Of a DNA stretch of 60,000 nt, positions 1-60,000 are shown in pieces. How positions within the stretch are numbered: the first letter of the stretch is position 1; each line of letters begins with the position of its first letter. The position numbers and the translations under genes are program-made. A model generated the notes under the pieces. It had not been told where the DNA came from and searched no databases. It worked only from the letters and a program-made list of their open reading frames with translations. The stretch is from positions 9,318,675 to 9,378,674 of the forward strand of contig NC_087078.1 in assembly GCF_026151205.1 (NCBI RefSeq), read 5' to 3'. This DNA comes from Bolinopsis microptera (taxonomy: Eukaryota > Ctenophora > Tentaculata > Lobata > Bolinopsidae).

Positions 1-235
1 CCGGATCAAAATCTGACCTTGCGCTTCTGAGCTATCGCGCGCTAAATTTTGAGGTTTACCTGTAATTAAATGTTAAACTGGATCTTTGAACGGCTGTCAA
101 TTTTTTGACCTTTCGATTCCTTAGTTGAGAAAACCGGCCACTCCCTGATCTTGAGGTTTGGTACAGTGGTTCCTTGGACAATTGTCCTCTTATATGGTGC
201 AGCGATTTTTTTTATTTGACTCTGTTCTCGAATTA

Positions 236-283
236 TGAGGTTAACCATGTCAAAAATTCGGAAAATTTAATTGGTTAACCTCA
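236..283. mobile_element. 48-bp palindromic micro-insertion with TA duplication
   Basis: The left arm of the surrounding TIR element reads GAATTA, then this segment, then TACCTT. The matching right arm (about 1140-1150) has the uninterrupted site. The inserted segment starts TGAGGTTAACC and ends with its reverse complement, GGTTAACCTCA, and is flanked by TA on both sides. The empty site makes insertion the direct reading. The size and TA duplication resemble a very short Tc1/mariner-type MITE remnant, which is inference. Confidence 0.65.
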
Positions 284-559
284 TACCTTACTCGGGAATA
301 TTATAACCGGGATAAAGTGGTGGGTTTTGGAAGATTCTGCCATATTTTTCCCGGTCAAAAATTTTACCAGTCATAAAAAAACCCGCCGACTCAGATAATG
401 GGGTTCCAAGGGGGTGGTGATCATCATATTTTACCTGAAGTCTCATATATGCTAGAGAAGACTTTTGAAGCAGTGGATGGAGGGCTGTAACTTTATTGGC
501 GGTTGCTACCATAATTTCGGTATAAAAACCACAATTTGGTTATAGAGATCAGATTTCAG

Positions 560-896
560 GGTGGACCACATCCCGCTAGAAGTGAGTAAACTGTGCCACT
601 ATTTCATGGTCCACGGTGGATTGATTACTGGAGCAGTTGAAAATGCAAAGCCAAGACGTTCCCCAATACCAAGCGGTGGGCAGGAAATTAAGCTCCGGCT
701 GACCTTCAGAGCAGTAGCCCCATTAGCGGACAAAATGAAAGTCTTGTTAAGACAACAATACAATTCGAATTTGACGGTCAGCAGCAGGGGGATATCAATA
801 ATGATAATGGAGGGGACATTAGCGATAATGAGAATGAGAATACGCTTTAATGAAGATTTGACTTATTATTGCTTAGATTTATTTTCCTTTAAATAG
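560..896 (+). CDS. Unidentified exon-like frame inside TIR element
   Basis: A 111-codon frame is open right after a good splice acceptor (ATTTCAG, ending at 559). It has no ATG near its start, so it fits an internal or last exon better than a whole gene. The residues are mixed and non-repetitive (for example CHYFMVHGGLITGAVE and RRSPIPSGGQEIKLRLTF), which reads like real protein. I do not recognise the family. Another frame just downstream is rich in D, N and E and stops near 865, so a frameshift may separate the true C-terminus. Its location between the inverted arms suggests element-encoded or captured sequence. Confidence 0.3.
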
Positions 897-1456
897 ACGT
901 GTCTTTTTTTTCTATTTCTGAGTAATATCAATAACTGTAAATTGAAATAACTTCTTTAACAAGTAACAAAAACAGAAATTTCGGTTGAAAATTTGTTGAC
1001 CTCTGAAAAAAAAACTTGAAAGGTCGGCCACCGGTAAATACATGACCGGGATAATTTGGCGGGTTTTGGGAAATTCTGCCATATTTTTCCCGGTCATTAA
1101 TTTTCCCATTCATAAATTAACCCGCTATAATATTCCCGAGTAAGGTAATTCGAGAAACTTGTCGAATAAAAAAAATAGCTGCACCTAATATCTAGATACT
1201 TGTCCAAGGAACCACTGTACCAAATCTCAATATCAGGGGGTGGCTGGTTTTCTCAACTAAGGAACTGAAAGTCACAAAATGTGTTTTGAGATAGATGCAA
1301 TTTAGTGTTTTCAAAATTTTGAATATTCACTGGACTGTATCACAGTTCGTTAGTTAGGAATTTCTATACACTTAACAAAATTTGCTTGATCAGACCTAGC
1401 CATCCCTTAATGATTTTAGTCACTTTCGGTAATTAATTTCCTTGTATTGTAAAAAG

Positions 1457-1668
1457 TGAGGTTAACCAAGACTTCCTGTAAACACTTACTGCTTAAAAGT
1501 AGTAAAAAATTGGTTGTTAACCTCGCTTTAGACCATATAACACTGAAATTGGTTTATTAATATGTTATTATACATGTAGTGAAACATTTCCACAGTGTAA
1601 CGATTAAGTTTTTGAGGTTAACATGTATTTGACTGGTCAGATATTCAAAAAATGAGAGGTTAACCTCA
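1457..1668. repeat. Paired GAGGTTAAC inverted-repeat segments
   Basis: Two more short segments are bounded by inverted copies of the GAGGTTAACC motif: 1457-1524 (68 bp) and 1613-1668 (56 bp). They resemble the 48-bp insertion at 236-283 in ends and size, but lack clear TA flanks. Single motif copies also lie near 1840, 2083 and 2107. Confidence 0.5.
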
Positions 1669-2201
1669 TTTTTTAGCCATTTACGGATAAAATCTTCTAC
1701 TAAAATATGGTCAGTTCAAATCACCTTTGTCACGTGATTATAGTTGTAGGCATTGTGATACCAATAGATAACTCACTGCGATATTGTGATACATTACATA
1801 AGTAAGAATCGTATGTATATTCCCTACGGTACCAAAATGTGATGGTTAACCTCATTTTTTCATTTTCCCAAGATAAAAGAAAGTCAATCGTAAACTAACG
1901 ATGAAAATAATAGCTCTATCATTTGATCTATTCTCGCTATATCTAATCATTTAATCACGTTTGGATATTACTTTTTCTGATAATTATGAACCTAAAATTT
2001 AAGTTAACATTTGCTGACCGAAATAACAAAATATTATGGAGTGTAATAAAATATAAACCTCAATTTTATTAACCTCAATGTTGTCTAGTCAATTTTGTGA
2101 AAATCGGTTAACCTCAATTATTAAAAAAAGTTAAGCGGCTACAAAATGTGAATAGCAGCAATGATAATATTTTGGTCGATGTTTTTGACCCCTTACCTCC
2201 T

Positions 2202-2410
2202 CCCCCCCCCCCCCCCCCCCCCTCTGGCCTTAAGATGGTACTTTTGCATTTGGGTAAAGTTTTGTGTGAAAAAAAAAGGTTTCTGTCTAAAATATTTCTA
2301 GAAAATAACGATTGTCTGGGGGTTAATTGTCGGGGGTCAATTGTGGGGGGGGGGGGGGGGGGGGTCAATTGTAGGGGGGGGGGGGGGGGGGTGGTCAATT
2401 GTCGCCCTGC
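2202..2410. repeat. C and G homopolymer runs with GGTCAATTGT repeats
   Basis: There is a C-run at 2202-2222, and G-runs at 2345-2364 and 2374-2391. The G-runs are separated by copies of the motif GGTCAATTGT (four near-copies from about 2320 to 2405). Open frames across this block on both strands are Pro/Gly homopolymers and are not genes. Another C-run lies at 2629-2650. Confidence 0.8.
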
Positions 2411-2419
2411 CGCGGCCTA

Positions 2420-3300
2420 AAAACTGAATTATTCTTAAATATTACTGTGAACTTTGGTCACATTTTTGCACTTAGAGAAGGTGTAATTTAAACATTTACA
2501 ATCATAAATCAATATTCGAGTAGGTAGGGTTTATTCGATTAGGCATGGTGGATGGTTATTAAAACAAATTTGACACTAATTACTGCAAATCTGTCGTGAT
2601 TTGCTGTAGGGCGGCAACCGGCAAGTCTCCCCCCCCCCCCCCCCCCCCCCAAACTCGAAGGCGGGGAATTTGTCAGGAGAGGTAAATTTTTATTAGGGTT
2701 TTGGAACACAAAAATGCTATATTAACCCGTACAAGTTGAACCCATGATTAGAATATTATAATATCACCGACAATAAAAAATACAATAATATGTATTAATT
2801 CTTACCGAGGACTGGGTTCATGCGAAGGACTTCTTGCGAAGTCGTTACCATGAGCTGTCGCACTCCTCCAACGTGCAATTTTCTTTGTTCTGGAAGTGTG
2901 ATAATGAGGACCGATCTAAATTCGAAAGAAAAACGGAACAGTACACATGGTTGACGTAGTACATTGGTTAACGTAGAACAACTATAGCGTTATATTACAT
3001 CGTTTTTTCATTATTAATTCATTGGATGAATTGGCGATCGTTATTTCTCGTATGTTGACAACAAACCAGCCGTTATAAGAAATAGTATACTTTCTGCTTT
3101 AACTTAGCTACAAGCACATAGCTGAGCACTCACTAATTTTTTTCCCAAAGTCTTTTGCCCTGTTTATACACGTTTTTCTTTTCTTTCCTAAAAAAGAAGT
3201 GGTTAATTATTTATGACATATTTCTGTTAAAAAACCTAAAATATCGTTTACTTTTAACGGTCAATACAAGCAATAACTCATAACCTTCAGAAAAAGACTT
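2420..3300. other. No gene seen; non-coding
   Basis: The stretch is AT-rich with a C-run at 2629-2650. I found no exon-like frame, RNA gene or recognisable element end. Confidence 0.5.
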
Positions 3301-3314
3301 AGTTGATCCGCTCG

Positions 3315-3425
3315 TATAAAGGCCGTATAGTGGGCGTGTAAAGGCCATAAGTGGCCGTATAGAGGCCGTATAAAGGACATATAAAGGCCGTATAGTGGCC
3401 GTGTAAGGGCCATATAGAGGCCAAA
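3315..3425. repeat. ~13-bp minisatellite (GGCCGTATA family)
   Basis: Diverged tandem units of the type AGGCCGTATAGTGG run through this stretch. On the minus strand they give a repeating PLYGLYM-like peptide, which is a by-product of the repeat. Confidence 0.75.
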
Positions 3426-3454
3426 CCTAATCGCCCAATTTCCCATATTACCTT

Positions 3455-3790
3455 TAGCTGGTTGGTCCTCTTCCTCCTCTCCTGATTCTTCTTCATCTCC
3501 TTCCTCCTCGTATTCTTCTCCTTCTTCCTCTTCTCCTTCTTCTTCTTCCTCTCCTTCCTCCTCCTTATCTTCCTCTGATCCTTCTTCCTCCTCTCCTGAT
3601 TCTTCTTCCTCTCCTTCCTCCTCATTATCTTCCTCTGATCCTTCTTCCTCCTCTCCTGATTCTTCTTCCTCTCCTTCCTCCTCCTTATCTTCCTCTGATC
3701 CTTCTTCCTCCTCTCCTTCTTCATCTTCTCCGGCTTCTTCCACCCTTTCATCCTCCTCTTCTTCTTCCTCTCTTCGCTTTCCTCTCTTCC
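3455..3790. repeat. CTT/CCT-rich tract with 60-bp tandem units
   Basis: The + strand is almost pure pyrimidine. From about 3570 to 3750 it contains three near-identical 60-bp units carrying CCTCTGATCC. The minus strand is open for 210 codons (3261-3893) as a Glu-rich chain with a basic, non-repetitive N-terminus. A genuine acidic low-complexity protein cannot be excluded, but the frame is better explained by the repeat. Confidence 0.75.
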
Positions 3791-3899
3791 TCTTTTCCTC
3801 TTTTCCTCTTAGTCTTCTGATGGTTTCTGATATCTCTGGCCCATCTGTTACCGCATGAGTCCTGGAAGCAGTTTCCTGAAAATATTGCATCATTTAAAC

Positions 3900-6400
3900 T
3901 CTGATTTTAATTATATCCTATAATTTTTCAATACCTTACGAGACATATTTAATCTTTTAATATAATGTTCGGCATAATTCTTATGATCTTAATGATTTCG
4001 GAACCTAAATGTGGGGATTGTTTTCCCGAAATCCACCAAATTTCGAACCCATAATTAAATCATAGTATTTGGGGAATTTATCATCCCCTCGTTTGACAAA
4101 AAACCCAATATCTGGGTTTCATCTTGTAAACAGTTTCTCCGTACCATATAAATATGCCTCGTAATGTATGCATTATCATTTTAAAGACCAATTCGCAACT
4201 TTTTTAGCATTTCTCCATCTTTTTTTTGCATGAATCCATCAATTACGATCTAGTTAGCTCTTTTGTTCTCAAAAGGATTTTTTGAATCTCTAAAGCTAAC
4301 GTTATTATATACTATGCATCACTTCATTGCGCGGAATAAATCTAGATTCACAATTGTACCTCGTCTACTCTTGCTAAAACTTCCTCGTCCACCAGTAAAT
4401 CAAGGGTTTGGAGGAACTCGAAGTCCCAACTGCTCAGCCCTCTTTCGTCCGAAGAGGACCCACTTCTCCCTTTCTGTGGAATAAGAAAATCAATTGAGTG
4501 TAGCGTAGAGATTTTTTAATAAATTAAGCTTATAATGGAAAAAGGTCTCGACAAAAGCTCTGCTGGTTGGCACACAGGAGGGGGTGCCTTATAATGGGCG
4601 TTGTAAACGCTAGATCGCCAAAGTCTGAGTTAACGCAAACCTTTTTCTTTTTCTGGAGGTCTTTCAGCACTTTAAATACTAGTGCTACTACTATTGATGT
4701 TTCATTGATGATGTCCTCACTTTGGGACAAGTCCTCCATGACATCTGATAGGAAGTTGTTTAAGATTCACATTCTGTGATTGTAAATTGTCTTTCGGACG
4801 ATAAAACATAAAATTGCAGACGCTGGCATTCATCATATTTAAACTTTAAAGAGGATGATAATATCTCTTAAACATATTGAAGCATAGGTCACGGATTGGT
4901 TGTGCAAGCGGTTATTGCCCTCCAACATTAATTCACGCTTTAAATTGAGCATTCTAATTGTACAATTCAGTGTGCCAACATACATATCCAACTGGGAGTG
5001 TTGATTAGCTTTTCAGCTATCCCTTTCTGGACTTTCTTCGTGTGTGATCTTGACCTGAAATAGACAACAATTAAGTAGTTAAAATTTATAATTAGCCCCG
5101 GCCTCCTAGATTTCGCCATGACAAAAATTACTAATGTAATTAGTAATATTTTATTTTAGCAACGATACAGTCAGCTTGATAGTAACTGATCTCATGTTAG
5201 GACAATTCGCTTACTTTGTCTCCATGCCCATGAACACCCGGTTTATTGTCCCGCAAATTTCCTCCATTGTGGGGATGTCATTCAAGTAAACTCGGAATAA
5301 GTTATCCTCGTCCAGAGTTAGATTAGCGGTTGTCATATCTGGAAATATAGGCAAATTTCCGTCTCAACGTATTCTTAATAGAATTGCTGTATCAAATTTT
5401 CATTTTCGACTCTGGTTTGACCTTTAGACAAAGAAGCGATGCTCAAGTGAAGATCTATTCAGCTGTAAATGCTCAACTAATATAAAACAATGGTAGAGTT
5501 TAAATATATCAGATAATGGGACAAAACTCGGTAATCGTATTTAAAACTGTAATTACAATATCAGCCAGTTTATTGGTAATTCTGCCGGAAATTCGTTCAA
5601 CATAAAATGGATAACTTTTTGTTTGTAACAATTTAATGTTCACATAGTTTTCTTTTTGAGTGCGTACATTGCAAACTTGTAATGGCTATGTGCAGCTTGT
5701 GATGTAGGCATGTTGATGAAACTTTGATGATGAAAACTTTGATGATGAAATCGACATGATGATTCGACAGATGGTTGAATTGGTGGTTTTGTGTACCCAA
5801 TCTGAGGTCAGATACAGTACTGCCCTTTACGTCTGAGCAAACAAAAGCAGAACCTGTTGCTGTATCAGAAGTGGATGTTCCAGATGCAACATACATTTTA
5901 CATTTTACATACATGAATGAAGCTTCTTATTTGTTCATGGCTGTAAGCTGATCCTTTTGACCTTTAACCTCTATCCTTTTATTCAATTCCACTGCTCAAT
6001 CTGAAGCAAATGACACGCAAACACAACTTCAAACCTGCTTTTGAAATAAAATTCTCTCTGCACACTGAAGCATTCTCAAACAGATACCCTCATCCTTTTG
6101 TTCCTTTCCGCTATTCAGCTACAAAAGATAGTTTGGTGGTATGGTGATTGGTGAAAGGATACTGATATCAAGAGGAAAGCTCACGTTTTGGGATTCGTAG
6201 TCGATGTGGTCCATTTCCAGTGCCGACCCTGTATAACTTTACGGTTAGATGACTGTTGATTACAGTGTTAAGGTAAAATCAATTTAAAGATCTCATCGTT
6301 GGTAATTTTATTAATTGAGCACCTATTTTTTATAGCACTTCGATTGAAGTTTGCTTTTGTATTTAAAATAAATACCATGATTTTAAAAATGATTTTTTTT
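3900..6400. other. No gene seen; non-coding
   Basis: AT-rich sequence with only short, compositionally random frames. I saw no convincing exon with splice sites, tRNA, or element ends. Confidence 0.5.
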
Positions 6401-6402
6401 AA

Positions 6403-7375
6403 ATGATTGGTAACCGATACTCTGATAACCACAAAGTTACAATAAATGAAAATAAACAAGTTTCTATGATTGATGAAGCTGACTTGATAAATCAAGGTGC
6501 AACTCATCCTGAGTCACTCAACACCTTAATCACCACAACAGAACTTGACTCTAGTATAAAATCCCTCAAAAATGGTAAAGCTTCCTCACTCGACATGATT
6601 AACAACGAAATTATAAAATCTCTGTACACCAATCATAAATTGATTATGTTGAACCTCTTCAACGGCTGTTTCTCACAAGGAATTTACCCCTGGAACGTCA
6701 GCATTATATCTCCACTTCATAAAAAGGGTAATAAATCGGATCCTGACAACTAACGTGCAGTTGCTGTCAGCAGTGTCATAGGAAAACTCTTCTCAACTAT
6801 TCTCTTAGAACAACTCATTCACTTCCGCTCTGAAAACTGCCCTGATCCACCTAACCAACTAGGCTTCACAAAGAAAGCTCAAACATATGATCACATACTA
6901 ACCATGAAAACTATAGCTTCAAAATATAAACTTTTGGGGAAACCTGTATATATGCAGTATTTGTTGATTTAAAAAAAGCATTCGACTCAGTCTGCCGTCA
7001 AGCCCTTTTCCTCAAACTCGCAAAAAATGCATAACTGGAAACTTCTACAATTTCCTCAAAAATATGTACTCAAATATGTACTCAAACTCGTACGCTTACA
7101 TAAAATTATCAGGTCATCTCAGTAAACGCTTTCAGATACGTAAAGGTACAGAACAAGGTCACCCACTCTCACCTGACCTTTTTAAAGTTTTTCTCAGAGA
7201 TATGTCCTGCCTCCTAGATTTTCCAAATTGCCCCGTACTTTCAAATATGGCTGTTAGCCACCTACTGTGGCCAGTGGGCGGATGACCTTATACTCCTTTC
7301 ACTCGACCAGGAAACCACTCAAATATACAAAAATTTTACCACAATAAATTCAAGTTTTTCTGTTAAGGGTATCAG
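6403..7375 (+). pseudogene. Broken non-LTR retrotransposon reverse transcriptase
   Basis: This is a fragment of a LINE-type reverse transcriptase. In order, it shows the finger-region motif LKNGKASSLDMINNEIIK (about 6570-6620), SPLHKKGNKSDPDN (about 6710-6750), motif A as VFVDLKKAFDSV (about 6965-7000, in a shifted frame), the KGTEQGHPLSPDLF motif (about 7140-7182), and the catalytic box as ADDLILLS (about 7277-7300, shifted again). A TAA replaces the expected Tyr codon after DPDN (6751-6753). There are frameshifts near 6955 and 7270 and a 12-bp local duplication near 7065. Endonuclease and 3' end are not visible. It is a dead 5'-truncated copy; the clade is not determined. Confidence 0.88.
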
Positions 7376-10030
7376 ATTCGAGGGTTCCACTCTCGCTTTT
7401 TAGCCTCTCATAAATATCAGTCATATCAATATGTTGTCTTGATAAAAGTCTGACATAATAATTTTCCATATGTTCCTTTGATGTTTTTTTTTGCTCCTCT
7501 CCCACCTCTGCTTCATCAACTGGAAAAAGTTAAATATCAGACCTTCTATTTGTTTTTCTTAAAATTTGGCCAAAAGTAAATGGTTGTGGGCGGGAGGCCG
7601 ACAAAGGGGGGGGGGGGGGGGGGGGCGATTATTAGGGGTCAGATCATATTACGTATAATTAGTGATGTGACGTATGTGGTCCATCAGTAGAATTTAATTG
7701 ACCCAGAAATGAGCTAGATATAGGGTAGAGTTCACATGTCAATTCTGTAAATCATAGTATAGCTGTACATTAAGAAGTCAACATGATCTGACTGGTCGAT
7801 TCGTAGATAACATAAGGGACGGGAGCTCTTGCTAAAGGGGGTTCTCGTATCAAGTGATGTGAGACGTACGTGCCAAACGCATGCAAGGGGAGTGAGCCGA
7901 CCAAGTGTTCTTAGGTATATATACTGGAAGATGAAAGACAATAGTATCACATTCTTACATCTCACCTGTACCTGAAGTTGTGAAGCCCGTCGCTGGGCGA
8001 CTTCGTTTCGGAGTCGACGTTACTGAAGTGTAAATTTTATATTATATGACTGATAACTATCGAATTGAATGAGATAAATCAAACATTTTCAGTCAAATTT
8101 TTCAGTCAAACAAAATCTCTAATTTATGCCGTTAATAACGATGAAAATTAGGGTAAAACAATGTAATTCTATATTTAAAGGAATGTAATAGCTGAAAACA
8201 TATGATTGGCAGAGCACAGGCCTAAAGGGACGTGTGTGCTGTGCGCTATTGCTAACATGAAACAACGATCTAGTAAAAGTTTAACATGGCCACTGATTTA
8301 TATACGACTAAGTTGGGATTGTTATAATAGTGTTAAGCGGAATAGAACTTAACTAGCGGTGTGGGTATAAATAGACTGATAGCCTCCTATAGACTTTCCA
8401 TTTCATTTGATTGACTTTAATATTTACTTAGGGAAAAATGCAAAATGTCTGGGAAAAAATTTGCGACAAGCTGATTTATAATTGTACCATATTCGTTTAA
8501 GTTCTACATACATATAGTTATATTGCAATTTGCAAATTAGTTTCTCTAATCTTGAAACATAAATATATGTATGTTAAATATACAGGGGGGGGGGGGGGGG
8601 GGGGGGGGAGGGAAAAGTCAGTACCCATACGTTGGCCTTAAGGAATTTGTCAAATTGTAAATATTCTTGTTAATTTTTCCAAATGAAGGTCCATTTTCGC
8701 ATTTATATGATATAGTTTGGATAGTCGGATCGAGCCAAATGTTATTGAATGGTGTTTGGTCATTTAAATTACGTATGTCAACAAAAATGAGAGTTATAGT
8801 TTCTCAGATGACCGAGAGGCGAGATATGCAGCATAAAACGTTTGTTCATTACGTGTGATCAGGTGAATAGGTTGAGGGCTGAGGCTAGATCCGCATTATG
8901 GGAATCGTACAGAGAGCCGTCAATTTTTCTGACGAGATAAACAAATTGCTTGATAACTTCATTTAAATCCGTCATTTTAAATCCGCTTTGCGCCATCTTT
9001 TCAGATTATATCTCGGATTAAATGACCTATTGTATGCAATATCATGAATATGTTACAACGGAGTTTCTAACATGTTCGCAAACACGGGTATAAGCAATTC
9101 AATGTTGATTGGGTGTGGCCCCCAAAAATCGAATTTTCAAACTTTGGTTACGGAATCCTGACCTTTGCCCCCCCCCCCCCCCCCCTTTATGTATGTGTGT
9201 TTTTAAATATTTCCCTCCTGTTGATGATACAAGAAAATTATGTTTTTCTCACCGAAATGGCCTATAACGGCTTCCAAGTCTGAGGCTCGTGGCGTTACAA
9301 CATCTTCGTCGAAACCTGAATTGTAGTTATTTCTTTTAAATACTTTTTGTTTCAAAATTGTTAAAGTTATTTCGTTGGTAATAGTGTGAATGATGCCAAC
9401 TAACGCTCGTATTGCGATTGTGGACTATTGTCATATATCCGGATCCTGATGGCACCATGGCAGCACTGTCGTTCTCCTGACCCCTCTTCTCACTGCTCCC
9501 TCCTAATCCTTACACCTTCCGTCCTCAATTCCTCATGTCAAGTTAATACTTGCGTCATACCAATCCAGATTCTAGAAAATGCACGACGTAGGACTTGTTA
9601 TTGTTATCGGATACCTCAAGTGTATCCTGAATTAAAAGGAATTTCATCGCAACACCCATTAGCTGATATAAAATCATGTGCCTTTGTGTGGGGACGCTAG
9701 TCGCTATACAACTCGTGGACAGAATTATACGTCATGAAACCCTTGTTCCGTTCATGCCCTTCGCAATTTGTTTCCGTATGGTTCTCATGACTCCTATGTG
9801 GACCAAGTCGCAGATGCCAGGGATAATTTTTTTAATTGAAATCTTTCAAATCGATCAATTACATACAAATTTACACAATGAATGAACAACATTAAATATT
9901 CTCAAAAGTATAAGACTCCGATAAAATCAGATTTTCTAGGACGAAATGTATGTAATCAAAGGACCTGAGGGTCACCAAAACACAGATGTTGAGAGCAAAA
10001 AGCACCTCCTGCACAAGTATGGGCCCACGC
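7376..10030. other. No gene seen; G- and C-homopolymer runs
   Basis: Non-coding. Landmarks are a G-run at 7606-7625, a G-run at 8585-8608 and a C-run at 9168-9185. The sequences just inside the last two runs are weakly alike in inverted orientation, but no flanking duplication supports an element. Confidence 0.5.
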
Positions 10031-10034
10031 CCCC

Positions 10035-10285
10035 ATGTATTTTCGGAGATTTGCAGAGATACTAGCAAGACAAACTACGATGATATTCAATCTTGAATTT
10101 TGTCGAAGAAAAAAGATTAGTTACGACAGACAAACTCTGCGAATGGTTGGAAACTGTCCGCTGTTTATTCATTTATTGGATCAGTACAGTATCCCCTGGC
10201 TAAGGGTGGCGACACCTCTTAAAGAAGAAGAAGTTGACAAGCTGAAAAACGAGAAGATCATCGACTATCATCGACCTTCACCTTA
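10035..10285 (+). pseudogene. Fragment of LINE ORF1, same family as at 18-20 kb
   Basis: The peptide LLDQYSIPWLRVATPLKEEE followed by VDKLKNEKI aligns with ILDQFSIPWPRKAIPLAEE and IDKLKSEKI, encoded on the minus strand at about 19730-19830. It is the stretch leading into the coiled coil of a LINE ORF1 protein. The frame then closes at 10284 where the other copy continues, so this is a truncated, decayed copy. The assignment depends on the internal match within this window. Confidence 0.65.
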
Positions 10286-10459
10286 ACTAGATCATAATTG
10301 GAATGGTGTTAGAGCGATCGATTGAAGATCTGCAGCATTTGGAACAAGGCTGGTAAATAAACAAGGCATGATTATTGTGAAAGATATAATGATGTCTTGA
10401 TGAAATTACAATCATTTTATTATGCTTTTGAGCGGACATGATTAAGAGTTAAAGCAGTG

Positions 10460-11340
10460 CCGCTAAGAGTAAGGTGCCGCTAGAGTGCAGCAAGAGGGTA
10501 ACACGACTCCTGTCCGACAGCGACATCTGTCCGACTAAGGGTACCAGAAAAAAACCACATCTGTCCGAAATTGTGATCTGATTTCAATACGACACATTTC
10601 CAATCAGAGACAAGTTCTGAACTTGAACTGTTACTGAGCCATAGTTTACTACCATATTTTATTTTCATTTTATGTCGATAAATTGAACAATAGTTTAAAT
10701 GTTATATTAATGTTCATATAATAGGGTTTCTATAGTTTTTGTAATCATCTACAATTCTCTGAAGTTGTCGATAGGTGGTTGATGTCCCCATCCGAGTGTT
10801 TTCGTAGTACGAACAAAACTCAGCCATGTCTATAATCTATAGGAAGGATGGGCTTCAGGTGCCTCCAGATTCGAGTGACGTCAGTCTCCAGTCTCCGGTA
10901 CGTATCGGAAGCCATTCAGGACAGGGTTCTCCGAGCCTTGTTTGCGTCCAGGGATAAACTGAAGATTGGTTGCCATTGTTGATTGCGATAACTGATCTCC
11001 ATACCGCTGTCCTATAATATGTACTCATGTAGGCTGTGTCCTGTGAAGTGATCAACAGCTTGTTAGTGTACGGCTAGCACGCTCCTGCCTCCTGTCCTCG
11101 ACTAGTCAATCACGATCCAATCGATGGATCAGTTCTCAATGGATCACATCAGCAACAACTGCAACATACCCGTGAAATACGAATGTGAACAAAAATTACA
11201 ATATAATCCGAAATTCGGACAGATGTCGCCAAAAACGACTCCTGTCCGACAGCGACATCTGTCCGAAATCCCTAATTTGGCTGTCGGACAGATGTCGCTG
11301 TAGGACAGATTTCGCCCAATCCCGCTAGAGTGCCGCTAGA
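10460..11340. repeat. Region bounded by CTGTCCGA repeats, possible small element
   Basis: A 32-base block starting ACGACTCCTGTCCGACAGCG occurs identically at 10503-10534 and 11235-11266. Further copies of GACATCTGTCCGA lie near 10556, and inverted copies near 11215 and 11285. The unit GCCGCTAGAGTGC flanks both outer edges (about 10472 and 11325). Clustered subterminal repeats at two ends of an ~870-bp segment suggest a non-autonomous transposon. No transposase or clear duplication was seen. Confidence 0.55.
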
Positions 11341-11344
11341 GTGC

Positions 11345-11865
11345 CACAACAGTACCGCCATGGTGCCATCGGGATCCGGGGATCGGGACCGGGATGTATG
11401 ACAGGTATTTTAACCTTTGTGCGATTTATTTGGTCCTTTCTGTTACTTACGAGGTCGACATTCGTTATGAAATGATGGGTGGATGTAGTATGATGTTAGC
11501 ATGACTCTTTCAAATGCTGTGAAATAATAATATGGTGAGAATATTTAATATTTTAGGGCAAAAACGTATGTACTTTTATTTAAATTAATGCAACCCATTA
11601 ATTTTGGGTTGCAGTTGTGAATACAGCCTATACAATACAATCCTGGTAAATTTTCTAATCTTATATTACAATCTCCTCATAAACTTACTAGGTTGCAAGC
11701 CAACCGATTCATGTTTTCTTCTTACCCTTCTCTTTGAACCTGCGAATAATATTAATACCATCAATAACAAGATGATATAGTATGTCTCTTCCAAATTTTA
11801 CAGAATATACAAATAGCATTCAAAACCATTGCAGTATATCATGCAGCATCTTAAAAATGGGAAAG
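11345..11865. other. No gene seen; AT-rich non-coding
   Basis: I saw no exon-like frame or repeat here. Confidence 0.5.
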
Positions 11866-11867
11866 TT

Positions 11868-12010
11868 GAGAATACTCTTGTGCGAGGGTAGGAACCCAGA
11901 TGTCGTTTGTAACCCAAATTATTTTTAATTAATTATCTCATCAGTAGCCGCACCTCCTTACTCGGTTTCTGAGCTGGAATTCTATGGGCTTCCAGGCGGC
12001 CAGACCGACT
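11868..12010. repeat. Diverged outlying copy of the 397-bp unit
   Basis: The landmarks CTTGTGCGAGGGTAGGAACC, ATCAGTAGCCGCACCTCCTT and GAATTCTATGGGCTTCCAGG are shared with the tandem array at 13232-14325. This copy is more diverged and truncated. Confidence 0.8.
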
Positions 12011-12100
12011 GATTTTAAAATTTAACCATTTCTTAATTGAGCGTATCTAAGAAAAATGTATGTTGATTAAGTTATATTATCATTAAATATAAGTACTCAC

Positions 12101-12560
12101 ATGGTGGTGGTGGTGTCCGAGAGGATGTCACGGATGATTGTGGGGGTGAGCGTGAGGTTGGGGGTGAGTGCGTGGGTGGGGGTGAGCGTGAAGGTGGGGG
12201 TGAGCGTGAGGTTGAGGGTGAGTGCGTGGGTGGGGGTGAGCGCGAAGGTGGGGGTGAGCGTGAGGTTGGGGGTGAGCGTGAGGTTGGGGGTGAGCGTGAG
12301 GTTGGGGGTGAGTGTGAAGGTGCAGGGGGTGAGCGTGAGGTTGGGGGTGAGTGTGAAGGTGCAGGGGGTGAGCGTGAGGTTGGGGGTGAGCGTGAGGTTG
12401 GGGGTGAGTGTGAAGGTACAGGGGGTGAGCGTGAGGTTGGGGGTGAGTGTGAAGGTGCAGGGGGTGAGCGTGAGGTTGGGGGTAAGTGCAGGGGTGGGTG
12501 TGAGGGTGAGTGTGAAGGTGGGGGTGAGCGTGATTGTGGGGGTGTAGATGACTGTGAGTG
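12101..12560. repeat. 18-bp minisatellite GGTGAGCGTGAGGTTGGG
   Basis: About 25 tandem units, most of 18 bp and some shorter or longer (AGTGTGAAGGTGCAGGGG variants). Because the unit length is a multiple of three, several frames stay open on both strands: GEREVG and VSVRLG type repeats on +, and SPPTSR type repeats on - (12072-12620). These frames are products of the repeat. The + strand is G-rich and strongly strand-asymmetric. Confidence 0.9.
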
Positions 12561-12835
12561 CGGGGATGGCTGCAAGTGTAAAGGTGACTGTAAGTGCAGC
12601 GAGAGCGTGTCTGCTGACACTGGCCGTGTGGGCGTGGCTGCTGTGGCTGCTTCCCTGCTATGGCTGCACGTCTGCTGTGGCTGCTTCCCTGGCCCTCTCG
12701 AGATGGTCTTTCGTCTTTTCTGAAATGAGGATTGTCACTTTGGAATCAAGCACAAATTAGCACAAGTAGTAGCATGAACAAGAGCAATACGGCCATGTTT
12801 ATTGTGCGGTTGGCCGAAAAAATAATATATGCTAT

Positions 12836-12942
12836 CTGTCACCAAGATGTAACGTCGAACGGAAAAATTAGGTCTCATGCAGGAATTAGGTTTGCGTGAG
12901 ACCTAATTTCTCCGTTCAACCTAGATACATCTTGGTGGCAGT
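12836..12942. mobile_element. Hairpin MITE-like element
   Basis: Arms 12836-12876 and about 12897-12941 are near-perfect reverse complements. They include CACCAAGATGTA against TACATCTTGGTG, and AATTAGGTCTCA against TGAGACCTAATT, around a ~20-base loop. The outer end TACATCTTGGTG followed by CAGTA recurs at 29809-29826, so the family is dispersed. Confidence 0.6.
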
Positions 12943-13231
12943 AACTCCGAATAAAGTGCAACATGAACAAATACTCCACAATCTCCGGAAGTCATAGCCT
13001 ACAGCTGAGTCGTCGTTATTTGTAATAAATGGAATTCTGTTCTTGAGTAATCATCACTGATCTCTTATTCAAACTTGTTTACACCCTGTCACGTTTAAAG
13101 CACAATAATAAAATTCTTACCTCTTTTCCCTTGTCACTGGTTGATGGGGTCACCTGAGTTTGGTTTGTGAAGATAAAACAGCATAATGATTAAATGGAAT
13201 TATTAAATTACTTTAAAATAAGGGTCTATTG

Positions 13232-14325
13232 ACAGTTGTGGAACACAACAAGAAAATTGAGAATAATCTTGTGCGAGGGTAGGGACCCAGATGTCGTTCC
13301 TAACCCAAATAAACTTTAAGGAGGCTTCTCATCAGTAGCCGCACCTCCTTACTCAGTTTCTGAACTGGAATTCTATGGGCTTCCAGACGCGGACGGCCAG
13401 ACCGAGTATTACCACCCCATCCTTCTAGAGTTCATCACAAGTAGCACCCACCTTGAAGATCTTTGACACCCAGACACACCCCATTGGCGAACAAACTTTG
13501 GATATAATCTTACATGCTCCCGAAGGAAGCCCTGGTTTATGGTCTTTCTCATCGTCACCAGCACTTTCACTAGAGTCACCAGCCCTTTCACTGGAGTCAT
13601 CAGCCCAATCACTGAAGTATACAGAAGTATAGTTGTGGAACACAACAAGAAAATTGACAATAATTTTGTACGAGGGTAGCTGCAGGGACCCAGATGTCGT
13701 TTCTAACCCAAATAAACTTTAAGGAGGCTTCTCATCAGTAGCCGCACCTCCTTACTCGGTTTCTGAACTGGAATTCTATGGGCTTCCAGACGGCCAGACC
13801 GAGTATTACCACCCCATCCTTCTAGAGTTCATCACAAGTAGCACCCACCTTGAAGATCTTTGACACCCAGACACACCCCATTGGCGAACAAACTTTGGAT
13901 ATAATCTTACATGCTCCCGAAGGAATCCCTGGTTTATGGTCTTTCTCATTGTCACCAGAACTTTCACTAGAGTCACCAGCCCTTTCACTGGAGTCATCAG
14001 CCCAATCACTGAAGTATACAGAAGTATAGTTGTGGAACACAACAAGAAAATTGAGAATAATCTTGTGCGAGGGTAGGGACCCAGATGTCGTTTCTAACCC
14101 AAATAAACTTTAAGGAGGCTTTTCATCAGTAGCCGCACCTCCTTACTCGGTTTCTGAACTGGAATTCTATGGGCTTCCAGACGGCCAGACCGAGTATTAC
14201 CACCCCATCCTTATAGAGTTCATCACAAGTAGCACCCACCTTGAAGATCTTTGACACCCAGACACACCCCATTGGCGAACAAACTTTGGATATAATCTTA
14301 CATGCTCCCGAAGGAATCCCTGACG
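13232..14325. repeat. Tandem array of ~397-bp units
   Basis: Almost three units, with starts at about 13232, 13630 and 14028 (GTTGTGGAACACAACAAGAA). Units are nearly identical. Each contains GAATTCTATGGGCTTCCAGA and a segment whose + strand reads KIFDTQTHPIGEQTLDIILH. The last unit runs straight into a unique tail reading DVTQIGHLIEKCCESVTEKL (to 14447), while in the other units that point is replaced by repeats of CACTTTCACTAGAGTC type. The array may have been amplified from a piece of a coding exon; the source gene is unknown. Confidence 0.9.
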
Positions 14326-15018
14326 TAACTCAAATTGGTCATTTAATTGAAAAATGCTGCGAATCTGTCACTGAAAAACTTAAAAACCTACCATTGCCAA
14401 ACGCTCCCCCGGAGATCTCCCGTCACCAAAATTGTTGGTTGGCATGAACTCCGCCATCCAGAGAAGCTCATTAGGGGGCCAATCAAGGAGGGACCCAACC
14501 ATAAACCTCATTTTTGGGTTTGATTCCCCCTAAAATGAGAGATAAAACATTAAAAAATGCCTTTACTTTTATACCATTTCATTTTTCTGATCTTCAGATT
14601 ATATATGTTAAGACGAAAATAACCATTTAATTTAGAGATAAAAGAAAACTGCCTCAGGGATGATTGGAATCAAATTCACAGACAAGAAATTTACCATTTT
14701 TCTTTTATCGAACAGTTTTATCATGTTCTTTTTAATCAGCTCGATCTTCTGTTCTACTGACGCCCCTGGATAAATTTGTAATTTTAAAAATATTCCAACA
14801 ATTTTTTGTAAGAAAGCAGTGCTGCGTGCCGGTCGCCGGAACTTTGCAAGCGCCTGGTACGTGGATCATGCAAACCCTTGCTTGATTCAATTTATAGAGG
14901 TCTTTTTGAAACAGTATACAATGACTGTAAATAAAAATAAACCCCTCGATATTTTGATTTCCACAGCATCTGATTATACGATTATCTTAGGACTCCTAAG
15001 ATTATCGTAAAATTATTG

Positions 15019-15204
15019 AAACTTACAAAATTTCTGCTTTGTCCTTTCTTTCATCTTTGTCCAATAACGTTTGGAAGGAGCTAATTCTCTCTCACTTTCC
15101 AAAAGTTTTACAAGGAATTCCTCTTGCTTTTCTTTTCGCTCGACACAATGGGCCCGGTGATAATTTTTATCTGAAAAAGTATATCGTAAACTGTAAAGGG
15201 TCAA
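15019..15204 (-). CDS. Weak candidate exon, charged helix-like peptide
   Basis: On the minus strand, an open stretch encodes a highly charged, probably helical peptide (VERKEKQEEFLVKLLESERE, then KMKERTKQKF). It ends at a good donor (TTTT followed by GTAAGT in the minus orientation). Composition is unlike its neighbours. No flanking exons were found and I recognise no family, so it may be a lone exon, an element fragment or chance. Confidence 0.2.
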
Positions 15205-16732
15205 AGAGTCAGTACAGAAACGTTGACCTGGGTCTCATAAAATGAGACTTAATACATTGCAGATCATAAAACACTGCAACTACTGAAGATTATGTATGGC
15301 AAAAAAATATTATGGTTATCTGTTATTTTAGCTTTGCAAGACACCCTATCTATCTGCATAAAACTCTGTTACAAATTGAACTGTGATCTGGCAATATTAC
15401 ACATCATATCTATAGGTTTAATTTCTGCAGGTTTAATTTGCTTCTAGATTCTCTTTGAACTTTTGATACTTCAATTGCATGTGCATTACAATTGTACACA
15501 AGGAGCTGTGAAGGTTAATCGAATTAAGGACTTCGCCGAAACAAAAAATATTTTACTAAAAAATACTAACGTCTCTTATTCCATATTATCGGGAAACTCT
15601 GGAGTATCCTCATTGCTCTTCGGCTGTCAGCAACTACTGCATATTCCCAGTTCTTTTTAGGTGGCATGCTTTAAGATAGTTACATTTATTTCATTTCATA
15701 TATGGTCATTAATGTAATTAGGGAAGTCAAAAGACAGTTAAAAAGAAACAAAATCGTCATTCGAACATGGGACAATTTTGAAAAACTTGTTGGGTTTTGA
15801 TTGCTACAGGTATGGTCTCTTATCAATAGTGACAAAGTCAAAGGTAGCACAATAGAATAAGAATAAGAAAGAATGTGGCCATGCAAAAAAGCATCAATAT
15901 ACAAACAATCTGAAGTTTCCAATACACAATAAAAATTGATTGAAAAAGTTTACTGCAGAACAGTAACTGATGATAAAGATTATATCTGGAAATCCAATAC
16001 AGTCATACCAAACAATCTGGGCTACATAAAAGTAGAGACAGTGAAAAAAGAGAAGAAAAAAGATGCTCTAGTACTTGAGACAAAATACAAAGAATAAGGT
16101 AGCTTTCTCCCGGATGCCAACCCAAAAAATGTTGGTGTCCCAGGATAGAACCTCCTTTTCCGACCTACACTACAAATTTGTTGGCAGACACAATGAAACG
16201 CAATAAAAGATTATTATCTTAAATGTTGCCCAAAAATCCTTGAAAATTAATAGCCTAAAATAATTTAATTTAAACGTGAAATTGACCTGCTATAAGATAA
16301 ACATTTTATTTATATTGTAACCTTCAATAAAGGATTAGTTACTCAGTACAGTACAAATCAAAGGACTTTCTGAACAGGTGAGCTTTAAGTTTTCCCTTAA
16401 AGTCCTTGATGTTTATACATTTGTATATAGATTTTGGATAGCTACTAGGATATTAATATGTTTGAATAGCGGTTAAGTATGTTCTTTCATGAAAACTTGT
16501 TCTTGTGTTTTTGTCCCTATTGGGTTGGAATGCGCACAGGTCTTAAACCTATAAGACAGTACTTCTGGGTGGTAAACAGAAAGCTTATATGTTGCTTCAC
16601 TGCCCCACCCAGACAGATATACATTAAGAGAGATGGGATTCAAACAAAGTATAATATAGTTGTTGATGTAGGAATTCTGGAAGGGAGCAGCGAAGTCAAC
16701 ATATAGTGGATGTGGAATGATTTATATTTCGC

Positions 16733-16735
<3 letters not shown>

Positions 16736-16766
<31 letters not shown>
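16736..16766. repeat. (TA)n microsatellite
   Basis: About 15 uninterrupted TA units. Confidence 0.95.
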
Positions 16767-16767
<1 letters not shown>

Positions 16768-18303
16768 GTTTAAATGTGATCTTCCGTTGGCAGGTTCTCA
16801 TCAATTGTAACTCCTAGGAATTTTGTGGATAAAAGTTGTCTAAAGGAAGTCCTACTTCATCATCTAATAGTCTGTGATTTAGAACATGTCATGGGGGGCT
16901 TGAAGTGTATGTAGCAGCACTCACATAATTTGGAAAATTTCTCCTTTTTGATTAATGAAAAATTAGTAGGAATGGGTAAGATTCAAATGGATGCCCAATA
17001 TAAGTAGGTCAAAATACATGCAGTACAAACACTGTATGGACCTAACAACTGAAGTGTTGTTAGGTATTTTATCCAGCATTGTTCTTTAATGATTTCACTA
17101 TTTTTAATCTTAGAAAGTATTAAAATATTTTAATATTTTCAAAACTACTACAAGGATACAACGATACAAGGATACAAGCCTAAACAGTAGTATATAGAGG
17201 CTTTTATGGGCATTTTCTGCTCGATACGCTAGTGACCCCAAATACACCTTATATATTACATATCGTATTTTGACCGTAAAATCAATTAAAAGTGAATGAT
17301 TGGACTAAGTTTCTCCGGATAAAATCGAAAAAAATTGCATGGAGATAGTTAAAAAAAGACCACCGCACAATATGGTATAATATAAAACGAATGTTTTTGT
17401 TTTTCGTTGGTTACAAATCCAAAAAAGTGGTCACAATCTGGACTTTTTGCGCGCATTTCATTTTTGGTACTTATATGCTATATTTTGGAAATTTTGTCGT
17501 AATTTTGTCGTAACATGTATCTTCTAATAACGACTAATTTAAATATATTAACTGATAACTGATTAATATAATTTGAACAAAAAATTCATTTTAAATGGAA
17601 CCAAAATTTTAGGTGCGCCGCGCATATTTTCGAACATTTACACCGTAGTAGTAAGAAAATCGAGCGCTAAAGCAAATACTATCATATTTTCACGAAAATA
17701 CCTAAGTTACTTATTAGTGTTATTGTTGCATTTCGAAAATCCTTCTCGTGCTATTTGGTTATCTTTTTGGTGTGTAATTTGATTACTAACTGTGTTTTCA
17801 TGTATTCTCATTGATGTGGAGTACCCATTCATACTATTTCCTATGAAACTTGTCAGGCTCAGCTCTGTAGTCTGTTTCAGTCTCAGTTCTTCTATAAGCT
17901 TCTTGTAAACTTGTTTCGCGGCAGTCCTATCAGGGCAGATGTAAACTGATCTATGACTATACCCTCCTTTGTGCGTAGTTAACTGGTGTTTCTGATGACT
18001 TGGGTTGCATGGTCAGAACTGCTCAATCTGAACTTTACTGGTCTGGATACATTTTCTTTCGGAGCTCCAATACGGCAGCAGTATTTCATTCAGAACCTCC
18101 TCAACATTACTCAGCAGTTCCTCGTTCTCTGATTCTGATAGACCATAAATGATTACATTTTTGCTTCTCTGAATCTGGTTTTCAACTTTTTTTAACTGCA
18201 GCTTGGATCTTCTTCGGGGCACAAGCAGCATTGATACTGAAGAGTAGCTTTTCATCTCCGTTTGCACGGTATTCTGCTTTGATTTTAGCTGTTCAATAGC
18301 CTC

Positions 18304-18312
18304 ATTCTGAAG
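18304..18312. repeat. Left target-site duplication ATTCTGAAG
   Basis: Identical to 19699-19707. Deleting one copy plus the insert restores the uninterrupted ORF1 coiled-coil frame on the minus strand. Confidence 0.85.
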
Positions 18313-19698
18313 AATATTTTAAAGTTAATTTCGTTGATTTTAAGGCAGCGTTTGATTCCATCAGAAGATGAGTTTATCTGGTCAAGCATGAGACACTATG
18401 GTCTCCCTGAGAAATATGTTAGAATCTTGCAGGCATCCAACGGAACCATGAGTGCTGTCAGGGTTAATGGTGAAATGTCTGATTGGTTCTCTGTCAATTC
18501 AGGCACTGGACAGGGTGATATCCAGGGCCCTCCTGTATTTAATTTTTCTGAACTTCGGTATCTTCTTGGCTGAGGTTCACACTAGGCAATCAGTCATGGT
18601 GCTGTACTGCAAAAGGAACTGAAGGGTGGAAATGAGAAAGTTATCATTTTTTAAAAATAGGATAAAAAATAGGATAATGATAAAATTGTTTTTTAAAATA
18701 ATTTGATATTGATAAATAATTAATGTTGGTGGGGAAATATTTATTATACTTTTTCACATAGTGCAATGATATTTTGTAGACATGTGTGATGATGTAATGT
18801 CATACATTTTACTTTACTTTACTTTACTTTATCATGGATAGTGACTACGCTGATGATCTGGCAGTGATGGACAATACCGAAGAATGGCTGCAGGAGTCCA
18901 CTGATCTTATCGCTTATTACACCTCTTATGCCAGACACAATGTATGGCAATCGGCAAGTGTGCGTCCCAGCGACCTTACACCGAAAGAGACAGTATAAGG
19001 CTAACAGTGGAGGGAGAACCTGTTGAACAGGTCAGCAACTTTGTTTTTCTTGGTGCCAACATCAGTGGGGATGGTACCATTGACCGAGATCTTGACATCA
19101 GGATCCAGAGTGCTAATGGTGCGTTCCATCAGCTTTGAAAGATATGGAACAGTAGAACTATAAGAACGCCCACCAAGATCCTTATCTACAAGGCTGCTGT
19201 TACTACTATTCTGTTATATGGAGCTGAAGTTGTGCAACACAACAAAGGAGCAGATAAAACGGTTCGAGGTCTTCCATCTGAGAAGAATCATGACAATAAA
19301 GTGGTTCTTTCATGTCTCCAATGAAGAAATTCTCAGGCGTGCTGGAATTAAGTCTATTGAAACTTTCATCGGTTCAGCTAGCCTAAGGTGGTAAGGACAC
19401 GTTGTCAGAATGCCAGATACACGGTTTCCCAATTTTCTACTGGATTGGAAACCACTGGACTGGGAACCAAACTATGGAAAGAGACTAAAAGGACGACCCC
19501 ACAAAGGCTGGATGGCCTGTGTACTCGAGGCCAGGATGCAGCTGACTTTACAGGTGTTGATAACATCAGCAGAGATGCAGTAAAACAGTTAGCTCTAAAA
19601 CGAGTGGAATGGAGGAACATGATACACCGTAAAAGAGATGTGTGTGATGCAGGCCACTCCAACGACTAGGATGAGACCTCCTCATGTAGCATGTATGT
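18313..19698 (+). mobile_element. 5'-truncated LINE reverse transcriptase inserted in ORF1
   Basis: The insert starts in motif A of a reverse transcriptase (VDFKAAFDSI, 18333-18362). It continues with HYGLPEKYVRILQASNGTMS and SGTGQGDIQGPPVFN (to about 18545), the YADDLAV box (18845-18865), the thumb region (EGEPVEQVSNFVFLGANISG), KILIYKAAVTTILLYGAEV, and a C-terminal LRW-GHVVRMPDTRFP motif (about 19380-19430). It is flanked on both sides by ATTCTGAAG (18304-18312 and 19699-19707). About 270 bp of AT-rich filler with a TTTAC repeat separates the GQG motif from YADD. In-frame stops and frameshifts make it non-functional. Confidence 0.88.
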
Positions 19699-19707
19699 AT
19701 TCTGAAG
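19699..19707. repeat. Right target-site duplication ATTCTGAAG
   Basis: Partner of 18304-18312. Confidence 0.85.
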
Positions 19708-20104
19708 ATCGATGATAGTACTCTGCATCTGATCTGAAATCTTCTCACTTTTCAGCTTGTCAATTTCTTCTGCAAGAGGTATCGCCTTCCTTGGCCAGGG
19801 GATACTGAACTGGTCCAATATACAACAAACAGTTTCCAAACATTTTCATGGTTTCTCTTTCGTTAGTGATCTCTTGTTCATCAAATTGCAAGATTGAATT
19901 TCCTCGCACATTGTCTTGTTGATTTCACTACAAATCTCGTCTAAAACACTATCCCTGGCTTTTGCAACTTGGTCAAAATACAAATTATGACAGATCTGAT
20001 CGGTGATAATTAATTCATTTAGTTGATAATTAATTCATTTTCAAATTCAAATTATATTTCCCCGCTATTTTTTTCTTAATGACACCAATTTAAAAAAGTA
20101 AAAC

Positions 20105-22933
20105 ATGGCTACAAAGAAAAGAGAAAAAAAATTAAGGATTATTGCGAGATTCCTGTCCTATGTCGCCCTAAAAACGCAGCATAGAGTACTAACAAAAATT
20201 ACCTACAGACTGGCTTGCAAGTAAGTTTAGAAATGTGGTATCTGTACCAAAACTGTGTTTTCTTAAATTTTTGACTTAAGTCACATTTCTTAGCCTCTTC
20301 AATCTTCACTCTGACCACAAACTTTCTTGCCTCTATTATTATATTTAGCTGTATATATACAATACAACCCCAATGTGCAAATAGGAAGTTGCATAGCTGT
20401 TTTTACATATTACTCGGCTGTATCTTCAGTTGGCACTTGGTACATGGATGTTATTTGATGCAATAAAAACTTACAAAGAATACTATTAGCTTCTTCTATG
20501 ATGGTTTTTTCGTCAAACTGATAATTTTCTTTTTCAGCTCCCCGAAATCCCGCTATCTAAAATCTTTACCTAAAATAAACGGACTTGTCATCCAAGCCAG
20601 GATGTTGCTACAACATGGAAATAACTCTGAGTATCGGTAAGAAAATAGAGTTTAGATCAATCAAAGATGTATGCTTTTTTTTAAAATCTCTTGCTAATAA
20701 AGACCCAACCCAAAGTTCTTGTTCCTTGGCAAGTCGTCTCAGTAAAATGAAGATATTGTTTCTCATAAAATCAAATGTAACTTGGTGCTTAGCGTTTTTT
20801 TTCAGGAAATTTTTCGGCATGAACAAATTAGAGTTCAAAACACTCTCTATGAAACTTACTCCAAAACTCTTGTCTACATCGAAAAAAGAGATTCCAGGGA
20901 TGTCTCCAGAAGCTAAGTTGGCCTGTACATTGAAGTAAGAATATTTTTAAACTTTTAAAACTTATGATATTTTTTTATAATTTCTCAGAGGAAGCGTTTA
21001 ATTACTTTATACATGAGAGATGAACAATCCATCAGTTTCACACATAGAAATTGTGTCAAAATTACACTGGCGTAATTATTTGAAAACCCCTTCCCCTCGG
21101 CTGATAACGTAATATATGAACGACTCCTATTAATGATGTTTTCTGGGCACATTATTTCCCTTTAAGATTTTGTAAAACTCAATAATTTCAGCTACCTCCG
21201 AAGCGGTTCAAGTTTCACAGTTCTGGCCATTTGGTGGTCAATTAGCTCGCAACACTTGGGTTTTGTTGTTAAACAGGTTTAGTTGTGTTTTTATTGGAAT
21301 TATGAGACGCTTCAAAATTACACTACTAGCTTTCTGTAATAAGGACTAAGGTGTTACTTTCGTTTAAAATATGCTTTTCAAATTAAATTTTGCGAGTTTC
21401 ACTAATCTTGATTTCATGCCAGATATAAGATCTTACAGATCTTATTTTAATATACCATGCAATGTACTTTGTTGGATAACTTAGGCCTATATTAACTTTT
21501 AAGTTGGTTACCGTGATGGTAAAAGTATCCGTGTAATGATGTGGTTTTAAATAGTCTCTGACACGTTAACCAAATTCTGCCGAAGTTAACATTCACCATT
21601 TAGCTTTATGTCTTGGTAAAAATTCATAAAATATTTGTGTTACAGGTTTGTCAGGCTCTGTGTGATCTTTTGAGTGTAGAGGCTGATTGCCGCCCGAAAA
21701 ATCTCGAAGACTGGCTTAAAATAGCTGACGAGTTCGATAGTAGATGGAGGTTGCCCCACTGTCTAGGTATATAATTACAACACTAAAAAATAGTTTTCTT
21801 ATCGGCTTTTCGCCATATGAACAAAGCCACTTTAAAAGGGGTGATTAAGATGGGAATGCTACTTTAGAAGTTGGTGAATTGGAATAATACTAACTATACT
21901 ATAGAGTATATTACGAGAATATGAAAGTTTATGCTGTACAATATTTAATGAAATTATGTACTTGTACTTACTGTGCTTTGTGATCCGACGGTCTTACATT
22001 CTGATTAAAATATTGACAAATCATTCTAAGCTAATAAAACATATAGGAGCGGTTGACGGGAAGCATGTGAAAGTAGTGAAGCACCCAAGAAGTGGTTGCC
22101 TCCTCCACAATTACAAGGGGTTTAACTCTATCATCCTCCTTGCTGTTGTCGACGCAAAGTACAGGTTCGTGAAGTTTCAGATTCTTATTAATAAAGTGAA
22201 ACCCCTAAATGTTGAATAAATGTCCCAATATGTTGGAGGAATGTCTAAAATATTTGGAGTTTGATATCACGTGATCTTTTGACTTACGGGTTATGAATGT
22301 GTCTTCGTGTCAGGTTCCCACTCCCTCTCAATCATGTTTTTTTTTCTGGAATTAGGTTATTTCCTGATTATATTAAATCCTAGAATGTTACCCAAAGAGA
22401 TCTTTCTTTTCTAATCTTTTTGACTGTTCCACAAATTTTATGATGTGGTTGATTTTGGGGGGGGGGGGGGGGAGGGATCATGTTTATTGTCCGTTTTTGT
22501 CCGTTTGGTACCTATATTTTCAAAACAGACAAAAAATAAAGCGGACAAAAACGGACAAAAACGGAAGAAAAATAACAAAAATTGAATTAACATTTAGATG
22601 CTTCCTCCTCCTCCTCCTCCTCCTCCGCCTCCTCCTCCTCTTCCACCTCCTCCTCAGTCATCCTCCTCAGTCCTCTGAGTCCTCCTGAGTCCTCCTGGGT
22701 CCTCCTCCTGAGTCCTCCTCCTCCTCCTCTTCATCCTCCTCCTCTTCATCCTCCTCCTCTTCCTCCTCAGTCCTCCTCCTCAGTCCTCCTCCTCATCCTT
22801 CTCCTCAGTCCTTCTCCTCCACAGTCCTCCCCCAGGTCCCCCTCCTCCTCCTATTCAGTCCTCCTCCTCATCCTCCTCAGTTCTCCTCCTCCTCAGTCCT
22901 CCTCCTCCTGGGTCCTCCTCCTTCTCTTCATCC

Positions 22934-22965
<32 letters not shown>

Positions 22966-25900
22966 AGTCCTCATTCCTCCTCCTCAGTCCTCTTCCTCAT
23001 CCTTCTCGTCAGTTCTCCCTCTCCTCAGTCATCCTCCAGTCCCCCTCCCCCTCCTATTCAGTCCTCCTCCTCCTCCTCCTCAGTTCTCCTCCTCATCCTT
23101 CTCCTCTTCCTCCTCAGTCCTTCTCCTCCACAGTCCTCCCCCAGTCCCCCTCCTCCTCCTATTCAGTCCTCCTCCTCATCCTCCTTAGTTCTCCTCCTCC
23201 TCTGTCCTCCTCCTCCTAGGTCCTCCTCCTTCTCTTCATCCTCCTCCTCTTCCTCCTCAGTCCTCATTCCTCCTCCTCAGTCCTCCTCCTCATCGTTCTC
23301 GTCAGTTCTCCTCCTCCTCAGTCATCCCCCAGTCCCCCTCCCCCTCCTATTCAGTCCTCCTCCTCCTCCTCCTCCTCCTCAGTTCTCCTCCTTCTCATTC
23401 CACCTTCTGAGTCCTCCTCCTCCTCTTTCTCCTGAGTCCTCCTCCTGGGTCCTCCTCCTCCTCCTCCTCAGTCCTCCTCCTGAGTCTTTCTCCTCCTCCT
23501 CCTCCTGGGGGGGGGGGGGGGGAGAGGGGGGATATCATGTTTTTTATCCGTTTTTTCCGTTCGGAACCCTATATTTTCAAAACGGACAATAATTAGAGCG
23601 GACAAAAACGGACAAAAAATAACAAAATGGAAATAACATTTAGATGCTTCCTCCTCCTCCTCTTCCTCCTCTTCCTCCTCCTCCTCCTCTTCCTCCCCCT
23701 CCTCCACCTCCTCTCTAGTCCTCCTCAGTCCTCAAGGTACCCAAGGTAGTCCTCAGTCCTCCTCCTCAGTCCTCCTCCTCCTGAGTCCTCCGCCTAAGTC
23801 CTCCTCCTCCTAGTTCCTCCTCATCCTCCTTCTCAGTCCTCCTCCTCCTCCTCCTCCTCTTCCCTCGCAGTTATCCTCCTCATCCTTATCGTTAGTCCTC
23901 CTCCTCATATTCAATCCTCCTCCTCCTCCTCCTCAGTTCTCCTCCCTCTCAGTCATCCTCCTCAGTCATCCTCCTCAGCCATCCTCCTCAGTCATCCTCC
24001 TAAGTCATCCTCCTGAGCCATCCTCCTCAGCCATCCTCCTCAGCCATCCTCCTCAGTACTCCACAGTCCTCTTCCTTCTCAGTCCTCATCCTCCTCCTCA
24101 GTCTTCCTCGTCCTGAGTCCTCCTCCTCCTCCTCCTCATCCTCCTCATCCTCCTCCTCCTGAGTCCTCCTCCTGGGTCCTCCTCCTCCTAGGTCCTCCTT
24201 CTCCTCCTCCCTCTCAGTCATCCTCCTCAGTCATCCTCCTCATTAGCCATCCTTCTCAGCCATCCTCCTCAGTACACCTCAGCCATCCTCAGCCATCCTC
24301 CTCAGTCCTCCTTCTCAGTCCTCATCCTCATCCTCCTCCGCAGTCCTCCTCCTCATCCTTCTCCTTAGTCCTCCTCCTCAGTCCTCCCCAGTCCCCCTCC
24401 TCTTCCTAGTCACTCCTCCTCCTCCTCCTCATGTCTCCTCAGTCCTCCTCCTTCTCAGTCCTCCTCCTCCTGATCCTCCTCCTCATGTCTCCTCAGTCCT
24501 CCTCCTTCTCAGTCCTCCTCCTCCTCCTCAGTCCTCTTCCTGGGTCTTCCTGATCCTCCTCAGTCCTTTTCCTCCTCCCCTCCTTAGTCCTCCTCCTACT
24601 CCTCCTCGTCCTCAACAGTCCTCCTCCTCCCCAGTCCTCCTCCTCCTCCTCCTCCAAGCCTGGGGCCTTTTCCTGGGCCCTCCTCCTGGGTCCTCCTCCT
24701 CCTTCTCCTCCTCAGTCGTTCTCCTCCTCAGTCGTTCTCCTCCTCTTCCTCCTCCTCCTCCTCAGTCGTTCTCATCCTCCTCAGTCCTCCCCCAGTCACC
24801 CTCCTCCTCAGTCCTCCCCCAGTCACCCTCCTCCTCATCCTCATCCTCCTCCTCAGTCCTCCTCAGTTTTTTCCCCAGTCACCCTCCTCCTCCTCCTCCT
24901 CCTCCTCCTCCTGGGGGGAGGGGGGAGGGGGGGGGGAATATCATGTTTTTTATCCGTTTTTTCCGTTCGGAACCCTATATTTTCAAAACTGACAAAAATT
25001 AGAGCGGACAAAAACGGACAAAAAATAACAAAATGGAAATAACATTTAGATGCTTCCTCCTCCTCCTCTTCCTCCTCCTCCTCCTCCTCCTCCTCCTCCT
25101 CCCCCTCCTCTACCTCCTCCCCAGTCCTCCTCAGTCCTCAAGGTACCCAAGGTAGTCCTCAGTCCTCCTCCACAGCTCAGTCCTCCAACTCAGTCCTCCT
25201 CCTCCTCAGTCCTCCCCCAGTCCCCCTCCTCCTCCTTCTATTCAGTCCTCCTCCTCATCTTCCTCAGTTCTCCTCAGTCCTCGTCCTTCTCAGTCCTCGT
25301 CCTTCTCAGTCCTCGTCCTTCTCAGTCCTCCTCAGTCCTCCTCCTCAGTCCTCCTCCTCAGTCCTCCTCCTCAGTCTTCCTCCTCAGTCCTCCTCCTCAG
25401 TCCTCCTCCTCCTCCTGAGTCCTCCGCCTAAGTCCTCCTCCTCCTAGTTCCTCCTCCTCCTCCCCAGTCCCCCTCCTCTTCCTAGTCACTCCTCCTCCTC
25501 CTCATGTCTCCTCAGTCCTCCTCCTTCTCAGTCCTCCTCCTCCTGATCCTCCTCCTCATGTCTCCTCAGTCCTCCTCCTTCTCAGTCCTCCTCCTCAGTC
25601 CTCCTCCTCCTCCTCAGTCCTCTTCCTGGGTCTTCCTGATCCTCCTCAGTCCTTTTCCTCCTCCTCCCCTCCTTAGTCCTCCTCCTACTCCTCCTCGTCC
25701 TCAACAGTCCTCCTCCTCCCCAGTCCTCCTCCTCCTCCTCCTCCAAGCCTGGGGCCTTTTCCTGGGCCCTCCTCCTGGGTCCTCCTCCTCCTTCTCCTCC
25801 TCAGTCGTTCTCCTCCTCAGTCGTTCTCCTCCTCTTCCTCCTCCTCCTCCTCAGTCTTTCTCATCCTCCTCAGTCCTCCCCCCAGTCACCCTCCTCCTCA

Positions 25901-28900
25901 GTCCTCCCCCAGTCACCCTCCTCCTCATCCTCCTCCTCCTTCTCCTCCTCAGTCCTCCTCAGTCTTTTCCCCAGTCACCCTCCTCCTCCTCCTCCTCCTC
26001 CTCCTCCTCCTCCTCCTCCTCCTGGGGGGGGGGGGGAATATCATGTTTTTTATCCGTTTTTTCCGTTCGGAACCCTATATTTTCAAAACTGACAAAAATT
26101 AGAGCGGACAAAAACGGACAAAAACGGACAAAAAATAACAAAATGGAAATAACATTTAGATGCTTCCTCCTCCTCCTCTTCCTCCTCCTCCTCCTCCTCC
26201 TCCTCCTCCTCCTCCTTATCCTCCTCCCCCTCCTCTACCTCCTCCCCAGTCCTCCTCAGTCCTCAAGGTACCCAAGGTAGTGCTCAGTCCTCCTCCACAG
26301 CTCAGTCCTCCATCTCAGTCCTCCTCCTCCTCAGTCCTCCCCCAGTCCCCCTCCTCCTCCTTCTATTCAGTCCTCCTCCTCATCTTCCTCAGTTCTCCTC
26401 AGTCCTCGTCCTTCTCAGTCCTCCTCCTCAGTCCTCCTCCTCAGTCCTCCTCCTCAGTCTTCCTCCTCAGTCCTCCTCCTCAGTCCTCCTCCTCCTCCTG
26501 AGTCCTCCGCCTAAGTCCTCCTCCTCCTAGTTCCTCCTCCTCCTCAGTCCCCCTCCTCCTCCTCCTCCTCCTCCTCCTCTTCCCTCTCAGTTATCCTCCT
26601 CAGCCATTCTCCTCAGCCTTCCTCCTCAGTCCTCTTCAGTCCTCCTCCTCCTCCTCAGTTCTCATCCTCCTCCTCAGTCATCCTCAGTCTTCCTCCTGGG
26701 TTCTCCTCCTCTTCATCCCCCTCCTCTTCCTGGGCTCAATCCTCAGTCCTCCTCCTCAGTCCTCCTGGGTCGTCCTCCTCTTGGGTCCTCCTCCTTAGCC
26801 CCCCTCCTTTTCCTCCTCAGTCCCCCTCCTCAGTCCCCCCTCCTCAGTCCCCCTCCTCCTCTTCCTCTCTTTCATCTCTCAATAATTTGTTCAATTTATA
26901 ATTATTGTTGGTGTTATTGTTTACATAATTTATTGTTATATACTAAAATGTTTTTAAACGCATTTGAGTAGGACTCAAAATGTGCTCAAGAATCTTTGTG
27001 TTTAACAAAGTTTTACTCTCCAGTAATAAAACTTTTCATCCCTTTTTATGTTATTAAAAAATGTGTAGACTATTCTTTGTACCTAATTGAGGATTAAAAG
27101 TTTGAGAAAGGACCATGGTCATTAACCGGGCTACCCATTTCTGCAGATAGCCTGTTACAAATTGTGGAGAAAATTTAAATAAAAATTTACAACGGACAAA
27201 AACGGACAAAAAATAACATGATCCCCCCCCCCCCCCCCCCTTGATTTTTCTGTTGATAATTTCCTCATTCTGATCAGCTGTATTATAAATTCTGCTCAGG
27301 CATTCGATACCTTTTTTTAAATCTTTCGAATTTGGGTATTTATTTGACTGATTTGGATCGATGAAAATTTATTTTCGCAGGTTCATACATTTTAATGTGG
27401 GGGCGTATGGTTCAAGGAGTGATGGAGGTGTATGGGCAGAGGACAGACTTGGGTCAGCTCTGAACAAGGGCCACCTCGACAGCTTTATTCCTGCACCAAA
27501 CTACCTCCCCAGAGACGAGAAGGTCAGATTTCCGTTAATATGATTAATCTTATATATAGCAAATAACGATACAAATGTATATGTGGAGATAGACGTGGTT
27601 TATTTTTTTACAATTAAGATGTAAAAGGATAGGAAAGCTTTTTTAAACTTGTCGTTTGACTTCAGAGATCCTGTGGATTGGTCAACTACTTCTTCGTCGG
27701 GGACGACGCTTTCGGGCTTCAGCCCCACATGATGAAGCCATTCAGGGTTAGGAACGGGATGGAGGACAAGGATCTAATGGATAATACCAACTACCGCTTA
27801 TCCAGGTAATATATAATATATTATGATGTACAATTATCGAGTGAATTGCTGCTTTTACAAAAGTAATTTTGTGGGTTGTTTTTCAACTTTTTACTAATTG
27901 CTAATAAGATTTATAATCTCATTTCATTGCCCTTTTTTTGCCCTTGTGAAATGAAAATAAACATCTCCATCATTTAACATTCTACATAATGCTGATGTTT
28001 GGCAATTAGGTTGTTATAAGTAGCACTTATTAACTTAATACGACTATGGAATATAATTGCTTACCTCTAAACCAAACCTTGTTATTTGCAGTGCGAGAAT
28101 GGTGGTCGAGTGTGGTTTTGGGCACTTGGCCCGAAAATTCAGAGTTTTTGATGTTCTCCATACGAGAAAGGAGATGACCACCTTAGTTGTGAGGACGTGT
28201 GTTCACATCCACAACTTCCTTCGGCTCAGCAGAGAGGATGAGGAAAAGGAGATCAGACAGATCATGAAGCCGGCGAAGAGAAATTTTGAGTCGATGTTTC
28301 TTCCTCCCCGACCCTTCTCCCGGCCACTCTTGAAGGAGAAGGCTGAAGTTAACCGTTACCGACTTCACCTTTACTTCAACGCTGTTGATATAATTAAAAG
28401 TAAGTTAAGTTACACTCTACTAGGACCATCACATATTCAACATGAGTGTAAGATACATTGCGTTCTATGTAAAACTACATTACCTTGGCCTTCATCTACC
28501 ATATAAACTGTCAGTTTCGAGCTTCGAGAGCTAGAGATAGAAAACTTTGATTAATGTGTGTGAGGCAGTATCTAGATAGCCCGACCACTGTCCGCAGACA
28601 ACTGCCCACGGCTGGGGTAAAATTTGGCAAAAATAAGTAAATTAGTTGATTTTTGAACTACCCTTTTATACACGATATATATATAATAAAACGTCCTCCA
28701 ATGATAATAATATACATATATATATTAAGATCTTTACTTAGTATATTCAAACTTCAAGAATGCCAAATCTTTTTCCCTACTATAATTGCCGAGGGAAAAA
28801 ATATCGTAGGGAATAAGTAATCGGGTTTGGATATATGAAGTGGAAAAAGGGGGCTACGTTGACGACAAAAGTCTGCTTCTTCGCAATAGACCACTCCCCT

Positions 28901-29098
28901 TTAATTATTTGTTTAGGAAGCGTCAGCTATGCGTTAATTAATTACACCGAAGTTCCTCCTCATTGTACAGGGATGGTTTAACTACGGCCAAATTCTCGTT
29001 TTTATGCTCAATATTTCAACAACTTTATTAACTGGTTAAATCAACTATCTGAACCGATATTTTGTGCAGGAAAAAAGAAGAGAAGAAGCCGGAAGTAA
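20105..29098 (+). CDS. HARBI1/PIF-Harbinger-like nuclease, 10 exons, 428 aa
   Basis: Predicted exons: 20105-20220, 20538-20636, 20806-20934, 21192-21276, 21646-21766, 22047-22164, 27381-27522, 27666-27805, 28092-28399, 29070-29098. All introns are GT-AG and phases match throughout, giving 1287 nt with no internal stop. The protein follows the DDE_Tnp_4 (HARBI1-like) order: [13 protein letters not shown] and [19 protein letters not shown] in the N-terminal helical part; GAVDGKH with the first Asp (D187); [52 protein letters not shown] with the second Asp (D283); and [19 protein letters not shown] with the Glu (E323). The tail is basic ([10 protein letters not shown]), suggesting nuclear import. 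Family members cut DNA as PIF/Harbinger transposases, or are domesticated host proteins. The intact frame, many introns and lack of recognisable terminal repeats favour a host gene, but an active transposase source is possible. Exon 1 and exon 10 are the least certain. Confidence 0.87.
22457..27240. mobile_element. 4.78-kb TIR element filled with TCC satellite
   Basis: The left end is a G-run then GATCATGTT and TTGTCCGTTTTTGTCCGTTT. The right end (27191-27240) is the inverted equivalent, AACGGACAAAAACGGACAAA then AACATGATC and a C-run. TTGATTTT lies immediately outside both ends (22449-22456 and 27241-27248), an apparent 8-bp target-site duplication. An 8-bp duplication is typical of hAT-type elements, but no transposase is visible. 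The element lies entirely in intron 6 of the HARBI1-like gene and leaves its splice sites intact. Most of the interior (about 22605-26880) is CCT/TCC-rich satellite; the last ~300 bp is ordinary AT-rich sequence. Confidence 0.7.
22600..26880. repeat. TCC/CAGTCCTCC satellite with higher-order units
   Basis: An extremely pyrimidine-rich + strand is made of CCT triplets punctuated by CAGTCCTCC, CAGTCATCC and GGGTCCTCC variants. A ~140-bp cassette (G-run, ATCATGTT, a GGACAAAAACGGACAAA hairpin, then ACATTTAGATGCTTCCTCC) recurs at about 22455, 23508, 24912 and 26023, giving units of about 1.05, 1.40 and 1.11 kb. The last two units are near-identical for hundreds of bases (for example GGTACCCAAGGTAGT at about 25142 and 26267). 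Long Ser/Pro/Leu or Glu frames here are artefacts of triplet repetition. Confidence 0.93.
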
Positions 29099-29155
29099 GT
29101 AACTATAGAAAGTTGGTGGTTTCAATTTAGTAAGCCGGCTTCACTTAATCTCCAG

Positions 29156-31945
29156 TTTGGGCTGTGGAAAGAAATCAAGACATGTTAACCACATTCCTGA
29201 CTGCCACAAACAATTTGACTATCGAGGTTATGATCTGGAAACACATGATTGAAGGAAACTGGACGAACGTTCCATCATATGGCTACCGTACTCTTTACTA
29301 TAGTGTGGCAAATCCAGAGAACGATGTCATGTTTACAAGTCTTGTCGTCCAGCGTGTAAAAGAATCAGATGTAACACAGCACCGTGCAGTGATAGTCATT
29401 GATGATAAGCAGCAAACTTCCGACATGATACCAGTGACATTATCTCCAACTGATATTTTTAAATTATTCAGTTTAACTGTGATAAAAGCCTTTTCATTTT
29501 CAAACAAAAAAGAATATGAAACACTAATGCAAAGTTACTGAGTATAAATCAGCCGACAGGTGCTGAAAATTAAATATATAATGCCTACTGGTGAGACCAG
29601 CAGGCATAATGTCGATCTGAGGGGCTAACCCTCACCAGGTCGTGATTAACTCCAGAAAATCCGCGGCTCAATTCCCCAACTCCATAATTGCGCGGCTTTT
29701 ATGTTACTTATATATGTAAATATACGTTTCAGCACTGTGTTACGAGGCAGTAGACCCCCCAGCGCATTTTCTGGAGTTGATTGTCGCGCGCATTTTCTGG
29801 AGTTGGGTTACATCTTGGTGACAGTACAAATACACTATCAATTCGAGGTTGCCTTCAGAAATTTCAATTACCGGAAAAATCTTTCTAATAGGTAATCAGT
29901 TGGTAACTTACTTTTCTGTATTATACATGAGTTTTAATTGCAAATGGGAAATTAATTATCAAACGGTTGTTGGGAGGGGGAGAATTGAACTTGCATGTTG
30001 ATATGTTTTAACTTTGAGTTTAATAAATTAAAACTATCTATATCTTGGTATTAGCTTACTCGATCTTATCTCAACAGGACAGACATTTGTTGACATCTTA
30101 CCAAAGTGGGCAATCTCCGGAGCAAGGCTCAAGCTCACTGCTTATTTCACAGCCTCCAGCACAACAAGTGTAACCGTGACCTGGCTGCAGCTAAAGGGTA
30201 AGATTAGAACTTTATTTCACGTTAACGTTTTAGCTCTGTTAAATAATTATTTTGTACTTTGCTTTATCACATCAATAATATAATATAATAAAATATTTAC
30301 CGCAAACCCCGTTTTACCGCGGTTGTTTCCTTCCCCCAAACTCAGGGTTTTACTGCACAGGCACTTTGCTTTATCACATCGACTTCCCAAATGTTATCTA
30401 TCATCATCAAAAATTCTACACATGTAGGCGTGAACAGCAACTGGAAAGATCTCGGAACAGGAGCCGGCTACCATAACGTCCTCTCAAAGTTAGACGATCG
30501 CAGCGTCATGTCTGCAACCCTGGTCATTGATAAGATAAAGAAATTCGATATAACAGGTGAATGATTAAGCACTGAGTAAAGTAACTAAACCTGTTATTTT
30601 TTATTTGTAATTTTACTAGCTATCTACTTTTCTAAGAATTATTCGGATCGCATCGTTAACATATATTCAACACGTCCGTCCTCAATAATTTGATATTAGT
30701 ATTACAATTCACATTATGAATCACTTGTAAAATTTCAGCATACAAGGCTCGAATTAAAATGTCTGGTTTCGAAGTGACAACAGGTCTGATCACTTTGAAA
30801 GCTGTCTCAGCTAATGTGCCAGTGGTCGATTCTGACTTTGAGGGCAAATCTGCATTCTTTCATGTAGCGTTGATAATTGGACCCGAACCATTAAGTGTAA
30901 TGTTAGTTCATGAACGTAAGTTAAGATAATTTAAGTATCTAGAAAAAAGATAAAATAGTTTTAATTCAACTACTTGTGAGAAAGTTCTATCCAAGAAATG
31001 GTCTAACTCGACTACATGTACAACTGCAATGTAATCAACACTTTTTTCTTCAATATTTTAGTTTTGGTAGTGGTAATATTTGATGCCAAGATTCGGTGGT
31101 TCAGGTCGAAGGAGTAATCCCTTAGCATTTCAAAGGATGAAATGTCCACATTGTATTCTAATAGTTTCAATCTTCAGAGAGTGGTAAAGAAGTGTCGGTG
31201 AATTTACCGAGTATGTCCTCACGTACTCCTCTTGAAGTGAACCATGAGATGAAAAAAGCATTTTCCTGTGATGATGGGTCTTACTACTTCAAGTAATAAC
31301 AAAATTAAAGTTTCGTAAAATATGCCTTGCAAACTTAAAGCTGCTAAGGATCCAATGAAAGGATGTAATTAATTTGTTAGAAATTAGTTTTTATGTATGA
31401 TTGATCAACTATATAATGAGCACGATTCTTTATGAAATTGAATAACTTTTCTTTTAGATTTACGTTCGAAAATGGCCAACAATACACAACAAGCAAAGTG
31501 AAACTTGCGATGAAGAGGAGGTGTAGACCCCTAACTAAGCCACCAAACACAGTACTTACAAAGGTGAATCATTCTACTTTCTAGAATTAATAACTTAATT
31601 TATAATTATTTTTTATCAGCAGCAAAGATGTCTTATCTTTCTGTTTTTCCGATCTTATTTATATGGACTGATGTAATAATCTGGGAGCGGAATACAAGAG
31701 AAATTAAGTTCGTGTAAATTCAATTAATTCCTTTCTGTCTTCTGTTTAAAATATTTGTTCAATTCTAGGAGAAAGTGGCCGGCTCAAGCGACTACAAGTT
31801 CAAAGTTACCTGTGCTGATGATGATCCGACCTATGTGATAATGAACGAGGATAGAACTGAGGCCAGGTGCGATACCACAACGGGAAGATGGGATCACACT
31901 GCTCTTACTCCCTGTTGCAGAACCATCGACCCGACGGATGACTAG
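29156..31945 (+). CDS. Multi-exon gene: cysteine-poor Ig-like domains plus CCP/Sushi-like
   Basis: Predicted exons: 29156-29541 (uncertain), 30078-30197, 30428-30556, 30739-30915, 31178-31292, 31458-31563, 31769-31945 (stop TAG). Exons 30078 to 30915 are all phase 1-1, as usual for extracellular modules. Two ~100-residue segments are alike: GNWTNVPSYGYRTL and MFTSLVVQRVKESD in the first, SNWKDLGTGAGYHNVL and MSATLVIDKIKKFD in the second. The pattern of LKLTAYF, VTVTWLQL, then TLVIDKIKKFDITAYKARI fits strands B, C, E and F of an Ig fold without the canonical Cys pair. A third segment has DDGSYYFKFTFENG, also Ig-like. The C-terminus (RRCRPL, KFKVTCADDD, TEARCDTTTGRW, TPCC) fits a CCP/Sushi module. 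No signal peptide or membrane segment was found, so the 5' end is missing. The first exon reads into a stop with no clear donor and may be a decayed or alternative exon. Confidence 0.68.
29582..29826. repeat. Short hairpins and ATTTTCTGGAGTTG repeats
   Basis: An imperfect hairpin (GCCTACTGG ... CCAGCAGGC, 29582-29604) is followed by AACTCCAGAAAAT (about 29648) and two inverted copies of ATTTTCTGGAGTTG (about 29766 and 29791). The block ends in TACATCTTGGTGACAGTA, shared with the hairpin element at 12836-12942. It sits between two predicted exons and is probably MITE debris. Confidence 0.55.
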
Positions 31946-32255
31946 ATCGAAACAAATTGGAAAAAGATTATTCATTTATATTTTAATTATGAGCGATTGT
32001 TAAGGTTACAGTATTAAGACTAAAAATATGAATTGTATATCGAGGTTCCTAAAATCATGACTGCTGCTTTAACAATGTTGAAATGTTCTGATTTTTATTA
32101 TGATAGTGCATTTTCTTTACTATTAATTTCATTTTTTCTGTTTTGTTAACTACTTACTTTGACTACAGTTTTTCTGTTTCCTGTCCATTCTGAATTCTGT
32201 TTTTTGTAGATTTAAGTTTCACTGTGTGAAGATGTAAAAATATTATAATTTGCGT

Positions 32256-32261
32256 AATAAA
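32256..32261 (+). promoter_or_regulatory. Candidate polyadenylation signal AATAAA
   Basis: It lies 311 bases beyond the stop codon of the Ig/CCP gene, in AT-rich sequence, and is the clearest canonical hexamer there. Confidence 0.45.
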
Positions 32262-32289
32262 TTTTGTTCTAAACGCAATATATTGTTTA

Positions 32290-35200
32290 AATTTTTCGTT
32301 TCCTATAGACTGCGGGCGGGGCGGGGTGGGGGGGGGGGTAAGGCAAAATTTATATTATTATGTTGGTTCAAGCAAAAACTAAAAATACAATATTATTTAT
32401 TTTTTTGTTCAATGTAAAGAAAAAAACGCTTTTTTATAAAAAAGATGTTAATGAATGACAATAGATGACAATCTATCTAAAAATTGCACGTTTTATAATT
32501 CATTATACGTTCTCAGTTAAATATTTCATTCACGCCGAATCTTATAATCAAACTTTTATTTTGTTGTAGAACTGAAAGCTAATAAAATTGTATAGTTACC
32601 TCAATTATCTACGTTTCCAGTATCCAAACATCCTTCCTAGCTTTCCAAATTAAAAAATATTGGAAATAGCTTAAACGACAGCATCATCTTTAAATCCTTT
32701 GCCTCCGTAACAATTTCCATTTACTTTAAATTCATATTAAAAGTTAAATAAATTTGAGTTTATTTTACATTCAAATCAAATAATAACCGGGATCCTGCGA
32801 ATAGTGAATTAATGTGAAATAAAAAGTGTGAACATACTTTAAATAGCTTTCCCCAGGTCCTGTCCATAAAACAGATTCAGTTTAATAATGCCAATGCTAT
32901 CACTTGATTTTTTCCCTGAATCTCATGATTTGTGACATTTACATCCCAGCAATTTTTTTATTTTTCCTTTGTTACTGACAATCATACTCCTAATCATTCT
33001 GGCGCAGTGCCCAAATTTTTACTGCCAATGGACCGTGGGAGACTCTCCTTCAGATTGTTTGAACTCGTTTTCAAGATAGTGACAATGAGTTTGGAAATGT
33101 CTAACCTATTGTTGTGTCTTCAACCTGTCTCAATAACTGTAAAATATGTCTCATCTGGTTGGCCACAACAACTCCTTCTCCAGCTACCTGTATCAGTCTG
33201 TCTCGTCTATAATACAGGTATATCGGGACTGGTACAAACATGTCCTCCGGGCAGCCTCGTAACTAATACCTGAACACCAGCACGCACACTCAGCAAGGGT
33301 TTAGGTTTCATTTCTACAAAGAGGGGTGGTTACCTGGTTCACCCCATAAAGTGAGGGGTTCTCTTGACGCAAGCTTTGTGGTGAGCGGGAGGGGGGCTGT
33401 TGTTAATAAAATAGTAGTTATCAGATAACAAATCATCTTCACCACCATCATCCTATCAAGTTCAGCAAGCTGGTTAAACTGTGTCACTCTCCCTCACGAG
33501 TTGTGGGAGGCAGGGGGGGGTTGAGGTGCTGGTTTTAGAAACGGATACCCTGGCAGAGTAACTGTGCCGGTAGTTCGAGACAACACGTGAGTGTGGAGCA
33601 GCTGGAGGTTGTTATGGCCCCTGGTATTTACATGTCTCAGGGAGGGGGTCCCCTGAGAAACTGACCAGTGTACAGCCGGGGAGGAGAGCGAGGTGGTGGG
33701 GGACATACTTGGAGGAGCAGGGCTGCTGAATCTAGCATTAGTTACCCTGAAATAAACAACCAAAATAAAAAAATAAAAACTTTTAGCATCTTATGGATAC
33801 CTTCAATACAGTGCACACAGAGCTACAAGCAAGAATACGAACCTGAATGAGTTTTTAAAAAGTAGTCAAGAGCCGTTATAGTTATTATAGTACTGGTCAG
33901 GTTTGTTTGTGAAGCCAACACCCACTAGCGGCAGCATAAATTGTCCTGCTATATTATATTATGGTTCCTATACTTATATATATTATAAATCACTGTAACA
34001 CTAGATGACAGCTTAACTTGCTAATTATAACGGCCGCCACCAATACATATTTGGATGATCGAATTTGTTTAGTTTACCAATTAATCCATTCCCCCGACTT
34101 ATCTATTATATTTAATAACTTGCACAGTTATATAAATCAGAATATGTATAAATCTTCACTTTTGACAATGGCTACGACTGTCATGTAATGATGATGAAAT
34201 ATTATTCGTCTAAATCTATAAGTTAGAATGCGATGTCAATATCATTAATGATAAAATTACCAGTATAATATAATTCGAATTAAACTATAGTATTTTAAAA
34301 AATCTGTCGATAAAAGTAAAAGTTGACAATGAAGCATAGCCTCTAACTCAGACTGTAAATCTTATCACAAATTTTACAAAATTTTTTATGGACATTTAAT
34401 TATCGAATGTTCCCACTAACTGATAATTTTAAAGAAATAGTGTACTACTTAAAGAATCGAGTTTGTGATAATCGAAAGAAACGCCAAGCAAAGCAATTTA
34501 AGGAAGTAGATTAAAGAAATATGCGACAAGATGGGCTACAAGAGTAGTTGTGATACTCCAACAAATTAAATACAGGTCTCTCCACGATGAAGCAAGAAAA
34601 TAAAAATCTAAGAGTGTGAATAGGTGAAACGTTGACGTGGTTACCATTACCAGGGGGACCAGTAAGGTTGACCACTGCTGTTTAAGCCTTATGTTACAGA
34701 GGGACTCATTCAAATTCAAACAAGTCATTGTTTAGCAGGATCAAGATTAAAAAGCCCGACTTGCCATTAACATATTATTACTTCAGCTCCCCAGTATATT
34801 AAACATCATTTACTGACGACAGACTGAAAATACAGTACTTGAGCATTCACTTTTGTATCGAATATAATGGGATGAATTCATCTAATTATGCTGTAGTGAC
34901 AGGAACTGCAAAGCAGAGATATTGTATGTAAAAGTTAAAATTCTCTGGTGCAAATTATTGCAGGTAATACTTGAAAAGCATGAGACGAGATATTTCTGCA
35001 CGCCATATGTGACAGTTTAACGTATTGTAACATTGTAACTGTTAAAGAAAAATAGGAATTCACCTATGATTAGTCTGACTCTAAGTTGCTCCCATTCCAT
35101 CGCGTCTTAGATTAGTTTGTAGAGATATTTTAAATTAAACTGTTAGTGAGGTTTATTCGGACAAAGGCTCTAGAGCTCTGCACTTTCAAGCAATAATTTC

Positions 35201-36000
35201 TATGTAGGTGCTTCAAGCAATATTAAGCCCTCTCCCTTATATTGAATGACTAATCCTAAGTTCTAATTTTATCAGGTCAACAAAGTTTCAGTGTCAGAAC
35301 AACAATTATCATCGTGCATGACTTTAGTGTTGGCCTCTTGATAGGGTTTGAATCGTGGGAATAAGTTTAAATAATGGTTTGCAACGATTACAAACCGTAT
35401 TTAAAATATGTGATTACAATCCACATATTGTAGTTGATGATTGATCTCCTGAATAGTTGACGGAAGATTCACAGGTTCACGACGGATCCACGTCAAGTGT
35501 TCATGTCAAGTATCAACTGTAGGCGAGTGTAGCGTCAGTCGCTCCTCTAAATACACGGCACGATGGACTGATATTTGGTGACGTAGGACTAAATACTTTC
35601 AGGCAGAACTTGAGATAAAGAACAATAAGAATTATAGCGTTGTAGAAAGATTCTGCCAGGGAACAAAGAAATCCAACAATATCATTTACACAATTCTGCT
35701 TTCTTGAGGTGGAAGAAGGGCTTATGACTGACGTGCTGAGTGCTGGATGACGTTCGACAAGGGAGGAGGCGGCATGTCAGCTCTGCAAACATACCTCACT
35801 GAGTCTGCAATGTCAAGGGCATTTCTTACGCAATGTGCGTCGTGGACGTATGATTTATGTCGGGATACCTGAAGAATCTGAAAGCTTTAGAATACTACGA
35901 CACTCTGGTGTAGCCCTATTGGCCGAAGTAGGGTCTCCTGAATACCATATTGGAAAAACTTTTCTTATTTACAATATCAGTATCACTATCAAACACATGT
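32290..36000. other. No gene established; non-coding
   Basis: A G-rich run lies at about 32322-32338. Remaining frames are short with no family resemblance or paired splice sites. AT-rich intergenic sequence. Confidence 0.45.
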
Positions 36001-39000
36001 GTGTTATCAATTTGGGTCTGCGGATGGGTGTTCCGAAGTTAGGGCTCTCGAATAATTTGCCCTCTAAAAAACTGCACTATGGGCCCAAAAAAAAAAACGA
36101 CCGGCAAACATCAAAGCTTAGATGCACACTCATGGATTCATGGGAAAATCATAAAAAACAATCACAACCGCCTGCTACACGTTGGCAAGCTCTTGGTTAC
36201 AAACGTGTATCAAACAACCGACCAGCAGAAGTGTCCACCTCAAAAAAAAAGATTTTGCAAAAAATATGCATTTTTGCAGAATCAGAAAATGACCGTTTTT
36301 GGCATGTTGCCCGAAAATGTTTTGTGAGTGGCCCTAAAATACGATAATCGTTGAGAAATCCGACAAAACGTACAAGAGTAAACAAATTCATTAACTTAAC
36401 TTTATGGTTCGAACATAAACTTCAAGAATGTGAGAGCAGGGTGGGAGGGTTATAGCTGACGTTAGTAGAGGGTGGAAGGGCTTGATTCGATTGTTGATGA
36501 TGACCAGGTGGCAAATAAAATAGAAGCCGCAGGTGATCTTATCTGTTTAGAACGATTTCAAATACCAATAACGATACAGATGCGTTTTTGCGGCTCGACC
36601 CTAAACACGCGGAAAAATGAAGTCAAAATTAATAAAGTTGACGTCTTGCAATTCGTTTTAACGCAATAATTATGTTTATAGATTTGTTAATTCCAGTAAG
36701 ATATTAATATCTCTTCATTTGCAAACAAAGGTCCAAGAGATCTGATTGTTCGATCGGATGATCGTGAGCTTTACAAGAAATTTTGGTGATACCATGAAAC
36801 ACATGATCATGTGGTGAAATTGAAACTGCAATTATGTGGCGACTATGCTCCAATCATAAACTATTTAGAGGGAACTAATATGACTACAAAATGTAGGAAA
36901 ATGGGACAAAAATCCCATTATGCGACTTAAAATGAACAAAATTGACCGAATGACTGGGCTCAGTCAACCTCGGTCAGCCACAAAGCACAGCTGGTGTTTC
37001 GTTAGTTAACACTTTACTCACCCACAATCACTGACGTAACATAAGCCACTAAGGTAGCCCTTGAAACCGGACACGAGGGCCGGAGAACTCCGCAAGCAAC
37101 CGAGGTTGCCATGATGTGAGGATTAAATTCCAGGATATTTATACCTGGCGTCCGGTAATATCCAACGTACTGTCATAATGGACCATGGTACGGTTGGTCC
37201 AGGCGTAATCAACTTACTGATTACGGACCTTCTCATATCCTTACTTTTACAGGTGGGGGCGTCATGAGTATTATACAGGTCTCTCCAGGTGCCAAACTGA
37301 AGTCAGTACGCGAGTTTTCACCTCCCTATCGATGTCAGTGCGATTATTCCAATCGCTCAGTGACGGATTACTCATAAAATCGGTGCATGACAAATTTAAA
37401 ATCTTTTTAAATTTAGAGATCGCCATTAACTAGCGAAAAGGGGACCAAATTTATTAAATCCTTGCTCTATGCTCATAAACTCTTACATGTGTTGAGGTGA
37501 GAATTGGAAGCAGAGACGTTTATAGCAATTAATTCAGGCTTGTAAAATTCCCAATTTCTTCGGTAAATGGCGTATTCAATACTCACCTCCCCGTGATAAG
37601 ATAACAACTAAATCACCCGTTCATTATTATAATCTATAAATTATCTGGAAATAAACTAGAGAATCCATATTATTCTTTAACAATCAACAGGAAACGTATA
37701 ACAAGATACTTAAAAAAGCAAAACCACATATGATTAATATCTAGCACACTCTAACACGTAAAGGAACATAATCTATCAAAACACATTTAAATACCTAAAT
37801 CTGGTTCCACAAAGAACTTGGTTAATTGGTAGCGGTATTTCAACATTTTTGGTAGCGTATTTCCAATTTTCTACCAAAATACAGCATATTTTTTAACACT
37901 ATTTTCATGGCAGGAAACATAATATTATCTCGTACGAGAAATATTTGATGCTAAAAAGCTCAGTATTACACTAGAAATAGTCTAATAGTCGAGATTAGAC
38001 GGCTCCGGGGCCGGCTCCTGTAAATTTTTAAATTTTGATGTTTTTTGGTTACCAATCGCAATGACAAAGTCTCACACTCAAAAACATGAAATACTACTAA
38101 AGATTAATAACTTAGCTACTATACTAATTATCATATCCTATGCACTCTACAATCGGTTCTCAGGTATGAAACAAGTCTAAAGACCGTAGGTACGGCGAGG
38201 GTAGATTACTTATATGGAAGTGTACCTTGGCAACAATACATATAAGGTAAAAGTACAATTATGCCTCAGTATCATAGAAACCAGAATCTTCTGATCCCCC
38301 TCTACAAACATCTCGACGCTAGCCAAATTCTTCTTAATCTTACCGCTTTTCGGAGCCTGCAAGATTAATAAATCAGCTCTATTCTATCCAATTCTAGGAA
38401 CACGAATACAGTAAAACCGAGTTGTTATTGTCATTACTTTGGTGCCAGGTTTTGTGCCCAGCAAGTCAATGACTCCTAGTCACGTGACCTTTGAGAGAGA
38501 TCTGCAGACATTTGTCTTAGTCCTCTTGCAGGAAACGAAATCGCCATGTAGTAAACATTTGGTGGGTTATCTGTGCCGAAAATAATTCGGAAACCAGTAA
38601 ATAGTAATTACATGATAACCGACAACCGTAAGTTACTGTAATCAATACTGTAATAGTTAATAATTGTATACATACTGGACACGTACTGGAAAATACAGGC
38701 AAATAACAGATTCAGAATTGAACAATTCAGAGGATGAATAAATGGGGGTGGGGGGATTTGTAAGTTACTCTATCTAACAATGAGTTATTTAACCTGAGAG
38801 AGTTGTTCATTTTCATAGCCACACACTTACAGAACTACCTCAGTCCCACCAGTAACCTCATCACCCCTCCTCTACGCTAATGGAGGAGAGGAGGAGAGAC
38901 TACCATGATAAAGGAGGTGTGGTTTCTCGAAATCACTATAAAGGTGGGATTATTGTTACGTGCTTCCAAAATCTCCCCACTCTTAGTATGGTACAAAACA

Positions 39001-39120
39001 GTAAGTGAGGGGAGGGTTTTTTCGCCGTTTATATTTTTAAACTTCTCACAATTTCTTGCATCTTCGTCATTCATCTACTTTGACAGGTTACGAAATAGAT
39101 GACACATTGTGATTGACCCC
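36000..39120. other. No gene established; short basic frames only
   Basis: An 82-codon Lys-rich frame at 36079-36327 (starting MGPKKKTTGKHQ) overlaps two other open frames and matches no family I know. I see nothing else beyond a small hairpin near 36900 (GGGACAAAAATCCC). Confidence 0.4.
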
Positions 39121-39126
39121 CTATAA

Positions 39127-39690
39127 TTGTTACAGAGTAAACAGTATCGACATGGTAACCCAAGGTTACTTACCAGGTTACATGGTTACCTTTCAGAGTA
39201 TAAACTAGGTTACTTACCAGGTAACCCTGGTTACTTACCAGGTTACCCTGGATATAAAACCAGGGTTACCCTGGTTACTCTACCACGGATTACTCTGCGT
39301 TACCTTATCAGGTAACCATGGTTACTTACCAGAGTAACCTGGTTACTTACCAGGCTAACCATGGTTACGTACAGGGAACCCATGGTTAATTACCAGGTAA
39401 CCTGGTTACTTACCAGTTACCCTGTTACTTACCCGGGTTACCCTGGTTACTTACAGGTTCCTGGTTACTTACCAGGTTACCCGGTCTACTTACCAGGTTA
39501 CCCTGGTTACTTACCAGGATTACCCTGGTTATTACAAGGTTACCTGGTTTCTTACCTGGTTACCCTGGTTTCTTTCCTGGTAACCCTGGGTTACTTACCA
39601 GGTTAACATGGTTACTTACCAGGTAACCCTGGTTACTTACCAGGTTACCTGGTTTACTTTCCAGGTTACCCTGGTTACTTACCCCAGGCA
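39127..39690. repeat. GGTTACTTACCA minisatellite
   Basis: Irregular ~20-25-bp units of GGTTACTTACCAGGTTACCC, many with single-base gains or losses. The unit contains the palindrome GGTTACC/GGTAACC. The indel-heavy heterogeneity resembles either an old array or unpolished long-read consensus. Confidence 0.9.
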
Positions 39691-39699
39691 TGGGGAGAT

Positions 39700-41420
39700 G
39701 CAGGAGGTTGGAAGTGTCCTCCTTTACATTGACAGGCATTGAATCATGAAGCGTTGTTGAGTAGGATGTATTACTGTGATCTGCGGCGCTTAAAACACCG
39801 GTATCTTAGTGTGTGTGCTTACTCCTCGTTGGATGTTGTGGTTATTTACGGGCAACATTTTATGATCTAAGAATATCTCAATAGGGCTGATCTAGGGTCT
39901 AAGAATGTCTAGATAGGTGATCTAAGGATGAGCATTATGGTAGGTGACCTCAGAATACCGTGAAGCGTCAGGAAGTAACGAGCGTGACTTGAAGGAACCC
40001 TAAATCGATGATTACTGACAGTTTAAATATGATTCAAACTCAACAATAATTCCTATAACGATTAACAAATTTATTCATATGGTTCAGCACTTCGGACGTT
40101 CCGATCTGTAACAAAAATACTTGGCGTGTCTGGAATTAAAACTATTATATGCGTTGGATGTTTATAATTGCAATGGAAAAACGGATTCAAGGCTCAAAAG
40201 CATCAAAACTGGCGGAATTACAGCATAAAAGTAAAAGCAATGTTCAAATCGTTACCAGAAAGTTTATCTTATCAGCAAAGCGGCCAGATAAGGATTTAAC
40301 GAATATTGTTAAAAAATATTGTTACAAACCGTCATATTGAAGATGTGCAGGGCAACAGTGTTGGCAGAGTTCAGCTTGAATTCTCTGTATAGTGCACCAA
40401 ATACTCCGCCTAAACGAGGGTTTACGTGATTAGAATCATCAAGATCGGTATTTCCCCCAATCAAACAAACGAATGAGTTTCAAAAATTAAACGACGAGTC
40501 TTTATAACATTGTAGAATTATTTAGGAAACTCCGGATTCTAATTATTCAGCTTATCTACACTTTATCGATAAGTTTCTTAATTAGGCTCGGCCTCGCTTG
40601 TTACACGGAGAACAATGCTTATGGGTAACCTTGTGTGTATTTTACAAGATGCCCGGGTTCTAGAAGCAACAGAGAAAAGGTTTGTTGGTGGAAATAAGAC
40701 ATCGTTACAAATAATTTGCGTGCTTACTTTTAGTTAATCTGGGAGATTGATTGGTGGATGCAAAATCTGCTGAAATGACTGATTTAGTCAAGTAGTTAAC
40801 TTGCTAGTTATTTCATAGTGAAGACATAAATAGATTTCCACTGAAAAAGCGATATTCTGAGGATGTAGTGACGATTGAATATCCCCTCACTATGATATGA
40901 TTGTTGGTAACACTAAAGGAGGGCTAACAGTGGGACGGTTGTGTCATAAAAGGTAACCAGTGTAATCTCCCTTTCTGCTAAATTAACAGGAACAGAAACT
41001 GTATCTTCTGTCTACATCTTATTTTTTATGTACTCAAAACCTACCTGATAAAAAGAGAGTGACAGTCAAGAGTTACAACTGGTTAATGAGTTTAATACAA
41101 GGTCGATTTTCTCGGTTATTTTTATAGCTTTCCGTCAGGAAAATAATTCCGGGACCTTCAATGGGGGTAAACAAGAAGGATGTGCAAATACCTCTTTCCT
41201 CTGCTGGAGCGGGTACTTACCCTATAAAAGTAAAACAAATGTGAATAACCTCTTTCTTTGCTGAGGGGGGTATTACCCCTTAAAGTAAAACAATGTACCT
41301 CACCTGCCCACGAGAATCCCCATATTATATTATCTTTCAAAAAAAAGCTCACATTCAGTGACAGCGCGGTTCATCTTCATGTGGTGTAGGACAGAAAGAG
41401 AGGGAATCAGTTCACTTCTT
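39700..41420. other. No gene seen; contains a dispersed repeat copy
   Basis: At about 41075-41180 there is a copy of a segment (AAGGTCGATTT, TCGGTTATTTTT, GAAAATAATTC) that recurs at about 54520-54620 in the same orientation and at about 50080-50190 inverted. Otherwise non-coding. Confidence 0.5.
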
Positions 41421-41879
41421 TTGCCTCAGTAGTGAGGTCCCTCCACTGTAGGCCCTGGGGGTACTCCTCGTCAGAAAACATGTGGAGGTTGTTGCCTGAT
41501 TTGAACATTGCGGTAGATGGTATAAGTTTGATACAGTTCTGCGGTGGATAAAGAGATTGTAGTTGGCAATGATATTTAGAAAAGAAAAACGTTAGACTTT
41601 TGTTTAAAATTCACTAAAAGAACTTTTAGCTAAGCTGTAGTAAGAAATGGGGAGGTCGGACAGATGGACTGTCTCCGCATTGTTGAAATAGAATTGTGTG
41701 GTTCATACACTTTATTGTCATCTAAAATGTAACTAGGGTTAGTAGAAAATAGTGTGTATTTGGGAAAAAAATAGGTATATTATTATCAAGACACAAGGGT
41801 AATTATCTTGTGTTAGAACTAAATGCTCCATGAAATGAAAAAGTCTAGGAACTTCCTACAACTAACATCTCATTTCCAG

Positions 41880-42820
41880 TATCTCCGTTAAAAGTGGAGG
41901 TGTTATGATTGTGATGCCGTCACTAAACATACTAAACTTAACCTCTCATTCCCCAGCTCAGTTATCTCCCGTAATTATAAGTGGAATGTTATGAGTGATG
42001 CCGTCAATAACAAACTAAACTTAACTCTCTCATTTCCCAGTATCTCCCGTAAAAGTGGATGTAGTATTATGAGTGATGACGTCAATAACAAACTAAATAA
42101 CCTCATCATTCCAGTATCTCCCGTAAAGTGGAGTATTATGAGTGATGCCGTCAATAAACAAACTAAACTAACCTCTCAATTCCAGTATCTCCCGTTTAAA
42201 AAAAGTGGAGTATTATGAGGGAGCCGTCAATAACAAACTAAAAACTAACCCTTCTCATTTTCCCCAGTCTCTCCCGTAAAAGAGGAGTGTTATGAGTGAT
42301 GCCGTCAATAACAACTAAACCTATTCATCTCATTTCCCAGTATCTCCCGTTTTAAATGTGGAGTGTTATGAGTGATGGCAGGTCAATACACAAACTAACT
42401 AACCTCTCATTTCAGTATCTCCCGTAAAGAGGAGGGTTATGAGTGATGCCGTCAATAACAAAACTAAACTAACTCTCATTTCCCAGTATCTACCGAAAAG
42501 TGGAGTGTTATGAGTGATGCCGTCAATAACAAACTAAACTAACCTCTCATTTCCCTGTATCTCCCGTAAAAGTGGAGTATATGAGTGTTGCCGTCAATAA
42601 CAAAAACTTAACTAATCCTCTGATTTCCCTGTATTATCTCCCGTAAAAGTGGAGTGTTATGAGTGATGCCGTCAATAAACAAACTAAACTAACTCTCATT
42701 TCCCCAGTATCTCCCGTAAAGTGGAGTGATTATGAGTGATGCGCTCAATAACAAACTAAACTTACCTCTCATTCCCTGTATCTCCGTAAAAGTGGAGTGT
42801 TATGACGTGATGCCGTCAAT
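41880..42820. repeat. ~72-bp tandem array in a PCCA-copy intron
   Basis: About a dozen units carrying GTATCTCCCGTAAAAGTGG, AGTGTTATGAGTGATGCCG and TCAATAACAAACTAAACT. Units differ mostly by single-base indels rather than substitutions. Confidence 0.92.
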
Positions 42821-43099
42821 AACATTACTCATCCAGAGCTTTCTCCATGTGATCTATGCCTCCCTAGCCTCTGTTGGAGGCGTATGTTACTAGTTTAGAT
42901 ATCATGGGATGTAGTGGATACTAATGTGCACCTCTACGTATACCAATATCACAATCCGTACTCCTGGAGAATTTAGGGACATCAGGGATTCAATATATCT
43001 TTAATTCTTAACAATCATCATCTCTTCGATGTAAAACTAAAACTTGTAGTTGTTGAACAACTGCTAAATTCGCGGAGAACTAGATCTGGAATACACCTA

Positions 43100-44480
43100 A
43101 CTAGGTTGGGAGAAACTAGTAACAGTAATACATAAACCTATTAACCTAGTAACCTAGTAACCTGTAATCACTAACCTAGTATCTAGTATCCCAGTTAATA
43201 CACTAACCTAGGTCTGCAGTGTTGTGTGAGAGACGCCCTGGTTATGGGTATTTGGTTGAGTAGACCTACACTGGGCAGATATCTGGACTGGTCCTCTGAG
43301 TACACTCTACACTCCATAGCCCATCCTGAAATTAGCAGTTAGCAGAATACTCTCAAATGCTACTTTAGTAACCAAGTAAACCCTAGTAACCTAGGTATGC
43401 TAGTAATCTAGTAAGCTTAGTAACCAGTAATACACTCTACAAGTCATGGCCCCATCCTGAAATTAACAGTTATTCAGGAATACTGTGCAGTTCTTGGGAG
43501 CAGGGTCTCCGAGCAGGTCTCGGGGTATTCTTCACGTTTATGGGACGGATTTGGACCGTTTCAGGACTATTTTCGGGGCTTCAGTAGTAAGCTGTTAATG
43601 ACTGATTTGGAGGCCTAACACAGCAGGGGTGAAAGTCTAAGGAACCGTACCTTTGATTCCAGAATCAGATTGGGTATAGCTGACGAGGGTAGCCGGGCCC
43701 GCTACGCGTAACATCTCATCCACTAATCCACCTGAAATAAGATTGTGGTTTGTATCAAGTATTTAGCATATCCCACGATATTCACGTTCCCCTCTGCACA
43801 CTTTAGGTCTAGAATAAGACAAGGAATGGAGCATGCAATGGCACTAGGTTACTCTAGGTACAGGTTTACTAGGTTTGTAACTTAGTAACCACGTGCTGAA
43901 AATCGGTACTTTCACAGATCATACACTCCGTGATCAGGTGCTCAACGGCCGTCTCGTGTTCATCTCCAGGGAAGAAGAAGTTATGTGGGTGTCCACTAGG
44001 AACTCTACCGTGCCCGCACACTCTGTATTAAACAGAGTTTAAAAGGAAACACTGAAGAAGAAATTCCAAAATGTGTCCATAAACACGTGGAACAAACATT
44101 GAAATCTATCAAAGGTGTATCCTGGAATATACAAATTTGCTGACTGCAGTGGGTCAGGTGTAAACAATTATAAAAGCTTTTGGTTTACTATAATAAAAAT
44201 AAATGATAATTTTACAGCTTGAGACACACAGCACGCTTGTTCTCCCTAGCCATTCTACTTCAGGAGTGATTGAAGGGACTTGTCGCTTCCTCAACTACCT
44301 GAAATAAGATGGTCAGTGAGATACCCGTCTGAGGTCATACACTGCTAAGAGCAGTCGATAAATGTTTGATTGATATATGAATATAATTGTATCTAAGGAA
44401 CTTAGTAACTATAGTTACTTAATAACTATAGAACTCTAGTAACTATAGTAAACTTATAATAACTATTTAGTAACTATGTT
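43100..44480. repeat. Clusters of AACCTAGT and AACTATAGT short repeats
   Basis: Short irregular repeats of CTAGTAACCTAGTAA type occur at about 43125-43210, 43370-43435 and 43845-43890, and a TAACTATAGTAACT variant at about 44400-44470. They fall in introns of the minus-strand PCCA copy. Confidence 0.75.
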
Positions 44481-45389
44481 AACCTTCTAAGGAAACAGAT
44501 AATAAACTTCTATTCCTCATCGGAATATACATTCCCTTTCATTCAAGTTAAATTCAGCTTTCCCTGGCTATCTGCCAAGATTTGTTATCTCTACGTGACG
44601 AGGGTTATCGATAAACATGTCGGTAAATAAATTAACAAACTTCAATGAACTTATAAACCTGATACAGTTTTTTTATCAGATGAAAAATATGAAATTTCTG
44701 AAAAATCTTTCGGAAAAATTGTTTAAGTTGTAAGAAACTCTTTACCCAGGTTTTAAATAGAAGCCCTGCAAAAGTAAGATAATACATCATTATATTATTT
44801 AGTTATATTATTAAGTTATCATAAAATAATGAACACACACCGTCAATGAGAAGTATATCATCTTCCAAAACTAGATGCGGCCCTCCTCTCGAGCTCAGTT
44901 TAAATCCCTCCCTCACTTCAGCGTCATTCCACGCTACTCTCATACCTGGTGGTTGAGAAATGTAACTGTTATTTACTGTTGGGGTGTCCAGCATAAAAAC
45001 CCATTTTAAATTGGAAAATTTCAGGTAAAGTTGGGTTTTTTTGGGGCCTGTATAGGTCAGTGAACTTTACTTGATTAGAAAACATTGAAAAGAATACAGG
45101 GGTTTTGTTTCAATGTAGTCGTGAATTAGACAAAAAGTACCAAAAAAAAAAGAAAAAATCCAAAAAAACCCATTTCCAAATGGATAAATTTTAAGGTCTA
45201 AAAATGGGTTTTTTGGGGTTGGGACCAACGCCCCCACTCTTACTTGGTAGCCATGAGTGAAATAGTGAAAGGGTTTCGAGTGTAAAGTGTAAATGGACCC
45301 GTCTATCATTTTGGTTAATTAGTTCGTACATGAATTGTATAATTTATCAATTTTATGCAGAGTTACTTTAAATTATTATCCACGAAAAA

Positions 45390-45567
45390 GTAGTAGTGAC
45401 GGGCCGGTGTCCGACACTAAGGGGCTCGGGACTGTTATAGCAGCTGATTGGGACCGCCCTATGGATCGCCTAATCTTATACGATAATATAGATTATATTT
45501 TTTTATTCGGAAATAATTATATAACAGCCCGGAAGCCCCCCAGGGTGGGACGCTCGCGCACTACTTG
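45390..45567. mobile_element. Degraded copy of 182-bp TIR MITE
   Basis: Inverted-arm equivalent of the element at 59021-59202, with several indels in the termini (GTCCGACACTAAGGGGCTC and GCCCGGAAGCCCCCC). Confidence 0.7.
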
Positions 45568-46569
45568 ACTCGCCCACTCTCGTGGGGTGACTCGTGGACT
45601 TGCACCGCGAGACTGCGTGAACTGGGTAAAGAGGTTACATTTCCGCCTAAAACCGTTCTTTAAATCGAAAACGGTTTTAAGACTAAAAGTAAGTTTATAT
45701 ACTTCTGAGGGTTTTTTCGGGATATATATACGCTGGTAAACTGTGCTTTACCTTTTCACCACCTCCGGCGATGCCTTATCATTACAGGATATCTGTAATG
45801 GTTTATGGTTTTACCTAGGGCATGTCCGAGATATTATCGTGGAATCAAAAGTAGTTCAAAATATGTATTACCATAGATTGTTTTCTGCCAGCATGAGTTT
45901 ACATACTGCTAGTACTACTACAGTAGTCAGCGCAGTCCAGATAAAAAGAAACTATGGTCAACCACCAGCCGCCAGATAAATGTGAATTAACCAGGTAACT
46001 ATGGAAACAGCCTCCTCCAATACCAGGAAACTGTAAAAAAAAAATAACCGACTTGATAGCATAGTGACAGCAGAACTTCGGTCCTCACAACACCATCATA
46101 ACCAGGTATACAGTCACACCTGCAGCCCGCGCTATTATATGGAATCTATCTTATAACCCATAGCCTGACAGAGTGTTTTATCAGAGTAACTCATGGGAGG
46201 GGGGGGGCAGGGGGCATTATTCAGGTATATACGCTATCTAACTGCGTATAATGCGCATTACACTTTTTAATTGCACGATGGCGCAGCCGAGTGGAAATTG
46301 ATACAATAATCGCACGAGGCGAAGCCGAGGTTCGATTTCTTGCAGTTATTTCACGAGGGCAGCCGGTGCAATAACTGGTGTAATCGTATTATACATGCAG
46401 TTCGATTCGCGTTTAACTCCACGCCCTCTGAAGTTTAACCAGAGTAATTTGTTTATAATCGCACCTACTTTGTTGATATACAGGGTGGGCTCAAAAGTCT
46501 AACCATTTTTATCTCTTAAAATGTAAAGCTCGCTGAGATCTCACTAATTATTTTATTTCAGAATGGATA

Positions 46570-47220
46570 AAGCGCCATAACTTACGTTCCTGTATTAATA
46601 TTTTTGATTATAATTTTTTAGAGTTTGTCACATCATAATAGGGACACAACTTTGTGTAAGTTTCTGTGTGCGTCTGAGTTGTCTGACAAAGGTTAGCCTC
46701 CTGAGAGTGCTAGCTTTAATTTCCTCACCCAGAACTGTTTACATTGGTTAATAGAAACCACCCAAAAAAAATCATGGGTAAAAAATAAAAAACCAACGAT
46801 TTATGTATGTTTTACCAATTCTATTCACCATTGATACAGAGCACATTCCATGTAAGAAGAACGATATAAACAAGCAGGAAGGTCTTCTGTGATAGTCTTA
46901 TCAGTTAAAATATAGAGGAGAATGGAATGTGCGTGGATCCTTGTGAATAGAATTGGTTTAAAACGTGAATAAAATCGCTGGTGTTTGAAAATTTTTGTTA
47001 CCCGGATTTTTTTGGTGGTTTTATTATCCAATGTAATCAGTTCTGGGTGAGAATTCAAGCTAGCTCGCTAGGGGTAAATTGGTCAAATAAGCTCGTGCCG
47101 CTCGCAATCACACAAATCTTGCCACAAGGTTTAGATACTTTGTTTTAAACATTTCTGTGAAATTTAGAGAAGCAAAAATATTAATCAGAACATAAGTTAT
47201 GCCACTTTTTGTTTTACAAA
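46570..47220. mobile_element. Foldback element, left-arm copy
   Basis: Equivalent of 57384-58025. Its own two arms pair around about 46890: CCAATTCTATTCAC against GTGAATAGAATTGG, and CACCCAGAACTGTTTACATT against AATGTAATCAGTTCTGGGTG. Confidence 0.75.
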
Positions 47221-50200
47221 TAACCGTGAGGTAATCTGCCCTGCCTCATTACTGTGTTGTGTTAATGGCAATGTATGGATTGACTTATTCCAAACCACAT
47301 GGAAAGATGTTGTCCTAACTATAAATTTAAAATTTGTGCACATATATTTATGTCGTCGCGACCATTACACCTAACGGTCGGCAAACTACCTCAGGTCGTT
47401 GATTTAGTCAATACTTGAATCAGCACCTCAACAGTAGTTAAATTACTCGGTTTTATTTAGGTCCTATTTTACGGAGGTGCTCCTCTCTAACTCTAAATCA
47501 TCGCTTGAGCCATGATATTACAGGACATCTTAGGGAATCAGTGTGCAATTAGTTCTAGTAATCGTACCCTAAGAGATTTTCGGTCACTCTCAAAAAACAG
47601 TGCTATTAAGTTTGTAATAGCACCACCTGGAACATAAAACGGTTGCAATTATGGGATTAATAAATGGCCGCCACATAGTTCAAAAGTGGAGTTATCATAA
47701 CAATTTGAGTAGTAGCTATTGTTAGTTAATTATAACAAATTAGAGTAGTACTAGCGTCATTGTTTCTGTTAGGTTATCAGTTAACAAGTAATTTTTCTTT
47801 CAATATTAAAACTATTTAGTTAAATGAAAGTATCATAAACTACTTCTTGTACCTGTATTGCCTTTTCTTTAGACCCTATGATGGCGATACCCTCTCCTCA
47901 AGGAGTTGAGCGAAACTTACAGTTCTCCTGTGGAACGTACCTGGGTGTTATCGCTTGAGATCCTGATACTTATACTGCCGCGTTAACTATCGCCTGATAG
48001 TATACTGTTTGTGTTTAGATAACAGTCGAAACGTCTGTGATATTACGTTCTATAGGGGGAGGGTGGATCATGCGATTCCCCCTTATTTGGTTAGTTAAAA
48101 TGATATACTAAACGATAAGTTTTGGGAAACTTTATTTTAACGTGATCTTCTTCTGCAAAATAATGGAATTTAAATGACTTTGTTGCAGCTAAATTGATCC
48201 CGTTATAATAAATTATGTAGAGCCCTCATCTTACCTCCATGTCCAGGTAAACTTGGTTGATAGGAGCCGCCGTCCACACAGACTAGACTCATCAGCCCAT
48301 CGCACGTGCAGCGCCGCGGTCGTCCACGTCACTGTGTTAACCGCGACTGTCTTGTTGCCGAGCGTGCGGGCACGGCTTCATTACACGGCATGCTATCTCC
48401 CCTCTGTTCGCTAACCAGGTACTGCCAGGAGGACCACTTGTGTTTTAATTTCTTGGTCCAGGGATTAGGTAGGGGGTGATGCTTTATTTGGTTTGAATCG
48501 TGGTACTGACGTTATGGAGTTGGGTGGTCCCTGCTGGAAACTGATACTGTGATTATGGTTGTTTCCTTCAGAAAGCTAACCTCCCCCCAGTATCTTTGTC
48601 TGGATGAAATACGTCTTCGAGATGTGCTCATTTTCAGTATCTTTTAATACTGGAGCAAGGAATAGAGTTTTAAAATACCTTTCTCACTTTATCAAAAGGT
48701 TGGGTGACGGTGGCAGTTTGAAGGTTCTTTTAAACTGTGCGACGGAGGAGACGGAGCGTGACATGGCTGGACTAAAGAGCTAGAGATAGAAGTTTAGTTA
48801 TTTACTAACGAATTTTGTTAAGTTATTAAGCTGTTTTCTACGATTTGTTTAAACAAAAAGTTCATTTTTAATTTAATTTAATTCTTGTATTAATTCTTGT
48901 AACCCTGTTTTGTTAGTGGATTTGTAATTAGTTAGTTCGTGCAATCAATAAATGTACTTCTAACGGCTTAACCCAGGATTTAGTAATGTGTAAGGTAAGC
49001 TATTAGCTATGGGCTATATCAGGCTGAAATTAGAGTTCTGAACTCTAGGAAATGAAATTAATTAACTTCTCGATCAAGTAAAATATTTGGACAAATATTA
49101 GAAAATTACAAAACTTTATCATTTTATGGGTTGTTGGACAAAGGGGTTTCTGGCAAACTAAAGAACATTAGCAGATTTTATAACATGAATATTAATTTAA
49201 AATCTAAAATATAATTAGGTCCTCGCAGTAATTTGAAAATAAAAGTCAAACACACAATATCCAGGCACGGGTAAAATACAACAATCTTCCACCTTTAAAC
49301 AATCAAATTAACTTAACTATTATAGGAAACAGTAGGGACGGTTCATACATGAACAGGCTCCTACTAATTTAAATAAGTTAATAAGGCAGTTAGTTTTATC
49401 TCTTGTTAGCAATACCTTTTTACTTTCAGTATTCCACCTCTGTCTCTCGGCCCCCACATTACTTCAGTATTCTGTCCGGAGAAGTCCTCGTTGGAACAAC
49501 TGGTATAACTTCTCTCGTAGGGAGGGTTCATGCCTACAACTAAAGGTTTTAAACTAATTACAACACTACAAATCTATTACATGAATTGTGCTACTGTAAG
49601 AAAGTAATTGTAAGTCTCGTCCATGACAAGGCATGAAGCCAAAACGTCGACAAACCATTTGTTTTGAAACACGAATGGAGACTCTCACTTTGTCCCAACA
49701 ACAGCAATTAAAACTAAAGGTTGATAAAAAATTGGTGAAAAATATGGGCGTTGGCTGGAGAGAAGTTCCGGTCTTCAGTTGAAGCTTTAAAATTTGTTAT
49801 TTAGTGGTTATTTTCTCCTGCCCTCAAGGGGATCCAACCAAAACTACAGTGCTTGTTTGGATTATAAGTTTCACCATTACTTAGGAAAATGTGGTTATAG
49901 ATTGTGTGATCTCTGGCGGGGGTGGTGATAATTGTTTGTTTACATTACATAGTGTGCACATGTTCAGCAGGATGAGGAGGTGATAATTGTTTGTTTTACT
50001 TTTTAGGTCGAGGCACATGTTAAGCAGGCTGAGACGAGGTGTACATTTTTTGTATCTTATAGAAGGTTTGTAAACACTTGGTTACGCTTCTCGTTACCCC
50101 CCTCTTTGAGGGACCCCGAATTAATTTCTGAACGAAAGCTCAAAAAATAACCGATGAAATCGACCTTCTTATTAACTCATTTTGATGACTGTTTCGGACC

Positions 50201-51139
50201 TAAAATTGCACGAAAAATCGATTTAGCTAGGTTTCAGGTACTATTTTAAAACAATTCCTTATCCCTCAAATTGATGTATTTTATTTGTTAATAAGACCAC
50301 AAGACATTTATTTTGAGGCCTTCGTCTCTACTCATGACCTAGGTCAGTTTTAAGCTGAACCCCGACAGATTGAAGGCAATCCCTAACCTTAAACTGTTCA
50401 AAACTGGTACTCTTACCATAACACCAATTTTCAGATATAAATTGTTCTTTGCGATACGTTTATTGCAGCTTTGCAACCTTGAAGTGAAGACCATGAGAGT
50501 ACGAAAAACAACCAGCCAGGTAAGCAACTCACTTTTGGTGAACTGTTCTCACGAAACATTTGATCCTGTAATCAATGAACAGGGCGATGTTCTCTCTTTA
50601 ACAAATCCGAACAGGTACTATCAAAATTTCCAGAGCTCTGCATGATAACAAAGTCAAAAGAACACAATGAGGTCGGTTACCAACTCCACAATTAACAATC
50701 ATACTCGGCAAAACATGAATTAATGTATTCAGGACGACGGGCAGCCCCTGTGTGATCCGTGGTCCTCAACGAGCGACCCACTTGTAATAGAGGTGTTCTT
50801 GGTATGTGACACCGATCCGTCACTCACATAAAGGAAAGTGAGCAGACGATTATCGTGTGTTTACTTCCTAATCTTTATTGGACCTCAGTTCACATAGTGA
50901 TCTCTACCCACTATCTTGACTTCGGCAAGGTCCCGCGTGCAATATTCTGCACCGAGGTAACCTCACCATGATTACGTTCAATGAACTTGAAATAGTGTGA
51001 TTGTGTACACTTATATAACCGATGCCCATCGCCACGTACAGTTCCACACTGTTGGGGGGGGGGGGGGGGGTCGCGGGACGGCCAATATTTAGTTCTTAAG
51101 ACTTTTTTAAAGCTCACGGACATAGTAATCTTGTAGCTG

Positions 51140-51310
51140 GATACAAACCGACAAACAAAGGAGGAGGAGACCTGAGGGAAGGGGGGAGGAGGGGGGGAGG
51201 AGGGACTGAGGAGGACTGCGGAGGCGAGGATGAGGAGGAGGAGGACTGAGGTGGGAAAAAACGGAGGGGGGGGAGAGGAGGATGAGGACCCCTCCTGAAC
51301 AGGAAAAAAC
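51140..51310 (-). repeat. GGA-rich tract, TCC satellite family
   Basis: In reverse orientation it carries TCAGTCCTCC motifs and a TTTTTTCC spacer. It pairs with 53430-53580 and resembles the satellite at 22.6-26.9 kb. Confidence 0.75.
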
Positions 51311-51849
51311 GGACTCGAATGTTGTACAGGTACCAGCTAAAATATCTACCACGCTTATTTCAGTAACAGTATATTTCGAATCAGCATCTTAATAGCGTAC
51401 AGCAAAGTTAACCTATTGATCCGAAATATAAAATGCAGCTGGTAACGACCAAAAGAGGGGTTCACTGAACATTTCAACAGCGCTACTTCTTACCCGTTAA
51501 TCGATTTTATCAATTACTCTGGAACCTTCCGTTTGTTATCTCACTCAAAATAAACACCCGCACACAAAATGATGCCATTGACTTGAGGGCAAGTTGGCAG
51601 CATTTAAAGTTACACAAACTCTTATTACAATTTGAGACGGATCCAAGTTTACATATTTAAAGAACGGCAATGATAAATTTAAAGCACAAATTGAAAATTT
51701 TTAGGGTCTAACCTGGCAACAATGAACCTGCCACCCTGTTGATCTATGGGAAGCAAAGGAATAATGCATATATCCCATGAGTGCTCCTTTGCTTAACTTA
51801 GACCTTTAGACAGTAAGTGTTTGGAAACAGAATCTAGGACACGACTTCA

Positions 51850-52930
51850 CTGACAAGAACTGTAGGTTCACGTACTCTAGTGCGACATGTACCCTAGTGC
51901 GAAACCTCCGAGAACGACACTGTCGCAGTAGAGTACGCTACCTGGATCGTAGTGCGACACGTACCCTAGTGCGACAGAGAATTTTCAAGGCCGACACTGT
52001 CGCACTACAGTGCGCTACCTGGACTGTAGTGCGACACGAACTAAAGTGCGACAAAACACTTTACACATTCAATGAAAATTTGCCTTTCCATTTTTAAGTT
52101 TTAATGACAAGAGTGTAGTCGTGTATAAGTATTGGGGTTAAATATAAAATCAAAGATTACAATCACAATATTCAATTCAAAATCATTGTTCCAACACACT
52201 TCAAATAATCCATTCTGTCATAATCATCGTAGCTATCAATCACAGCGTTCAAGCGTCCGGCCATGACAGCATCCCGTTGATTCCAGATCCAGTGGGTGTA
52301 GAGGGGAGGTTTGTGTTCCGACCCAGGTACGTTCGTAGTAGTCAACAATAGTAATCCATCTACGGGGAAGAGTTTCTTTCAGCTGCGTCCAGGTATCCAG
52401 TACGTCTCCAAGGTCCACGAAGGCAATAGCACCGATCATCTGAAAGTACTTCCGTACTGCTGAGTTCTCTGCGTTGTATTCCGGGACAAGGTCATGTTGC
52501 TGCATGACCTAGTCCCAAGCATATGAACTTGTTATCCCAATCGGAGATATATCTTCATACGATGCGTGTGATAGGAATGAGGATATTATGCTGCTTACGA
52601 GTTACTCAGTGGATCACATACGTGGCTTGAACTGACCCTAAAGAATTATGATCAGTGGATCACTTTAAAATACATGATGTGAACCGACGAATCGTGTTCG
52701 CAAGATCACTTTGAAATAAGTGACGTGAACCGACCCGACGAATCACTTAATGGTCCATAAGAAGGATAGGATGTGACCTGAACTTGGAAATAAGTCAGGA
52801 TATTTAGTAGCAGTAGAGTACGCTACCTGGATCGTAGTGCGACACGTACCCTAGTGCGACAGAGGGTGTTTTTGTCGGACTTAGCACTAGAGTACGTGTC
52901 GCACTAGAGTACGTGTCGCGCTACAGTACG
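51850..52930. mobile_element. Central TE at palindrome axis, TAGTGCGACA repeats
   Basis: Both edges are packed with copies of TAGTGCGACACGTACCCTAG and its relatives in direct and inverted orientation (about 51875-52055 and 52808-52935). A ~55-bp block starting CAGTAGAGTACGCTACCTGG is almost identical at 51929 and 52809. Between them lies a transposase fragment (52200-52505). This arrangement fits a decayed DNA transposon sitting in the spacer of the palindrome; boundaries are approximate. Confidence 0.55.
52200..52505 (-). pseudogene. MULE-like transposase C-terminal fragment
   Basis: The minus strand encodes MIGAIAFVDLGDVLDTWTQL, LKETLPRRW, then IVDYYERTWVGT and, after a one-base frame change near 52310, PLYTHWIWNQRDAVMAGRLN. 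This matches the end of the animal MULE/FLYWCH-associated transposase domain, where an ALAFVP-like helix precedes a YFE-TYIG motif and a conserved WN segment. No catalytic core is present. It is a frameshifted remnant. Confidence 0.6.
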
Positions 52931-53429
52931 ATTACCAGAACTGTATGTTCCAGGAGGAGGCAGTATACTGGAGGACAAGCATGGTTATACCTGGCAGAGT
53001 TGAAGTACTAGTTCAACATGGTGCAGTTCATTTTTGCCAGGTTAGACACTAAAAATTTCAATTTGTGCTTTGTAATTAGTCATTGCCGTTTTAAATATGT
53101 AAACTTGGAGTCCTTCTCACAATTGTAATAAGAGTTTGTGTAACTTTAAAATGCTGCACTTGCCCTCAAGTCAATGGCATTCATTTTGTGTGCGGGGTGT
53201 TTATTTTAGATGAGATAACACGGAAGTTCAAGTATTGATAAAATCGATAACGGGTAATAGGTGCGCTGTTGAAATGGTTCAGTGAACCCCTCTTTAGTTC
53301 GTTTACCAGCTGCATTTTATTTCGGATCATGGGTTAGAACTTTGCTGTACGCTATTAAAATTGCTATTCGAAATATACTTGTACTGAATGTAACTGGTAG
53401 ATATTTTAGCTGGTACCGTACACATTCGT

Positions 53430-53580
53430 GTCGTTTTTTCCTGTTCAGTCCTCATCCTCCTCTCCCCCCCCTCCTTTTTTTCTCCACCTCAGTCCTCCTC
53501 CTCCTCAGTCCTCCTCCTCCGCAGTCCTCCTCAGTCCTCCTCCCCCTCCTCCTCCCCCTCTCCCTCAGTCCTCCTCCTCC
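53430..53580 (+). repeat. CAGTCCTCCTCC tract, TCC satellite family
   Basis: CCTCAGTCCTCCTCCTCCTC units after a TTTTTTCC spacer, like the intronic satellite at 22.6-26.9 kb. The serine/proline frame across it is an artefact. A C-run follows at 53667-53684. Confidence 0.8.
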
Positions 53581-54399
53581 TTTGTTTGTCTGTTTGTATC
53601 CATGCTACCATGATTACTATGTCCGTGCTTAAAAAAGTCTTAGAATCTAAATATGCCGTCCCCGACCCCCCCCCCCCCCCCCCCAACAGTTTGTAATGTA
53701 CGTGGGCGATGGGCACGGTTATATAAGTGTACAACAATCACACTATTTCAAGTTCATGACGTAATCATGGAGTGTTTACCGCGGTGCAGATATTGCACGC
53801 GGACCTTGCCGAGTCAAGATGTGGTAGAGATAACAATGTGAACAGAGGGTCAAATAAAGATAAGGAAAGTAAACACACGATATCGATCTGCTCACTTTTC
53901 CTGTTTGTGATTGGACGGATCGGTGTCACATGACATAACACCTCTATTACAAGTGGTCGCTCGTTGAGGACCACGGAGCACATCAGGGCTGCCCGTCGTC
54001 AGAATACATTTAATTCAGTTGTCAGTATGATTGTTATATTGTGGTGTTGGTAACCTACCTTCATTGTGTTTCTTTTGACTTTGTTATCATGCTGTGCTCT
54101 GGAAATTGTGATAGTACCTGTTCGATTTGTTAAGGAGACGATCTCCCTGTTCATATGTTACAGGATCAGAATGTTCGTGAGGAACAGTCACCAAAAGTGA
54201 GTTGCTTACCTGCTGTGTGTTTTCGTACTCTCATGGTCTTCACTCAAGTTGCAAAGCTGCAATAAACGTATCGCAAAGAACATTTATATCTGAAAATTGT
54301 GTTAGTACCAGTTTGATCAGTTAAGGTGAGGATTGCCTCAATCTGTCGGGTTCAGCTTAACTGTCTAGGTCATGAGTAGAACCGAAGGATCAAAATATA

Positions 54400-55880
54400 T
54401 GTTGCTTGTTGGTCGTATTAACTATAAAACATCAATTTTGAGGGATAAGGAAGTGTTTATAGGTTCTGAAACCTAGCTAAATCGATTTTTCGTGCAATTT
54501 TAGGTCAGAAACAGTCATCAAAATGAGTTAATAAGAAGGTCGATTTCTCGGTTATTTTTGAGCTTTCGTTCAGAAAATAATTCGGGGTCCTCAAAGGGGG
54601 GTAACAAGAAGGCGTTACAAGTGTTACGAACCTTCTATAATACAAAATATGTATCACCTCCTCAGCCTGCTTAACATGTGCTCGACCTAAAATGTAAACA
54701 AACAATTATCACCTCCTCAGCCTGCTTAACATGTGCTCACTATTAATGTAAACAAACAATTATCACCTCCCCGCCAGTATCCACATCTATAACCTACATT
54801 TTCTAAGTAATGGTAAACTTATAAGGCCAAACAAGCACTGAGTTTTGGTTTGGATCCCCTTGAGGAGCTGGAGAAAATACCACTAAATAACAAATTTTAA
54901 AGCTTCAACTGAAACCGGAAACATTCTCTCCAGCCACGCCCATATTTTTCACCAATTTTTATCAACCTTTAGTTTTAATTGCTGTTTTGGGACAAAGTGA
55001 GAGTCTCCATTCAGTTTTTCAAACAAATGGTTGTCGACGTTTTGGCTCATGCCCTTGTCATGGACGAGACGTTACAATTACTTCTTACATAGCTCAATTA
55101 ATGTAATAGATTTGTAGTGTTGTAATTAGTTTAAACCTTTAGTTGTACCATGAACCTCCCTACAGAGAGAAGTTATACCAGTGTTCCTACGAGGACTTCT
55201 CCGGACAGAAGACTGAAGTAATGTGGGCCGAGAGACAGAGGTGGAGATACTGGAAAGTAAGAAAGGGTATTGCTAACAAGAGATAAAACTGCAGTATTAA
55301 CTTAGTTTAATTAGTAGTACCTGTTCATGTATGAACCTCCCTACTGTTCCTATAATATTAAGTTAATTTGATTGTTTAAAGGTGAAGATTGTGTGTATTT
55401 TACCCGTGGCCTGGATATTGTGTGTTGACTTTTATTGCAAATTACTGCGAGAGGGACCTATTTATTTTAGATTTAAATTATTATTCATGTTATAAAATCT
55501 GCTAATGTTCTTTAGTTTGCCAAGAAACCCCTTTTCCAACAACCCATAAAATGATAAAGTTTTGTAATTTTCTAATATTTTCCAAATATTTTACTTGATC
55601 GAGAAGTTAATTTCATTTCCTAGAGTCTGAACTCTAATTTCAGCCTGATATAGCCCATAGCTACCTTTACAAATTACTAAAATCCTGGGTTAACCGTTAG
55701 AGTGACATATTATTATTGCAACAACTAACTATTGACAAATCCACTAACTAAACTGGGTTACAAGAATTTAATACAAGAATTTAAATTAAATTAAAAAGAC
55801 TTTTGTTTAAACAAATCGTAGACAGCTTAATAACTTAACAAATTCGTTAGTAAATAACTAAACTTCTTCTCTAGCTCTTT
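54400..55880. other. Upstream region of PCCA; no other gene seen
   Basis: It contains one copy of the dispersed repeat (about 54520-54620) and a local duplication of CAATTATCACCTCCTCAGCC with the following ~40 bases (about 54702 and 54758). No TATA box or other promoter motif is convincing. Confidence 0.4.
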
Positions 55881-55888
55881 AGTCAGCC

Positions 55889-58800
55889 ATGTCACGCGCC
55901 GGTCTCCTCGCACAGTTTAAAAGAACTCTTCAAACTGCCACCGTCACCAAACCTTTTGATAAAGTGAGATAGTATTTTAAAACTCTATTCCTTGCTCCAT
56001 TTATTAAAAGAATACTGAAAATAGCACATTCTTCGAAACGTATTTCTCCAGACAAAGATACTGGGGGAGGTGAGCTTTCTGAAGGGAAACAACCATTAAT
56101 CAGTCAGTTTCCAGCAGGGACCACCCAACTCCATACATCAGTACCACGTGTCAAACCAAATAAAGCTCACCCCAACCAGTATCCTGGTCTACAATTAACA
56201 CAAGTGGTCTCCTGGCAGGTACTGATAGCGAACAGAGGGGAGATAGCATGCCGTGTAATGAAGACGTGCCGCTCGCTCGGCATCAAGACAGTCGCGGTAC
56301 ACAGTGACGTGGACGACCGCGCGCTGCACGTGCGGATGGCTGATGAGGCTATCTGTGTGGGACCGGCTCCTAGCAACCAGAGTTACCTGGACATGGAGGT
56401 AAGATGAGGGCTCAACATAATTTATTTTATCGGGATCTTTTAGCTGCAACAAAGTCATTATAATTCATTATTTTGCAGAAGATAGATCACTTAAAATAAA
56501 GTTCTCCAAAACTTATCGTTTAGTATATTCATTTTACTTAACCATATTAAGGGGGAATCATGATCCACCCCTCCCCCTATAACGTATATCACTGAAGTGG
56601 CGACTGTTATCTAAACACTAAACAGTATACTATCAGGCGATAGTGAACGCGGCAGTAAGTACAGGATCTCAAGCAGTACACCCAGGGTACGGGTTCCTCA
56701 GTGAGAACTGTAAGTTCGCTCAACTCCTTGAGGAGAGGGGTATAGCCTTCATTGGGCCTAAAGAAAAGGCTATACAGGTACAGTAGTTTAGGAGACTTTC
56801 ATTAACTAAAATAGTTGAATATTGATAGAATATTTAACTGTTAACTGATAACTAACAAGTAACAATGACCTAGTACTACTCAATTTGTTATATTAACTAA
56901 CAAGAGCTACTACTCAATTTGTTATATAACTCCACTTTTGACCTATTTGGCGGCCATTTATTAATTCCATAATTGCACCGGTTTTTGTTCCAGGGGGTGC
57001 GATTACAAAACTAATTGCACTGTTTTGAGAGTGACCGAAATCTTATTAGGTACGATTACTAAACTAATTCCCTGAAAGATGCTGTAAATCATGGCTCAGG
57101 CAGATAATTAGAGTTAGAGAGAGCACCTCGTAAAATGAGGACCTAATTAAAACCGAGTATTTTACTACTGTGAGGTGCTGATTCAAGTATTGACTTAAAT
57201 CAACTACCTGAGGTAGTTTGGCGACCGTTAGTGTAATGGTCGCACGAAATAAATATATGGGCACAAATTTAAATTTATAGTTTAGGACAACATCTTTCCT
57301 TGTGTTTGGAATAAGTCAATCCTTACATTGCATTAACACAACACAGTATGAGGCAGGGCAGATTTCTCACGGTTTATTTGTAAAACAAAAAGTGGCATAA
57401 CTTATGTTCTGATTAATATTTTTGCTTCTAAATTTCACAGAATGTTAATAACAAGTAGCTAAACCTTTGTGGCAAGTTTTGTGTGATTGCGAGCTTCACT
57501 GAGCTTATTTGACCAATTTAGCCCCTGAGCGAGCTAGCTTGAATTTCTCACCCAGAACTGTTTACATTGGTTAATAGAAACCACCAAAAAAAATCCTGGG
57601 TAACAAAATTAAAAAAACCAGCGATTTATTCACGTTTTACCAATTCTATTCACATGGATCCATCGCACATTCCATTCTCTCTATATTTTAACTGATAAGG
57701 ACTATCACAGATGATCCTTCCTGCTTGTTTATATCGTTCTTCTCACATGGAATGTGCGATGTATCATGGTGAATAGAATTGGTAAAACATAAATAAATCG
57801 GTGGTTTTTTAATTTTTTTACCCAGGATTTTTTTTGGTGGTTTCTATTAACCAATCTAAACAGTTCTGGGTGAGAAATTAAAGCTAGCACACTCAGGAGC
57901 TAACTTTGTCAGACAAGCTCAGACTCACACAAAACTTAGCACGAAGTTGTGTCTAATTAAGATTGACATTCTCTAAAAATTTGAATCAAAAATATTAATC
58001 AGAACGTAAGTTATGGCGCTTTTCCATTCTGAAATAAAATAATTAGTGAGATCTCAGCGAGCTGTTACAATTTTAAGAGATAAAAATGGGTAGACTTTTG
58101 AGGCCCACCCTGTATAACAACAAAGTAGGTGCGATTATAAACTAATTACACTGGTTATAACATCAGAGGCGTGGAGTTATACGCGAATCTAACTGCATGT
58201 ATAATACGATTACACCAGTTATTGCACTCGGCTGCGCCTCGTGAAATAACTGCAATAATCGAACTCGGCTTCGCCTCGTGCGATTATTGTATCAATTTCC
58301 ACTCGGCTGCGCCTCGTGCAATTAATAGTGTAATCGCATTATACGCAGTTAGATTAGCGTATATTACCTAATAATGCCCCCCCCCCCCCCCCTCCCATGA
58401 GTTACTCTGATAAAACTACTCTGTCAGGCTATGGGTGATAAGATAGAGTCCAAGATAATAGCGCGGGCTGCAGGTGTGAACTGTATACCTGGTTATGATG
58501 GTGTTGTGGAGGACGATGTGGCTGCTGTCACTATTGCTAATCAAGTCGGGTTAGTTAGTTTACAGTTTCCTGTTATTGGAGGAGCTAGTTACCATAGTTA
58601 CCTGTTAATTCACAATTATCTGGCGCTGTGGTTGACCATAGTTTCTTTTTATCTGGACTGCGCTGACTACTGTAGTAGTACTAGCAGTATGTAAACTCTG
58701 CTGGGCAGAAAACAATCTAAGGTAATACAGTATTTGAACTACTTTGATCCACGATAATATCACGACATGCCCTAGGTAATACCATAACATTTCAGATATC

Positions 58801-60000
58801 CTGTAATGATAAAGGCATCGGCCGGAGGTGGTGGAAAAGGTAAGCACAGTTTACAGCGTAATTTATATCCCCAAAAAACCCTCAGAAGTATATAACTTAC
58901 TTTTAGTCTTATACCGTTTCGATTTAAAGAACGGTTTTAGGCGGGAAAGGGAACCCCTTTACCCAGTTCACGCAGTCTCGCGGGCAAGTCCACGTGTCAC
59001 CCCACGAGAGTGGGCGAGTCAAGTAGTGCCGGCAGGCGTCCGACCCTGGGGGGCTTCCGGGCTGTTATATAATTATTTCTCGAATAAAACAATATAATCT
59101 TATATTATCGGAATAAGATAAGGCGATCCATAGGGCGGTCCCAATCAGCTGCTATAACAGTCCGGGAGCCCCTTAGGGTCGGACACCTGCCGGCACTACT
59201 TTACTTTTTCGGGGATATAAATTTAAATATATCTGCATAAATTTGATAAATTATACTATTCATGTACGACTAATTAACCAAATATAGACGGGTCCATTTA
59301 CACTTTACACTCGACCCTTTCACTATTTCACTCCTTGGCTACCAAGAAAGAGTGGGCGGTGTCCCACCCCAAAAAACCCATTTTACCTTAAATTTCCATT
59401 TTGGAAATGGGTTTTTTTGGATTTTTTCCTTTTTTTGTAACTTTTTGTCTAATTCGACTACATTGAAAACAAAACCCCTAGGTATTCTTTTCAATGTTTT
59501 CTAATCAAGTAAGAGTTCACTGACCTATACTGGCCCAAAAAAACCCAACTTTACCTGAAATTTCCATTTTGAAAATGGGTTTTTTATGGCTGGACACCCC
59601 AACAGTAAATAACAGTTACATTCTCACCACCAGGTATGAGAGTAGCGTGGAATGACGCTGAAGTGAGGGAGGGATTTAAACTGAGCTCAGAGGAGGCCGC
59701 AGCTAGTTTTGGAGATGATAGACTTCTCATTGAACGGTGTGTGTTCATTAATTTTATGATAACTTAATAATATAACTTAATAATATAATGATGTATTATC
59801 TTACTTGCAGGGCTTCAGATTTAAAACTGGGAATAGTTCTTACAACTTAACAATTTTCAGAAATTTTCAGAAATTTAATAATTTTCATCTGATAAATATA
59901 CTGTATCAGTTTTATAAGTTCTTAAGTTTGTTAATTGATGACGTACAGGTTTATCGATAACCCTCGTCACGTAGAGATACAAATCTTGGCAGATAGCCAG
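55889..60000 (+). CDS. PCCA: Propionyl-CoA carboxylase alpha subunit, 5' part
   Basis: Predicted exons: 55889-55963, 56219-56398, 56637-56777, 58428-58549, 58796-58839, 59634-59736, 59949 to beyond the window. All junctions are GT-AG with matching phases; 239 codons are visible. Exon 1 ([20 protein letters not shown]) is rich in Arg, Ser and Thr with no acidic residue until the end, as for a mitochondrial targeting peptide. The rest is the biotin carboxylase domain: [48 protein letters not shown], the ATP-grasp loop [30 protein letters not shown]. The choice of PCCA over MCCC1 or PC rests on [27 protein letters not shown] and DGVVED. The mitochondrial enzyme uses ATP, bicarbonate and biotin to carboxylate propionyl-CoA in odd-chain fatty acid and branched amino acid breakdown. 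The transferase partner (PCCB) is not here. Confidence 0.93.
57384..58025. mobile_element. Foldback element in PCCA intron 3
   Basis: Two ~300-base arms pair around about 57730: AACTTATGTTCTGATTAATA against TATTAATCAGAACGTAAGTT, CACCCAGAACTGTTTACATT against its reverse complement with one change, and CCAATTCTATTCAC against GTGAATAGAATTGG. No coding capacity. Confidence 0.8.
58185..58345. repeat. TGCGCCTCGTG repeat cluster
   Basis: Three spaced copies of CTCGGCTGCGCCTCGTG or CTCGGCTTCGCCTCGTG alternate with CAATAATCGA-like segments. The inverted equivalent lies at about 46265-46400. Confidence 0.75.
59021..59202. mobile_element. 182-bp TIR MITE in PCCA intron 5
   Basis: Terminal inverted repeats of about 48 bp: 59021-59067 begins AAGTAGTGCCGGCAGGCGTC, and 59153-59202 is its reverse complement with a few changes. 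The short AT-rich loop has no coding capacity. Target-site duplication not resolved. Confidence 0.82.

Follow-up and report, generated by a model that had tools for sequence, protein, structure and literature searches.

An intronic element with inverted G-run ends

The window, that is, the whole stretch of 60,000 nucleotides of Bolinopsis microptera DNA that was analysed, contains a gene of the PIF/Harbinger type (DDE_Tnp_4-like) with an intron of 5216 bp, of which 4792 bp are accounted for by an insert and one copy of its flanking repeat; the intron of a paralog measures 451 bp. Assignment of the host gene relies on three exon pieces that match DDE_Tnp_4 in colinear order, weakly and below the cut-off (E 0.064, 0.17 and 0.0097), the second of them matching DUF6330 better (E 0.0035). 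The insert is a repetitive element of 4.8 kb (22457-27240), which begins with a run of sixteen G (22457-22472) followed by AGGGATCATGTT and finishes with a run of eighteen C (27223-27240). These inverted ends run on into GATCATGTT and GTCCGTTTTTGTCCG, giving arms of 49 nt (22457-22505 and 27191-27239) that are 84% complementary, and TTGATTTT lies directly outside both ends (22449-22456 and 27241-27248). The initial annotation, which had described a satellite tract within an intron, bounded by G-run/C-run ends with matching inner blocks and a flanking repeat, was therefore accurate in its outline. Runs of G or C of at least 16 nucleotides occur at 10 further places in the window.

The interior (22603-26867) is a (TCC)-rich, pyrimidine-dominated tandem array that is interrupted by three extra G-run heads. 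The copy is built of four modules in tandem, with starts at 22457, 23507, 24913 and 26024 and a G-run and head in every one. Identity of the internal heads is 90-91% to the left head and 97.6-100% among themselves. As a refinement of the initial annotation, besides these four modules, the array stops at about 26867, and a non-satellite tail (26882-27222) separates it from the right end. The features are, in order:

22165..27380, plus strand, intron of the PIF/Harbinger-type (DDE_Tnp_4-like) host gene, placed by the three exon pieces matched to DDE_Tnp_4
22449..22456, plus strand, left copy of the target site duplication (TSD) TTGATTTT, single in the empty-site paralog
22457..22505, plus strand, left terminal inverted repeat (TIR), G16-A-GG-GATCATGTTTATTGTCCGTTTTTGTCCGTT
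22476..22600, plus strand, left head with subterminal CGGACAAAAA repeats, ...ACATTTAGATGCTTCC
22603..23506, plus strand, pyrimidine satellite module 1
23507..23655, plus strand, internal G-run and head 2, 91.2% identical to the left head
23649..24912, plus strand, pyrimidine satellite module 2
24913..25060, plus strand, internal G-run and head 3, 98.4% identical to head 2
25055..26023, plus strand, pyrimidine satellite module 3
26024..26170, plus strand, internal G-run and head 4, identical to head 3 over 123 aligned positions
26165..26867, plus strand, pyrimidine satellite module 4
26882..27222, plus strand, non-satellite tail, its first ~315 bp 95-99% identical to other scored copies
27191..27240, minus strand, right TIR, reading G18 and then ATCATGTTATTTTTTGTCCGTTTTTGTCCGTT on that strand, G-run outermost
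27241..27248, plus strand, right copy of the TSD TTGATTTT

No recognisable transposase frame was found in the window copy. Its frames of at least 60 aa are low-complexity satellite frames with one exception of 104 aa, which extends out of the tail into the flank; it matched no Pfam family below E 0.1.

Empty site and target site duplications

A paralog of the host gene (L069) lacks the insert, and its alignment spans the junction with one TTGATTTT, as anticipated for the insertion of a mobile unit, the empty site being that of a paralog instead of an allele and differing from the window in one base beside the TSD. When the joined flanks were used as query and the best 40 of 166 candidates were scored, 37 crossed the junction, two were the window itself and one stopped short, the alignments having been inspected for L069 and L072 only.

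If the tract were a mobile unit, as had been proposed, its ends should be found elsewhere as inverted pairs and other copies should have flanking duplications, and both expectations held. Exact flanking repeats of 5-8 bp were present in 19 of the 21 elements with both ends in hand, versus one of 420 mispaired controls with a repeat of at least 5 bp. TSD length varies: ten elements have 7 bp, seven have 6 bp, one has 8 bp, one has 5 bp and two have none. Of the last two, one has an interrupted G-run (TTATTAA by eye) and the other is inserted in an (ACTATT)n array. The 8-bp duplication noted initially is thus correct for the window copy, but the family usually makes 7 bp, at AT-rich, symmetric targets near TWNNNWA. 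For this count 22 elements were listed, one of which (C2:2261k) was dropped when the script found no right end, and a copy nested in another copy (C3:10999k) was excluded. By eye, C2:2261k has ACTAA preceded by C's on both sides.

A high-copy family that carries its satellite

GGGGMTCATGTT occurs 878 times in the genome, as compared with 16 times for the pattern read backwards. The tail recurs at dispersed loci: the best 40 of 307 candidates were scored and fall on 12 of the 13 large contigs and on two small ones, the window copy being the only one on C7 and none lying on C6. Leaving aside the window's own match, these tails are 95-99% identical. Family termini consist of a G-run of variable length followed by [AC]TCATGTT and GTCCGTTTTT units; short CGGACAAAAA repeats stand in both ends, and the inverted alignment between ends extends to ~145 nt at one locus (L016), short of kilobase-long TIRs; foldback-type elements have long TIRs made up of repeats in tandem. 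Terminal inverted repeats, TSDs and dispersed copies moved as a unit are the characters of a TIR-order DNA transposon, and the family shows all three.

Among 30 copies (435 pairs), the 400 bp of satellite that precede the tail have a median identity of 98%. That the satellite before the tail is common to these copies indicates that it moves with the shell, and its being in register between closely related copies indicates that it was copied with it. Tails of the 29 other copies have a median pairwise identity of 99.3% over 300 bp, and such high identity suggests recent spread, the figure being biased upward since the 30 are those with the best scores. The array of the window copy is not detectably in register with the others: it is ~77% like them in a multiple alignment, and pairwise it is no better than out-of-register stretches. 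Because the window tail is still ~98% like the others while its array can no longer be aligned in register, satellite turnover seems to be faster than shell turnover. The initial annotation had offered two scenarios, a unit that inserted and then expanded or a repeat-carrying element that moves whole, and each survives in part: the window copy is internally rearranged or expanded, yet the satellite also travels with the shell.

The G-run terminus, taken initially as the mark of an element end, does recur as inverted pairs, but of 40 sampled GGGG[AC]TCATGTT sites, 25 are joints between modules inside an element, their upstream sequences being nearly identical, so that this motif alone does not mark a mobile end.

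Taken together, the dispersed tail and the excess of flanking repeats over the mispaired control lead us to conclude that 22457-27240 very probably belongs to a TIR-type DNA transposon family that is non-autonomous, moves by cut and paste, is present in many copies and has a modal TSD of 7 bp. The repeated CGGACAAAAA/GTCCGTTTTT motifs that follow the G-runs would be recognised by a trans-acting transposase, which would excise the whole unit and insert it into an AT-rich target of 7 bp. Copies in which several G-run heads lie internally, the window copy among them, could then have arisen when the left end and the array were duplicated in tandem, either by unequal exchange in the array or by a nested insertion there.

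Search for an autonomous partner

Of the 90 GGGGMTCATGTT sites listed on contig C1, 60 were sampled, and none of these led to a member that carries a transposase. By reading, 47 of these 60 lead into a pyrimidine tract of the same kind (30/40 in a first batch and 17/20 in a second, for which the script threshold gives 18/20, also passing L150, an (AG)n run). Of the remaining 13, ten show no visible relation; the others are a head followed by a piece of an ORF (L103/L136), a very small palindromic element (L121) and an older relative (L161). We read the L136 joint as a module beside an unrelated ORF piece and not as a gene-bearing member, and a 7-kb pair at L093 proved to be a satellite module and an unrelated site. 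A search with the whole of L095 was dominated by a different repeat that is nested within that element; when the end of L095 was used alone, relatives came up, but the best 40 of 253 candidates included no paired long element.

Candidate transposases and related systems

A P-superfamily transposase possibly mobilises the family, which would then be a Galileo-like foldback derivative with 7-bp, rarely 8-bp, TSDs and long ends full of tandem repeats that bind the transposase. The modal 7-bp TSD with an occasional 8 and the AT-rich symmetric target agree with this, although the 6-bp TSDs are compatible with it only on the assumption that a G or C at their end has merged with the runs. Galileo TSDs are 7 bp, with 8 bp in three copies of one species, at an AT-rich palindromic target with the consensus GTANTAC (PMC4168063), and its near-end internal tandem repeats may add transposase binding sites (PMC4079207). 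Unlike the family in the window, Galileo has coding copies (PMC4168063), G-run termini do not figure in the available text of either source, and TSDs of ~8 bp are given for other P and hAT elements (PMC3706591). PF21787, the P-type transposase, had no matches in the genome, yet the control was likewise silent everywhere.

A more doubtful candidate is a Mutator-like (MULE) transposase, the group in which satellite-bearing foldbacks such as Tetris of Drosophila virilis are usually placed, in the case of Tetris on its TSDs (PMC4079207). The genome has 88 MULE matches, and two of the eight on C1 have a GGGGMTCATGTT site at most 10 kb away (0.43 on average at random, P 0.07); however, only one of the eight lies within 5 kb (P 0.21), and the sites beside two MULE matches (L127 and L153) lead into satellite modules and not into a gene. 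Like the window family, Tetris has TIRs, is non-autonomous and supplies a satellite with its repeats, and no autonomous partner of it was found; it has a MITE relative with common ends (PMC4079207). It differs in its ~220-bp repeats inside both TIRs and its TSDs of 8-10 bp (PMC4079207), whereas the window family has its pyrimidine array between the ends, shorter TSDs (mostly 7 or 6 bp) and G-run ends. The family thus recalls Galileo by the size of its TSDs and Tetris by the satellite that it carries.

We consider it rather unlikely that G-homopolymer termini and 7-bp TWNNNWA duplications define an animal DNA transposon lineage with a transposase outside the superfamilies tested, which would travel as exchangeable modules of G-run head plus satellite and seed the satellite genome-wide.

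Mobilisation by a Merlin or hAT transposase is improbable. Merlin (IS1016-like) termini start with GG, as those of the window family do, some families have internal tandem repeats, and matches are reported in three ctenophores (PMC8101967); here 58 matches were found in the genome, including one Merlin family with GGGCAGTCTACAAG ends. However, none of the seven on C1 lies within 5 kb of the 90 listed sites (of the other 51, two on C2 were compared, by eye). hAT is abundant, with all 150 scored, the best 150 of 365 candidates, being matches, but the 19 on C1, the contig compared, are all more than 5 kb from the listed sites. TSDs measure 8-9 bp in Merlin (PMC8101967) and ~8 bp in hAT (PMC3706591), whereas in the window family 8 bp occurs in one of 21 elements and 9 bp in none. 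Dada elements, which insert in small RNA genes (PMC3706591), were rejected because they are described there as lacking TIRs; here TIRs are present and the window copy sits in the intron of a protein gene.

Target duplication is not expected of Helitrons, and Helentrons, which are rolling-circle elements, are not known to have such TIRs and target duplications. A Helitron- or Helentron-type element built around a tandem repeat, like those of oysters and flies, is most implausible given the inverted ends (49 nt in the window copy, ~145 nt aligned in L016) and the mostly 6-8 bp duplications, even though the satellite-carrying Helentrons of oysters are likewise non-autonomous and move a dispersed satellite (PMC7492417). 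Equally remote is an ordinary pyrimidine satellite expanded in place, with inverted G-runs and TTGATTTT repeat by accident, for the other G/C runs of the window do make a G-run alone weak proof, but in our reading the empty site, the same shell at dispersed loci each with its own duplications, and a satellite common to several loci refute it.

Significance

The window family has unusual G-run ends; among the titles and abstract openings listed by repeat-focused literature searches, none describes such a family. Sequencing through poly-G termini is difficult, and they may adopt unusual structures; for these reasons such elements may be under-reported. The dispersal of a satellite as DNA transposon cargo is seen here with internal controls, namely the empty site, the paired duplications and the in-register satellite across loci, and the modular G-run heads offer a tractable system for studying how transposon ends become satellite units.

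Structure of the window copy

The insert in the window belongs to a real, high-copy family of non-autonomous DNA transposons that carries a satellite. The assembly analysed comprises 264.65 Mb in 232 contigs, with 97.5% in thirteen large contigs; the window corresponds to C7:9318675-9378674. The features concerned are the following (window positions).

22165-27380: intron of a PIF/Harbinger-like gene
22457-27240: window copy, G-run at the left end, C-run at the right end
26882-27222: non-satellite tail of the window copy

The G-run and C-run ends, the blocks inside them and TTGATTTT on both flanks were all found where the initial annotation had placed them. The tract that it described is real, with a finer order: four tandem modules, each opening with a G-run that leads through a head of about 125 bp into a pyrimidine array, and, 3' of module 4, the tail followed by the inverted right end. 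Compared with the left head, the internal heads show 90-91% identity, and among themselves 97.6-100%, so modules 2-4 are probably the product of later tandem duplication. Repeated CGGACAAAAA motifs adjoin the inner side of both G-runs. The G-run is 7 to 32 long at 29 of 30 right ends (it is interrupted at the thirtieth, L018) and varies between ends and between copies, as slippage would produce.

Homopolymers of the window are G/C-biased, with 13 G/C runs of at least 16 versus no A/T run of at least 12 (10 versus none outside the element); nine other loci (29 kb) hold no G/C run of at least 10 and one A/T run of at least 12. At 2345-2650 and 8585-9185, a G-run again faces a C-run; these two pairs may be short elements, and visual inspection showed no clear target duplication. 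The window also contains a very large inverted duplication, at 44564-51746 and 53009-60000, reaching the window end; its arms of about 7 kb are 88.8% identical around a centre of 1.3 kb, and each arm has a small GAGGA/TCC tract together with a long run of G (G17 at 51054) or of C (C19 at 53666).

Family size and composite elements

With the tail as query, the best 40 of 307 candidates were 95-99% identical, the window's own match aside, and lay on 12 of the 13 large contigs and on two small ones; among these 40, contig C7 was represented solely by the window copy and none was seen on C6. For the head and left-end queries, 40 of 970 and 40 of 917 candidates, respectively, were scored. The genome contains 878 occurrences of GGGGMTCATGTT and 16 of the reversed pattern. 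The figure of 878 overstates the number of mobile ends, because, of 40 C1 sites sampled, 25 are internal joints of composite elements, with near-identical upstream sequence ending 3' in gctgttata (gatgttata in one). At such joints, as observed in L002, L003 and L136, a second G-run head type (GTGTCACGTCCG...) and a GGACATAGGC minisatellite lie upstream of the pyrimidine module. The composite satellites L136 (C1:4626900-4630500), L002 (C1:81787-84795) and L003 (C1:309521-312529) consist of a GGACATAGGC-type minisatellite followed by a ATCATGTT head with pyrimidine satellite; a G-run GTGTCACGTCCG head accompanies the minisatellite in L002 and L136, and the L003 unit is tandemly repeated.

Target site duplications

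Flanking duplications were tallied for 21 elements with both ends available, including the window copy and leaving out one listed element (C2:2261k) and one nested copy (C3:10999k). Exact flank repeats measured 7 bp in ten elements, 6 bp in seven, 8 bp in one, 5 bp in one and 0 in two, so that other copies do bear duplications, 5-8 bp being found in 19/21 as against at least 5 bp in 1/420 mispaired controls, in which the left flank of one element was set against another's right flank. The 8-bp duplication proposed initially holds for the window copy; elsewhere, the two zeros apart, the length is 5-7 bp, with a mode of 7. By eye, one of the two zeros has an A interrupting the G-run, in which case TTATTAA (7 bp) fits, and the other is an insertion inside an (ACTATT)n array. 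Since targets ending in G or starting with C would fuse with the runs, some true duplications may be one bp longer than scored. Among eleven 7-bp targets (the ten tallied plus TTATTAA), T occupies position 1 in nine, A/T position 2 in all eleven, A/T position 6 in nine and A position 7 in nine. Both ends of L034 (C12:7360421-7363735), located in an (ACTATT)n-like array, are preceded by TTAGTAATATTAATAGTAATAGTA read inward; these inverted flanks may come from the array or from rearrangement.

Host intron and uninterrupted site

Splice borders of the host intron were located, and the reading frame spliced over it gives D-A-K-Y-R-F-I-H-F-N-V. Three host exon pieces match DDE_Tnp_4 weakly, under the cut-off, yet colinearly; the second matches DUF6330 better. 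Without the insert and one TTGATTTT, the intron would measure 424 bp, near the 451 bp in L069, a second copy of the gene at C7:16285833. The L069 alignment spans the insertion point with a single TTGATTTT; the base 3' of the right TTGATTTT is T in the window and G in L069. The empty site called for by the initial annotation thus exists as an uninterrupted site, in a second gene copy rather than an allele. A shorter repeat over the insertion point also occurs elsewhere without the insert: the junction of the fused flanks was crossed in 37 of the best 40 of 166 candidates (L069 counted), the others being the window's own flanks (two) and one match ending short of the junction; two of these alignments were inspected individually.

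The satellite as cargo

Across 30 loci (435 pairs), the 400 bp of array abutting the tail showed a median identity of 98% (worst pair 64%), and the tails of the 29 copies outside the window 99.3%, both values being biased upward by the choice of best-scoring copies. This comparison agrees with the earlier suggestion of a repeat-carrying element moving as a whole and shows that the satellite travels together with the shell. The tail of the window copy has a median identity of 97.7% to the others, but its array reaches only 77% in the multiple alignment. In pairwise global alignment in register, this array scored 82.2-83.6% (four copies), no higher than against seven out-of-register stretches (80.5-84.7%); therefore, either the shell turns over more slowly than the array or the array has been exchanged.

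Mechanism and relation to known elements

In TIR elements, inverted ends together with short target duplications that vary little in length imply the action of a cut-and-paste transposase. The same features here suggest that window-type elements would be cut and pasted by a transposase supplied in trans. The CGGACAAAAA motifs behind both G-runs are likely recognition sites for it, by analogy with Galileo, whose repeats hold extra binding sites, as PMC4079207 describes.

No transposase for the family was found in the frames of the window copy or at 60 sampled sites of the 90 listed on C1. The frames are low-complexity satellite frames plus one 104-aa frame running from tail into flank, which had no Pfam match under E 0.1. 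On C1, none of 7 Merlin and none of 19 hAT matches came closer than 5 kb to any of those 90 sites; for MULE the counts were 1/8 within 5 kb (P 0.21) and 2/8 within 10 kb (P 0.07), compared with random places. One domain model for P-type transposase gave no matches, but its controls were equally silent. The Merlin elements L139 and L141 have inverted repeats starting GGCAGTCTACAAGAAGCCCGACTGGTCCATGG, with one extra G in L141; judged by eye, L139 is probably flanked by an 8-bp duplication, GGAATCAG.

Among the titles and abstract starts listed for ctenophore satellites and transposons and for poly-G termini, none describes this family; a named entry may exist in Repbase or subscription journals, outside the literature covered. 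In the ctenophore Mnemiopsis, PMC12221973 reports DNA transposon insertions in over 90% of loop-forming promoters. Tetris, Galileo and satellite-bearing Helentrons are of the same general kind as the G-run-ended family, in which the G-homopolymer termini, the modal 7-bp duplication and the exchangeable modules are unusual, and whose spread is apparently recent.
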